Shown here: piece by piece, positions 1 through 64,000 of the stretch
How the letters are laid out: each line of letters starts with the position of its first letter
Position numbering within the stretch: the first letter of the stretch is position 1
Source: Trachythela sp. YZ-2020
Lineage: Eukaryota; Cnidaria; Anthozoa; Malacalcyonacea; Clavulariidae
DNA length: 64,000 nucleotides
Direction: 5' to 3'
Assembly (NCBI GenBank): GCA_016169945.1
Contig: JADLSH010000257.1
Span: 372,001 to 436,000, forward strand
Notes under the pieces: generated by a model
Database searches by the model: none
Told to the model about the DNA's origin: nothing
What the model saw: only the letters and a program-made list of their open reading frames with translations
Program-made: the position numbers and the translations under genes

Positions 1-704
1 ATTTCATTTACGACTAATGGCATTAAACTGGGTGAAAAACGTGGTATAATCTCTAAGGCCGAGGTGTCATCCACAAACTTGATCCTACCAGGCCAGTTTT
101 TGAGTAAAGAATTAATGAGAACAGCAAACAATAATGGACCCAACTTTGTACCTTGTGGTAAGCCACCATTTGTTTTCTTCCAAGAGGACATAGAAGTTCC
201 CACCCGGACACGTTGTTCGCGATCGCAGAGGAAGGCTTTAATCCACCGAATTATAGAGGGATGGATACCAAGCAGGGTTAACTCTTTAATAATAACATTG
301 TGATCTACTAGATCAAAACCTTTCTTAAAATCTGCAAGGAACAATCTAGCAGTAGAAGAACCTCTCTCAAGAGCAACCAAGATTGAATGTAAAAGGTACA
401 CCAAAGCGTGGGTTGTTGATTTCTTCGGGAGTGCAAATTATTTAGTGTCAAGTTTATTTACAACTTCAGGAAAAAATTTGTCCAAAGTACAATCCTCCAT
501 AACTTTGGCGATCTGAGATGTTAAAGATATTGGTCGTAGGTCGTCTTCAATACTCTTTGGGGGTGATACCTTAGGGACAGGCATTACAATAGATCTCTTC
601 AATGCCTTCGGGAAGGTGCCTTGTGTCATGGATGAGTTGAAAATGTCCGAGATAACTGGGGCAAGCTCAAAGGCAAATGTTTTCAGGATTTTATTTGGAA
701 ACAT
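1..704 (-). pseudogene. LINE (CR1/jockey-like) reverse transcriptase fragment
   Basis: Read on the minus strand, this stretch encodes the middle of a non-LTR retrotransposon reverse transcriptase. An opening segment contains LRPISLTSQIAKVMED (RT block 2). Further on come GGLPQGTKLGPLLFAV (the block before the active site) and KFVDDTS, the catalytic box with VDD. The frame is interrupted near position 437, so the copy is broken, and it runs off the window at base 1. There is no endonuclease domain. Its 5' side abuts a gag gene of a different retroelement class at about 700, which marks a junction between two elements. The enzyme would have copied its own RNA at a nicked target; this copy is not expected to work. 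The RT assignment is secure, the clade is not. Confidence 0.85.
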
Positions 705-1659
705 GTAATGTTATTTGGATTGCTGTATCTGTTGCTTCTTCTGACGTTTTCTTGATTGATCGCTTTTGCTTTTGGGATACCTGTTGATTGAACTCTTGCT
801 CGTGACTTGGTTTTCCCCGATCGCCTTTTGATGTATCCGATTTACTTGATCTGCATACTACCGCAAAGTGATTATACTTCTGACATTTCTTGCACTTCTT
901 GCCATACGCTGGACAATTCTTTCCGTTGATGTGTGTCCCTGTTTGTCCACAGTAGTTGCATGGTTGTGTTCGACGTCCCAACGGTTTCCCTACGTACGGT
1001 GTTCGTCTTTTTCTGTATCGTCCTTCGTTGTTTACATACTTTACTTCGTCACACCCGGGTAATTTCATATTGCGTACTTGAAGCGATGTATCCTCCATTT
1101 GAGCCGCTTCCGTGAGAAATTGTGACAGATTCCACTTCTTGCTGATAGCCTTTTGAATTAGTACTCGATTGTGAGTCGTTTGAATAAGGTGTTCTAGAAT
1201 TCGTTCGTCAGAGTTCCCTTCGAATTCGCAATCATTAGCCTTCTCTCTCAGTCGACTTGCATATGCCGCTATTGTTTCGCCGTGGTTTGGTCGAAGTTTA
1301 AGGAACAAATATCTTGCGTGATGTTTGTTCTTCTTCGGTGTGATATAGTCATTCAGTTTTGTCTTCAGCTTATCGAATTCATTGAGTACCTCTGCTGGAT
1401 TAGGCAAGCTTTTCTCAAGTCTGGCTATCTCTTTGCCGCCATAAATAATTAGTGCGTCTTTCTTGTCGATCGGGTCGCTTATTTTAAAATAACGAAGCTC
1501 TCGTTCGATTTCTTCTAACCAATCGTCCCGCGCTTTACCCGTAGTAATCTGATCGTCTCCTGGTGCGAAAGGTCGTATTTTCAGGTTTCTTGTTTCTGTT
1601 ATTACACGAATAGTCGATGCTTCGGCATTTGCCGCTTCTTGTTGTCCGCTATCAGACAT
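691..1659 (-). CDS. gag: Ty3/gypsy-like Gag polyprotein (322 aa), orphaned
   Basis: The 322-residue ORF has the layout of an invertebrate Ty3/gypsy Gag. An acidic N-terminus is followed by a capsid-like helical region (WLEEIERELRYFKI; a stretch with RYLFLKLRPNHGETIAAY). A basic linker leads to two zinc knuckles near residues 233-270: CNYCGQTGTHINGKNC, then CKKCQKYNHFAVVC. Gag packages the element RNA into particles in the cytoplasm. The start at 1659 follows a plausible leader and primer-binding region at about 1758-1771. No protease, RT or integrase follows: the frame ends exactly where a LINE fragment begins, so the pol part was lost or replaced. The ORF itself is intact. The Gag call is strong, the lineage within gypsy is not resolved. 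Confidence 0.85.
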   Translation of the reverse strand: MSDSGQQEAANAEASTIRVITETRNLKIRPFAPGDDQITTGKARDDWLEEIERELRYFKISDPIDKKDALIIYGGKEIARLEKSLPNPAEVLNEFDKLKTKLNDYITPKKNKHHARYLFLKLRPNHGETIAAYASRLREKANDCEFEGNSDERILEHLIQTTHNRVLIQKAISKKWNLSQFLTEAAQMEDTSLQVRNMKLPGCDEVKYVNNEGRYRKRRTPYVGKPLGRRTQPCNYCGQTGTHINGKNCPAYGKKCKKCQKYNHFAVVCRSSKSDTSKGDRGKPSHEQEFNQQVSQKQKRSIKKTSEEATDTAIQITLHVSK

Positions 1660-1757
1660 TGTTTGTCGATTTCTTCGAGTGTTCTTGACGTTGTTACTCG
1701 AAAACTATTTCATACTTCGCTGCAAAATGCGAGTCTTTACTGACTATAACAGCTTTT

Positions 1758-1918
1758 ATCCTCGTCGCCAATGTAATGACCTCAACTCACCGAAGATATA
1801 CAAATGTGTTTAATGAAAATACTTCAAGCCTTATATACAAGCCAACAACAACACGTTGAAAATGGAATACTAATTCATGCATACTAATGAGCTAATACTA
1901 ATTATACCGGATACTACA
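1758..1918 (-). mobile_element. Candidate short LTR (1772-1918) plus primer-binding site
   Basis: On the minus strand, upstream of gag, a segment of about 147 bp is bounded by TGT...ACA (plus strand 1772 and 1918), as LTRs usually are. Directly inside it lies TGGCGACGAGGATAAAA (minus strand, within 1755-1770), which resembles the tRNA primer-binding sites of many invertebrate gypsy elements. No second LTR is visible, because the 3' half of the element is missing, so LTR identity cannot be tested here. The boundaries are inferred. Confidence 0.45.
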
Positions 1919-2030
1919 CTGATGGTAATTTTTTCTTTATTTTACTAATTATTCTAATTAAGTAAACTTACAAAAAGGTTATGATGTTGACAAAAACCTC
2001 GATTTAGTATAGGCAATTAAGCGTATGTAC

Positions 2031-2152
2031 CTTCTTGTTAGTTGTGTTGTCTATAGAAATCCAATAAAATCCATCCTTAGCTTCAGGTAAATGGTCAACA
2101 ATATCAGAACACCCAATGGCTGGGTTGAATACCTCGCCCAGTGTTGAGGAAC
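2031..2152 (-). CDS. Orphan exon, fibrinogen-related/secreted-protein type
   Basis: On the minus strand an acceptor (TATATATTAAG) is followed by 122 nt open in one frame, then a GTACAT donor. The reading includes GSSTLGEVFNPAIGCSDI and ends with GFYWISIDNTTNKK. The pattern NPA..C.DI....a..G.YWI is the usual start of fibrinogen-like and contactin-associated-protein-like domains in cnidarian secreted proteins, just before the VYCDM box. The exon enters with two bases of a split codon and leaves in phase 0. The following exon is not visible: the next 2 kb on its 3' side are a retroelement. It may belong to a host gene with very large introns, or be a gene cut by the insertion. Confidence 0.55.
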
Positions 2153-2345
2153 CTTAATATATACACACCAGTATAAATTGAAAATCGATATACTTGAAAC
2201 ATATGAATTTAGAAAGTTCTGTTTAAGATATCTTCAAGTTGTTTTTATATATTCTGTGGAACTGGATTTGATCATTTATGTCTTTTCGGCATAAAAATAT
2301 AAAAGATGATACTGATTAGCCGAATGGGGATATAAAGTCTGAAAA

Positions 2346-2789
2346 CTACTTGGTCATGAATTTTTTACTCACGAATGAAATCGTAGCCAGAAGGAAAGCT
2401 ATGATTAATAATGGTAATTGAACTGAGTGGAGTGCAATTTGGTCTGAAATCAAGTTGATTTCAGACCAAAATTGCACGACACGAAGTTCAATTTCCACTT
2501 TATTATATTCATTTTGAAATCTAAATAATTTTTTAAACCGGAAGCGATATTTTATTAGTCTTTGTTTACAATTGACACACCCACGATACTCCCTGAAATG
2601 CCGTAGCATGGCAACAACATGAATTGTAATTTCACAAATTGACAAAATCAGTTTTAAAAGACTCAGTGTTAAACAAGCAAAATAGCAAAATGTGAGTGGA
2701 TTTTTAGAAATAAAGACCGCAAAAGTAAGTTGAAAGATATCGTAGACTTTACGTGTAAATTGATAAACGTTTCTTGTGATTCTGTGCAT
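2346..2789 (-). CDS. 147-aa ORF, possibly chance, with two hydrophobic stretches
   Basis: This ORF has hydrophobic segments around residues 30-60 and at the C-terminus and a basic middle, but I recognise no family. Its C-terminal third runs through the 2432-2477 hairpin, which is a repeat, so at least part is repeat sequence read as protein. I see no splice or context support. Kept only because it is the longest frame between 1.7 and 6 kb. Confidence 0.15.
   Translation of the reverse strand: MHRITRNVYQFTRKVYDIFQLTFAVFISKNPLTFCYFACLTLSLLKLILSICEITIHVVAMLRHFREYRGCVNCKQRLIKYRFRFKKLFRFQNEYNKVEIELRVVQFWSEINLISDQIALHSVQLPLLIIAFLLATISFVSKKFMTK
2432..2477. repeat. Near-perfect hairpin, 22/23-bp arms
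   Basis: GTGCAATTTGGTCTGAAATC is mirrored by its reverse complement with one extra T and almost no loop. The flank just before it (AATAATGGTAATTGAACTGA) recurs near 3280 with one change, so it belongs to the same local repeat family as 3199-3290. Confidence 0.75.
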
Positions 2790-3198
2790 TCAAACATCGA
2801 CACTACGATCGATCATGCCATATTTTAATAGTTTGTGTTCAGTTTTGGCTGTTGCTCAAATGAAACTTGTTTTTGTTGACATTTTGAAAATGTTTCATTC
2901 AAAATTTTGTTGATAATTTGGCCAGTATTATTTGTGAAAAATTATTTGATATTCGTTTAGGTTTGACTCGCCTTTATGTTGATTTGTATGAAAAAAACTG
3001 CAGTGATGCAGTCTAGAGTATTGACAATTTATGGTGAACAGATTTGGTCATTTGCCAGACACATTTTTCTTTAAATTGATTGGCTAGTTGAATTCTATCA
3101 TTCAATCTGATTGGTTGTTGTGGTGCAGAGCTTCAATCTGAGTGGTTTAAAAATTATGCGATTTATACTCAAGATGATGCGAGCAAAGCTCAAAATAG

Positions 3199-3290
3199 TG
3201 CGATTTGGGAATTAATCGCACCATTTTTGACCAGTCAGATTGCAAGAAATGCCATTGATTTCAAAGTGAATATAATAAATAATGGTAATT
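3199..3290. repeat. Dispersed repeat copy 1, with hairpin end
   Basis: The copy begins with a small hairpin (GTGCGATT...AATCGCAC) followed by CATTTTTGACCAGTCAGATT. A second copy, about 85% alike by eye, lies at 4199-4285. The two are probably MITE or SINE fragments. No target duplication was found. Confidence 0.6.
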
Positions 3291-3519
3291 GGACTGAGTC
3301 ACCACCAGCTGTGTGAAATTGGGCAAGTGATTGCAATCTATAGTTCAAAATGGTAAAGAGACCAAGCAAATGGTCATTTCCACACAGCTATACTGCCTCG
3401 GACACATCATCTGGATACATGCACTCCACCTGTGATAGTCAAATGGGGGAAATTTGGAAAGGATATCTACTCTTAAACTTCTGAGCAGATGAGCAAACAA
3501 AACAAACTGTACCTTCTTG

Positions 3520-4010
3520 TTATGGGGTGTTATTAGTTTTAGGAAAACTAAATAACCTTGCTCCCTTTCACGTTAAAAAGCAATTGGCACAAAGCCTTGT
3601 ATTATCAACGATTGACTACAATGATGTAGTGCACTACCCACTACCTGCTTATCTTATGAAGAAAACTTGAACGCGTCCAAAATGCCATAGCAATTTTGTC
3701 AAATATAATAGACACAGCAGTGAAGCTGACGTTGTATCACTTGGATGGCTCTCACTGGCAGAGCGAACAGAATATAATTTTTTCCGCACTGGTCACAAGG
3801 CCATTTGTGATCCAAATTGGCCTGAATATACCAAGTTAAACGTACGTAACATAGGCAAAACCTTACGATCCAACTTCTCGACAGGGTTGGAGATTCCTAT
3901 AGATACTGGTACTTTCCAAGATAGTTGTGCTAAACTATTTAATGAGCTACATCCATCATTAAGAAATGAAAGTATCATTATCGAATTTTCATGTATTCTT
4001 TAATGTGTGC
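3520..4010 (+). pseudogene. LINE 3' end (RT thumb/C-terminal region), decayed
   Basis: Plus-strand reading across several frames gives LVLSTIDYNDVVHYPLP, then KKLERVQNAIA. Later comes WLSLAERTEYNFFRTGHKAI and a final segment ending SCAKLFNELHPSLRNE before a stop at about 4001. This order (thumb, then LERVQNA, then the basic tail) is the C-terminus of CR1/jockey-like LINE reverse transcriptases. A stop and at least one frameshift near 3670-3740 make it non-functional. The first half of the RT and the endonuclease are absent, as expected for a 5'-truncated insertion. Confidence 0.75.
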
Positions 4011-4198
4011 TATTTGACAAAGCAAAGCTGAGATTAGAGTCTGCCTAGTATTGGCAATATAGCCTAATTATAAAATGTTGAAATAGTTTATAGCATAAGA
4101 AACACTTATATAATTATACACTTCTTCTATTTTTTATATTTCTTTTTACACTTGAAGATGTAGAGCAACTAATTAGAAATGCTTCAATAAATCGTTAT

Positions 4199-4285
4199 AG
4201 TGCGACTTGGGAATTATTCGCACTATTTTTGACCAATCAGATTGCACGAAACGCAATCAGATTGATTTCAAAATTAATATAATAA
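4199..4285. repeat. Dispersed repeat copy 2
   Basis: Matches 3199-3290: GTGCGACTTGGGAATTATTC, then CACTATTTTTGACCAATCAG. The hairpin end is weaker here. Confidence 0.6.
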
Positions 4286-4289
4286 CTTT

Positions 4290-6900
4290 AGAAAACATCG
4301 ATATGTAGTACAAACAATAGAATATTGGAGATTTTTTTGTCATAAGATTAGGATTATTAGTTTGACTAAGACACTAAGTGGTTTAGCTCACTGGAGATAT
4401 ACGGGTTTTTTAGTAGCCGTATATGCGATGCTAATATAGATCTGTCGAGATCTATGTAGCAAGCTTTCCCGGGACAACAAGGCGATGCACCGTCTGGGAG
4501 TAACCCACGGCGAGGGTGAAATTGTGAACATTCCGTTTGGCTGTTAACAGTATATTGGCATAATGGAAAGCATTGGCTAAGTTAAAAGTGATTATTAATT
4601 TCCTTTTTTGGCTACGTTTTCTGTGGTAATTGGATGGATTGAAAGAGTTTCTGTAATGACATTACGATTGTTTGTAAGATTAAAGCCTAAATGATTCGGT
4701 TGTTGACTTGTTGTACTTTGAAATTAAGCCTAAAATTTAAAGAAATGTATACTGTACGTTATGGAATATATACAAACTTTAAAAGATCTCACCATCAGTA
4801 TATTGCCATTGAGGAACACCATTTATTGTTCCCGTACAAATCAATATCTTTACACGTCCAGCCAAATTTTGGTGAGTGAAACGTTGTCCCTCTTTGCACT
4901 TGTAGAAATTCTGAGAAAAAGGGAATCAAATGTAATTGCTTGGTTTAGCTACTTTTTATCGTCGTGAGATATTTCAGCGTAGCCAGCTAAATAGTCGGTT
5001 TTAAGGCCGGTTACTGTACATAGAGAAGTTTCTGTGATCAAACTTAATACTGAAGCGAGAAAACATTTGAACAGAATGTTAGATATTCAACTGCGGTCGC
5101 CTATATTGATGAAAGAATATTTCAATCAAAGAAATTGATATTTATCGCCTCGCCCGCAGACGGCGGGACCTTGCAGGCAAGGGTGTTAATCTCCAATGGG
5201 ATAGTTAAGTGCCCCTGCAATATAAATATAGCCTCGGCTGTATTAGGAGACGCCAACAGACTTACGAATTTCGATCATATTTGTTCCGGCTGGATGAGGT
5301 ACAAAAAACAAACGACGGACATTGAGTGAAGGAGTGACAGCTAAACAGCTCGCAAATATAAATATATAGGGTCCCTAAGATAAGATAAACGAAGATTTTT
5401 AGATGGTGTTCACTTCGCAAATTCAGTGCCAGCTGGATGGATTAAAATACTGCTAGAAAATAGAAGATTTATTGTTTAAAACGCTGCGAAGAATTATGGT
5501 CAATTTTCAGTCAGTAAATGTTATAACTGCTTACTTCGTATTCGCCTGTAGTATATTTTTTGTGATTTAAAAAAAAGTAAGGTCACTTTTGCAAGTTGTT
5601 AAAACAATTTTGATTAAGTTTGAAAGTATTTCAAGAAATCAAGAAATCAAGGAAAACGTGTTAAGCTGAAGCCAAAGGAAAAATGGCAACTCTAAAATAA
5701 ACTGGTAATTTGTGGATATTCTTGCTCTTTGGGAATTGCTTATAAATCTAGATTTCCAATATATGCATACCCTGCAGCTTTTGCCGAGAATTGCAAAACA
5801 AAATAGCAAAGATATGTAGAATTATGTATCCAAAGTTTTGTTATATGTATTTTATTGCCATGCACAATAAAAGAAAATTAACAGGAAGTTAAGACGCGCC
5901 CGCATTGTTAGTCATAGCTGTTGTTATATGAATGTATAATGTGAATATATAATGAGACGTAGCAACGATCGAACAGCCCCTTCAAGCCTCCCACCCGGTC
6001 TTCCCGCCCCTTGCGATCAATTTGACGTTCTTCGTAGCTTGTTTCGCTTCATTTACCCTCCTTATGTTCGCACAGATCTAAAATCTGATCGAAGAGAACC
6101 AATGGGAGTCCTCCTTTTGTTCCGACTTTGATCATTTCGGTCGCTGCTTATTTATTGCAGAACAATTTTCCTGTTTCCATGCCGTGATTTTTCTCGATTA
6201 GGATGGAGAAAGTACCATTGGTCGGATTCCAGTTTTCTTTATACTGGTCATAGTGCTTGATTAGTTGTGCCATCTACCGATTCCATCCCTATCGGCGACA
6301 CCGGGCAAACCTAGGACGTAAGCCTGGGGCGAAGGAACTAATTCTATCCGGCTATTTACAAAGTCCTCAAAATAAACACAGCGGAAAACGTCTGCGCATG
6401 CGTCTACTTGACTGAGAATTGCCTGGCGAAGTGCTCGATACATCCTAGTACAAATAAACAATTATTTAATTTAATAATGTTAGAGGACTAATGATTAAGG
6501 TCTGGTCTACCTTTCACTTATCGCCATTTTTTAGTTCGCGCGCATGCGCAGATGTTTTTTGCGGTGTTATGTAAAATGTAACAAAATGTATGCAATTGAC
6601 GGTTTCGTGCCAAGGCGCTTATATATAGGGCGGTGCAACAAGCGCGCGCGCTGATCGACGTGTGATGCGGAAGTTGCCTTGGGCGAGTACGATTTTGGTA
6701 AAAAATTAAAGAAAAAACAGATTTTGATATCATCATCATCTTTATCAATCACTTTTATTTCAAAAGAAACAGGTTAGCCTCACACAACAATAAGCTGATT
6801 TACAGGAAGGAGAAAAATACTCATATACATTAATAAAATATTAAATTTATCCGCCCCCCACCCCAAGAACAAAGGAGGATAAAGTCCTATAGAAAATTAA
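4290..6900. other. No gene recognised
   Basis: Only short ORFs (at most 76 codons) without recognisable motifs. A compact GC-richer stretch at 4385-4540 looks SINE-like but has no convincing A and B boxes. I see no repeat partner for the rest. Confidence 0.5.
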
Positions 6901-6919
6901 CGACAATTAAGTCAACATG

Positions 6920-8345
6920 GTTCTAAAACGGCAGTTCCACAATACTACGCTTAAATTGATGTAGCGAAGTAGCTTTTTTTGCCTCCAATGAAAGATTATT
7001 CCACAACATTAATGCACTATATTTAAAGCTTTGTTTCAGACAATTAGTTTTTGGTTTTGGAAGTGCTAGATCCCTTTCCTGATTTCGTAAATTATAGCCT
7101 CTATTAAGTCTCTTAAACATGGCGAACAATTTTCGTCGAGGACTTCATACAGCAGGACACTCTTCAACTTAGTCCGCTTAACATGTAGAGTATCTCACCC
7201 TAAACATTGCAAAAGATCACTTGATCTAATGCTATCATCATATCTTGCTCCAGTAATAACTCTAGCAGCACGATTTTGTAATATTTGCAGTTTATCTTTT
7301 AATATTTTATCACATAGGATTTTATCACATGGGATTGGAGTTTATTTACATTTAACCAATCCGTGATATTCTCTAAATCAGAATTAATATCATTAACCAG
7401 CTCAACAGAGTCGTGCGAGGAGGCGAAAATTTGGGTATCATCAGCATATAAACAAGGTGTTGTTGTCTTAGGACAGTTAGGTAAATCGTTAATATAAATT
7501 AAGAACAACAACGGGCAAAATTATTTCACTTTTTTTTAGAGAAACCATTTACTTAGCACTGTTGATGCCGATTTACGAGGTAACGGAGGTATGATTGGAA
7601 CCATGTGAGTTCGAGTTGTGAAACACCGTAGAATGCTAGTTTTTCAAGTAGTATAACATGGTCTATAGAATCGAACTCTATTCCTGGAGGCTTCATAAAA
7701 ATTCCAGTGGTATTCAGAGCCATATTTAACGGATTGTTTTTTATGATAATCACATTACGCATCATCTTAAAATGTTCGAGTTTAGCCAAGGAATAGAGGA
7801 TTGCCGTATACGGTGATATCTCAAAGATGCATGCCTATCTAAAACCCCATTAAAATTAGTTTCCCACGCCCTCCAGGCCAAATTAGGATCATTAATAGTT
7901 TCTATTCTTTGCCAAGGTATATTGAGCAGATCATAGATGAGGTTTTCGTACTTCCTTTTTGATCTGTCTACGCTTATTTGGGATAAAGTTACCAACAACG
8001 TAGATTAAACTATGGTCAGACATACCATTGTGAATTACTCCTGATTTTGCTATATTTCTTGTCTCATTTGTGAATATCAAGTCTATTAAAGTGGCTGACG
8101 TGTTTGTCACACGTGCAAATTCCGAAATCAGTTGTTGTAATTGTTATATAGATGATAAGAATTTTAGTCTTCGAGTATGTGGTTCAGGTGGATTTCTAGA
8201 GTATTCACAATTCATGTCTCCTAAAACAATCAACTGCTTATTCGCACAGTCACATTTTTCAACAAATTTAGTGTAATATTCAAATAAGTCTATATCTGCA
8301 CTTGGCGGTCTGTAGCTACCATGTAAGTAGCTTAACCCGCCTATA
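6920..8345 (-). pseudogene. Decayed LINE with EN and RT pieces
   Basis: On the minus strand, pieces of one LINE lie in the right order. An endonuclease segment (YRPPSADIDLFEYYTKF, then KQLIVLGDMNCEY) sits at 8144-8320. The EN-RT linker (a stretch ending WLNSNILR) is at 7762-7998. RT comes next, with MLFLIYINDLP and the catalytic CLYADDTQIF at 7299-7511. The C-terminal tail (RGYNLRNQERDLALP, ending SIVELPF) is at 6923-7129. Frames change between pieces and several hundred bases of the RT palm are missing, so the copy is dead. YADD and the gene order fit CR1/jockey-like elements. It abuts the 8.35-kb tandem array at its 5' side. Confidence 0.85.
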
Positions 8346-8354
8346 TGGCGGCGG

Positions 8355-8585
8355 AAGTGATTAGTATTCAAAATGGCGCCGCGTGCGTACGTGCGTACGT
8401 GCGCGCGGTATGTTTGTACTGAGATAATAATAACCACCGTTTTGAGAATAATTTATAGCGTATAATTAGTATTCAAAATGGCGTCGCGTGCGCACGGTAG
8501 TAATTAGTATTCAAAATGGCGTCGCGTGCGCACGGGTGTGCGCACGGTAGTAATTAGTATTCAAAATGGCGTCGCGTGCGTCATA
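8355..8585. repeat. Tandem repeat, about 37-50 bp units
   Basis: The core TTAGTATTCAAAATGGCG occurs four times (about 8362, 8467, 8505, 8553). Each copy is followed by a GC-rich CGTGCG/CACGG segment that varies in length. The first copy holds a run of GTGCGTAC repeats. Confidence 0.8.
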
Positions 8586-9161
8586 TTGGGAAGTGACGTC
8601 ATAGAATGTTGCGCACAAAGAACAGGACGAATAAACAGTTTTATATTAATATATTTCAACAAATATAAGATAAATTAACAAAGATAGGAGTTTGGAACAA
8701 TTGTTTTAAACTTTGAAAGAATATAACGTATTTATTAGGAAAGGTACTATAACTTTTAAGTGTTTGTATATAAATATAGTTCCCATATCTGTTCATCGAT
8801 CCTCTATAGAGATATTGTTATATGCTTCGACCTCGACTTTTGCACAATGTTGTTTTGTATTAAATTACACACAACAATTTAGATGTTTCTCTTAATACGT
8901 TTTGGCTTTATTGTCCAATAGCCATGGTTTCTTTAGACTCATCTTCGTGCAAATTCACCCACTTCATTGCGCGTTTTTCGCCATTTTCATTTGTACCCGG
9001 CCCACCCATGTAAAAAAATGACAACTAAAGACAGGTAATTGAAAACCATTTTATTAAATGACTCGAAGTTACATGCTGTGTTTATATTGGTATGTTTTTA
9101 CATGCTAATATTGTATGAATTGATGACTTCAGTCCTATATTCGGCCTTTAAAAAACCGAGT

Positions 9162-9749
9162 TTAACTTCTAATCACCATCATCATTATTCTCTTCATCGT
9201 TTTCTCCAGTAAAGCGTAACCCTTTAAAAGCTTTCTTATAAGAAACTTTCTCTTATCAACAGCTGCTTCCAAAGCTTCTTCTGGATCAAAGTCATCGCTT
9301 TTCACAAGCGCATCCTTTGTCTTTATTTTGTTTCTATGTACGGGATCTTTCTTTAGTTGTTTCATCCACAGGAGACGTTGCATATAAATATTTTCAAGTT
9401 CCTTCTGGAGTTCAGGCAGAATATTGGTGTAAGCTTTGTCGATAGCAGATTGCTCATCAAGACCGCTGTTTATAAGGATCTCTTTCATTTCCTCAAAAGC
9501 TGTATTACTTCTTTGCTTTGCTTCTTCTATCATTGGTATCCAAGGATCCATTTCTTCTGCTGCTTCAGTTTCGGACTCAGACCCATGAGTTGAAGGTGTC
9601 GAGACATCGTCTTGGAAATCCCTTTCCTGGCTATCCGAATCTGTTTGAGACATGTTTCTTTCTTGTTCGCGTAGTGGACAGTATTCCATTTCGTGTCTGC
9701 GTAGATTGTAACCGCGGCTAAATTGTTTTCCGCAAAATGTGCAGCTCAT
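9162..9749 (-). CDS. C2H2 zinc-finger protein, DPW/DDFDPEEAL family
   Basis: I chose the ATG at 9749, directly before the zinc finger (MSCTFCGKQFSRGYNLRRH). An upstream in-frame ATG at 9800 would add 17 residues. The finger has the form C-x2-C-x12-H with a later Cys. It is followed by an acidic Ser/Glu-rich linker, MDPWIPMIEEA, and a helical region with YMQRLLWMKQLKKDP. The C-terminal block is DDFDPEEALEAAVDKRKFL. The same order is found in the proteins inside the palindromic element at 28-30 kb, so this is a family, probably nucleic-acid binding and probably spread by mobile DNA. It is a single copy here with no terminal repeats found around it. The function is unknown to me. The last residues (RIMMMVIRS) differ from the relatives and may reflect a late frameshift. 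Confidence 0.7.
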   Translation of the reverse strand: MSCTFCGKQFSRGYNLRRHEMEYCPLREQERNMSQTDSDSQERDFQDDVSTPSTHGSESETEAAEEMDPWIPMIEEAKQRSNTAFEEMKEILINSGLDEQSAIDKAYTNILPELQKELENIYMQRLLWMKQLKKDPVHRNKIKTKDALVKSDDFDPEEALEAAVDKRKFLIRKLLKGYALLEKTMKRIMMMVIRS

Positions 9750-9831
9750 TCCGTTACCACTGACAGTCTGGAAATGACTTGCTATTGAGCAGCACGGCAC
9801 TTTTGTGAGCAGACGCTTAAAGCTCTCATAG

Positions 9832-9965
9832 GTCTACTCCGAGAGAACTCCCAGGCAACCCCGACAGGACCCCCGAAGGAACCCCTAGGGAACCCCGAGA
9901 GGACTCCGAGGGAACCCCTAGGGAACCCCTAGGGAACCCCCAGGGAACCCCGAGAGAACCGCTAC
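9832..9965. repeat. GC-rich minisatellite
   Basis: Imperfect units of about 11-20 bp built on GGAACCCC with TAGGG or GAGAG variants, directly upstream (minus strand) of the zinc-finger gene. Confidence 0.8.
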
Positions 9966-10058
9966 AGAGTTCCCCCAGAATCCTTGCAAACCCTTAAAGC
10001 ATTGACATATAGAACTGAATTTATATATAAACCTAAATCATTTGCGGGAGCAATCAAT

Positions 10059-10620
10059 TTGTTGTTGTATTTAATTAAAAAGGCATCAGTGGAATACTAA
10101 AATTTACATAAAATAATAAAACCAAAAGCTATACAATACCACAGTATAGAGGCGACCAGTAGGGCCACTCATTTGAAATTTTGTGTGGCCGCTCATTACG
10201 CATTGGCAGCCAGTCAATTGCTTTTTCTGGCCAATAAGCTAGCTGGACTAACTTTCCTGGCCAGTAAACTGCATATTTTTGCATAAAAAGCCGGCTACAT
10301 GTTGCATCGCCGAGTGGCCCTACTGGTCGTCTTTATACTGTGACAATACCGACATTCAAGTAAATAAAGGGAACAAATATATTTTAAACAGTTTACACCA
10401 TGGGATGAAAGAACTGAGGGAATAAAGATCGACTAACAAGGGAAGGGACAGAATTGGGGGATATGTCATGAATGCAGAAATTTTCAGGGAATGGAATTGT
10501 GTTTCACTTTGTTGGCAATCATATTATAAATAATTAAATAACAAGTATATTAATTGGCATTCACTAATAACTTTAACATATTTTACTTTACCCATTAGTG
10601 TGCATTATACCCTTTCCTTA

Positions 10621-10654
<34 letters not shown>

Positions 10655-12267
10655 CAAAATAGTCTGGCGTTAGATAGAGCAAAATAGCATGTATGGGGTG
10701 TATTTGGGCGCACTGTTGCTCCTTGGGTAATTAGGCAAACCAAGAGAACCCAATTAATTGTCAGGGGATGGGGGAAACCAGGAGAACATTGGAAGGTGCA
10801 AACCAGGTAATGGGCAGAAAAGAAAACTAAATTATAAGGATAATGACATTCTTAAATAGATTTTGGTCCAGACAAAATTTAACCCTCGGGCTCTAATGAG
10901 AAAGGAGTTTGATGTATATAAAGGTATCAAGGCCATTTTACTTTTGGAATTCAGTATTTTTTTATTGCCAAAATATTAGTCAAAATGCACAGAAAACATA
11001 TCATAGGCATAGCGGGGGATTTGCGGAGGAAGGGGCAGACAAGACTTTCCCTGACAAAGGTGGAAACTCCCCGACTTTCACTAAAAACAGAGCTCTCTTT
11101 TATGCTTAATTACAATGGCACACCTTCCAATTATCCATTTGCAACTAGCTCTTGGGAAGGAATTGCCTAAATTTCTTACTATTTGTCCCAAATTTGGCCA
11201 CCTCCTCCCTTCCCCACCCACCTTGTACGCCTATGTCTAAAATCTTACAGTTATACAAAACAAACCCATTAGGCAGACAGATGTAGCTGCATCTGTTACA
11301 TTGAACCAGTGAAATGGTATCCTGGTAGGCTGAGGCCTTAAATTATACTGTTAGACAGGGGTGTAGGAAGCTCAAAAAGTAATGTATGTGATCCTGAAGG
11401 CACTACATAACCAGGGGGGTATGGGGGCATGCCCCCTCAAAAAAGTTTAAAATCTAGACCCTCTGAAATGGCATTTTCAGCCAATTTAGTGACTGGTATG
11501 TCATTTTTAGAAATATTAGACAGTTAATAGTCATTGACATCTAAAAGATAATGCTAGATTATTAAACCATTTTACAGTTTTCTAACATTCTTTACTCTGA
11601 AATGCAACATAAAACGTAGCTTTATTTGTATTCAGGGTAGTAAAAGTGCGGGGTGCTATTTGAGAGCCGAAGGAGCGAGACACAGCCAGGGGGGTCTGGG
11701 GGATTCACCAATCCCTTGTTTGTCGATCTTTCTTCCCTCGGTGTAAACTGTTTAAAAGATATTCTTTACCTTTATGCACTTGATTGTTGGTCTTGTATAG
11801 CTTTGGGTTTTATTTTTTATGTAAATATGCCCCACTTTGCTATTTTGCTCTATCTAACGCCAGACTATTTTGCTCTGTCTAACGAACGCCAGACGATTTT
11901 ACTCGTCAATTATTAAGGAAAGGGTATAATGTACACTAATGGGTAAAGTAAAATATGTTAAAGTTATTAGTGAATGCCAATATACTTGTTATTTAATTAT
12001 CTATAATATGATTGCCAACAAAGTGAAACACAGTTCCATTCCCTGGGAATTTCTGCATCCATGACATATCCCCCAATTCTGTCCCATCCCTTGTTTGTCG
12101 ATCTTTCTTCCCTCGGTTCTTTCATCCCATGGTGTAAAACTGTTTAAAATATATTTTTTACCTTTGTTTACTTGATTGTCGGTATTGTATAGCTTTTGTT
12201 TTATTATTTTATGTAAATTTTTGTATTCCACTGATGCCTTTTTAAATACAACAACAAATCTCCAGTC
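10059..12267. mobile_element. Inverted-repeat element, arms of about 430-640 bp
   Basis: The left arm (from TTTGTTGTTGTATTT, about 10059-10690, interrupted by a MITE) is the reverse complement of the right arm (about 11838-12267). Shared blocks include GGCATCAGTGGAATAC, CATGGGATGAAAGAACTGAG and GGCGTTAGACAGAGCAAAAT. The right arm also has a partial direct duplication, 11712-11825 against 12091-12215. The interior (10700-11830) has no recognisable gene. No target duplication could be fixed, so the superfamily is open. Confidence 0.75.
10141..10342. mobile_element. hAT-type MITE (202 bp) nested in the left arm
   Basis: TIRs ACAGTATAGAGGCGACCAGT and, inverted, ACTGGTCGTCTTTATACTGT. An 8-bp direct repeat ACAATACC lies at 10133-10140 and 10343-10350. 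The 8-bp duplication and short TIRs fit the hAT superfamily. The right arm of the host element lacks this insert. Confidence 0.85.
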
Positions 12268-12429
12268 ACATGACCTGATGACCTATAAGGTCCTGCTATA
12301 CGGTGGATAAAGCCCGGCTAGATATCGTTACACACGGTTCCCCCCATCCCCTGGTCTCGCCATTCCCCAATTCTACTGTTCTATAGATCTCTTAGTTCCT
12401 GTTTCCCCCACTTCATGTTTGCCCCACTC

Positions 12430-12672
12430 CCCGGTTTCCCCATTTCTCGGTTCCCCACTCTCTTACTCCTGATTCCCCGCTTTCCCGATTCCCCGATTCC
12501 CGGAATCCCCGATTCCCGGAATCCCCGATTCCCGGAATCCCCGATTCCCGGAATCCCCGATTCCCGGAATCCCCGATTCCCCGATTCTCCGATTCCCCGA
12601 TTCCCCGATTCCCCGATTCCCCGATTCCCCGATTCCCCGATTCCCCGATTCCCCGATTCCCCGATTCCCCGT
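12430..12672. repeat. Minisatellite of GATTCCC(C) units
   Basis: Two unit types: about 14-bp CCCGGAATCCCCGATT repeated five times (12495-12570), then 8-bp CCCCGATT repeated more than ten times to 12672. The long ORFs across it on both strands are repeat translations. Confidence 0.95.
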
Positions 12673-12817
12673 TCCTTATTTTAAAGATAGCCGAGAATAA
12701 ACACGTCTGGAGATATTTACATTTGAAACAACCGATCGTAATTACGGCGCAAGCCGTAAAACGAGAAAATACACACGAGCTTGAATTTGTGTACTGATTT
12801 GAAATATATATGTACAA

Positions 12818-12913
12818 TTTACAACGTGAGCGGCCGTGTTGTATCGGATATACAAACTCGAGCCGAAGGCGAGCGTTGTATATCCGATACAACACTGCCG
12901 CTCATGTTGTAAA
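12818..12913. repeat. Hairpin repeat, about 37-bp arms
   Basis: TTTACAACGTGAGCGGC with GTGTTGTATCGGATATACAA is mirrored after an ACTCGAGCCGAAGGCGAGCG loop. The loop is itself a small palindrome. This is typical of invertebrate foldback MITEs. Confidence 0.85.
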
Positions 12914-12999
12914 TAGCTTGTGAAACGTCTTGATGAGAACATTCGTATTTTCAACAATTTAAAATAAATGAATGATATTTGGTGAGAAAATTGAACTTA

Positions 13000-14150
13000 A
13001 AGTTTATGTAAATCAGCATGATTCTGTATCAGATATACAAACCCCTTCACGCTAATGATTTCTTTTGTGTTTTCCTCAAGAATTATTAATGAGTTTACAA
13101 ATATTCTATATAATATTTTTGTTTCAACACATACTGTGATATTGCTAATGAACTGTATTTCAAATGCACTTTTTGATAAAGATGAGTTGCCTTCTTTTTA
13201 GCACATAATGGTAACATACAACAAAATAGAGTTAGTATAAGTCGCAAGATAGAATATTAAAAGCGCGAGGGGTTTCTGCCTGCATGTACTTCTAGTTTAG
13301 AATAATAACTGTAATAGTCATTGTCACCCTACCGACATGTTGATTGATATCGTATTCAATGTTAATGATCTTCAATAATCACATACATTATTTTATCATG
13401 TCAATTAGCACAGGTCAGATGACATGAGACTTATGGGGATCCCGTGAAGCAAACTTATATGGTATTATCATTGCCTGTATATTATCAAATTTTGGTGTGC
13501 TAATCGTAGAAGTAATGGTGAGAAAATTATACAAAGGAACATGCTGTATGTATGAGACATGTATGAGTATTTTTTCATCTTTGCACTGCATCATAAATGC
13601 CTGTTCATACGATCCGATTTGTCGGTCCCGCTTCTCCTCCTGACGTATGTGATTTCACACAATACAGCAACAACTATACACGTTTCGCCAGGTATAAGCC
13701 TAAGGCCCTAAGTCCTTAGTATACTATACATGTTAAATACTGTTAGCCTATTTACTACCAAGTACTGTTAGCCTATATTACTACTGCATATACAAGAAAT
13801 GCTTGGTAATTTTTTAGCATCAATAATTGATATCCTTGTCTGTTTAAAGCCAATCTTTACGAAACCTTGCTGCTTAATTGCAACCCTGTTGTCAGTTAGT
13901 AATGGCGCGGTTTCAGATATATGTAGGGGTGTCTAAGTGACATTAAAAATGTAAAGTAATCTGAAAGTAACTGTAATCCATTGCAAAAAAACATATATAT
14001 TGGCAAACATTTAGCCAGATACTCTGCAATACAAAAATTTGTTTTTCCACTTTGACAATGTAGTTGAAAATTGGAACTGCCCTGAAAACCCTGAAAGGCG
14101 AACATAGCGAAGTATTTGCACATGCGGAAAGTATTTAAATCTTCTCTATT
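13000..14150. other. No gene recognised
   Basis: AT-rich sequence with no ORF that I can support. The minus-strand frame at 13896-14210 has no recognisable motif and ends in a MITE fragment. Confidence 0.5.
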
Positions 14151-14189
14151 TAAAAATCTTACATTTTTCGCCTTTTGGCTTTGGCCTTT

Positions 14190-14268
14190 GCGGCAAACAT
14201 ATAGCCACAACTACCTTTAGTCCCCAAAGGGCTCTACCCCTTTGAAATCTCTGGCTACGTCCCTGCCT
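14190..14268 (-). repeat. Fragment of the CAGGGACGTAGCCAG MITE
   Basis: Ends with CTGGCTACGTCCCTG and contains ATAGCCACAACTACCTTTA, both shared (inverted) with the complete copy at 21060-21226. The other terminus is missing. Confidence 0.7.
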
Positions 14269-14598
14269 CGATTCCTGCGATTTGTAGTTGTTTGAATATA
14301 ATTTCGCCTCAGTCACATTCGAGAAGTACAAGTTTTAAAGCTTTGGCGAGTTAATGTGATTTAAGAAAAGTCAAGCTTCTAAGCCACGCGATATACGGTA
14401 TATAAAATTCCAATCAGCACAAATTTCAGAAAGCAACCTTCCATAATAGCTACAGTATGAAGAATTCTTGCATGTACTTCGAAAATTGTGTCCCATGAAC
14501 TTAACAAATAATTGCACTTCATCTTAATATTAAATAATTTAGAGAAACTATGAAACAATTTTAGCACGTTTATAAACAAGTCAATAAGTATAGTAAAC

Positions 14599-14688
14599 CT
14601 TGTCATCTTGCGATGGTCCAGAAGCGACAAGAATATTGAGAGAAGCGATAAACATCAGGATTTTCCACAGAACTTTTACAGACATCAT
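14599..14688 (-). CDS. Signal-peptide first exon, copy A
   Basis: Minus-strand ATG at 14688 opens a 30-codon exon ending AAG|GTTTAC. It begins MMSVKVLWKILMFIAS and continues with a hydrophobic core and a small-residue cleavage area (ILVASGPSQDDK), a standard secretory signal. Copy B at 16352-16444 encodes a closely related peptide, and about 100 bp upstream is conserved as well, so both are likely true first exons with 5' flanks. The exon leaves in phase 0. I could not find the next exon. The mature protein is therefore unknown. Confidence 0.6.
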
Positions 14689-15110
14689 TTTGTAAATTTT
14701 GTCTTCAAGCAAGTTCAAACGTCTTCCTTCAGCTCCTTGATACGTAATGAATAAATCAACCTATTGTGTTCAGGTTTATAGTTGATTCGCTTCTTCACAA
14801 CTTGTTATTTAGAAATAATAATTATTTACTTTTGTCTTTTTAACAAAGAGCATCCAAATTTTATAATGAGATAGAGAAACATACTTATATATAAATAAAT
14901 TGTAACATTACAAATTTCATCTGTCTGTGTATAGTTGTATATTCGAAAAGAGATGTTATCTTAACTAGTTTTTTATCCTAGTCAAAGTTCAAATTTACAA
15001 ACATTCAAATTATTCTAAACAAACATTCTTAGTGATTTAGAAAATATGACACGTTTCTGACGGATTGCTTCAGCAAGGCTTGAATCGTTTGTGTTTTATT
15101 AATTATTTAT
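14689..15110 (-). promoter_or_regulatory. Conserved 5' flank of exon A (duplicated at 16445-16537 and 17741-18040)
   Basis: Shared blocks include CTTCCTTCAGCT, ACGTAATGAATAAAT, TATTTACTTTTGTCTTTT and GGATTGCTTCAGCAAG, in the same order as upstream of exon B. There the order is broken by a 1.2-kb insert. Conservation beyond the exon suggests duplication of a promoter region. A promoter role is inferred. Confidence 0.45.
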
Positions 15111-16351
15111 TGCAAGATCACGTCTGTGTTTAATTGATCGAGCAAACGGAAGTATGACATTATAATTCCTTAATTCTTAAAAAGTAAACATACTAAAGAT
15201 GCCAAGTGACTCGGCTTGGTCAGGTTCAGATGTGAATAAATTATTCCTTTATATAGCTATATAGGCCTATATTAGAGTCTATAATTTCTGAAATGCCTTT
15301 CCTGCATTCTGCATATGAGGAGATTTCGCAGAATATGAGGAGATTTCGCAGATTTCGCAGAATAATCACTAATGACCATTAAATATTCAATTAGCCAGCA
15401 ACAATAACCCTTGAAAGCCACATAACAACTATAAATATTCAGACCCTTATATTATAATCAAGATACTATATAACCCTTCAACATCAGTCGGTATCAGTGG
15501 AAGCGTGTGTAAATCTAAACATAATAGTAATTTATCATTGAGAATAAGATCGAAAGCTATATGTTCCAGTTTTGCAATTACAATTAACGGTATTTTAAAA
15601 TCCATTATGATATCCGGGTTTCTACAAATAGCATATTAATCCAAAATTGAATATATCGTTTGCATTCTCAAACAGAATTTTGTGGATCGAATTTACTTAA
15701 GCGAAAATGTACGTAGGTAGATCTCATAGTCCGATGCCTTTAAATTCAGTATGGCGGCCACTGTACAAGGCACTCCTCTATTTACCAGCACGCGAATTTG
15801 TGGAAGGGTTGCATAAACTGCACGGGAGGCTGATACTTCCTCACTTGAAAATTAATGATGAATTGATAAATATTGATTCGTCTGGACGAATCAATCTATA
15901 ACAACCGGAGAGTAAATATAACTGAAAACAAGCATCCAGCTCATTGTTAAATACAGGAAATTAAACCTTTATAATAACTACGTATACATATATTTCATTC
16001 AAGCGCTTTTACAGACAAAAATGTTAAATTCCTTGGAGTTTGTTTACCTTTTGTAATTATGCACATAATTTCAATCCTATTTGTAAAAGAACTCTGCATG
16101 CAAACTCGACAGGATCAATATTCTTATATATTACTTTTAGCTCTAGATCTTTTAGTTGGAATACCACTATATCCAAATCGCCATGCATGCAAACTTATAA
16201 GGAATTTCAGCGCTAGTTGCCTTGATTTACTTGGAGCTAGTTTTACGTTCGAATTTGGCACATTAAAAGAAACCTTGTTAAGTAAGTATTACATAAAAGA
16301 GAATTATAACTATATACGTTTAGACTACTGTAGTTTATGATAATAGTAAAC

Positions 16352-16444
16352 CTTGTTGTCTTGCGATGATCCAGAACTAGGGACAAGAACATTGAGAGAA
16401 GCAGTAAAGATCAGGATTTTCCACAGAATTCTTGCAGACTTCAT
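16352..16444 (-). CDS. Signal-peptide first exon, copy B
   Basis: Minus-strand ATG at 16444 gives 31 codons beginning MKSARILWKILIFTAS. A hydrophobic core and SSGSSQDNK follow, ending AAG|GTTTAC, phase 0. It differs from copy A mainly by conservative changes and one extra residue. This suggests a tandem gene family selected as protein. The 5' flank is interrupted 94 bp upstream by a mobile insert (16538-17518), so this copy may have lost its promoter. The downstream exon was not identified. Confidence 0.6.
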
Positions 16445-16537
16445 TTTGTAAATTTTATCTCCAAGCAAGTTCTAACTTCTTCCTTCAGCTTCTTGAGACG
16501 TAATGAATAAATTGCCTTATTGTATTCAGGTTTATAT

Positions 16538-17518
16538 TATAAGTAGTATCTAACGAGCAATTTGATTGGCTAATTTCGCGTGCCTTATGACGCAATAAAG
16601 CACGGCCACCGTTTTGGTTTTTCTCCCTTCGTCCCCGCTTGTTAAATTTTCCTCGGAATTGTCAATACAACATGAACAAAATTATAATAATTTTAAATCC
16701 AAAGTCTGTCAGAAAGCAAGAAAAACTAGACCTAAACGAGATGGAAAAAGCCAGTCAACAAATAACAACCGGATATAAACGGCGAATAAGGACTCGTAGC
16801 TGTTTCTGAGTTTGAAATATACTTTTTTGCTTGAAAGTTCGCATTCAACGGCGACAAGAAACGCGAAAATCTGTGCTATTTTGACATTTAAAGGTACAAA
16901 AACTGTATTTAAAAACAAACCAAACCAAATTTATCCACAGTTCTATTCATTAACCATTTTGGCATTGATTTAGATAACACTATGACTATATGTACAGTTT
17001 TTAAGCTGTCAAGATGCAACGACAAAAACCTACACAAATACGACATGTTTATGCATTTCTTGACAGTTTTCTGAGAAAATTTTTAACCACCAACCACTGA
17101 ATTAGCGAAAAACACAAAACATATTCAAACAGTACCTTCAAACAAAAATTGCCTGATATATTTGGTTCAAGATGAAAAATCAACTTGACAGCCAATGTTG
17201 TCAAAGCAGCTTGACAAAAGCCCTTCGCTTTTATACCGAATCCAGGACAAAAGTGAAGCAGAACAACGAAAAACCAATCTGTCTATCATTGTGCACTATA
17301 TTTGAAAAATTTTCAACAGTTTTTGTGCCTTTTTAATCCCTAATTTGTGTTGAGTTGCAAGCTTTTCGCTCCTTCGCCGGCCAGAATTCAAGCTTGTAGT
17401 TGTTGCCAAGCAATGAAAACATTAAAAGCTTGCGAGTGACGTCAGTGATTACATGTTAGGAGAATATCAATATTGATCTTTAAACAAAATTGTTTACTGT
17501 GCTTATCTACTACTTATA
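16538..17518. mobile_element. Insertion with 11-bp terminal inverted repeats
   Basis: Begins TATAAGTAGTA and ends TACTACTTATA, and interrupts sequence that is continuous upstream of exon A. It contains no convincing ORF. The superfamily cannot be determined. The hairpin at 17525-17718 lies directly after it. Confidence 0.6.
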
Positions 17519-17524
17519 ACATAA

Positions 17525-17718
17525 AAGAATTAAAAAAATGAGTCGCGTAACGTTATGGTGTAATAATGCACGAGGGGGGAATGTTGGGAGAATACGAGAG
17601 AAGCTTGTAAAACACGAGGCGTAGCCGAGTGTTTTACACGCTTCTCGAGTATTCTCCCAACATTCCCCCGAGTGCATTATTACATCATAACGGCACAAGA
17701 CGAGTTTTTTTAATTCTT
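17525..17718. mobile_element. Foldback MITE, about 85-bp arms
   Basis: A near-perfect inverted repeat from AAGAATTAAAAAAA to its mirror, with inner arms such as GGGAGAATACGAGAGAAGC and a short loop around ACGAGGCGTAGCCGAGT. No coding content. Confidence 0.85.
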
Positions 17719-18099
17719 AATTATTGTTTCCCCTCTCCTTGACAAATTGTCATTTACAAATAATGATTTACTTTTGTCTTTTAGACAAAGTCCACCCAAG
17801 TTTTATAATCAGGTAGTGTGAAATAGAAAAATATTGCTAGATGGAGTATAACATTTCAAATTTCATCTGTAACACTGTATATAGAACGTTAACTAGAACT
17901 ACATAACCAAAAATAAGTGTTAATATCTAGCTCCTTGGTCAGGAATCTATATTTACATTATTGTTTCGAGCAAACAATTTGTATGATTTAACAACAATGA
18001 CATGTTTTTGATGGATTGCTTCAGCAAGACTCAATATAACCATTTGTGTCTAATGCATCCAAAGAACTGTTATGATATATTGATATTCAACAATGCTCT

Positions 18100-20150
18100 T
18101 ATATTCAGCTAAATAAATTAAGCTTGCATACGTGACCGAAGTGCACCATGGGAGCCCGCTGGGATTTCAGGGGATTCCATAGGATTACCCGTAGGGATTG
18201 GTTTCTGAACCATAGTTCATCGAAGAGAGTCGATCTAATTATGCAATTTTACTATACTTTTTGATAGTCGCGTTTGGAGTTGTTTTGTTTAAATTTTAAT
18301 GCTGGTTTTATCACACGACAGAGAGTAGCAAGAAACATTGAAATGAGAAACATTTTAAAGGATATTAGGCTGCGAAATGTAGTTTACACTCCTAATCCCC
18401 GAGCCACGCGCGAAGCGCGTGTGCGAGGGTACTAATTCCGTTCGCGCAGCGGCGACGTCTAAAGTCCATCAATTATTGCGGGCGCATGGCTATGTTTCAT
18501 GGGTGTGATGTGGTAGTCATCTCACTGATCTCAAAAGTATGGCAGATTGTCAGGGGTGGAATGAGCGAGTTTTCAAAATTTGACAAGGAAGCTAAGGGCC
18601 TTTTTCTCTTTTACTTCAAAATGTAAAGAAGAAATAGTTGAATATCATGCAAGAAGTCAAGTCACGGCAAGAAGCATTACTAGGCCAACAAGGTAATTTG
18701 TTTTATTGTTTATTAATATGTCTTTGTCGATTTAAAAAATGCTGGTTATACACTGCTTTTCACTTAATGTCAGTGACGATGTATAAAGTGTTTTAGATTA
18801 CCCGATTACCTCGAAGAGACCAGAATTACTGTTCAATTTAAGAATTATTCTCAGGGCTCCGTTTCGCGCGCTAAATTATATCTATCGCGACTCTCATCAA
18901 CTCTTGCCCTCGTTTGACCGGGGCAAGAGAGTTGAGAAAACTCTCACACAAACTCTCGCTCGCCAACTGGCTCATCAACTCTCATCTTCGTTTGACAGGG
19001 ATTTAACGTTGAAAATATAATGCATGCATGCATGTATTTCTAGTTCATAAAAATTAATCTCCGGCATCAAACAGCACCGATATGTAGACATAATTAAATT
19101 AACAAGTTGGTGCGCGCAAGCTTACGAGGTTCAAACCACACCACCGTAGTTCACCACAGTTCAAACAGCACCGTAGTTCACGTAAATTTTGTTAAAGTTG
19201 AAAGTAGTGCTTAAGAAGCCATGTTTACGTGATTTTGATGAGCCATTTTCAAATCGCTTTGATTTTTTCGTATTGTTTACATTTAAGTTCGTTTATTTCA
19301 AGAACGTCTTATTGTTGTAGTTCGAGTATTTAATTCAGCAATCTCAGTGGTTCAAACCTAACCCACCATATGTCATTCGAAAGCTCAATTATCAATCTTT
19401 CAAATGAATGTTACCATATAGGTTAAACTGCTTGATTCTTTTCAAAATTTAGATCGAGTATTCCGTCTTTTTAAAACCCTGTATACGAGTTACTGACACG
19501 TATTCGGCTTGTGCAGTCACGCGAGATCATTACGTAATGCTAAATATTCGGCTATTTTGGGTGGCATTATCGTGGATTTCATCGAAGTGCCGTCTGAGAG
19601 TTATAATGCAAGCTATATCTCGCTAGCATCCTTGAACAACGAGGAATATTTTGGTGTATAGTTTGTTGTTTTAGCATGTCTATAACTGGAGTTAGGAAAG
19701 TTGGCGTACGATTAATGTCAGGCATGTTGGATTTCATTTCAATTAGCTTGAATTTGTCCAATATATGGGAATGGTGGAATTTGCCACCAAAGTGGCGGAA
19801 GCTAAGTATTTACGAGTTGTGAAGTCACTTGTACAAGTCGAAACATTGTATTCTCCATACACTGACACATTCGCACTATGTGAATTATAATGCTTAATAG
19901 ACACTTCCAGAATTTGCTTGAGTGCACACGAAACAATAGTTTGAAATCGAGGCGGACAATGTAATCCATTGTAAATAAGCATTTTTCATTGCCAGCCAGG
20001 AAATTCGAGGAGTATCTATTATACTTTGTTTTATTCGGAAAGCGGGACAATTCAAGGTATATAAGTTATGCTCAGTTTACAAACCGGTTCTGCATTCATT
20101 ATGAAGTTTTGAATTTCGCAACGAATTTCCGAAGTTCGAAACGAAACGCA
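18100..20150. other. No gene recognised; scattered short repeats
   Basis: Includes a GC-rich repeat at 18399-18445 (GAGCCACGCGCGAAGCGCGT), related to 20220-20255. A degenerate inverted repeat lies at 18890-18985 (CAACTCTTGCCCTCGTTTGA). Minus-strand frames at 19579-20050 are open for up to 82 codons, but I do not recognise them. Confidence 0.45.
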
Positions 20151-20284
20151 ACATTTGGGTGAAAAGTTAGTTGAAATCGACTGTAATTCTTCTCATTATA
20201 TGGCATTGGTCCTAATGCCCGAGCCAGTCGCAAAGCGCGTGAGCGAGGGTACTATGGTTAGTGACTTAGCTTTGATCGACTTAG

Positions 20285-20470
20285 CTTTGATCTACGAACT
20301 TAATTGTCTAAATATAAATTTGGTTTTATCGGAGAAAGATTTGGGAGTTGTCACTCAAGCTAATTTGTCTTGGAACGACCATACTTTCATGATTGCAGCC
20401 AAAGCAAATAGAATGTTGGGATTTTTGAAGCGCAGGTATCATCGACACCCGAGCTATGAAATTGCTATAT
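20285..20470 (+). pseudogene. LINE RT thumb fragment
   Basis: Within a 132-codon ORF the part LSEKDLGVVTQANLSWNDH followed by KANRMLGFLKRR is the conserved thumb motif of CR1/jockey-like LINE reverse transcriptases (EKDLGV, W..H, KAN..LGF). No palm or tail is present. The ORF's first third is unrelated repeat sequence (a GAGCC..GCGTGAGCGAGGGTAC unit at 20220). It is a small fossil. Confidence 0.75.
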
Positions 20471-20689
20471 TTATCTTTGGTACGTTCACATTTTTGTACA
20501 AGTCTTGTGGGGGACTTAGTGTCCTTTTGTTGTACACCTGCCTTAGGAGTTAAGGGGAATTTTTTAAAATAAAATAAAAATAAATAAATATGGACCACAA
20601 AACAGTTTGAACAAATATATCAGCGGTTATATACCATACGGTATATCATGTATTTATTCGAAGTAGTCCTTACCCTAACACAACCCTTA

Positions 20690-20885
20690 TACACTAGACT
20701 TGCTCCACGTCCCTCTTTCTGTGTAGGCCCACTATATTGTTTTTTACATGACGTACGAAGAAATCGAAGGAGCAAATGAGGGACTTGTAAAATCTGCACG
20801 CAGAACTACTTCCGGCTGCTCAAATTTGAGCAGCCTGAAATGGCCAGCTTCAAGCTGGCCAGGAGGGGCGTGATGCTATCTGGAA
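20690..20885. repeat. Dispersed repeat family R1, copy 1
   Basis: Shares CTCTTTCTGTGTAGGC and TTTTTTACATGACGTACG (inverted) with 32190-32275. It shares AAATCTGCACGC..GAACTACTTC and the GCTGCTCAAATTTGAGCAGC hairpin with 24790-24860. Confidence 0.7.
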
Positions 20886-21059
20886 ATCAGAGAAATATAT
20901 GATTTGGGCGCTTATTTCACAAAATATAATGAAATTTCATCCTATAAGTTGCGACTCGCAACGGAGAACGAATTTTCCCGTAAAAAAAACTAATCGTCGA
21001 GGTCGACCGTGTAAATATAAAGTGCGCCAGAAATAATCTGCTTACACTATGATACAGCC

Positions 21060-21226
21060 CAGGGACGTAGCCAGAGCTTTCAAAGGGGGGGAGCCCTGTG
21101 GGGATTAAAGGTAGTTGTGGCTATATGTGGGGCATAATTCCTGGTATTGCAGTAAGTATTAGCACTAAATATTACCAAAGGGGGGGAGCCGCGGCTCCCT
21201 CGGCTCCCCCCCTGGCTACGTCCCTG
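21060..21226. mobile_element. hAT-type MITE (167 bp)
   Basis: TIRs CAGGGACGTAGCCAG / CTGGCTACGTCCCTG, flanked by a perfect 8-bp duplication ATACAGCC at 21052-21059 and 21227-21234. G-rich subterminal tracts. No coding content. Confidence 0.9.
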
Positions 21227-21593
21227 ATACAGCCTGCAGGTAAACACATTATATCCATTTATGTTTTGTAAATCTCCAAAGAACTGTTGCCGTTCTAAAC
21301 ATTGATATGATTATAAAGTTCAAAGGGCTTCGTCTCCTGCAGAATTTTCGTTCATTGCAGTAGGCAGTAGAGTAAACTCGACTGTACACAAAGACAAAAC
21401 TCCTTTAAACCCGTCGAAGCGTATTATATTTAAACAGTTTGTACAGTTTATAGCACATAATTTGTTTACTTGCAACATATGAGAATTTCCGCTTCATAAA
21501 AGCTACACAGAAATGTCGATCATCGACAATATTAGTTCCACGTTCCTTCGGAGATGAAATTCTAATTATGGTTTTTTTACAATGCATTGTATC

Positions 21594-21894
21594 CAGGGAT
21601 GCCGGAACCACGGATGCAGCGGGTGCAAGTGCACCCCTTGCCTTTTGTATTCACAACTTTCTGGGTGCAATGCGGGTGCACTTGTAACAGGTGCACGGAA
21701 GATTTAACACGAACAGATTACTTACGTAAACCCTTAATTAAGTTTATCGTAACTCGTAACGTTTTTTGTGTTTGATTTAAATTACGTTATAAGTAGGTAA
21801 GTGCCCTTTGATTTTTGTTTGTGCTCTTTTGTTAAAAAATATGCCCTTTTGATAACAAATGCACCCCTTGCGCTCGCAACTTCCGGCATCCCTG
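21594..21894. mobile_element. hAT-type MITE (301 bp)
   Basis: TIRs CAGGGATGCCGGAA / TTCCGGCATCCCTG with a 7-of-8 matching duplication (ATTGTATC / ATTGTAAC) at 21586 and 21895. Inside, GTGCACCCCTTGC-type words repeat in both orientations. Confidence 0.85.
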
Positions 21895-22177
21895 ATTGTA
21901 ACATTTTGTGAAATCAAATTGTGGTGAAATGAACGCCTAAATTATATGAATCGACAAAAAATTCAATCGAATATTTGAATTCGCAACTCTTAGCTTGGAC
22001 GTTCGCTTTTTAATTATGTTGTCGCAAGAACACTTTGAGTACGATTGCCTTTGCAAAATAAATGAAATTAACACCATTGGAATCCTTACAAAATAAGCTT
22101 TTTAACAGTGGGCTATTTTGCCGACTAAACATTACAGAATCAAAAATACTAAAAGTTTAATCCCAAACATACCTCCA

Positions 22178-22207
22178 GTTATTATTATTATTATTATTAT
22201 TATTATG
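22178..22207. repeat. (ATT)n microsatellite
   Basis: About ten ATT triplets in a row. Confidence 0.95.
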
Positions 22208-22969
22208 AACTATATTTCAACACGGTACAATTTCACCTTATAAAATAATTATGTACAAAGAAAAGAAAAAGGTGATCTTCCAAAAATACGGTCGTGATGC
22301 ACTTAACGGTTAATATATATAGATGTAAAGAAGGAAAATGAAGTTGATATTATTAACATGCTTTTATGTTATATTAACATGCACGTTTTATGTTAGATTT
22401 GAAATTAAGAAATAGTCAGACTGGACTTTATATGAGAAAGCATTTTCAGTATTGTTTCCGCCCTTTTTTGAATAGTAAATACTTTTAGTTTAAAAAATGC
22501 TCTCGAGAGTCATACTCCAGTTCAACTCAAACAATCTTTAATATCTTCTTTATTCCTGCATTTGACCACAGACTTCTAATGGTCGAAATTTAGCTTTTTA
22601 TCTGTGTATTTTCTTCTGCAAAGTTTCGCTTCGATACTACGAGTAGAAGTATTTATTTTGAAATTTTTTTTATTTATCGGCTATTTTCCAGCATGCACGC
22701 GCTTACCGTAGTTTGACTATATATGGTTTGCCCACGCGCTTCAGTCCCCACAAAAAGATATTATATAGGGTGTATTAATTGTGTACCCAGAATTCATTCC
22801 GGCCACTTAAAAAACCATAGCAACAGTCTTTGTTTGTCTTGGGCCTTTTACGGTTGTTTTTGTCTGAAAGTCTGGTTTGACCCGCACGCTACATTTCAAG
22901 TTTCGCCGTAACTTTGTCATTATTTATTGTTTTTCTTTGAAAGTTGGTCAATTGCTTTTTAGCTTACAG

Positions 22970-24075
22970 GGTGTATCAGGTCTGTAGTCACATAGCTTAG
23001 CATTGAGATCATAAGATTAGATTTATAGTTGTGTGATAGCTTCTGGGATTTGAAAATACGTTTTTCTCAGGTTGTGTCACAAATAACACAAAGTGAATTT
23101 ATTCACTTTGTGTGCTTATTTTGATAGTACTGCACGGAAATGAGCCAAATCAGACAATTATTTGGCAATAAGTCATTGATATTCTAATGTATGATTCAGC
23201 ATATAAATTATGGTGGATGTTTGTAGTTTTTGATACACCAAGTGTCCCAAAAAGGTACTGTTTTTAAAGTTTCATAGGGTGTATTGTAACAGAATATATT
23301 TAGAGGCATCGATCATACATTAGAATATCAGAGTTGCAATATCATAATTTGGGATTTGGAAAATACGTTTCAGGTGAACAACTAACAAAGGAACTTTAAT
23401 TCACTCTTGTGTGCTTATTTTGATAGTAATTGCACGTGGAAACGTATTTCAATCCCAGAAGCGTAAAATTATTTGCACAGCCATTGATATTCTAAATATG
23501 ATCTCATACAAATTATGTAGAGTTTACAGTTTTGATACACCTGTACAGGTGTCCCAAAAAAGGCTACCTTTTCAAATTCAAATTAGCATGTTAATTCAAG
23601 CAACCCATTCTATTCAATATCCCATGTGTATAAAACTGTGTGTTTTACGCATTCGTAGTTCAAAAAGCGATAATGAATTTGTAAAGAACTACAATAGGTT
23701 GCTTGATTTAACATGCCAATTTGAATTTGAAAAGGTAGCCTTTTTTGAGATACCCTGCAGGGTGTATCAAAAAACACAAGCCATATGGTTTATGCGAGAT
23801 CATGCATAAGAATTTCAATGGCTGTGTTATAAAATAATTACGCTACAGGATTTAATGCGGTTTCCCAGAATTTCAATAGCTACAAACATTTGAATTCGCT
23901 TTGTGCTAACACAAATAGTACTGCACGATGAAACGTATTTTCCAAATCCCAAGCTTGTACAACCATTAGGTATGATTCTGATAGCCAAAATCTCGTCTTC
24001 CTTCATAATGACCACGAGCCCCTGATACCTAAAACATTGTCCCAAAAAAGGCTACCTTTTCAAATTCCAAATTAG
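22970..24075. repeat. Clustered mariner-type MITE copies in both orientations
   Basis: Several copies carry GGTGTCCCAAAAAAGGCTAC or the end CAGGGTGTATC. The clearest inverted pair is about 23545-23625 against 23700-23770, sharing TACCTTTTCAAATTCAAATT. A second direct family (TTTGATAGTA.TGCACG; AATACGTTT) recurs at about 23060, 23420 and 23930. ORFs across it are repeat translations. Boundaries are only approximate. Confidence 0.65.
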
Positions 24076-24760
24076 TATGTTAATTTAAGCAACATATTAT
24101 TCAATATCATGTGTATAAAACAGTATATTAGCAAAAATCACACGGTTTTTAAAACAGAAGTTATAATCGACCAAAGGTACTGAATATATAATTAGTTTAC
24201 GATATAATAAATATCAGATTACAAAGGTGTTAAAACTCACGGGGATCTGTAAAACAATGTGTTTAGCGATTTGTTTGGCATTAGCCAAGAACAGTTTTGT
24301 TTGCTGAATCGATTGGTGGTATTTTTGTCCGTTTTGGATGAGGGTGCCAAAGATACGAGCGCTCAAAATCATCATCCTCTGGAGAACGATATTCGACGGT
24401 GCCGTCCAGAAAGAATTAAATATCGATCATATAATCATTCTCCTGTTGGCCTCCATTGACGAGTCTGTTTCATATCTTCACTCATGGCACTCGTTAACAC
24501 GACGCAAAACATTCGTTTTCTCTGCGATTCAGGGTTAAAAAACTTCAAATTTACTTTTCGAGACATTCATGATGCAAATTCTTTTCCTGAGACAAGATTT
24601 GTTAAGGTCCAAGAAGAGAAACAAGCGTTTTAAAACGAAAACTACAAATTCCGCAATAGAAATATATAGAAATCTGCTGCCATCTGGGGCCATTAAACAT
24701 GGCGGCCGCTCTCAAAACACGACTCACTTCCGGCTTCAATTCTAAACAATAGATGTACTA
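24075..24760. other. No gene recognised
   Basis: Two overlapping 66-codon plus-strand frames at 24259-24538 have no motif that I know, and the rest is AT-rich. Confidence 0.4.
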
Positions 24761-24764
24761 TCCA

Positions 24765-24880
24765 GTCTTAGTACATATCAGTGGAAAGAGGGGACTTGAA
24801 AAATCTGCACGCGGAACTACTTCTGGCTGCTCAAATTTGAGCAGCTGGAATAGTCGCCAGGGGGAGTATTAAACGTTGGA
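24765..24880. repeat. Repeat R1, copy 2, with an unoccupied target site
   Basis: Contains CCAGTCTTAGTACATATCA, the sequence that is split by the palindromic element at 26115-32169, then GAAAGAGGGGACTTG and the GCTGCTCAAATTTGAGCAGC hairpin. Confidence 0.75.
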
Positions 24881-25494
24881 CCATTTAGTTAACAATACTG
24901 ACTCAGAGTACAAACGTCCAGCGACGAATCTGAATATTTACTTCGTCAACTTGACTAACTTAAATGGTTACCACGGCGATCATCCCGACAAGTTGCTGTG
25001 GTAAGTTTTGAATATTTATGTTATGGTTGTCAAAATATAATTATACTATTCTGTTAGTACTGTAAATGTTGGAATGAGTTTATATTTGAATCATATAACA
25101 AATCGATTAATCTGTGGCTGTGCTGTTTATATATTGATGCCAGGAATTGCATCTTTTTAGTTTTTTATCGATTTGTTAGCAGTTTCATGCTTTTGTTGCA
25201 TTTAGTTGCTCAGCTAGGGAACTGTCTGAAGAGCTCAATCAGATAACATTTATTGCTATATATATTGACGAGTAGCGACGAATTTGACTGCTGTCCCACC
25301 CCGCGTAAGACGGTATTGTTTACCAGTTGTTTACGTCACGTCCACGATCATGCCCGAACAGTTCGAAGTATTTATTTTAATATGAACATAGCCGAAATTG
25401 AGAGAGATTTTGGCGCCGTTCGTCGCTAAATTTGCCCGAGTTATGATCAAACCATATTCGTTAGAAAGAGAAACCTTTGTGAAAAGATCTGATC

Positions 25495-25622
25495 GAATTT
25501 TTGGTTACAATTCCATGACACGCACGAAATAGGGTTAGGGTTAGGGATTGGGTCGGGATTGGGGTCAAGATCAAAGAGAAATATTCGTGATTGCGTGTCA
25601 TGGAATTATAACCGAATTTTTT
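25495..25622. repeat. Inverted repeat enclosing TTAGGG units
   Basis: Arms TTACAATTCCATGACACGCA and its mirror TGCGTGTCATGGAATTATAA flank GGGTTAGGGTTAGGG and G-rich relatives. MITE-like. Confidence 0.75.
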
Positions 25623-26204
25623 TTGCCGTACGACAAGTTTGAGCGGAGATATTTGACTTTGAAGGCGATGCGGTCGGGCCGCGAGTAATTAGCCTTTACC
25701 TTCTATATACATATAACGAGCAACACACAAGTTGACACAACATATAGGCCACAGAAAAGGTTGCATAAACCGCTCTAAATGAGCTCATGGAGTAATTAAA
25801 AGAATGTAAAGGCATTATACTATCATGTCAACTATATTTTATTGTTAAAGTGTAGTTATTTGATTAATTTAAGAATGTTTTTAAAATAGTTTTGCTTGAG
25901 TATAAAATTTGTTTATAGAAGCCGTTAAAAACACGCAACTTCTGATCATTCACCCTGAAATTGGGCCGCTGTGGCTAATTAGGATACAGCTGTATCAAGA
26001 GTTAAGAATACTAATTAGGACATAGCTTTATCAGATTGTTGACCTGTATTGGCATTTACAAAGATGTCATGTGACATAAATATGGTTCATTTATTTATTT
26101 TTACAACCAGTCTTAGTAGGTAACCCCCCCCCCATATAGAGAGCAAAGAGATGCCGACAATGACGTCATACCGCCAATGACGTAATGACCGGAAACACCC
26201 GCCC

Positions 26205-26300
26205 ACATTTGGAATTAATGATGTACGTTCATGAATTAATTACCCGCTCACATTTGGAATTAATGATGTACGTTCATGAATTAATTACCTGCCCACATGA
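26205..26300. repeat. 45-bp tandem repeat near left terminus (mirrored at 31985-32090)
   Basis: CATTTGGAATTAATGATGTA followed by CGTTCATGAATTAATTACC occurs about 2.5 times in each arm. Confidence 0.85.
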
Positions 26301-26424
26301 ATTACTAAGTATGCACGTTCAACTACGTGTATCCGGTTTTAATCAAGATGACGTAATGACATGTTTAGTTATATTTAGTGTGCATTACGTAATTGTACTA
26401 TACATGCCTAAGCAACGCTTTTAT

Positions 26425-26730
26425 TCATGCCTTGTTCATAAATATATAGTCCCTCAATTCACTGTTCATATTCTGCAGAATGTTCGTTAAATTGTTCATA
26501 CTTTTCTTCTTCAGAGAGTCATTATAGGCTTTTAGCCAAGCATGTAATGCACGACTTGAAGTAGTGACTTCACAGCCAAGTATTAACCATGCTAATGTTT
26601 GTTGTTTTTTCGATGACGATAGGCGAAAGCCACGCTCGAGACCACGCTTGCTTATTCTGAGTTGAGATTTTATTTGACCAAGTGTAAACAGGTCTTTTTA
26701 TTGCCGATCATTGAGTAAACGTTTATCCAT
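26425..26730 (-). pseudogene. Left-arm copy of the small palindrome ORF
   Basis: Mirror of 31541-31861. It has the same early TAA after ten codons and is missing about 15 bases near the middle, which shifts the frame. It starts from the ATG at 26730. See the right-arm copy for content. Confidence 0.45.
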
Positions 26731-27419
26731 GCTGTCTTGAAGCTATATGTATCTATGCTAGGAAGACTTCTGATCTTACTCACACTAATGAGAACACAAC
26801 ACTAAGGCTATATATGCAGAGCTGTTGCTCTCGAAGTTGAAAATTGATACCCACATGGAATACTTTGATAATCACGCATTTATCAAGCCAATAGTGATTT
26901 CCACTGACTGTTTTATTGCTTACTAGCTTAGCTGTGAGATACAAAGGATTTGAATAATTTTTGACAGCTAATTGGAATATAAAATAATGATTTCCGACTT
27001 AGCAGCATGAGTCTAAGTAAAACATAGTCAGAAACTCATCCTCACGTTTCATTAGTCAGAAACTCATCCTCAAAATATACACCTAGTTAGCACTGATAAG
27101 ACCTTTTTATTATGACACTACACAATCGTCTCTCTCTCCTTTTGCGATAAAAATGTGACATGTTTGTGAGGCACTTATTGCTGATTGATTTCGTGCTATG
27201 GCGATGTTTACTATAGATGCTTACTGATGTTTACTTTGGCATGCTGTGTTCAATGAGCCGTGCGCATAAATTTAGGTTGATCTATGCACACATATTTTAT
27301 TAGTCATTGACACTACTCAGTTCACGAATCCTTTAAGCGTGATATCGCCACATTGTACAAGTTTTTCTAGCTGTACCATTCTTTGCATAGCGCACATCAT
27401 CCTTCTGAATTCCATCGCC

Positions 27420-28000
27420 TTCGTATATTTCTCATGCGTCTTCGCATTAAGTTCGCATTTTCTCATGCGTCTTCGCATTAAGTTCGCATTTTTCTCATGC
27501 GTCTTAAGGCCTTTGTGGCCTATGCGCCTTCGCATTTTGCTTCGCATTCTTCGCATGTTGCATTAAGGCCGTCGGCTCGAAGGCCCGGAATATCTCAGCC
27601 TAGCTGACACTATAGTCTTAAGTTCGCGTCTTCGCATTAAGGCATTGTGGTATGCGCCTTCACGCATTTTGCCTTCGCATTTCTTCGCATTTTGCTCATG
27701 CGTCTTCGCATTAAGGCCGTCGTGGCTCGAAGGCCCGAATATCTCAGCCTAGCTGACACTATAGTCTTAAGTTCGCATTCTGTTTATGCGTCTTCGCATT
27801 AAGGCCATTGTGGCCCTATGCACCTTCGCATTTTGCTCATGTCTTCGCATTCAGTTCGCATTTTTCTCCGTCTTCGCATTAAGTTCGCATTTTGCTTCGC
27901 ATCTTCGCATTTACTTCGCATTCTGTTCATGCGTCTTCGCATTCTGCTCATGCGCCTTCGCATTCCGCCCATGCACCTTCGCATTAAGGCCTTTGTCCCG
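27420..28000. repeat. Left-arm minisatellite (mirrored at 30236-30835)
   Basis: Reverse complement of the right-arm array of ATGCGAAGACGCAT units, with numerous 1-15 base deletions. Long open frames here are repeat translations. Confidence 0.9.
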
Positions 28001-28186
28001 AAAGCCCGATTGATAGCAAGGCTTTCGTCCTTCTGGGAGAAGCAACTTTGTGAGCGTATCCATGTAATGTTCGCACACCTCAATAACAAACAAATTTTAA
28101 TACAAAATAATACAATTTTTTCTCAATACAAAAAGTGTTTTTAACATTAGTTTAGGCAAAAAATATATATATATATATAAAAATGT

Positions 28187-28872
28187 TCAATTGGAATCTT
28201 CGTCGTTGTTAGAGCAGCGTCTTTCACTCACCAGCTTTTCAAAGAAATTTCCTCTTTTCATCAGCAGCCAAAGCCAGTCAGGATCGAAATCGTCGTCGTC
28301 AATGAGTGCATCTCTGGTTTTCATTATTTTCCGCTGTATTGGATCCTTTAACGCCCTCATCCAAATTCGTTCTAAATAGTTTTTTGAAGTTCTTCTCGTA
28401 GTCTCAATAAATACAGTGGGCTAGCTTTCGCTAGAGCATCTTCCTCATTAAAACCTTTGTCTCCGAATTCTTGCAATAATTCTTCGCACTCCGGAATCAA
28501 CTTTTCTTGTGCGATACCTATTAGTGTCCCCCATGGATCCAATTCATCTTCATCAACTGTCTCGTCATTCTCACTGCTTTCCTCGGCGTTCTCACTGCTT
28601 TCATCGTCACCTGTTTCGGCATTCTCACTACTTTCATCATCATGTGATGAGGTTGATACATATTCATCCGATTCTGTATAGCGGGATCTCTTTCGGGGAA
28701 TTTCATCATCTGTGATCACCTTATCATATACTGGCTTATTTTCGTATTCCATCACGGAGTCTTCGTTAAAACTATGCGTGTTTGCGTATGCGCAAAGGCT
28801 CGCTTTGTGTCGCCTGACATTATAATTAGATGAAAACCGTTTTAGACATCTATCACACTGATAAGAACCCAT
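28187..28872 (-). pseudogene. Left-arm copy of the C2H2 gene, frameshifted
   Basis: The first 165 or so codons match the right-arm gene exactly as far as can be read (finger, acidic repeats, DPWGTLIG, LREELQK). A base change pair near 28377 then shifts the frame to a premature stop at 28372. Beyond that, the remaining codons down to the original stop position (28187) are still readable with several 1-2 base deletions in homopolymers. Transcribed away from the palindrome centre. Either decaying sequence or poorly polished assembly. Confidence 0.75.
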
Positions 28873-29325
28873 AGTCTACTACACTCAAGGAATGAAACGA
28901 AAGTCAAGAGTGGCTAGTTATATAGTTGATAAACGCATGGGTCGCTTGTGGGACAATTCAGGCGAACTAGTTTGAACGCGATTCAGACAGTATGCATGTG
29001 CATTCTGTTCATGTTCGCATTTCTGTTCATTGCATCTTCACCATGTTCTCTTCGCATTCTGCTCATGCGCCTTCGCATTAAGGCCCTTTGCGTCCCGGAA
29101 GCCCGATTGATAACAAGGCTGAAGACGCATGAGCAGAGTGCGAAGACGCATGAACAGAATGCGAAGACGCATGAACAGAATGCGAAGACGCATGAACAGA
29201 ATGCACATGCATACTGTCTGAATCAAACTAGTTCGCCTGAATTGTCCCACAAGCGACCCATGCGTTTATCAACTATATAACTAGCCACTCTTGACTTTCG
29301 TTTCATTCCTTGAGTGTAGTAGACT
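28873..29325. promoter_or_regulatory. Palindrome centre, shared 5' region of two divergent C2H2 genes
   Basis: About 450 bp lie between the two ATGs. Inverted halves contain CTTTCGTTTCATTCCTTGAG next to each ATG, TATATAAC about 40 bp further out, and ATGCGAAGACGCATGAACAG repeats. A unique spacer (about 29060-29120) contains CCCGATTGATAACAAGGC. Divergent promoter use is inferred from geometry. Confidence 0.5.
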
Positions 29326-30024
29326 ATGGGTTCTTATCAGTGTGATAGATGTCTAAAACGGTTTTCATCTAATTATAATGTCAGGCGACACAAAGCGAGC
29401 CTTTGCGCATACGCAAACACGCATAGTTTTAACGAAGACTCCGTGATGGAATACGAAAATAAGCCAGTATATGATAAGGTGATCACAGATGATGAAATTC
29501 CCCGAAAGAGATCCCGCTATACAGAATCGGATGAATATGTATCAACCTCATCACATGATGATGAAAGTAGTGAGAATGCCGAAACAGGTGACGATGAAAG
29601 CAGTGAGAACGCCGAGGAAAGCAGTGAGAATGACGAGACAGTTGATGAAGATGAATTGGATCCATGGGGGACACTAATAGGTATCGCACAAGAAAAGTTG
29701 ATTCCGGAGTGCGAAGAATTATTGCAAGAATTCGGAGACAAAGGTTTTAATGAGGAAGATGCTCTAGCGAAAGCTAGCCCACTGTATTTATTGAGACTAC
29801 GAGAAGAACTTCAAAAAGCCTATTTAGAACGAATGGTTTGGATGAGGGCGTTAAAAAGGGATCCAATACAGCGGAAAATAATGAAAACCAGAGATGCACT
29901 CATTGACGACGACGATTTCGATCCTGACGAAGCTTTGGCTGCTGCTATTGAAAAGAGGAAATTTCTTTTTGAAAAGCTGGTGAGTGAAAGACGCTGCTCT
30001 AACAACGACGAAGATTCCAATTGA
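29326..30024 (+). CDS. C2H2 zinc-finger protein (232 aa), intact, DPW/DDFDPDEAL family
   Basis: Starts MGSYQCDRCLKRFSSNYNVRRH: one finger (C-x2-C-x12-H with a downstream Cys) at residues 6-28. It continues with a Lys/Arg patch (PRKRSRY, about 64-70), then an acidic tract of DDESSENAE repeats (about 80-110) and ELDPWGTLIG (about 112). A helical domain carries EDALAKASPLYLLRLREEL and YLERMVWMRALKRDP. The C-terminal block is DDDDFDPDEALAAAIEKRKF, and a short acidic tail ends NNDEDSN. The same architecture is at 9162-9749. It is the only substantial intact gene in the palindrome, so it may be what allows the element to spread, for instance by binding its repeats; that is conjecture. I do not recognise the family from a named database entry. 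A poly-T/A-rich 3' flank follows the stop. Confidence 0.8.
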   Translation: MGSYQCDRCLKRFSSNYNVRRHKASLCAYANTHSFNEDSVMEYENKPVYDKVITDDEIPRKRSRYTESDEYVSTSSHDDESSENAETGDDESSENAEESSENDETVDEDELDPWGTLIGIAQEKLIPECEELLQEFGDKGFNEEDALAKASPLYLLRLREELQKAYLERMVWMRALKRDPIQRKIMKTRDALIDDDDFDPDEALAAAIEKRKFLFEKLVSERRCSNNDEDSN

Positions 30025-30235
30025 ACATTTTTTGTATATATATATATTTTTTTTTTTGCCTAAACTAATGTTAAAACACTTTTGTATTGAGAAAAAATTG
30101 TATTATTTTGTATTAAAATTTGTTTGTTATTGAGGTGTGCGAACATTACACATGGATACGCTCACAAAGTTGCTTCTCCCGTAGGAAGGACGAAAGCCTT
30201 GCTATCAATCGGGCTTTCGGGACACAAAGGGCCTT

Positions 30236-30835
30236 AATGCGAAGGTGCATGGGCGGAATGCGAAGGCGCATGAGCAGAATGCGAAGACGCATGAACAGAA
30301 TGCGAAGTAAATGCGAAGACGCATGAGCAAAATGCGAACTTAATGCGAAGACGGATGAGAAAAATGCGAACATGGCGAAGACGTCGTGAAGGTGCATAGG
30401 TCATTACAGGCTTAATGCGAAGACGCATAAACAGAATGCGAACTTAAGACTATAAGTGTCAGCTAGGCTGAGATATTCCGGGCCTTCGAGCCACGACGGG
30501 CCTTAATGCGAAGACGCATGAGCAAAATGCGAAGAATGCGAAGCAAAATGCGAAGGCGCATAGGGCCACAATGGCCTTAATGCGAAGACGCATAAACAGA
30601 ATGCGAACTTAAGACTATAAGTGTCAGCTAGGCTGAGATATTCCGGGCCTTCGAGCCACGACGGGCCTTAATGCGAAGACGCATGAGCAAAATGCGAAGA
30701 ATGCGAAGCAAAATGCGAAGGCGCATAGGGCCACAAAGGCCTTAATGCGAAGACGCATGAGAAAAATGCGAACTTAATGCGAAGACGCATGAGAAAAATG
30801 CGAACTTAATGCGAAGACGCATGAGAAATATACGA
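30236..30835. repeat. Right-arm minisatellite of ATGCGAAGACGCAT units
   Basis: A 21-bp unit (ATGCGAAGACGCATGAGCAA type) recurs, with a 150-170-bp higher-order repeat. The latter contains GACTATAAGTGTCAGCTAGG and is seen at 30430-30580 and 30600-30750. The core ATGCG-AAGA-CGCAT can form a small hairpin in each unit. Confidence 0.9.
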
Positions 30836-31540
30836 AGGCGATGGAATTCAAGAAGGATGTGTGCGCTATGCAAAAGGAATGGTACAGCTAGAAAAACTTG
30901 TACAATGTGGCGATATCACGCTTAAAGGATTCGTGAACTGAGTAGTGTCAATGACTAATAAAATATGTGTGCATAGATCAACCTAAATTTATGCGCGCAC
31001 GGCTCATTGAACACAGCATGCCAAAGTAAACATCAGTAAGCATCTATAGTAAACATCGCTATAGCACGTCAAAAATCAGCAATAAGTGCCTCACAAACAT
31101 GTCCACATTTTTATCGCAAAAGGAGAGAGAGACGATTGTGTAGTGTCATAATAAAAAGGTCTTATCAGTGCTAACTAGGTGTATATTTTGAGGATGAGTT
31201 TCTGACTAATGAAACGTGAGGATGAGTTTCTGACTATGTTTTACTTAGACTCATGCTGCTAAGTCGGAAATCATTATTTTATATTCCAATTAGCTGTCAA
31301 AAATTATTCAAATCCTTTGTATCTCACAGCTAAGCTAGTAAGCTAGTAATAAAACTTAGTCAGTGGGAAATCACTATTGGCTTGATAAATGCGTGATTAT
31401 CAAAGTATTCCATGTGGGGGTATCAATTTTCAACTTCGCGAGCAACAGCCTCTGCATATATAGCCTTAGTGTTGTGTTCTCATTAGTGTGAGTAAGATCA
31501 GAAGTCTTCCTAGCATAGATACATATAGCTTCAAGACAGC

Positions 31541-31861
31541 ATGGATAAACGTTTACTCAATGATCGGCAATAAAAAGACCTGTTTACACTTGGTCAAATA
31601 AAATCTCAACTCAGAATAAGCAAGCGTGGTCTCGAGCGTGGCTTGAGCGAACAAAGTATTCGCCTATCGTCATCGAAAAAACAACAAACATTAGCATGGT
31701 TAATACTTGGCTGTGAAGTCACTACTTCAAGTCGTGCATTACATGCTTGGCTAAAAGCCTATAATGACTCTCTGAAGAAGAAAAGTATGAACAATTTAAC
31801 GAACATTCTGCAGAATATGAACAGTGAATTGAGGGACTATATATTTATGAACAAGGCATGA
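31541..31861 (+). CDS. Small ORF of the palindrome (about 106 codons) with an in-frame TAA
   Basis: ATG at 31541 opens ten codons (MDKRLLNDRQ), then TAA at 31571. The same frame continues open for 96 codons to 31861: FTLGQIKSQLRISKRGLERG, SKKQQTLAWLILGCEV, RALHAWLKAYNDSLKKK. The basic helical pattern is reminiscent of a helix-turn-helix or HTH-like DNA-binding segment, but I cannot name a family. The stop is present in both arms, so it predates the copy or is part of the gene (a second start, or an unnoticed splice). It lies in the same direction as the C2H2 gene, 1.5 kb downstream. Confidence 0.35.
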
Positions 31862-32175
31862 ATAAAAGCGTTGCTTAGGCATGTATAGTACAATTACGTA
31901 ATGCACACTAAATATAACTAAACATGTCATTACGTCATCTTGATTAAAACCGGATACACGTAGTTGAACGTGCATACTTAGTAATTCATGTGGGCAGGTA
32001 ATTAATTCATGAACGTACATCATTAATTCCAAATGTGGGCGGGTAATTAATTCATGAACGTACATCATTAATTCCAAATGTGGGCGGGTGTTTCCGGTCA
32101 TTACGTCATTGGCGGTATGACGTCATTGTCGGCATCTCTTTGCTCTCTATAGGGGGGGTGTTACCTACTAGTCTT

Positions 32176-32290
32176 AGTACATATCATGCAGTGGCTCTTT
32201 CGCTCTTCGATTTCTCCGTACGTCATGTAAAAAAACAATATAGTGTGCCTACACAGAAAGAGGGGCTTGGACCGTAAGTCTACCCTTACA
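32176..32290. repeat. Repeat R1, copy 3 (target of the palindrome)
   Basis: Continues the split site: TAGTACATATCATGCAGTGG, then CGTACGTCATGTAAAAAAAC and GCCTACACAGAAAGAGG, matching 20690-20780 in inverse orientation. Confidence 0.7.
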
Positions 32291-33500
32291 CTAACCCTAT
32301 AATCCTAGTTCTAACATCATCTAATTATTTTAACCTATTTTTACTTAACTGAAACTATTACGTGCTCCTAACATGAAGTGGTAAGGCTAATTCCGCTCAG
32401 CCTGCTTGGCTAGGGACAGTGAACTCTAAATAAACTGGAACGCTAACTGCAATGATCAAGTCCTGTGATTGGATGAAGCCAATTTGAAACTAAGAGCGGC
32501 GACCGCGCGGGGAATGCACACATTCAAAAGGACTAGGGAGTGTTTCGAAGAGTGGAAAATTCAGCTAAAAGCTTGTTTTTGAGCAAAAATGAGAAAGAAA
32601 AACCCGTTTCTCATTCGAAGGCTTCAATTTAAAATAACTGTTCCTGGCTTTCTGGATAGATCGCACTGTTTTACACTTAGTTCCAGCAAAAATTCGAGGG
32701 GTGCCAATTTTGTATTCGTATAAATGGCAAATGTTTGAACGTGCCGAAGCAAACTTCGAAAAAAGCTTATTTAAAACATTTCGACGGTCCCAATACTTGG
32801 TTTGTACTAAAGCCCAGGTATTGAAGTCTATTTTGAGCGTAACTACTGTAAAACGTGAGTAAATCCATGTTTCCCAAATTGTGGTTTTTTCGGCTCTGTA
32901 CGTCCACGGTGGCCATCATGAGTGGCTTCAAAAATGGCGGCCATGTTATCGTCCCAGTCCCCTTAGGGTTCACTGGACTAGCGACGTCTAAAGGCTTGTG
33001 ATCGAGGTTAGTCAACTATTCGATTTGACGAATACCACCATCCAAAGCTATTTCCAATATTTTAGGACATCCTGTATAGTAATCTACTCTACTGAACTGG
33101 ATTCCTGCTCTCATTGACTTAAAGGCTGCGGAGAGTTATGGGAAATGCAAGCCTGTGAGCCGAGGAGCGAGGCAATAAACTGTCTCCTTTGGGAGGAGAG
33201 GTGGGGGAAGTAACGATGAATACAGTAACCCAATCTGTGATACACTAAATTATTGCAATATCCTATTCATCGTCAACCGCGTAGATAAATATAATATTCA
33301 TGCTTTTGTCCTAATATAAATTCACGCATGGATATCATGTAGACCACTTTCATTATTATTGTTATATTTATATTTATCCAGGATACCCACATCACGGACG
33401 TGTTTTTCAATGAGGTCCTGCATCTTACAAAAACAGCATATGAATTATGATATTTATATACAACAATAATAGACAACATTTTATGACAACAAAAATGAGA
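32290..33500. other. No gene recognised
   Basis: Unique-looking AT-rich sequence. The minus-strand frames at 32767-33015 and 33273-33479 have no motif that I know. Confidence 0.45.
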
Positions 33501-36175
33501 ATATACTAGGCATATTACTAAGCATGGAACTAAGAATAGTTAACAGACGATAAACTTAGTGAAGACTTAAATTTAATTAGCGAATCGATGTTTTTAACTG
33601 CGCTGTCCAAATCGTTGAAGTCTTGAGAAGCGTAATACGAGGATTTACATTTACTCCAGTTCGTGTTAGCTTTCGGTAGGTGGAGGTTGTTGCATGATCT
33701 TGTGTTGTAGGAATGAATACGGTTGTTAGTTGTTAGTTTGACGTCGAAGTCGATTAGTTTATTAGTACATTTATATATGAAGATACGGCGGTGTTTATAT
33801 CTGCGGGATGCGAGAGGTAACCAGTGAAGGGTTGCGAGAGCTTCGCTTGCTGAAGAAAGAGGAGGAAGATTTAGTATCAATTTAGCTGCTTTATTTTTCA
33901 AGGTTTGCAGAGAGCTCATGAGTCCAGAGTTGTTTTTGTCTCCCCAAATAATATCTGCGTAATCGAATAACGGTAATATCGTAGAAGTATAAAAGGTTAG
34001 TCCTGCATGCAGTGGTAAAAATTATTTGACACGACGGAGCAATCCTAATCTTTGATTGATTTTGCGTATCATGTTCTCAATATGTTGATGCCAAGTAAGG
34101 TTTTCGCTGATGGTGATGTCCAGATATTCTAACGAATATTCTTGATTAATTGACCGATTGTAAATGGAGATGTTGATATTGGAGATTGAGCTCAAGCGCT
34201 GTCTTTCCGCGAATATAATAAACTTTGTCTTGTCATGGCTAAGTGTGAGGAGGTTGTTGTTTAGGTAAATAGAAAGGGATTGCAGATCGGCGTTGAGTTT
34301 TGACTAGAGTTCTGAAATATTGTCCGCAGAGTAGTAAAGGAGTGTATCATCAGCATAAAGTATTGACTTGCAGTGCTTCAGGCATTCAGGTAGGTCGTTA
34401 ATGTAAATAAGGAAAAGAATAGGTCCAAGAATACTTCCCTGCGGAACTCCAACAGCGACTGGCTTGGGTTGAGACATTGAGTTATTAATCATTGTTACTT
34501 GGGTACGGTTTGATAGATATTAGCAGAACCAATCAATGACATATGAGGAAAAGCCAATCGCTTTTAATTTTACTAGTAAAATTGTGTGGTCGACTGTATC
34601 AAATGCTTTCCTTAAGTCTATTAGAAATGGCGCCAGTGATCTTTTTGTTGTCGAGATTGTCAAGTATCTGTTCACTAAAATGTGCCAGAGCAATAGTAGT
34701 GGAGAGTTTGGAGCGAAAGCCGAATTGTTGGGAAGCTATAGTAACGTGTGTTCCTGTAGATAATTGTAAACTTGAAAGTGGACGAGGCTAATACTTTGCT
34801 CAACGTTGGTAGAATGTGATAAGGTCGGTAGTTATTGGATGAAGTTGGGTCGCCAGATTTGGAAATGGGAGTTACTTTACCTTTCTTCCAGATATCAGGA
34901 AATGAACCGTAGTGTAAGGAGAGCTTGAAAATCTTTGTTAAGGTTGGCGCAATTATATTAGCGGAATCTTTGAGTAGTTTGGCACTAATTCCATCTATAC
35001 CAGTAGCTTTGTTAGTTCTTAATTCACTAAGTTCTTGAAATACGGTCATGTCGTCAACGTCTTCAAACTGAAATGAGTGAGATAGTGTAGTGGTAGACTT
35101 TGGTAGTAATGGTTTATATAATTCTTTAATCTTACTCGCAAGCGTGGTTCCTATAGATGAAAAGTAATTGTTCATGATTGTTGCGATGGATTGAGGGTCG
35201 TTTACTGGAACGTTCTCAGATATAATGCAGGTAGGAGAAGTTTTATTTGGATTGCGAGAGGTTACTTCATTAATGACTTTCCAAAGTTCAGCAGGATTAT
35301 CTTTATTATCATGAATAAGATTTTGATAGTAGTTGGATTTACATATCTTAACTTGTTGGTTTATGAAATTCTTAAGTTCGCGGTAGGTATTCCAATGGTA
35401 ATCTGAGTTAGATTTTTGAGCGTGTTTTAGATGGAAATCACGTTCACGCATCAGTTCAAGTACTTCAGAAGTCATCCAAGGTGCTTTAACAGCATTTTTG
35501 GCTCTTTTAGTACGCATTGGGGCGTGCTTGTTGACCGTTTCGGATAATGTATCGCACCATTTGTTTACGTTTTCATTAATGTCATTTAACGAATCAACGA
35601 AATTCCAATAATCTGCTTTTTCTAAATCATTAACGAAATTACCTTTGTTGTAACGCTTATAACAAAGATAATTAATGTCTCGATGACATCCGCCAGATTT
35701 AGGAACTCCTGCTTTCATGGTACAATAAATAAGAGAATGATCGCTGATTGATAAAGGAGAAACACCAACGCGCGGAAGATCGTTCACGAAAATTAAGTCT
35801 ATCGTAGATTGTGTGCTTGCAGTAATTCTAGTTGGTGACGCAATGAGCTGATCAAATGAAAACGCACGGGCGAGTATTTGCAAGCGTGATTTGTCCGTTA
35901 ATCGTTGATTGTAGTCAACATTAAAATCACCCAATAAAATTATTTCTGCATTATCTGCAATTTTAGCAAGATCCTTGCATAGTTCATCAACAAAGCTATT
36001 AATAGGCAAGTCCGATGGTCTATATGCAGAGCAAACAAACAGTGATTTAGTATGAGGTTGTATAATTTCAATCCAACATGTTTCGATGTTTTCGTTACAT
36101 ATATAAATCATTACGAGTTCCGTAGGGTAAGTCTTCTCTAATATAGCTATATATATATATATATATAAGTCAAAT

Positions 36176-36219
36176 CTGCAGACATGCATGTTTCGCCGTT
36201 CAACGGCTCGTCAGTGCAG
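36176..36219 (-). ncRNA. Hammerhead ribozyme 1
   Basis: Read on the minus strand: stem I 5' strand CTGCA, then CTGACGA, stem II GCCG/CGGC with loop TTGAA, then GAAA. Stem III is ACAT/ATGT, the cleavage triplet is GTC, and the stem I 3' strand is TGCAG. All invariant core positions (CUGANGA, GAA, NUH) are present. Stem I is open-ended, so type I. Stem III is very short, which suggests that activity may depend on dimeric (tandem) folding. Confidence 0.85.
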
Positions 36220-36460
36220 CTTGTAACGCAGTCTAGATGCGAGTGACTTCGTATTTATACACCATACTCTTGCCCTCACCAAGCGCATGTGGTACAATAC
36301 TCAGACACATGCGCATCCAGACATGCGTGAAGTGTCTTGGGGCCAGAGTGCTCAAACGACCACAAGGGAAGTGAGCTTTTGCATTATAGCTTATTAGCCA
36401 CCAATTAACCTCACAGAGTGCTCAACAACACAAGTGAAGGAGCATATATATAAGTCAAAT

Positions 36461-36504
36461 CTGCAGACATGCATGTTTCGCCGTTCAACGGCTCGTCAGT
36501 GCAG
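36461..36504 (-). ncRNA. Hammerhead ribozyme 2
   Basis: Identical in core and stems to ribozyme 1, exactly 285 bp away, in the same orientation. Confidence 0.85.
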
Positions 36505-36744
36505 CTTGTAACGCAGTCTAGATGCGAGTGACTTCGTATTTATACACCATACTCTTGCCCTCACCAAGCGCATGTGGTACAATACTCAGACACATGCGCA
36601 TCCAGACATGCGTGAAGTGTCTTGGGGCCAGAGTGCTCAAACGACCACAAGGAAGTGAGCTTTTGCATTATAGCTTATTAGCCACCAATTAACCTCACAG
36701 AGTGCTCAACAACACAAGTGAAGGAGCATATATATAAGTCAAAT

Positions 36745-36788
36745 CTGCAGACATGCATGTTTCGCCGTTCAACGGCTCGTCAGTGCAG
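36745..36788 (-). ncRNA. Hammerhead ribozyme 3
   Basis: Identical in core and stems, 284 bp from ribozyme 2. On the minus strand this is the first copy that would be transcribed. Confidence 0.85.
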
Positions 36789-37603
36789 CTTGTAACGCAG
36801 TCTAGATGCGAGTGACTTCGTATTTATACACCATACTCTTGCCCTCACCAAGCGCATGTGGTACAATACTCAGACACATGCGCATCCAGACATGCGTGAA
36901 GTGTCTTGGGGCCAGAGTGAATAGTTTGGCATGTTAATTCCTGCATTGGTGATAGAAGGTTTTAGCCAAGTTTCAGATAGAGTTCAAACATCAAATGGGT
37001 TTTTGCTGATAAATAGACGAACCGAATCAATCTTAGGAAGTAAACTTCGCACATTCAAATGGCTTACTTTTAGACCCCTTTGTGAACATTCACCGATTTC
37101 AAAATCAGGACCAGGATTACATTCAATGTCACCAGACAAAAAAATAAGGATTGCTGCGATAGAACTGTTTATAAACAATCTTGAGCCGAGCAGAAAGTAC
37201 GTCGAATTATCCAACGATTCATGTTTAACAGTTTTAATACGAGCGTTACCAATGAAAGCTGGTCTTGAGCTAGCGATTCATTCTGATACGAATAAAATTG
37301 AATTAACAGAGGATGGGTGTTTTTCTTGTTGATTCTTGAGTATTGACCCATTAAAAGTCAAATAAATATAGAGAATTAATAAGATATTGCGGTAAGCCCC
37401 GACTGACTGCCATGTGTACGCAATTCCAAAATTATGGTCAGTTAATAAATGTTACTAAGTTTGAGAAAGTGTATGATTATTAATTTCCTAAACACCAGCG
37501 AACACAGAGAAACTCAGTTGAAGTTCTTTAAAAGGCGATTTCAAATTATTTGATTCTTTAATCACGGTCAACCAGTTGTTGAGTTGAAAGTTGTTTTTCA
37601 TAA

Positions 37604-37754
37604 TTCAGATGAGTTTAAATATTCTCTTATGTGCATCTTAATAAGCCTTATCAGCCTCGTTTCTGTGACTGAAATTGAATAGAATTTATTAACCTGAACG
37701 AGGTCAAGGAGACTTATTAAGATGCACATAAAAGAATATTTAAACTCATCTGAA
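37604..37754. repeat. Foldback repeat, about 50-bp arms
   Basis: TTCAGATGAGTTTAAATATT then TTATGTGCATCTTAATAAG, mirrored after a loop of about 50 bp. Non-coding. Confidence 0.85.
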
Positions 37755-37776
37755 GTGGTCTATAGTATTTCATATA

Positions 37777-38110
37777 CAGGGTGTCCCAAAAAAGTCCCCC
37801 TATAGAAACCACTCTTTTGTTGTTAAACGTGCGTTGTTATACCTCTGGGAATTTAAAATAGCTTCTAAAACGAACAGCAACACAAAAAAGTCAAATTACA
37901 AATTCGTCTTACCGTCAGTTCGAGTAAGAATGGTTCAACTGACTACAGAGCAACGAGTATTTGTCGTAACAACTTATACGCCGCGTTAAATTATTTGGAC
38001 GAAGGAAGTTGTAAATACTTCCGCCGTTCATGTACAATTCAATTAAATTCCCAAAGGTATAATAACGCACAGGAGTGATTTATAAAGGGGGCCTTTTTTG
38101 GGACACCCTG
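37777..38110 (+). mobile_element. Mariner-type deletion derivative (334 bp)
   Basis: TIRs CAGGGTGTCCCAAAAAAGTC and its mirror ending GGGACACCCTG are flanked by TA on both sides (37775-37776, 38111-38112). Inside, an ATG at 37930 reads MVQLTTEQRVFVVTTYT before decaying. This resembles the start of the helix-turn-helix N-terminal region (the DUF4817-type segment) of some mariner/Tc-related transposases. So this MITE is an internally deleted copy of a coding element. Confidence 0.75.
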
Positions 38111-38479
38111 TACAGGCCGAAATGGCTAAAAAGCTGGGGTTTCCCAACTACACCCCAGGGCGCCTCGTTTAACAAACTGATCCCTGACTTATTGAGATTT
38201 CATTGTTATATACCCAATACCCCCAATGGTACGCATGACTGCACTTACATAGACTTTCAAATAAACTTAAACATTGGCCTCAACCAAGTACACTTGAAAA
38301 CCGACATTGTTTTGGCCCAGACCAAATTCCATTAGTTATATGAAAAGCTTAAAGTGGAAGTCAAGTCCGTTCTGCGCATCTTTTCTGCGCATTATGTGGA
38401 GGCCCTCACCATTGGAATTTTAATTGAACAACGCATGCGCATTTCGTGCATTTCGAATGTGATTATGCATTCAAACAAC

Positions 38480-38678
38480 ATGGAGGAAGGCGAAAGCCAT
38501 CCCGAAATGTTGTTACGAAGATAAAAAGGCCAAACGAAAAAAATATTTAGCGGGAAGGGATGCGACAAAGATATGTCTTTACCAGGAGCTATTTATGCGG
38601 TGGCAACAGGTAAAAGACGAGCTCAAAGTCAAGACGGACATAGAATTAGTAGCCTTGCTTAGACGAAGCAACTCCTAA
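38480..38678 (+). pseudogene. Remnant ORF of the TTAA element
   Basis: The ATG at 38480 (MEEGESHPEMLLRR) is stopped early. One base further on, the frame reads KKYLAGRDATKICLYQELF then WQQVKDELKVKTDIELVALL and stops at 38678. The pattern L..RW..vK..L..KtD.ElA.LLL is common at the start of animal THAP/HTH-type transposon proteins. It lies 130 bp inside the left TIR. The frameshift makes it a pseudogene. Confidence 0.5.
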
Positions 38679-38980
38679 CAACCAGGTAAGAAATATAGAT
38701 TGTATTGACGAATAATGTAATAATGGATAAAAGCAGTGTTTTGATGGAGATCTACAGTATCTGCTTATAATTTTGTAGTGACGCGGAAACCCAGAAGTTG
38801 AAACTTGCAGCAGCTGATCCATGAAGGGTTGCAACCAATATTGCTCTAGAGCCCAAACCTTAAAAGGAAGAGCTGTTGGTATAAAGACACCAATCAAGAT
38901 TTACAAACTGATTTAGGGTTTTACATAATGTCTTTACCAAAAATTGGCTCCATCAAACCATATATTAATACATTTCTGGC

Positions 38981-39066
38981 ATCAATTGAAGTTAACGACC
39001 CCCCTATGCCGATGGGGTCGTATACTTCAATAACAAATATTCGGATTGAAGTATACGACCCCCCTT
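38981..39066. repeat. Left arm of the middle inverted repeat (partner 52880-52954)
   Basis: ATCAATTGAAGTTAACGACC opens the left arm, and its mirror closes the right arm at 52954. Both contain TCGTATACTTCAAT and its inverse. No target duplication was found. It could be the ends of a short element into which the 13.4-kb transposon jumped. Confidence 0.7.
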
Positions 39067-39087
39067 GTATTATATCGTTAAATTTAC

Positions 39088-40605
39088 ACCGTCCGCTCTA
39101 CAGTTTCATATTCACTTTCACATTCACATTCAGATTCACATTCGTGAAAATAGTCAGGTATCTGACGTACAAAATGTGGAATTACTCAGTTGCTTTAGAT
39201 GGAATAGACTTGTTTATAAATTTCATTCTTCTTCAGAATATTACGCATTCAACAAAAGTATTTCGAAGTTATTTGGGCGAAATAGGAAGTCAGGAAAATT
39301 CGCAGAACCTACGCGACCGAGACGTAAATTCATGCTACGCCATATTGTCGCAAGCTATCGGCTAAAATATTTTTCGCTATATCTCGTAAGATACGCATTG
39401 TAGCTCCTCCATACCGAAATTCATTCTTTATTACAATATAATGAATTATATGAAGCAAACTTAGCCTCAAAAATCTTTGCCGTTTTGTCGGGAAAAATCG
39501 CAAATCGCAGCGCATGAGAAACGGCTTTTGTAACCTGAAGCGAATGATAACAACACAATCGAGAAAGTAAACGCTTCTCACGGGGCACGCGTTTGGGTTG
39601 GAGTATAGTCATCGAAATTCATTCATCTACAACTATCATAAAATGATGTGATGTACTTTTTATCTTCAAACAACTTGCTGTTTCAGCTGCAAAAATCGCA
39701 AAACACAACTATTGCTTGAAGTCAAAAATCCGGGTGGGATTTCACCTTTTCTAAATGTCCGTTTAGTCTGAATGTAAATACAATTTTCTTTGTTTTCGGT
39801 AGAATTCTACCAGCTGATTAAAGATTACGCTCAAGTGTAAATAATTTCAAAACGACCACAATTATTCACTTAGAAAAAGAGGTTGAAATCGTTCTTTGTG
39901 TAGAATGATAGGATTATAAACGCCCCGGAATATTTTGTTTCAAATTCAAATTTCATGCTGTTTCATATTCATTTTCAGATTCGCACTCAAACAGCGTTAG
40001 CCTTGGTAAATCCTTTAATCACTGCAACACTTTTAATGCAATCTTTACCGTAAAGAAATTCATTCTTCTATAGTATTGTGCGCTTCATTCTGCGTGGTTT
40101 TCATTGCGATTCGGCTATTCGTGTTCTCAGGAAAAATCGCAAAATATTGCTCTTTGAGACTGTCTTTGTATATTTTGACATGGCTTCTCAAGCGGTTGTT
40201 CTCGCAATAAACCATATTTTTTATTCTATTAAAGGCGCGTATCCAACTTTTTCAAGCAATTCATCCTTTAATGTGTTGTAACTGATTATATGAAGATATT
40301 TACGAGTTTGTAGCACTTTTTTGTACGTCAGGAAAAATCGCAAAACGCGGCATACGAGACGCTGTTTTGGCAATCTGAAGCGAATGACAACAACACAGTC
40401 GAGAAAGTAAACGCTTCTCACGAGGCACGCGTTTGCCTTGGAGTATTTTCACCGAAATTCATTCATCTACAACTATCATAAAATGATGTGATGTATTTTT
40501 TATCCTCAAACAACTTTCTGTTTCGGCTGGAAAAATCGCAAAAGACAACTAGTGCTTGAGTCAAAAATCCGGATGGGATTTCAACTTTTCCAAATGTCCG
40601 TTTAA
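39088..40605 (+). repeat. Left TIR with five subterminal GAAAAATCGCAAA sites
   Basis: Matches 52455-50970 inverted. The AAAAATCGCAAA word occurs at about 39493, 39691, 40132, 40332 and 40530, spaced about 200, 440, 200 and 200 bp. The TIR is built from a repeat of about 840 bp containing CGAAATTCATTC(A/T)TC. Candidate transposase-binding sites (inference). Confidence 0.85.
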
Positions 40606-41171
40606 TGTTTCTCAATAGTAAATTTCTATTGGCTAAGCCCACCAAATCGGAAGTAAACTGTCATCAAATGCGGCACGTGTGGCGGCCTTTAGCAACTCTA
40701 ATGTTATTGTTTTCTGCAGCGCATTGAAAATCGCAGTTTTCTCTGTTTCGCGAACGTCTCTCGAGTCGCGCACGCTTTCTTGTGCGTCCTTCTCACGCGC
40801 GCGTTTACCGCCTGCGCGCTTGAAATATTGTGCAATATCTTTACAGGCGCGGCGCATTACGAAATTGCGCGGAGAATTTGCGCGTCCTGACGCGCATTTT
40901 GTCCGAAATTGCACAACCTAGATCTAGTTTGCGCAATACAAACTTTCCAGTCTGGTCGCCATCAGACAGACGAAGAAAAACAGTAAATTAAAGTTTTAAA
41001 ATCAAAACATGTGTGTTTATGTGATGGGAGGAGTTGTAACGATTTAAAGGCGTGGTGATTGTGTAAATTTCTGGAGCTTGTTAAAACTTCGTACATTTAT
41101 TATTTTCACTAAAAAGCCTATAAATCAAAATTTGTTCACTTGTAAATAATAAATAGTGTATATACTAAATC
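40606..41171 (+). promoter_or_regulatory. 5' region of the transposase gene
   Basis: About 570 bp between the left TIR and the first ATG. It has a CpG-rich block at 40670-40920, rich in GCGC and CGCGC words, unlike the AT-rich surroundings. AT-rich sequence with TAAATAATAAATAGTG precedes the ATG. A promoter role is inferred. Confidence 0.4.
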
Positions 41172-42308
41172 ATGGCACACTGGCACAGGATCGTTTTCCG
41201 AAATAGTCGGTTACGTCAGCGTTTAGTGTGCTCGAAATCTGAATGTTTTCGGCGACGTCGATCTCGATGTCCATCAGGCAGAAAAAGTGTAAAGAATCGG
41301 AAATTAGTTAGAACACGAGTGTTCTTGCGGAGATTGGAGGACGACATACTACGTAAATGGAGCGAGAGATGGGGAACTGGTGGTGCGAAAGATAAAGCGG
41401 TTTTGTTGGGGGGAGGGCGTGGAAGACCAAAAAACCAGGTTACTGAAACAATCGATGTAAACAAGTTTGTTGAAATTGTCGCTGAAAGAATTGCATTAAG
41501 TTTTAAGAGTAAAAAGGATATGTGGCAATCGATCGCACAAGAGTATTATGGAGAAATCCGCGTGGATAAAAAGAAAATAGACAGATTACGAATAATTTGG
41601 AGAGAAAATAGTTACAATGTCCGAGAAAAAACAGCCCAGAGGCAGAGAAAGTCAAGGTGTAGAGAGCAAACGGTTACAAACGACAGTCGCACGCCCGCAA
41701 ATTCATTTCAGAACGTCCCTGCTGCCTCTCGCAGTACAGACGCTGCCCATAATGATGTGTTAAACGAAACTGAGGAAAATGGAGAAAAAATATTGGTGAA
41801 TTACAGATGTAGCTCTAAAACTCATTCTGATAACTGCACATTAACTGAATTCTTTGGAAATGTTTTTGGTCGAGCAGTATCCTATGCTTATAAAGATCAC
41901 ATGTGTGATAGTGATTTTCCTTGTGGCGCGGATTCTGTGGATACTCGTGAATTTCGTTATACTAAAGATAAGAATCTGGATTCAATGTGCAAGCGTCCTA
42001 CCACATCAGCTGAGGAATCTGAATACTCACAACAAAAGAGCGATGCAGATGTCGAAAGACCTACAGGTGATCTTCAAAGCAATGTTGAAAAGCCAGACGA
42101 CTACGTGTACGACGTTGATACAGATCAGTGTCAATGTTACAATTCTTTAAAAGAGGGAAACAAAAAATTTCTCAATACACCACATCTTTTAGCATCTACC
42201 GTCAACGCATTATCAAATAGTAATATACCTTCTTCTGGTATATTTCACGCCGAGTTGGTTCGACCAGTTTCATATGTCAGACTTTCTTCCGAGTGGTTGA
42301 ACATGCCT
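41172..42308 (+). CDS. Transposase gene exon 1: basic N-terminal region (379 codons)
   Basis: The ATG at 41172 starts an Arg-rich segment with a clustered CSKSECFRRRRSRC. A glycine/proline AT-hook-like GGGRGRPK follows at about residues 77-84. A compact region ends with WQSIAQEYYGEIRV and KKIDRLRIIWREN, which looks like a small helical DNA-binding domain. The second half is polar and acidic, with Cys pairs (DTDQCQCYN). The open frame runs to 42407. However, GTAAAA at 42309 is a good donor, and an acceptor at 42449-42450 (TTTCGTATTTAAG) joins in phase 0 to the next frame, so I end the exon at 42308. No known family recognised for the whole; a DNA-binding role fits its place ahead of the catalytic core. 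Confidence 0.7.
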
Positions 42309-42450
42309 GTAAAATCTGGAAAAGATGAAAACGCGCAAAAATCTTTTACAAAAATCTTTTATATCGCATTTTACATTGCAAAAATCTTATACAACATTTT
42401 TTTATGAAATATTAAAGGCTTTTAATCCGTTTTGCTGTTTCGTATTTAAG

Positions 42451-43830
42451 CGTAATTACATCAAAAGGGAGAATTCTCGAAAAGGCGGTTGTGCTTATTG
42501 GCGAGGAACAGTGGCATGTAAGCATCAAGACGTTATTGCTCATCTAACTATCCAAGACCGTGATGAAAATATCCTTAAGATTGAATTCATAGGCGACGTA
42601 AAGCATGACATAACAAAGCCAAAAGCCGCAAAAATGGTAGGAGAGCGACGTGAGACAGCAATTCAAGAATACGAACAAACAAATGCTACGCCATCAAAAT
42701 GCCACAGAGATAAACTTGTGAAACTTTCATCGGAGTCTTTTCAAGCTGGCAATCGTTCTGGGGTTGGTATATCGCATTCCACAATGCCGAAAAACATTCG
42801 TGCTGCGGCAAAAAAGAAAACACAAATCGATAAAAATCTGTTTACAGCTATTTCTTATCTTCAGCAATCGGTAGCACGAGAAGATGAAGAAAATGCTATA
42901 GAAGTGGGACATATGTGGAGAAAGTTGTTCGGTTCTATTCAACACTTCAATTTAACTAATAACATCAATTTAGTGCTCTTCAACGAGGCGTCCGTGAGAC
43001 TTTACCACGAACTTGCCAAGTACGACACTGTTTATATTGACGCCACTGGAAAGTTATTTTCGGACGAAGGCTTGCGTGATCGTGGTCGACTTTTATACTA
43101 TGCCATGGTTATACGACACCCGTATCCAAAATACCCTCCAATTCCTATTGTGGAGTACATTACGAGTTGCCACACTACCGATTCAATTCGCTTAATGTTA
43201 AGGACTTTGAAAGAAAAGGAGAAAGAAGTGTTTCCTAATTCGACTTCCTATACTACACCTGCATTAGTGATGACCGATTTTAGCATGGCTATAATTAACG
43301 CTTGTATAAGGGAGTTCACAAACGAGGCTGTCGAAGATTACTTGACGCGTGGTTATAATATCATCAACGGGGATGCAAGTAAAGAAGACGCTGAAAAAAC
43401 AATCTTTCATGTATGTGCTGCACATATGCTAAAGTTAAACAAATTTCACGCGAAAAAACTGCACGAGAAAGGCAAACCAGAAAGTAGCCAGATTCATATT
43501 GCGATGCGTTTCTTTGGTCGACTGCTGTGCTGTTCAACACTTCAGGAGATGACGAATTTTGTCTCTCTTGCTCATTACATATTTCAAAGTAAATACGTGA
43601 GCCCAACATTGAACAACAAACTTGGCAAATTCTCCGATGCCATTCATAATTTTAAGGACCCAATTGAGATTGATAGTAACGGAGATGATTTTGAAATTGA
43701 AACGCTAGATAATGACGATGCTGAGAGGTTAACAGAAACACTGTCGAGCCTAAACGAAGAGAACGTTTGGATTACTTATTGGAATGAACGATTAGCTGAA
43801 ATGGAAAAAAAACGAAACAAATCATGGTGA
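42451..43830 (+). CDS. Transposase gene exon 2: RNase-H-fold catalytic core
   Basis: After a 142-bp intron the frame opens with NYIKREN and a Cys/His-rich segment (CAYWRGTVACKHQDVIAH). This resembles the FLYWCH/WRKY-GCM-like fingers that often precede Mutator-type cores. The core follows. YIDATG gives the first Asp (43039-43041) and ALVMTDFSMAI the second (43276-43278, 79 residues later). FHVCAAHMLK gives the C-x2-H inserted before the last acidic residue (43414-43425). The final Glu falls in the next frame. The frame ends at TGA 43828-43830, just after an eight-A run (43805-43812). Removing one A would bring it into register with 43847-46645, so a one-base indel separates them. It catalyses DNA strand cutting and transfer at the TIRs. 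Confidence 0.85.
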   Translation, partial: RNYIKRENSRKGGCAYWRGTVACKHQDVIAHLTIQDRDENILKIEFIGDVKHDITKPKAAKMVGERRETAIQEYEQTNATPSKCHRDKLVKLSSESFQAGNRSGVGISHSTMPKNIRAAAKKKTQIDKNLFTAISYLQQSVAREDEENAIEVGHMWRKLFGSIQHFNLTNNINLVLFNEASVRLYHELAKYDTVYIDATGKLFSDEGLRDRGRLLYYAMVIRHPYPKYPPIPIVEYITSCHTTDSIRLMLRTLKEKEKEVFPNSTSYTTPALVMTDFSMAIINACIREFTNEAVEDYLTRGYNIINGDASKEDAEKTIFHVCAAHMLKLNKFHAKKLHEKGKPESSQIHIAMRFFGRLLCCSTLQEMTNFVSLAHYIFQSKYVSPTLNNKLGKFSDAIHNFKDPIEIDSNGDDFEIETLDNDDAERLTETLSSLNEENVWITYWNERLAEMEKKRNKSW

Positions 43831-43846
43831 TCTTAACAAATACTTC

Positions 43847-46645
43847 ATGCCAAAATACTTTGCTTTTGTTTTCAAAAATTATCTACCAAGTTGCGCTTTG
43901 TGGTCACGGCTTCTTTTGGGTGATTTGACGCGATTTGATGACAAATATATTGCAAGAACAGCACTGAATAATTTTAATACTAAACAGCGTAATTATCTTC
44001 ATGACAACAATACAAACGCTCAAGTTGAAGACTTTTTTGGTATAAAGAAGAATTGTTCTTTCAAGGGAAAACGAAACATGCGACTAGATACATTTATTGT
44101 GGAGAATTGGAAAGACAATAAAGGACAACAAAGACAGTTTGTGGATGGCTTGATACAATCGGAGGGGTCAGGTTCTTTAAATACTAAATCAATTGAGAGA
44201 ATGTCACTTATTTGCGGTGATGTTAAAAAATCTACAAAAGAGAACAGTACTTTGCCACTAGGAGAAGACAGCTCTTCTAATGACGAATGTAATGTGATGG
44301 AACCTGTCGAGCAATGGAAAAAATCGTCTCCACAAATAAAGAAGAAAAATAAAAAAGGTAAATATTTATCACCATCACAAACAAAACTTAAGTTCGAACC
44401 GGTGGCAGTGAAAACAACAGTAAACGCACATGCTACCCAAAAGCTCGACTGCAGCAATAAAGAGTTCAAAATATTTGAGCAGAAGATGAGTGCTGACATC
44501 TGCAAAAGAAAAAAGAGTTTCAAGAACGTAAAGAAAGAAGTAAAGACAATATGGAAAGGTTTGACCAATGAAGAAAAGCAAAAATACTCGCCCAGTAATC
44601 CACAGAAATCTGGCAGAAGCAGTACAAAAGAAAACACAGAAGATACCCATATAGGAGGACATTGCATTTGCAGGCAAAATAGAGAAATGAGCAAGACTGT
44701 CAAATGCATTCTTTGTCAAGAAATATTCCATTGTCGTTGTGTCAACTTCTGTCCGGTTTTAGCCAATCTTGAAGCGACAAATTTTGTATGTGCTTCTTGT
44801 GTGAATATTCAGTACGCAGAATTCCTGGAATATGTTTTGGCCAAAGAGGATCCAACAGCTATTGATAATAATGCGATTATGCAAAAACTAAGCAACGAAT
44901 TTAAACTGAAAGAAGTACCTTGTGTTGCAATGTCTATGGATGTCGAAAAGAAGAATGAACATAATCCCACTCACGATCACAAAACGGAGACATTGACAAT
45001 ATTGCAGTCTAGAGGAATTGAGAATAAAAAATCTAACTGTTGGCTAAACAGTATCTTACAATGCCTCTTTGCGAGTCCGTTACGTGGATTAATACACGAG
45101 ATACATAGAAGTTATGCGGGAATATCAATATTACTGGATGGGTTATACTCCTGTTTCCAAGAAATGGCGGAAATTTCAAATAGCAAAAATTATACTTCGT
45201 GTGTTCGGTTTGTAAATGGCCCTCTTCATGTGGCAGCTAGCGTTGGAATGCAGCCACAATTAAATTATCATCAAGATGGAAACGAATTGCTTAATAAGAT
45301 ATTTAACGAGATGTATTCTGAAATAAACGAGGTTCATAAACAACGCTTTACTTCCCTCGTTCAATGGCACATGATCGGTCTAAACAGATGCCTTGCTTCA
45401 GAATGTAATGCAATACGCGGCAGATCATTTCAACCATGGAATTTATTAATTGATATTCCCATACATCGTGAAAGCATCGAACTGAGGTCTCTCATAAGGA
45501 CGTTAACGTTTGGAAGATTGTCCACGGAAGAGGATGATATTTGTCGCAATTGCGATTCGAAACCAGCTTCCCATTACGTTGAGCTCTTTCATAACATCCC
45601 CGATATGTCAATCAATACAATAAATCGTGTTAAGTGGAACGGACACAGCAGAATTAAGATCAGCACACCGGTATCGTGTGGTCAACGAATAAATTTTAGA
45701 TGTACAACAACAACCAATTATGACGAGGATGATCTAATTTATAGTCTATTTGCTGCTGTTTTGCATTATGGTCCTAGTGCTGAGCAGGGACATTTCGTCA
45801 GTTATATATTCCACACAGATCAAACAGCGACGCTTTATGATGACACGATTGTCCAGCAGTGCAATACCCAAGAAATACTTCAATCTCAAGCATTCCTGCA
45901 AAATGTTTATATGTGTTTTTATGCCAAAGGAGATCGTTGGCCCGATTTTCTCAAATGTGAAAATAATTTAGTCAACTACACTGAGAAGAGAAGTGATGTT
46001 CCATGGTATATAAATGAAAATGGTGTTCAACGGGTTGTCAAGATTTGGAATTACCAAAAGAAGGTTGTGTATAACTCTGTTTCTTCATTTGACTTGAATA
46101 CTGTAAAGCCATTAAACTGGTTAAACGGGGATATTATAAGCTCATTTCTCACGAATATATGCCTAGACAGTTGCGATACTGGTGCAGGTGCTCATGCTCA
46201 TGCGTTCAATTCCCACCTCTATGATGCTTTAAAGAATAACTTATCAGGGAACAGACTGGTTAATGCATCGCTAGCTGTTGATCCAAATGGATTTGATATT
46301 TTAATGTTTCCAGTAAATGTTGCAAGCTCTCACTGGTCACTTCTGGTGTTTTATCCGAAGTCTGTGATGTTATGCTATTATGACTCATACCATAACATCG
46401 ACATATCCGCAATCAATTTCTTTGTTGGTTTTATAACAACTTCTTATGAAATACACGGGCATTCCGTTGATCCGCTGGAAAATTTGTTAATTCTTGCTCC
46501 GAACAAAATACGCAAACAAAATGATACCTGTAGCTGCGGAGTTTATGCCTGTATGAATGCGTTTTATTCAATAAATCCACAAGTGCATGTTCATTCTACA
46601 CACGACGTGACAACATACGGTATTGGATTGTTCATCGTCTCTTGA
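43847..46645 (+). CDS. Transposase C-terminus fused to PHD finger, USP deubiquitinase and Ulp1 protease (932 codons)
   Basis: Listed from the first ATG in frame; it is really the continuation of the catalytic ORF. Numbered from here, VEDFFGIKK gives the probable catalytic Glu at 61. Residues about 205-250 (FKIFEQKMSADIC, WKGLTNEEKQKY) look HMG-box-like. A PHD finger C4HC3 runs from 273 to about 318 (CICRQ...CILC..IFHCRC...CASC). The USP domain spans about 390-690: Cys box RGIENKKSNCWLNSILQC with C398, a zinc-ribbon-like C..C pair, and His box VLHYGPSAEQGHFVSY with H649 and D665/D666. The Ulp1/C48 domain spans about 815-930: SHWSLLVF (H829), CYYDSY (D846), Q891 and TCSCGVYAC (C897). All catalytic residues of both proteases are retained. 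Transposases fused to Ulp1 are known, but a deubiquitinase plus a SUMO protease in one is unusual. Likely role: removing ubiquitin or SUMO from transposase or chromatin (inference). Confidence 0.9.
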   Translation: MPKYFAFVFKNYLPSCALWSRLLLGDLTRFDDKYIARTALNNFNTKQRNYLHDNNTNAQVEDFFGIKKNCSFKGKRNMRLDTFIVENWKDNKGQQRQFVDGLIQSEGSGSLNTKSIERMSLICGDVKKSTKENSTLPLGEDSSSNDECNVMEPVEQWKKSSPQIKKKNKKGKYLSPSQTKLKFEPVAVKTTVNAHATQKLDCSNKEFKIFEQKMSADICKRKKSFKNVKKEVKTIWKGLTNEEKQKYSPSNPQKSGRSSTKENTEDTHIGGHCICRQNREMSKTVKCILCQEIFHCRCVNFCPVLANLEATNFVCASCVNIQYAEFLEYVLAKEDPTAIDNNAIMQKLSNEFKLKEVPCVAMSMDVEKKNEHNPTHDHKTETLTILQSRGIENKKSNCWLNSILQCLFASPLRGLIHEIHRSYAGISILLDGLYSCFQEMAEISNSKNYTSCVRFVNGPLHVAASVGMQPQLNYHQDGNELLNKIFNEMYSEINEVHKQRFTSLVQWHMIGLNRCLASECNAIRGRSFQPWNLLIDIPIHRESIELRSLIRTLTFGRLSTEEDDICRNCDSKPASHYVELFHNIPDMSINTINRVKWNGHSRIKISTPVSCGQRINFRCTTTTNYDEDDLIYSLFAAVLHYGPSAEQGHFVSYIFHTDQTATLYDDTIVQQCNTQEILQSQAFLQNVYMCFYAKGDRWPDFLKCENNLVNYTEKRSDVPWYINENGVQRVVKIWNYQKKVVYNSVSSFDLNTVKPLNWLNGDIISSFLTNICLDSCDTGAGAHAHAFNSHLYDALKNNLSGNRLVNASLAVDPNGFDILMFPVNVASSHWSLLVFYPKSVMLCYYDSYHNIDISAINFFVGFITTSYEIHGHSVDPLENLLILAPNKIRKQNDTCSCGVYACMNAFYSINPQVHVHSTHDVTTYGIGLFIVS

Positions 46646-49600
46646 TGTTCAGTGGTGCCAATCGTGTTAAAACGAAAATTAGAAACGTTGTGGGCCAAAT
46701 AAGTTGTGCCCAACTCAGCAAAAAGATAGTTGTAATAGATTTACCAGAGCTTGAAGAATCTGACGTTTCCAAAATATTTTTAAACATCGCGAAAGTTGTT
46801 TACAAACGACGATATTTTTGGAAAATGGCGCAAGGTAAAGAATTTTAAGATGTTGCTCTACTTAGGTATAATTAATATTCCGATGCGCAGTTAAAATGAA
46901 AAATTATATTGGATTATTTATGAATATTTTGTTTTCTTCAATCAACTAGATAAAAGTTGTAAAAAGGACGAGTCTACACCAAGTCAAGAAGCAAGAATTC
47001 CCAATAAAAAGGAACAACAACCTAAAGTATGTTATAAAACGCAATGATATCTGTACATAATAAACATAATAATGTACGATGTATATTTTCACTGTTATAA
47101 TTGCGCTAACATATTTGACATTTCAGAAAAATGTATAATGTAAGATAAAGTACCTTAAACTTAAGGTAGAAATACATCAACTATATTCGGTTTGCATTCC
47201 AAGGGACACAACTGATCAATTAATTTAGGTTTATTACATGGTATCTTATATTTCAAGGTATACGAGGATGAAACAGCCGATACGGGAAGAACATGCAGTG
47301 ATACTGATGATAGAAGTGATTGGTCAGATGACTTCGATGACGCAGAGACTGTAGAACGCACTCGCAAATCTATTAAATCTACTACACTCCCGGTAACGTT
47401 GTTCACGTCAACTATTGGACGCGGAAGCGAAGGGAAATCGCAAGTGGTTTCATTAGTGGACATTGCTGACGCTATGTCTTTCAATAAGGCTGAAACGATT
47501 GAGCCAAGTGGAGTAAGAGACAGCGTACCATCGGAACCAGAAACTGGACTGACGTCAGGTATGTAATATATTTTTATGCTGGGACTCAGCTGCATGTGAA
47601 GGTAAAACGTTTGTAATAAATATGTTAAGTTATTTAAGTTACTAGTTTTGTCTTACTATAAATTATTTGGTAACTGTGAATCTCGGTGAAGAAGCACAAT
47701 GAATGATGGCGTGTAGTACAAAACATGCTATGAGCTATTAACTGTACAGAAGCTTACAACGGTACCAAATATATTTATTCTGCATCGACATATATATATC
47801 GAAAGCACCCAAAAGTAAACTAAATTATCTTGTTCTATACTGTCTTTGTATTTCAATAAATGGTACATCTTCGATCTGACCGAAATTTAAAAGTATTGCA
47901 TATTATTCGATTAGAATAATACCCGAATGAAATTCATGTATGACTATATAGCTAAGCTTTCGAACAGGAAGTTCGGATATCAAGGCGCTATACCTTACAG
48001 ATAGAAACTTAGTTATATAAATAAACGTGATATTTCTCACAAAAAGAAAATAGTTATATTGAAGACCATGCAAACCTACAAGTAACCAATTTTTCATTTA
48101 GTTGTTAGCAAAACTCTTGACGAAGAAATAGAAGACATGCATACACCCGACATCAAGACATTTACTTTACGACCTAGAGAAAATATCAAGGTATCTTGAA
48201 AATAGGGGAAATTTAAATCTAATTATTACATCATTGACGCGGTTTCTGTGTTATTGATCGATAGAGCTTTATTGATATATTTGTCTTTATCTATAGATAA
48301 TTAGTAGAATCATACTACTATTGCAAATGCTGTAATTTGATTGGCTACGCTACTCGCTATGTAATTGTCGATAGATAGCGAGTAGCGAAACAGCAATCTC
48401 CTCGGCGCGATTTTTAACGGATTTATTTCAATAAATTATGAAAAACGTTTTGAAATACTGTTTTCTTGCTGGTTTCTACTAAAACAATTAGATTATTCGC
48501 TCTCGATTTCTATGAGATGACAGTTCATTCGGGCTTCGCCCTCATCAACTATCACCTCATAATCTAATTGTTAATTATTAGTAATCTGTATATTAGTATA
48601 ATTTCTATATGATGCTGTATTTAATATTTCCGCTTTCCTCTCTTTAGACCTCTTTACGCATTACAGCGCGCAGGGTCCATTGTCGCATTTTCTGACTGTA
48701 CTATTATTACTATACTTCTTGACGATATTTCTATATAGTTCTTCTATTTTACTATGCCATTCTTAGGGTGATTAACTTATGTATATTTCTTAACTGATCA
48801 AATGCATTAAAATATATTAACCTTTTTCGTTTTGCAGAGAAAGTATAGGTCGAGTATGTACGAGCTTGGTTCTCCTGCAGATGTGTTCAGTGACAGTGAT
48901 GAGGACGTTGGTAAGAGAAAAGCAGTCAAAACAAGTCACAATCGTCAAATAAAGCGAAGCCACAAGGGCGAATGGAAATATTCTAAAATATCTGCAAATG
49001 TCTGCGATTACGAAACCATACTTGTGAAGAAGCGGAAGCTTTCCACTGGAATTGGATTGTGGCAGATGAACATTTATGATCACGATCAGTCTCGTTGCAT
49101 TAAGAACATTACAACACCTGCGTTAGCATGGAAAAAACTGCCAAAACGTCAAAAGCAGGTACTCGTATTATTTCTCCGTTTTCTATAGCTTAATGTATTT
49201 TCCTTAACTTACATATTTTCCTATAGACGATCAAAGCTGACTATATATCTGGTCCGGCTTTTTTCAAAAATCACAAATACACCCTTTAGATAATTACGTC
49301 ACGAATACTTCCTTGGTCAGCTTTGTTCTGCAAGCTTCGCTCTCGTGAATCAAGACGAAAGCTGTTCGCTCACGATTCATGAGACTGAGGTTCCCATAAT
49401 TATCGAAAAGGTGTATTAAATGAAAATTGTGGCATATCAAATACTAATATATAGTTATGTAATTACTTAGTATTGGAACTCGTTGGCAGATAATGAAAAT
49501 TCTGGTTTCTACCTTCGTTGGAATACATTTTGGGAGGAAAAATTCCCAGACGATTGGCTGCTTTTTATCCGAAAAAAGAAAAGCTCTATTCAGCTTGAAT

Positions 49601-50022
49601 TGCGGGGAGCATTGGAACGGGGAACACAATCGACACCTACATATGTATCGGCGTCATACGTCAATTTTCTTGCATATTACAAGAAATACTGCAAGGATTG
49701 GAAGGAAACCCCACCAGAGAATTATATTGAGGATTATTTTTCGTTGTTGCATAAAGAATGCTTGGTAGAGGTATTAAAAGAAACCAAACTTAATGCTGGA
49801 CATTATCGACCATCCTGGGTTTTTGATCTTATGACGAAACTTCTATTCCGAACAATGGAACAATATCGCCAATCGAAATGTCCCTTAACACTATTTCAAC
49901 TATGTCGAACAATTTTAAATCGAGGAGAAGCACTATATTCACTTCGCTTTTGTTTTGGAAAAATCAATGATCCTGAATTGAGGAGAAAACTATTCCATAC
50001 GCAGCAGGTTAATTCAGATTAA
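46645..50022 (+). CDS. Second transposon gene, six exons, function unknown
   Basis: Proposed exons: 46645-46834, 46950-47026, 47258-47558, 48102-48190, 48838-49158, 49471-50022. Every junction is GT/AG and every phase agrees (1, 0, 1, 0, 0), which is strong evidence for a real gene. Exon 1 has VIDLPELEESDVSKIFLNI. Exon 3 is acidic (DTDDRSDWSDDFDDAE). Exon 5 has a basic segment (KAVKTSHNRQIKRSHKGEWK). Exon 6 is a globular Trp/Tyr-rich domain. The ATG overlaps the TGA of the protease ORF by one base. The Ulp1 domain normally continues a little past that point, so exon 1 may instead be a frameshifted tail of the first gene. The gene ends 390 bp before the right TIR. No family recognised. Likely an accessory factor. 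Confidence 0.65.
48245..48600. repeat. Hairpin repeats in intron 4 of the second gene
   Basis: Two small inverted repeats: GCTACGCTACTCGCTATG with its near-mirror at 48330-48400, and AACAATTAGATTAT with its mirror at 48484-48580, around a GGGCTTCGCCC palindrome. MITE-like. Confidence 0.6.
49268..49425. repeat. MITE-like inverted repeat in intron 5
   Basis: AATACACCCTTTAGATAATTA at the left is mirrored by ATTATCGAAAAGGTGTATT at the right, with a second inner pair around TCGTGAATC. Confidence 0.6.
49471..50022 (+). CDS. Exon 6 of the second gene: 183-codon globular domain
   Basis: Acceptor AATTACTTAG precedes YWNSLADNENSGFYLRW. The domain includes FWEEKFPDDWLLFI, SYVNFLAYYKKYCKDWKE and YRPSWVFDLMTKLLFRTMEQ, and it ends RRKLFHTQQVNSD. 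The many aromatic residues and helical spacing suggest a folded domain, not a chance frame. Stop TAA is at 50020-50022; a GTTAAT at 50008 could be a donor to a missing short exon. I know no match. Confidence 0.65.
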   Translation, partial: YWNSLADNENSGFYLRWNTFWEEKFPDDWLLFIRKKKSSIQLELRGALERGTQSTPTYVSASYVNFLAYYKKYCKDWKETPPENYIEDYFSLLHKECLVEVLKETKLNAGHYRPSWVFDLMTKLLFRTMEQYRQSKCPLTLFQLCRTILNRGEALYSLRFCFGKINDPELRRKLFHTQQVNSD

Positions 50023-50409
50023 AGAAGACAAAGAAAGTGTAACCTTTAGTTTATAAAAAATATATATAGGCGTGTCCCAGATATAAGTACATGCGCATAT
50101 ATCTAGATTCTGATTTTAACATATGTTATATAGCCTTTGTAGGATAGAGAAATGAGATAGACTAAAAGACGATTCGGACGTTCGTTCTTCATCAGTAAAA
50201 GCCTATTTAAGCCTTAGCTTTAGACCTGGCTCAATTTCCATATTATTACACTCCTGATCCCGATCCTAATCCTAATCAAAAGGATTAAAGTTATAGGATT
50301 AAAAGCATAAGGGTTAGTTGGAGCTACTAATTGGGATCAAGGTTGTATTTAGATTAAAGATTTTGGAAACCAGTACGTCCCCTCTATCAGTTTAGTAGAC
50401 TGAAAAAGT

Positions 50410-52455
50410 TTCCCGAAAAAGTGCTTCAAACTCGTAAATATGATCTTCATATAATCAGTTACATAACACTAAAGGATGAATTCCTTGAAAAAGTTCGATA
50501 CGCGCCTTTAATAGCATGAAAAATATGGTTTATTGTGAGAACAACCGCTTGCGAAGCCATGTCAAAACGCACAAAGACAGACTCAAAGAGCAATCTTTTG
50601 CGATTTTTCCTGCGAACACGAATAGCCGAATCGCGATAAAAACCACGCGAAATGAAGCGCACAATAATATAGAAGAATGAATTTCTTTACGGTAAGGGCT
50701 GCTTTAAAAGTGTTGCAGTGATTAAAGGATTTACCAAGACTAACGGTATTGGAGTGCGAATCTGAAAATGAATATGAAACCGCATGAAATTTGAATCTGA
50801 AACAAAATATTCCGGGGGGTTTGTCATCCTATCATTCTACACAAAGAACGATTTCAACCTTTTTTTCTGAGGGAACAATTGGGCTCGTTTTGAAATTACT
50901 TACACTTGAGAATATTCTCTAATCAGCTGGTAGACATTCTGCCGAAAACAACGAAAATTGTGTTTACATTCAGACTAAACGGACATTTGGAAAAGTTGAA
51001 ATCCCATCCGGATTTTTGACTCAAGCACTAGTTGTCTTTTGCGATTTTTCCAGCCGAAACAGAAAGTTGTTTGAGGATAAAAAATACATCACATCATTTT
51101 ATGATAGTTGTAGATGAATGAATTTCGGTGAAAATACTCCAAGGCAAACGCGTGCCTCGTGAGAAGCGTTTACTTTCTCGACTGTGTTGTTGTCATTCGC
51201 TTCAGATTGCCAAAACAGCGTCTCGTATGCCGCGTTTTGCGATTTTTCCTGACGTACAAAAAAGTGCTACAAACTCGTAAATATCTTCATATAATCAGTT
51301 ACAACACATTAAAGGATGAATTGCTTGAAAAAGTTGGATACGCGCCTTTAATAGAATAAAAAATATGGTTTATTGCGAGAACAACCGCTTGAGAAGCCAT
51401 GTCAAAATATACAAAGACAGTCTCAAAGAGCAATATTTTGCGATTTTTCCTGAGAACACGAATAGCCGAATCGCAATGAAAACCACGCAGAATGAAGCGC
51501 ACAATACTATAGAAGAATGAATTTCTTTACGGTAAAGATTGCATTAAAAGTGTTGCAGTGATTAAAGGATTTACCAAGGCTAACGCTGTTTGAGTGCGAA
51601 TCTGAAAATGAATATGAAACAGCATGAAATTTGAATTTGAAACAAAATATTCCGGGGCGTTTATAATCCTATCATTCTACACAAAGAACGATTTCAACCT
51701 CTTTTTCTAAGTGAATAATTGTGGTCGTTTTGAAATTATTTACACTTGAGCGTAATCTTTAATCAGCTGGTAGAATTCTACCGAAAACAAAGAAAATTGT
51801 ATTTACATTCAGACTAAACGGACATTTAGAAAAGGTGAAATCCCACCCGGATTTTTGACTTCAAGCAATAGTTGTGTTTTGCGATTTTTGCAGCTGAAAC
51901 AGCAAGTTGTTTGAAGATAAAAAGTACATCACATCATTTTATGATAGTTGTAGATGAATGAATTTCGATGACTATACTCCAACCCAAACGCGTGCCCCGT
52001 GAGAAGCGTTTACTTTCTCGATTGTGTTGTTATCATTCGCTTCAGGTTACAAAAGCCGTTTCTCATGCGCTGCGATTTGCGAGGCTAAGTTTGCTTCATA
52101 TAATTCATTATATTGTAATAAAGAATGAATTTCGGTATGGAGGAGCTACAATGCGTATCTTACGAGATATAGCGAAAAATATTTTAGCCGATAGCTTGCG
52201 ACAATATGGCGTAGCATGAATTTACGTCTCCGTCGCGTAGGTTCTGCGAATTTTCCTGACTTCCTATTTCGCCCAAATAACTTCGAAATACTTTTGTTGA
52301 ATGCGTAATATTCTGAAGAAGAATGAAATTTATAAACAAGTCTATTCCGTCTAAAGCAACTGAGTAATTCCACATTTTGTACGTCAGATACCTGACTATT
52401 TTCACGAATGTGAATCTGAATGTGAAAGTGAATATGAAACTGTAGAGCGGACGGT
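50410..52455 (-). repeat. Right TIR, with one extra tandem unit
   Basis: Carries the mirrored word TTTGCGATTTTT at about 50597, 51038, 51237, 51438 and 51879, spaced about 441, 199, 201 and 441 bp. The inner segment 50410-50970 is a second, more diverged copy of 51253-51810. About 30 bp present in the left TIR near 39470 are missing near 52080. Confidence 0.85.
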
Positions 52456-52464
52456 TAAATTTAC

Positions 52465-52879
52465 GGGTTTTTGTGTCTTTTTCAAAGGAATTTTTATGAC
52501 TTCCCTTTATTGTCTATGTCTCAGTTCATTGATTTTTTGACCAGGAAACAAATTCAAAAGACTTTCAACACGATCAATAATATGCGCTTGAGGTGTTTTG
52601 TTTTGCAATTTTGTCTCCGTGTTTTGATCGCAAACTGCATCTTGTAAATATCTGTTCGATGACTCATTGCTGGAAAGGCATTATAAAAGGTCTTAAAATG
52701 TTTGGCGAGCATACTGCAACAGTATTCCACCGACGAAATGTCTCTCCACGAGAAGACAAAGATAAACGGCAAAACCGGTTCCTTTAGGAACCACCAAATA
52801 TATAAAAAGAAGCTAAACGAAATTCTCGATATAAAAATCATGAATAAAAATCATGAATCATGATAAAAAGCTATTATTT
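52465..52879. other. Interior of the middle inverted-repeat sequence
   Basis: Minus-strand frame of 95 codons (52554-52841) without recognised motifs. Probably the body of the short element that received the 13.4-kb transposon. Confidence 0.35.
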
Positions 52880-52954
52880 GGGGGGGTCGTATACTTCAAT
52901 GGCCATTGAAGTATACGACTCCCTTGGGGCAGGGGGTCGTTAACTTCAATTGAT

Positions 52955-54060
52955 CCCATTTGGATCATTCCATTATATTCAAGTTTCATTTTATTTACAC
53001 TTCATTTTTACAAAATAGGAATTACAATTGATAGTTAATTACAGTATACAAGTTCGCATTAATAATATATAGAGTAGATGGTTTATATAGGAAGTGTGCG
53101 GTGGCTAGAGGAGCAAAGCTTTCGAGCTAGCCACCGCCACAGTCAATTGAAACCCTGACCCCGCGAGAATATGCAGGGATATTTTAACAATTCCGGCCTA
53201 AAATTTTGTCCATTTGTTAAATTACCCAGCTTTCCAAAGTCTAGCTTTCCATCTAGTGTTCTGATCAACCATTATTAATATCAAAATGTGCTGTAAGTTA
53301 CCGGAACCTGACACAGAAGAAAGTCGTACATTAAATATCAGACTATGTGAGAGTTAATTCCCAGCCTTTGAGCCTAGCCTTTGTGCCAGTGTTATTACCC
53401 CAGATAGCAGAATAGCAACGCTTGTTAAAACTCTCTATTTCCCCGGCAAAATCATGTTAAAACCCCACATGTTATGTTATCATGTTATGCCTAAGGGTGG
53501 TGGTGGGTTTTGACTTGACTGGTGCATTATGGTGCTGTACAGATTCTGGGGTTCTTGATGTATGGTCAGATAATCAATAAATTAGGGATTATCCACAATT
53601 TTTCAACATTTTAAAAAGTAACCAAAGCAAGAGAAAGCGGGAGATTGTAGGGGAGGGGGGGGGGCTGATGGGCTATTTACTCTATTCAAAATTTATAAGA
53701 GAAAATGTGGGTTATTATCATTCATTAACTGGCAGTATCCTCGCACTGGCAAGCAGGATTACATGGATTTACTGGGTGGGGGGGGGGTGCACACTTCTCC
53801 TAGCCTTGGCCAAGGGGGAGGTGCCAATTCCCATATCAAATCCAAATTTTGGATGTGACAGGGCATTTATCAATATAATATCAGGCAATTCATGTGCCTT
53901 TTTGACAATGTAGGCCATCTTATTTTTTAAACATTTTCTAACAAGATAACCCCCTTGATCCTGTCCTCAGTGGTGATTTACCCTTCCCTGGTCGAAGGTC
54001 ACTCCTTGCATCATGACCAAAGCCCACTTAGCACTCCCTTATCAAACCAAGCTGGATCCA
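52955..54060. other. Interior of the TTAA element, no gene recognised
   Basis: Contains a small hairpin at 53098-53137 (GCGGTGGCTAG mirrored) and two G-runs (53650, 53778). A 52-63 codon frame at 53668-53913 shows no motif. Confidence 0.4.
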
Positions 54061-54300
54061 CCCCTGCTGGCAAGTAAAATTGTATGGTGTTAGACAGAAT
54101 AAAATACTAAAGTAGGGCGTACCTGGGTGCATTGCCAGCTAATGGGTTAACAAGAGACTCTCAGTCTTGCAGATAGTTTGTTAACCCATTAACTGGCAGT
54201 ATTACCGTAGCACTGGCAAGTCAATTCGCCTGGCATTAGACAGAATAAAGTACTAAAGTATGGCATATCTGGGTACATTTCCAGCTAATGGGTTAAATTT
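54060..54300. repeat. Two copies of a GGCAAGT..TTAGACAGA repeat with hairpin
   Basis: TGTTAGACAGAATAAAATAC and ATTAGACAGAATAAAGTACT occur in direct copies. Both end CCAGCTAATGGGTTA, and TAATGGGTTAACA is mirrored between them. Related words (GTTAGACAGAGCAAAATAG) are in the 10059-12267 element. Confidence 0.75.
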
Positions 54301-54719
54301 CATTGAAGAAGTTTTGCAATTGTAAAACGTCAAGTATTATTCAACAACCTATAATTTTCACACCAGAGGATCAACATTTAAATGTATGCTTTTTTTGAGA
54401 GTTTCAAAAATCTATGTTTTGTATGCTTTTGAAAATTTTGATGATTGCATATGTAGCATATTTTTATAATCTAATCTAATTATACAAACAAATTTGTTCA
54501 AATAGCTAAATGAACTGATAATTTTTTATGTGTAAATATATTATATGTATTAATTAAAATCTATATGAATCTGTCTTTAACAAAAATAAATTGTTGAACC
54601 AGAATTTACAAATACTGTACATTATACAACTCATTTATTGTGTATTGCCAATAGCACTATAGTCTAGCTGGCCGGAAACCTGTATAAACTCCATTGGGAG
54701 AAGGATACCTTGCTCTTAT

Positions 54720-55290
54720 TGCGAGAACACTACAACTTGGCACCACTACTCTGTTGCCCCTGCCCAAACGCCCATGCTGCCATAGAACAAACTATATGCA
54801 GAATGCCTAAAGTGTTCATTGTTTCTGGGGTGTTGTACCTCATTGCAATGTCCTCTCTATACCTCATTGCAATGTCCAAAACATTTGCATCCAGGACAAG
54901 CAGGTTGGACAAAGGGTTTGTTGTCACACCAGGCATAACTCTTATTGAACAAGGTTTGTTTTCATCTTGGGTGGGCATTGGTGCTAATGGCCACAAAAAC
55001 ACCATTCAGGACTTTTGTCTGATGGAGGGTCTGGTTGGGATGATTCATCCTGACCTTGTGGCAGATTTATTGGTAATTCACCAAGTCAGAAAACGTTTCT
55101 GGCTGTCTTCGCAACAATTCCAGTTCCAACCTTCTCAAAGCCTCCAAATTTACATTTTCAACCAAATTCCAAGTTAGCTGAAGCAAAGGGGAAATAGAAT
55201 GTAACTTGTTGATGTGCAAAAAGTCTTTATTAGTTTGACACACCATTGAATCAGGGATGTGAACACCAACACACCCTATAAACATTAAAA
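54720..55290 (-). pseudogene. P2X7-intracellular-domain-like transposon protein, frameshifted
   Basis: Minus-strand pieces in order: EALRRLELELLRRQPETFSD, then across a frameshift WCFCG and MPTQDENKPCS. TNPLSNLLVLDANVLDIAMR follows, then a stretch ending [16 protein letters not shown]. The order (basic helix, WC.CG.C..MPT..E..CC, L.LD..VL..A..YR.D, aromatic-glycine tail) is that of the domain databases call P2X7 intracellular, which is widespread in transposon-linked proteins of cnidarians and fishes. Several indels, including a small tandem duplication of IAMRYR-type sequence, make it non-functional. It belongs to the TTAA element, not to a receptor. Confidence 0.6.
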
Positions 55291-55453
55291 TACATGTACA
55301 GACTGGGGATCTTACACCATCAATTTGATCAGTGGGTATAGAGTGTGTTTACACAGTGAGTAGACACAATCACTTGAAACAAACTATATACTGTAGTGGG
55401 AAAATGATATACAACTATTAAAAGTGCCATTTTAACAAAATACTATGTTATCT

Positions 55454-55772
55454 TCAACACATATATATGTATATGTTGAAATTAATCACAAGTACAAATA
55501 CAGATACATTGCCAATGCTACCTGCAGATGCTGCTCGTGGGTCAGCAGACGTTTTTCGGTGTTTTCCTCCACACACAATGCCCCACGGCTTCTCCCATGA
55601 CCTCTGGCTCTTGATCCACCACGTCCCCTGGTTGTTTCTGTCGCATTTCCACAGTTGCAAGATGTTTTGCCAGTTTTTCTTTGACCGCGTTCACACGACC
55701 TCTCGCTCGCTTTGCACTTGGTTCTGGGCTATCCATCTCGTCACTACTATCACGTTCTTCATTATTAGACAT
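55454..55772 (-). pseudogene. N-terminal part of the same transposon protein
   Basis: Minus-strand start MSNNEERDSSDEMDSPEPSA, then an RGRVNAVKEKLAKHLATVEM helix. A stop at about 55542 follows, with the alternative frame continuing (GGKHRKTSADPRAASAG) to 55520 and a possible donor CTGCAG|GTAGCA at about 55520. An acidic then basic-helical start fits the N-terminus of the protein at 54720-55290. The frames disagree, so it is probably broken. Confidence 0.4.
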
Positions 55773-55916
55773 TACATAGCCTAATTATAAATATTTTTAA
55801 CAACTAAAATTCGGCTACACTTACATTTTTTACATTTTAATACGTACCTGCGTTTCACTTTGACACTTTCAGATGTTTAGAATGAATCGGTGTCGCTTCT
55901 TGTAGATTCCGTCGAT

Positions 55917-56174
55917 TCAAACACGAACTTCTGTCTGGGTGGCAAACGGAAGAGCAATACTGCCCTTTTCTTTACAAGGACAAGCATTTCTTCCCTTTTC
56001 CCGCAAACCCATTCCATGACATGAACATACTGCCATGTTTATATCCACATTGGGAACTTGTGCAATGTCCTCGATTATTTGACTGCGCTCGATTTCATCT
56101 ACTGTGCTTCGACTTTCGTCCATTGTTGTATAATGCGGCATGGCTTTTTTGTGTTTAGCGAGGAAAGGTGGCAT
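55917..56174 (-). pseudogene. Cys-rich ORF of the TTAA element
   Basis: Minus strand: DESRSTVDEIERSQIIEDIA, then AVCSCHGMGLREKGRNACPC with KEKG. The CSC...GRNACPCK pattern resembles the Cys-rich CXC-like segments found in some transposon proteins. It lies 190 bp inside the right TIR. Confidence 0.35.
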
Positions 56175-56369
56175 TTCGTTTTACTTCCCATGAAGCAGGT
56201 AAAAAAATACTGTAAGTATTGTATAAAAATACACAAAGTCATTAAAATCCAGGTGCAGTGAGAACAACAGGAGGCAAAAGGCTTCATGTAAGACAGTTAT
56301 AGTGTATCAAAAAAAAGGATGTAAACAATGCGCAGAACCGATGCGCAGAACGACTTGACTTCCACTTTA

Positions 56370-57226
56370 ATAGACTTATTCTTTTATTCTAGCCCCAACC
56401 AGGTTTAACCGCCACGTGCATGTATACACCACCACGCAAAGTCTCAATTCATAAAGGCCAAACCGATGCAAAGCCTAAATTTTAAGCATTTTCGAGTTGA
56501 ACCAGGCTATAGACTATACGTCTGGTCGCCGCCAGGATATATCTTTGGCCTGTCGGGGATCAGTGAAGAGAAACGTCTTATTACAACGTGCTTAACGCAG
56601 CTAGCTACAAATGCTTAACGTGCCTTTGGCTTAGCTAACAATTTCCTTAACGGGCCACGACCCATTCCAGTCTTACATTCAACATATTCGTTCTCAATAT
56701 ATCACTGAGTGGAATAGAAAATCGTTCGGCCCCAACCGACAAACAAAAATATTACGAACTGTGCATAAAACAAATACAGACCTTAACATGCGTTATAATT
56801 TATATAAATTGTGTTCAAACATAATTTATGGCATAAAGACCAACATGCAGAATTACACGGCCTTTTTTCTTCTTCAAACTGAAAGCATGAATTGATAACG
56901 ATACCACAGTTTAGCGCTAAATATCTATTGAAAAGCTGTGACAAAAATGCAATGATCCCTTAGTTATTTATTACCACGTAAAAACGATATACTAACATAT
57001 ATAAAGATATACTATTGGAGTTAATGAAAGCTGTTTTTGCTAAATAGAATATTTAGAACGCTCATCCCTGTACTATACTCTAACATAGTTTTCTAAGTCC
57101 AACCGTATTGGTAGACCTACTTTAAAGATGACTCTATCTACTACATAGACACGATAATTAATTATGCTGTTATTTTCTGGTGTAAATTATATCAACGGGA
57201 CTAGGGTATAGATCTTGATCTGCATC
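56370..57226. other. No gene recognised
   Basis: Sequence 3' of the fibrinogen-related gene. AATAAT/AATTAATT-rich, may contain its 3' UTR (minus strand). No repeat recognised. Confidence 0.4.
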
Positions 57227-57861
57227 CTAACCCCAGCATCGCAATTTTCCCAGAGTATGATACCCAGACTCGTAATCTGAACCATATTTTATTCCACTTG
57301 CATCTCCAAATCTCAGCTCAATAACTGGGAGTGTGTGCTTGTCAGTCAGGTGTCCACTGTCTTGTCGCCATGCTCGGTCATCCTTGTCACAATTACAATT
57401 TAATCCACCTGCACAGCTGTTGGTCATTCCACATGCACATTTTCCACTGTTGATTGCTGCTCCGCCCCAGTAATTCATCTGTGAACCTTGACGTGACACC
57501 CACCAACCATGAGATCCCTTCAACAACGCGCTTTTATAACATCGATATTTTATAAGCTGCTCACAATTCTTGGAATGGTCCATAATGGCAACAATCTGTT
57601 CCATGGAAATGTCATATTTAATCGTTCGGCTGTAAGAACCTGCAGGATCATATCCCGAGCCCCTCACAAGTGTTCTTGACTCACTGTCGTGTCCAATCAC
57701 TGTCACGCCAACACTAGAGGTCATATCACAATATACTTGAACCAAATATGATCTGTGCTCTTGGGGATGGATATAGTACATTCCACTAGTCGTTGAAGGA
57801 ATCGTTTTTCTTAATATTGAACAAGTTTGGGGATGTAACGTATCAGTGCTGTTCATAAGAT
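57227..57861 (-). CDS. Fibrinogen-related (contactin-associated-protein-like) domain, last exon
   Basis: The exon begins after acceptor AAATTTTATAG at 57862 and ends with a stop at 57227. Key parts: CSILRKTIPSTTSGMYYIHP, YLVQVYCDMTSSVGVTVIGH, NCEQLIKYRCYKSAL, and GWWVSRQGSQMNYWGG. GKCACGMTNSCAGGLNCNCD, WRQDSGHLTDKHTLPVIELR and the end LGKLRCWG follow. The VYCDMT box, the YWGG/CACG...NCNCD Cys cluster and the LP.ELRFGD end are those of fibrinogen-like domains in cnidarian neurexin/contactin-associated-like proteins. Such proteins are secreted or extracellular and bind ligands or sugars. Complete and intact. Upstream exons at 57937-57985 and 58673-58807 join in phase. Confidence 0.85.
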
Positions 57862-57936
57862 CTATAAAATTTTTTTTAAAGATTTACATGAAAGACATAG
57901 CTGTATCTACATTCCATTAGCTATATTTCATGTTAC

Positions 57937-57985
57937 CTTGATTGTTTTTTTCCAGCTTGTTAACTTGTTGCTTTAATTGTTGTAG
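57937..57985 (-). CDS. Coiled-coil exon of the same gene
   Basis: 49 nt, acceptor TACTTCTAG, donor CAAG|GTAACA. Encodes LQQLKQQVNKLEKNNQ plus one base, which pairs with the two leading bases of the next exon. A leucine heptad suggests trimerisation ahead of the fibrinogen domain. Confidence 0.7.
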
Positions 57986-58569
57986 CTAGAAGTACATTCA
58001 ATCTTCAATTAGATAGCATTTATTATGTTAAGTTCTTAAATTCCACCTACTTTTATTAACAACGATCGGTTCCTTTTCTTAAGAAGTCCGCGTGCGTCAA
58101 CTGAAACGTTGATAAATTGACATATTGTGGTATTTAAAAGAGTTACGTTGACTATATATATCATTGATCGTAATCAGATTCGGATTTCGGGCGCAACAGG
58201 GCCGCGTTAGGTATAAAACGGTTCCTATTCATCAGTTGATTCACTTGGCTAGCACAGCAAAACAAGGTTAACTCTATTCTAGGCTATAGCCTATAGACGT
58301 GCAACAAATGCACGTTATCTCGGTGCTGCATGCATGTGTCAAGCAACGAATTCGTTGAATTTGTATTTCAATCCACTTTGCAGCTGAATGCATATTCTAA
58401 AGTGTACACTTTACACTGAATACGGACGAAGAGGCATGGATAATATACTATTGTAACTTATAGTCTAAGGTACTTATTTTATTATAAGTGTATGTCGTCA
58501 GTTCAACAGTCTTCCCTAGTTAATAAGCTTCAGATCTTTAAGGTCAATCTACATAAAAATACAACAAGA

Positions 58570-58605
58570 ACTTAGACGTTTCGAGCGAAGGCCTTTCGTC
58601 TATTA
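58570..58605 (-). ncRNA. Possible degenerate hammerhead-like motif
   Basis: Minus strand: AGACGAAAGGCCTTCGCTCG followed by AAACGTC. It resembles Penelope-type hammerheads (GA-stem II-GAAAC-GTC), but the first box lacks the CTGA and so should not cleave. Confidence 0.2.
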
Positions 58606-58672
58606 TTGTATCGACGCAACCTGCACTGGCACCACACATGTTCGAGATATTACCTCCCTAGTTAAAACTAAC

Positions 58673-58807
58673 CTCCTCTTCAGTACTCAATGCTTGCCAC
58701 TTTGATCCTTGATTGACATAAAGTTGTTTATTATCTCCACGATATGAGAGAAGACCTGGAACATCTGGAATCTTGTCAAAACTTTTCTTGTCAGATACTG
58801 TCAACGT
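58673..58807 (-). CDS. Upstream exon: collagen-trimerisation-like segment
   Basis: 135 nt between acceptor CTTTTTTGTCCAG and donor GAG|GTTAGT, phase 0 on both sides. It reads TLTVSDKKSFDKIPDVPGLL, then SYRGDNKQLYVNQGSKWQAL and STEEE. The GLLSY....QLYVN.GSKWQ pattern resembles the trimerisation segment of multiplexin-type collagens and similar animal proteins. It precedes the coiled-coil exon, giving an oligomeric extracellular protein. Confidence 0.65.
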
Positions 58808-58859
58808 CTGGACAAAAAAGTAGTAATATAAGAAGAAGGCTACAATAAAGTGATGTGTT

Positions 58860-59177
58860 TTTGATATATAATAACAACGATAATATTTAAACTAAGTCAT
58901 ATTAGGGCATGTAATGTATATGTCACCCGTGCTTAAATGGCTTCAAACTGCCTAATGGATACATATTATATTCCAAATATTTTGGTCCGTTGAACTATAG
59001 TACTGATTTTGAATTTGAATTTAATAACTTGAACACTTTTTTGTAACTTAAAAGGTTAAATTACAAAGGTTCTATCAACATATAGATACTATAAGGTGAT
59101 TACACGATATAAATGTACTAAGCTAAAAATTGTGGTACTATTATGTACAAATTATCATAGGCTAAACTTATTTTGTT
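58860..59177. other. Intronic AT-rich sequence, nothing recognised
   Basis: No ORF, repeat partner or splice-flanked exon seen. Confidence 0.4.
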
Positions 59178-59402
59178 TTAAATCATTTGTGGTAAAAAGG
59201 AGTTTTTAAATCGATCCGTTTTACACGCATACTTATTATATTTGTCCACAGATCTCAAATCGTAGTTTATTAACTTAAGTTCAGGGAATACTTCAATCAA
59301 GTGGTCACTATTCTTATTCTTCTGAAAGAATTGTTCACATAATTTTTCACGGCGTTCATGAAGTGAAGTGATCACATCAGAGAGTGAGTGCATGGTTTTC
59401 AT
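59178..59402 (-). pseudogene. LINE RT C-terminal fragment
   Basis: Minus strand: SLHERREKLCEQFFQKNKNS, then NYDLRSVDKYNKYACKTDRF and KNSFLPQMI before the stop. L..RRE.LC..FF and the basic TDRFKNSF end are the tail of CR1-like LINE reverse transcriptases, so this is a 5'-truncated 3' end lying in an intron of the fibrinogen-related gene. Confidence 0.65.
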
Positions 59403-60150
59403 TTGTGTCTTTAAAATCGAGATTTGTCTGGCAAATTTCAGCTTATGTTCATGAATAGTTATTTAGTTTCTTTGTAGGTTTAGTTTGTGTTTGTGGAAAA
59501 CATCACGTTTATTCCTTTAGCAAACTAAACTAATTTTTTTCGGAAATTACATTTTTATCTTTTAAAGAGTAATGTTCTGTGGAAATTTGGATAGAGTTGG
59601 TATGTATGTACTTTGAATTGAAATAATTTACTAGTGTTTATATGCATATATGGATTTTCCGGGGAAATGAAATTTTTAAGGAATAGAGCTCGTAAGAGAA
59701 CTAAAAGCAGCGAAACCCTAACTCAGGTGCATTAATGCCTGGCTCCAATTTCGTAAGGAGTGGGAAAACAGAAAAAAATATATAAAAATGAATAAAAAAT
59801 AACAAAGTAAACTATGACTCTCATTTTTTGGTGGGATGTTGGAAATGAAGTGGCGATATTTTTCACCATTTGGTTTCCATGGAAACTGGTCATGTGACAA
59901 GGTATAGGCGGTGATAATGGAAATTAACTTAAAGTTTTAAAACACGGCTTGCCGACGCACTAAACATTCATGGATATGTACAAAACTATTATCACGGAAC
60001 CTTTTGCTCTTACACTGCAATGTTGTAATTAGAAACTTGAAGATTACCAATAGTATGAAAATATTGCTGTGAATACAACAATGTCTCACACAATGTCAAT
60101 ATATTTGCACTAAAACGATCGTAACAATATTAAAATGTTTACAAGTCTAA

Positions 60151-60381
60151 CGCCCGTATTCTAAAAGCTCACTCACACTCACACTCAATGAGTGGAGGTT
60201 CAATCTGAGCTTTTCATGAGTGTCAATGCTGTTTTTTAATAACTGGAGGGTGAGTAGTCACATAGTAAGGTACGGCACTAACCCTCCAGCTATTCAAAAA
60301 CAGAATTAACACTCAAGAGAAGCTCAGATTGAACCTCCACTCATTGAGTGTGAGTGTGAGTGAGCTTTTAGAATACGGGCG
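60151..60381. mobile_element. Foldback MITE (231 bp) with TAA duplication
   Basis: CGCCCGTATTCTAAAAGCTC and its mirror form arms of about 105 bp, flanked by TAA at 60148-60150 and 60382-60384. A 3-bp TWA target fits PIF/Harbinger. The arms contain CACTCACACTCACACTCAAT repeats. Confidence 0.85.
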
Positions 60382-60384
60382 TAA

Positions 60385-61858
60385 GTGTAGGACCAAAGTT
60401 GGCTGTATTCTAGGCAAAGTCTACGTATTAACGACCCACATTAACGTTGTCTTATGCGTCGGCAAGTCCAACGTGTTTTTCGCGTGATGAATTCGCGCAC
60501 GCCATGATCATTATAGTCCCCTGCCGTACAGATCAATGCGAACAAGAAATGTGCAAATATTACTGTTCATTTATATATTGAGCAAAATATTCGACACGAG
60601 TACAGTCTTTATAGTGTGTCAATATGTAAATGTAGCATATTAAGAAGCTGAACACATGGACAGTTTTCGGCAAATAGCTCAACCTAAACTCTTATCACCG
60701 GGTTGAAATAATCCCCAAAATGGAAAATGGAAATGGAATGAAAAATCTAACCTCCTGCCTGAGCTTTGGCCAAGCCTGACATTTCAACCTAGTTCATTCA
60801 GCCGGGTAATAATGTTTCGCGGGGCACGAAAAACGGTTAGTTTGGCTTCTCTCCCTTTGCATGTAAGGGAAAGGAGGAGCAAGTGAAGAAAAGGTGCCCT
60901 TTCTATTTTGGATAAGTTTTGGTGCCTCGGTTTGATATCATGCTCAACCGCATCCAAAAATTGTTTATTTCATTTATTGTATCTTGGAAAAACATGCTAT
61001 CAAAATTCAAAAAATTAATGTTTTATCAAGATTTTTTAATTTTTTAAATTATAATGCGTGTTAGCTAGCCTGGGGAGAATGGCTTCTATTAAGAAACAGC
61101 CTTTCAAGCGTGTTCTATGTTTCTAAAATTTATCTCATTGTATTACCCACAGGAGGGATTTGCTGTGTAAAATGTCGATTAAAGTTCCAACACAGATTTT
61201 GGCATAGCTTAATCACTTTTTGGCATTGTATGCGAAACAAAAGACCCTGCCCCGCCATGTAATTATACACTGTACTTAAAAAGGATTTTATCGCTAAGTG
61301 GGATTAGAACTGCACTGTGTATGTATAGGCTATAATTAGCCTCTTAAATTCTCATTTTGGTCGACAGTTAGTTTTCCTATTTGCTGGTCTGCTTTTTATT
61401 ACCGTTTGGTTCTGAGTTTTATTTCTGCCAATGACCGTCTGCATCTCTCTCTGTCTGTCTTTTTCTGCGTGTAGAGTTTGTAATAACCTTGACTCAATTC
61501 CCTTCCACTTACAAAAACATTTAGGTAAATTCTCGCCCACCCTACAATTCTACGTCAAAACATGTGATATTCCGTCTTCCTGTATGTTTATGCTAACAAT
61601 AATTTTTAAAGAAAGAGTTCTTGAAAATCACTGCAGAAGCTAACAATATTTTCACTATAATACTTACACCTTCGTTCAAAAATACCGTAAATTGTTCTGA
61701 GCAGGAACCCTAAAAAATCCCAAGATGTAAATTAAATTCTCTATTTAGTTGGCTTTCTATCATTGTATGAAAGAAACAAACGCCTTTTTCAATCAAACAT
61801 TATTCACATTTCTGATTGTGTTATTGTTCTTGCTAATTGATGTTTTTAGTATCTGTAC
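60385..61858. other. No gene recognised
   Basis: AT-rich, with isolated 60-70 codon frames only. Probably intron of the minus-strand gene. Confidence 0.4.
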
Positions 61859-62083
61859 CTTGTGTGCAGTGCCAGTTTCAAGATCGATGAAATGCTTTTC
61901 AAGTTTGCCTCCAGAAGTTTTCTCCATAAACTCCATACATCTTTTCCACAGTCGTGTGGGCATTCTAGTTCGAACCCAAAACCAAACAAAAGCTTTCTTC
62001 ATTACTGTTCCACCGTTAATTGCAGTACATTTAGGACCACAGTAGTTTTGTCTTCCACCTTTCGGTCCAAAACACGCACAACA
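61859..62083 (-). CDS. Cys-rich exon of a minus-strand gene (75 codons)
   Basis: Acceptor TTTCTATCTTGCAG and donor CACAAG|GTACAG bound exactly 225 nt, phase 0 at both ends. It starts CCACFGPKGGRQNYCGPKCT and continues VMKKAFVWFWVRTRMPTRLW, FMEKTSGGKLEKHFIDLETG, ending TAHK. The Cys-rich start and basic middle are unlike repeats here. It joins in phase 0 to the exon at 63134-63206 upstream. It could also join (phase 0) to the exon at 58807 downstream, making one gene of at least five exons, though intermediate exons may exist. Function unknown. Confidence 0.5.
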
Positions 62084-62281
62084 CTGCAAGATAGAAATGC
62101 AATTAGCAGCAGCGTCACTTGGGCCTAAACATTATCGAGTGTGGATCGTTTTGCGCGACGAAATGGCGTGGTCAGGACATAACGTAAATGAGCCGGCCAA
62201 AACTATGAAGGTTTCCGAGCCCCCACGCCGCTAGCGGGAAAGCATAGATATCGAGTGGCAAGGCATATTTTAAGGAATTTA

Positions 62282-62686
62282 CAGTGGTGGGCCAAAACTA
62301 AGATTAGGGCCCTGAGTATTGATTACGATTGTGTAGAATCAAATGCTTCCTGAACTCGTTGAATGATTGAAATGCGATCTTGTATTTGTATTTTATGTAG
62401 ATGTAGCGCCAGGAATTCCCCGATGAGGGGACTAGGGACCCCGACGAGGGGGCTAAGTTCTTAGAGGCAGTCAAACTATTTATCTGATGTTCAACCTGGG
62501 GGGTTCGGGGGAAAATTGTTGAATTTTAAGTCTCCGAAACGGTATTTCCTGTGTTTTGAGGGTACTTTGCGGTAAAATAGAATTGTCACGCTCGTTACAA
62601 GACATAGACTCTTCCCCGACGAAATAATTATTTTTTGCCCGATAGGGGGGCTAGAGTTCCCCGACCCCTTGCTTGGGCCACCACTG
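62282..62686. mobile_element. MITE with CAGTGGTGGGCC termini
   Basis: Ends CAGTGGTGGGCC / GGCCACCACTG around a G-rich body (CCCGATGAGGGGACTAGGG). No clear target duplication. Partial copies of the end occur at 63018-63060. The short CAGTG-type terminus suggests hAT. Confidence 0.6.
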
Positions 62687-63133
62687 TTTTTATTGCTTCA
62701 CAGACACACATCCGTACAGTGGGAGTATGATCACAAAAGGAATGCTCAATAGTCGGATACTGTAATACTATTTGTGATGGTCTCTCGACTCTCTTAATTT
62801 TTAAAGCATTCTATATATTGTCTGGTGATCTAGTCTTCAGTATAATAGTCTACTATAGGCTATAGTGTGCAGTAGTAAAGAGTAGATCAGCTGTAATATG
62901 GAATAGGTGTACTTGATATAAGAATATAAAAAGAAACATGTGTTCCACTGTGCACTAAACAGTACCTTTTTCTCTTTCAATTTTCCAGAATGTAAAAATG
63001 ATCCTACGAGGGCCCAAACAGTGGTGGGCAAATTGTCTTTCAGTGGTGGGCCACTTGCGGCTAAAACACGTGTTCCTTAAAAATTACGTTAAAAGTTCGG
63101 GTAAATTAGGTTAATTTTAGGCGTTTTAGGTAC

Positions 63134-63206
63134 CTTCGCTTGGTCACATCCGACAAATGCTGTGGAGTTATGTCTCATTCCAGATAAAGGAGAGCTGGCA
63201 CTATAG
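63134..63206 (-). CDS. Upstream exon of the same minus-strand gene
   Basis: Acceptor TTTCTTTTTCAG and donor GCGAAG|GTACCT bound 73 nt, reading YSASSPLSGMRHNSTAFVGC then DQAK, phase 0 at the 3' end. It enters with one base of a split codon. Short, so the support comes from the splice signals and the phase match with 61859-62083. Confidence 0.4.
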
Positions 63207-63334
63207 CTGAAAAAGAAATTGGTATTATAAAATAACATGTATATAACGCGTGCCGGCTCTGATTGGTCGAAACCCGTGTTTGGATTAGGCCATCCAAACA
63301 CGGAAGACTATCGTGTTGTTGTTATTTTATAAAA

Positions 63335-63519
63335 CAATTACTTTATGGTTTCCGTGTTTGGATGGCCTGATCCAAACACTTGGGAATGTTGCTCGAGTTA
63401 AGAAAAGCGCGCAAAATCACTCGCCTTCGGCTCGAGATTTCGCGCGCTTTTCTTAACTCTCGCAACATTCCCGCGTGTTTGGATCAGGCCATCCAAACAC
63501 GGAAACCATAAAGTAATTG
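63335..63519. mobile_element. Foldback MITE, about 83-bp arms
   Basis: CAATTACTTTATGGTTTCCG and the mirror enclose GTGTTTGGATGGCCTGATCC / GGATCAGGCCATCCAAACAC and GTTAAGAAAAGCGCGC, with loop ACTCGCCTTCGGCTCGAG. A partial copy of the GTGTTTGGATTAGGCCATCC arm lies at 63270-63305. Confidence 0.9.
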
Positions 63520-63847
63520 TATATTTGCATTCAAGCTTACGACACGCCACGTCGCCATAGAGGTTGTTTACGAGGTTACAGCCAATATTCCATTGTACAA
63601 TAGGCAATTCAGCTATCGCAATGCATGCCTGTAAAAGTGGTTATTCTTCCATTTCGCGCCAAATGGCTGACGGAAAATGTGTATTTTACACGAACCTTTA
63701 TTTTTAATTTTTTATGCTTTATCTTTCGCTCCAAATACTGGTTTAAAGGCCGGTTTACAGTTCGCGCGAATTGGTCGCGCGAAGGAGCGAATTTGTCACT
63801 GAGCGTGCGCGAGAGTTATTTATGGCAAATTTCGTCATTCTACTTGA

Positions 63848-63905
63848 TTCGCAGCGACTGGCGAAAGAGTTGAAAATTTTCAACTCTTTCGCCAGTCGCT
63901 GCGAA
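63848..63905. repeat. Perfect 58-bp palindrome
   Basis: TTCGCAGCGACTGGCGAAAG through AGTTGAAAA is followed, without loop, by its exact reverse complement. It is probably the centre of a MITE whose outer arms (GGTTTACAGTTCGCGCG near 63753; GTGTAAACCCGATTCGC near 63959) continue to the window edge. Confidence 0.95.
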
Positions 63906-64000
63906 CGAAGAGCCAGGGTTTTTGCAAGTTTGCAAATTTTCGAGCGAATTTTAAAATGTGTAAACCCGATTCGCTATATTCGCGCGAATAATTCTCCAGT

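Follow-up and report, generated by a model that had tools for sequence, protein, structure and literature searches.

A 13.4-kb Mutator-like transposon of Trachythela with a fused transposase predicted to strip ubiquitin and SUMO

Introduction

Why would a transposase carry two unlike ubiquitin-family proteases? What such proteases are for in transposons was a question already raised in print by 2010 (PMC2836005), and the purpose of the protease of plant Ulp1 elements was still called unknown in 2026 (PMC13317346). The same question is posed by a locus of Trachythela sp. YZ-2020, where a sequence-only reading had assigned positions 41172..46645 of the window (the whole 64-kb stretch of DNA analysed) to a transposase joined to a PHD finger, a deubiquitinase (USP) domain and a SUMO-protease (Ulp1) domain in one polypeptide. 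Here we describe the element to which this gene belongs, its relatives, and the role that the protease tail may have.

Results

The coding region lies inside a DNA transposon that spans 39088-52455 of the window (13,368 bp), with long terminal inverted repeats and a 9-bp target-site duplication immediately outside them (Table 1). The span of the earlier reading falls within this element but is smaller than it, and that account had missed the element ends, the frame breaks, an HMG-box-like segment and a conserved downstream open frame. The two arms share 1,107 identical bp; 840-bp direct repeats occur in both, part of one being included in the left terminal inverted repeat, which also holds five copies of AAAAATCGCAAA, a motif confined to the two arms within the 64-kb window. 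In C101, another copy in the same genome, the terminal inverted repeats measure 972 bp and are 99.7% identical, and 9-bp duplications flank both this copy and seven of eight further repeat pairs, representing six independent insertions. The genome also holds short derivatives made of repeats only, C150 (1,465 bp) and C110 (2,356 bp). Although a long, domain-rich protein with enzymatic parts could recall a transposon gene domesticated by the host, the intact repeat ends, the 9-bp duplications, the many copies and the short derivatives contradict this at the window locus, and we regard it as improbable in the extreme.

Table 1. Coordinates of the element and its coding features in the window
Feature	Position	Strand	Basis or remark
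Target-site duplication, left copy, 9 bp, TAAATTTAC	39079..39087	.	Exact match to 52456-52464, immediately outside both repeat ends
Left terminal inverted repeat, 1,517 bp	39088..40604	+	97.4% to right arm, 1,517 columns compared
Open frame A, N-terminal part of transposase gene, first ATG 41172	41169..42407	+	Open frame listing
13-bp tandem repeat at first frame break (A to B)	42336..42361	.	A/B join open in copy C155
Open frame B, C/H-rich FLYWCH-like segment and transposase core	42313..43830	+	Relatives and conserved residues
D1 of core	43039-43041	+	Frame B, conserved residue
D2 of core	43276-43278	+	Frame B, conserved residue
C-x2-H of core	43414-43425	+	Frame B, conserved residues
Open frame C, remainder of transposase, then HMG-like segment, PHD-type finger, USP and Ulp1	43796..46645	+	Open frame and Pfam
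Third acidic residue, E78 of frame C (VEDFF)	44027..44029	+	E in 5/5 rows of alignment A3 reaching position, 9/10 of A2
HMG-box-like segment, residues 241-265 of frame C	44516..44590	+	Pfam HMG_box 0.58, under cut-off
PHD-type C4HC3 finger	44663..44800	+	Pfam PHD 0.018, 15.5 bits, under cut-off 24
USP (UCH, peptidase C19) domain	45011..45922	+	Pfam UCH 2.4e-24, 86.8 bits (cut-off 23.9), whole 254-position profile
USP triad C415, H666, D682	45038-45040, 45791-45793, 45839-45841	+	Conserved in relatives
Ulp1 (peptidase C48) domain	46076..46570	+	Pfam Peptidase_C48 5.2e-8, 33.4 bits (cut-off 20.7)
Ulp1 active site H846, D863, Q908, C914	46331-46333, 46382-46384, 46517-46519, 46535-46537	+	Conserved in relatives
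Open frame D, C-terminal continuation past third frame break	46534..46848	+	Matches C-terminal end of P0001, by eye
Downstream open frame, 183 aa, conserved	49471..50022	+	60% identical (110/183) to same-placed frame of C101 element
Further partial repeat near right terminal inverted repeat	50443-50934		
Right terminal inverted repeat, 1,480 bp	50976..52455	-	Comparison with left arm
Target-site duplication, right copy, 9 bp, TAAATTTAC	52456..52464	.	Abuts right repeat end

Three frame breaks interrupt the transposase gene of the window copy, so that it has no single open frame. The description of one polypeptide therefore does not hold for this copy, which is split over frames A, B, C and D, but it does hold for relatives: copies with the same domain order were found open and fused, not as separate genes, in P0001 (1,483 aa) and, within the window's own genome, in C101 (1,838 aa) and C153 (1,509 aa), each as one open frame with no stops. 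By eye, P0003 and P0006 have the C-terminal half of frame A joined to the transposase without interruption. We considered whether an A-run near 43.8 kb might direct programmed frameshifting, but private breaks or assembly errors fit better, because copy C155 (98%) reads through both the A/B and the B/C joins and yet is broken soon after, and a second time close to the catalytic Asp of Ulp1. The 183-aa downstream frame, which may encode either a second product or the last exon, had no Pfam match and no credible structure match, with weak ribosomal-protein matches only at E >= 0.039.

Frame B has 14 relatives, all at E <= 3e-44, and the catalytic residues proposed by the sequence-only reading are kept across a 17-row transposase alignment: among the rows reaching each position, the first D is present in 15 of 16, the second in 17 of 17, the C and H in 15 of 15, and the Glu of VEDFF in 9 of 10. 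The FLYWCH label of frame B was assigned by eye and has no Pfam score. The MULE profile PF10551 was unmatched by frames A, B and C (E <= 10) and by P0001 (E <= 1), no integrase-type Pfam family was listed for frame B at E <= 10, and Foldseek alone, with a predicted transposase model, gave no match at E <= 0.001, so that the putative VIA match rests on a model of middling quality. A C-x2-H placed after the second D and before the E marks the Mutator (MULE) superfamily, and this DDE core, the 9-bp duplication (within the 8-11 bp of the superfamily) and the long inverted repeats suggest a Mutator-like, likely cut-and-paste transposon.

Both protease domains are real, each exceeding its Pfam cut-off in the window. 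In an alignment of 11 rows (the window and ten relatives), every row reaching the position keeps the catalytic residue, both for the USP (C 9/9, H 11/11, D 11/11) and for the Ulp1 (H 11/11, D 10/10, Q 6/6, C 6/6), and the four zinc-ribbon Cys of the USP are conserved as well; residue 1 is the codon with which the open frame at 43796 starts, and the numbers exceed those used before by 17. Against solved structures, the 11-sequence profile matched SENP1 (2.4e-28), USP12 (3.4e-17) and USP36 (3.7e-15), and the window Ulp1 alone matched SENP1 at 3.7e-11; SENP1 and SENP2 are the closest solved structures for this domain, a resemblance that does not fix its specificity. The predicted structure of frame C was unusable (mean pLDDT 36). 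Among the Pfam families that the earlier reading had pointed to, UCH and Peptidase_C48 were thus recovered, whereas PHD stayed under its cut-off in the window, MULE was unmatched and FLYWCH unscored. All eight PHD ligands are nevertheless present in the window, P0001, P0002 and P0021, the profile exceeding its cut-off only in P0021 (24.1 versus 24.0), falling under it in C101 (23.3), C153 (15.7), P0003 (13.0) and P0011 (11.6), and not being listed for P0001 in spite of its eight ligands. HMG-box families exceed their cut-offs at the corresponding place in a related lineage, III, in which no PHD-type finger was found between HMG box and USP.

Could the protease tail cut the element's own long polypeptide into transposase and accessory parts, and not act on host modifiers at all? 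Viral Ulp1-like proteases cut polypeptides, and at 1,838 aa in the open frame of C101 the protein is very long; the linkers flanking the PHD-type finger are poorly conserved (30% and 22% between the window and P0021), so that cleavage there would be tolerated, and one frame of lineage V has a weak adenovirus-endoprotease match (0.011, under its cut-off). However, no Gly-Gly site between domains is conserved across the 11 sequences of the alignment, the GG that the window has at position 287 of frame C not being at that place in P0001, P0002 or P0003, and we therefore rejected self-processing at such sites. Self-cutting would, moreover, account for one protease and not for USP plus Ulp1, and we find it distinctly unlikely.

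The USP-Ulp1 pair is carried by five related transposase lineages and, in front of the transposase, by a separate MULE lineage; the separate C30 lineage matches the MULE profile PF10551 (29.7 bits versus a cut-off of 27.6). In the window's genome, a USP precedes 42 of 94 Ulp1-type places at a distance of 193-1,212 bp, and the reverse order occurs at none. Both proteases of lineage III are under purifying selection (dN/dS 0.23 and 0.41, p 2e-9 and 0.0055). These results bear on the possibility that the element picked up the protease parts passively from host genes, as Pack-MULEs do, and makes no use of them: host fragments are frequent in Mutator-type elements (PMC6431247), the window copy has broken frames, and outside lineage III some pairs reach dN/dS values of at least 0.5, although from few changes. 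Nonetheless, the same order in the five related lineages and the separate MULE lineage, the catalytic residues kept in all aligned rows reaching them and the selection in lineage III strongly contradict passive capture, which we hold to be highly improbable. We withdrew the decayed copy C41 as a neutral control for Ulp1: it is 99.4% identical to C198, with gaps at 23 positions, and the high ratio that it gives is a frame artefact. Trees of USP and of Ulp1 concur on a deep split (I-II versus III-V), but a single origin of the pair was not retained, as the Ulp1 tree can place neither lineage VI nor host SENP and the USP tree is without host USP. Scans of viral and prokaryote contigs for relatives gave no confirmed match.

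Discussion

The closest known elements are Rehavkus/NOF-FB of the Mutator superfamily. Rehavkus, in its description reported only from arthropods and annelids, shares with the window element a 9-bp target-site duplication, one main gene, and a PHD finger together with the transposase (PMC6446971). Compared by published description, the two nevertheless differ: (i) the Rehavkus inverted repeats are 26-400 bp long, versus 1,517 bp in the window and 972 bp in C101; (ii) Rehavkus has a minisatellite before the 3' repeat, whereas none was found in the window element, which has short arrays of 6-13-bp units in its repeat ends and coding part and, instead, 840-bp direct repeats in both arms; (iii) the Rehavkus description mentions neither USP nor Ulp1, both present here. 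Foldback (FB-NOF) elements resemble the window family in that their inverted repeats are long and internally repeated and that short derivatives made of repeats alone occur, whereas USP and Ulp1 set the window element apart; this likeness is one of description and of a database label, the nearest named relative, P0003 (Paramuricea clavata), being labelled at source 'kDa in NOF-FB transposable element' by database transfer.

Transposons with Ulp1, OTU or USP domains are already in print: (i) Ginger1 of Hydra, also from a cnidarian, has a transposase with an Ulp1 or OTU protease at its C-terminus, and Ginger1-9_HM is listed with Ulp1 plus PHD, but its transposase is Gypsy-integrase-like and the elements are described with one protease each and no USP (PMC2836005). 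(ii) The Trichomonas vaginalis protein XP_001314237.1 fuses a USP-type (peptidase C19) domain to a transposase, as here, although the transposase domain is transposase_11 and the account names neither Ulp1 nor PHD (PMC2836005). (iii) Helitron/Helentron proteins also join two unlike ubiquitin proteases, VTD and OTU, in one transposon protein, with 121 VTD Helitrons also carrying OTU, and their deubiquitinases were suggested to shield transposition proteins from the proteasome; these elements, however, use a rolling-circle Rep-helicase and the description names no SUMO protease, unlike the DDE transposase with Ulp1 of the window (PMC9741609). (iv) Kaonashi/KIU in plant MULEs has a conserved Ulp1 domain in Mutator-type elements, but as a separate gene and with no USP named, whereas here it is fused with a USP (PMC13317346). 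We found no DDE transposase with USP plus Ulp1 in the open-licence literature that we searched; as far as that search reaches, the combination deserves to be called unusual, as first suggested.

We propose, at slightly better than an even chance, that the fused transposase of this 13.4-kb Mutator-like transposon strips ubiquitin and SUMO at the DNA to which it binds, likely protecting the transposase and weakening silencing. The USP and Ulp1 domains would be active enzymes on ubiquitin and SUMO, with the transposase itself and chromatin or repair proteins at the repeat ends and target as putative substrates; the PHD-type and HMG-like parts may bring the tail to chromatin, where removal of the tags would likely keep the transposase from being degraded and dampen host silencing, the net effect being more transposition. 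Mobilisation of the window copy, with its broken frames, would need an intact relative. In line with the proposed role are the conserved active sites, the purifying selection seen in lineage III and the fact that the pair recurs in a second transposon branch. Alternatively, the proteases might alter the ubiquitin and SUMO marks of repair factors at excision and insertion breaks, so that the joining of ends favours the element, and affect neither silencing nor stability. The Ulp1 and OTU domains that Ginger transposases carry were proposed to act in this way (PMC2836005), and fusion to the transposase would put the enzymes at the break; we judge it unlikely as the explanation of this tail.

Returning to ubiquitin and SUMO stripping, we suggest more tentatively, and with our doubts outweighing our confidence, that USP-Ulp1 may serve animal DNA transposons as a cassette devoted to counteracting silencing, clearing both modifiers from transposase and chromatin, which at least two Mutator superfamily branches would have acquired separately, at opposite ends of the transposase, and which would diversify against host defence.

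Several transposons are known to carry a single ubiquitin-family protease; here there are two unlike ones, joined in fixed order and present in more than one branch within one genome, and they are under selection in at least one lineage. The purpose of the proteases thereby becomes testable, with intact open frames for biochemistry, active sites that can be removed separately and a conserved repeat motif as transposition substrate. If the tail does clear SUMO or ubiquitin at the element, this would be a DNA transposon that counter-attacks the modification systems of host silencing.

Domains of the window protein and its open relatives

The window (C231:372001-436000 of assembly G000; 578 Mb, 396 contigs; eukaryotic DNA) had been read from sequence as carrying PHD, USP and Ulp1 domains on one transposase. 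These domains were borne out in frame C by Pfam (UCH, 2.4e-24; Peptidase_C48, 5.2e-8; PHD, 0.018, below the cut-off), and a profile of 11 rows, the window and 10 relatives, matched the solved structures of SENP1 (2.4e-28), USP12 (3.4e-17) and USP36 (3.7e-15). The residues of the transposase core and of both protease active sites are likewise conserved among the aligned relatives. In that alignment the eight ligands of the PHD-type finger are complete in the window and in the relatives P0001, P0002 and P0021, and the last is missing in P0003 (Paramuricea clavata) and in the partial P0023. PHD fingers that bind H3K4me3 use a Trp; by eye, none stands at the matching place in the aligned sequences, and for this reason we do not assume that the window's finger reads H3K4me3.

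The proposed single polypeptide exists in open relatives (P0001, 1,483 aa; genomic copies C101, 1,838 aa, and C153, 1,509 aa), not in the window copy, whose gene is broken into shifted frames with a 13-bp tandem repeat at the first break. The 98% copy, C155, is open across the A/B and B/C joins, yet has breaks of its own. C101 and C153 are stop-free, with UCH and C48 above the cut-off and PHD below it, and the metagenome protein P0021 (1,190 aa) carries C-x2-H, E, PHD, USP and Ulp1. A downstream 183-aa frame matched no known family; it is conserved, either as a second gene product or as the last exon, and candidate splice sites were seen by eye between 46.8 and 49.5 kb.

Coordinates and membership of the features described (window positions unless a contig or an L-numbered stretch of G000 is named)
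Feature	Location	Remarks
Frame A	41169-42407	transposase gene, shifted frames
Frame B	42313-43830	as A
Frame C	43796-46645	as A
Continuation	46534-46848	as A
Downstream frame, 183 aa	49471-50022; L047 1668-2219	60% identity between family I and family II (C101) elements, at matching positions
Inverted arms	39088-40604; 50976-52455	97.4% over 1,517 columns; 1,107 bp identical
Non-LTR endonuclease/reverse-transcriptase fragment	34675-36210	Exo_endo_phos_2 6.2e-8
285-bp direct-repeat array	36082-36919	near the retrotransposon fragment
C2H2-like frames	9162-9833; 29323-30024	
Lineage I	window, C155	transposase, USP, Ulp1; C108 has USP and Ulp1 only
Lineage II	C101, C153, C273, C35, C130	transposase, USP, Ulp1
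Lineage III	C198, C129, C44, C110, C41	transposase, USP, Ulp1; C15 has a partial core
Lineage IV	C82	transposase, USP, Ulp1
Lineage V	C390	transposase, USP, Ulp1; C241, C297 visible from C-x2-H on
Lineage VI (L078)	C30:899745-903905	minus strand
Ig-like domain, lineages III-V	L003 1135-3561; L045 791-3484; L039 489-3971 (minus strand)	C-terminal to Ulp1
PHD-like segment, lineage V	C390:15206680-15213500 (L003 and L064)	Cys-rich, by eye
Repeat-only derivatives	C150:1424051-1425515; C110:3219576-3221931	9-bp duplications
C332 derivatives	C332:1499365-1505253; C332:1514501-1521266	about 15 kb apart

Spread of the protease pair

In G000, 42 of the 94 Peptidase_C48 places have a UCH place 193-1,212 bp upstream on the same strand, against about 0.02 such neighbours expected by uniform placement, in a count that took in 97 of 132 UCH rows and rests on searches that are both lower bounds. 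The reverse order, Ulp1 then USP, occurs at none of the 94, and one UCH place lies close to a C48 place on the opposite strand. For the remaining 52 no UCH stands in such a position, and one of them, at C225, is likely the host SENP.

Five lineages join transposase, USP and Ulp1. Lineage III has HMG-box families above their cut-offs, with UCH at 1.6e-23 and C48 at 1.3e-19, and IV and V also carry UCH and C48. Within I-V complete single frames were demonstrated only for C101 and C153; C198, C44, C129, C15, C110, C82, C35, C273, C130 and C390 each occupy at least two, by introns or breaks. The Ig-like tail of lineages III-V passes the Pfam cut-off in lineage V (L003) only. The PHD-like segment of lineage V lies N-terminally in its transposase frame, so that either end of the transposase may carry a PHD-type finger.

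In lineage VI, a different Mutator-type lineage, one 1,387-aa frame reads USP and Ulp1, then a MULE transposase above the cut-off (8.9e-7) and, below the cut-off (0.027), a SWIM-like finger; it holds the second USP half only, the first, where the catalytic Cys is expected, lying in upstream exons. The pair thus stands on two transposase branches, at opposite ends.

Selection and co-inheritance

By Nei-Gojobori counts, purifying selection is clear in lineage III, as judged from codon comparisons: C198 against C44 gave dN/dS of 0.17 (core), 0.16 (HMG), 0.23 (USP; Fisher p = 2e-9) and 0.41 (Ulp1; p = 0.0055). USP ranged over 0.10-0.49 (15 pairs, six copies) and Ulp1 over 0-0.41 (10 pairs, five copies), these pairs being non-independent because the copies fall into two groups. 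The C15 core (74 codons; 0.69-0.87) counts against such selection. C82 was left out (synonymous sites saturated in most pairs), as was C41 Ulp1, whose ratios of 0.71-1.06 were discarded because short indels had been read in the wrong frame.

Outside lineage III the signal is suggestive or mixed. In family I, the window against C306, C351, C92 and C111, all with stops, gave USP 0.40-0.54 and Ulp1 0.27-0.58, and C306 against C92 gave an Ulp1 ratio of about 1.4 from 6 changes. Family II, with C153 set against C130, gave USP 0.18 and Ulp1 2.18 from 9 changes (minus-strand copies were turned before counting).

The proteases evolve more quickly than the core: C101 and C153 compare at 45% and 44% in the former and at 69% in the latter. 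The USP and Ulp1 trees agree on a split between I-II and III-V (USP, 100/100; Ulp1, 100/99 for III-V and 92/96 for I-II), with host SENP and lineage VI unplaced; these phylogenies support long co-inheritance of the pair inside I-II and inside III-V.

Element ends and derivatives

The element has the anatomy of a Mutator-like, foldback-like family. (i) An exact 9-bp repeat, TAAATTTAC, borders both arms of the window element. (ii) AAAAATCGCAAA has five copies per arm and none elsewhere in the window, and each arm also contains portions of an 840-bp direct repeat; these are likely transposase binding sites. (iii) At least 89 genomic pieces match the window arm, and a long arm pair surrounds C155. 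(iv) Exact 9-bp duplications border seven of eight further arm pairs, counted as six independent insertions because C332a and C332b have one flank in common; C108, also among the eight, has no left end. (v) Short arm pairs at C150 (1,465 bp), C110 (2,356 bp) and C376 (4,942 bp) had no gene match in the protein search. (vi) The family II element C101 has arms of 972 bp, 99.7% alike, with ACGATGAGCC at both ends and GTTTTTTCC as its duplication.

The repeat-only derivatives at C150 and C110 resemble foldback elements. In the two C332 derivatives the 30 bp outside each end are identical and the 9-bp duplication matches, which makes a larger tandem duplication, and not a second insertion, the likely source of one of them. 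Elsewhere in the window, two open frames, each with one C2H2-like finger and a similar acidic tail (by eye), are possibly a repeat family.

Known and new

Passages of one paper describe transposases with Ulp1 or OTU, Ginger1-9_HM with Ulp1 and PHD, and, in Trichomonas, USP joined with transposase_11 (PMC2836005); part of another describes Helitrons carrying OTU and VTD (PMC9741609). Thus Ulp1, OTU or USP with transposases is known, and what appears new is USP and Ulp1 together on a DDE transposase, of which we found no case in the open-licence literature searched. P0003 bears both NOF-FB and ubiquitinyl-hydrolase names, and databases therefore already contain such a protein.

We propose that USP and Ulp1, fused to the transposase, would act as a tethered de-modifying tail. 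SUMO reportedly promotes silent chromatin (PMC8131101), and the passages cited propose that deubiquitinases help Helitrons escape the proteasome (PMC9741609) and that Ginger elements steer repair (PMC2836005). Here, the transposase would locate the repeat ends, the HMG- and PHD-type parts would likely contact chromatin, and the two proteases would likely strip both modifiers, ubiquitin and SUMO, off the transposase and its neighbours.
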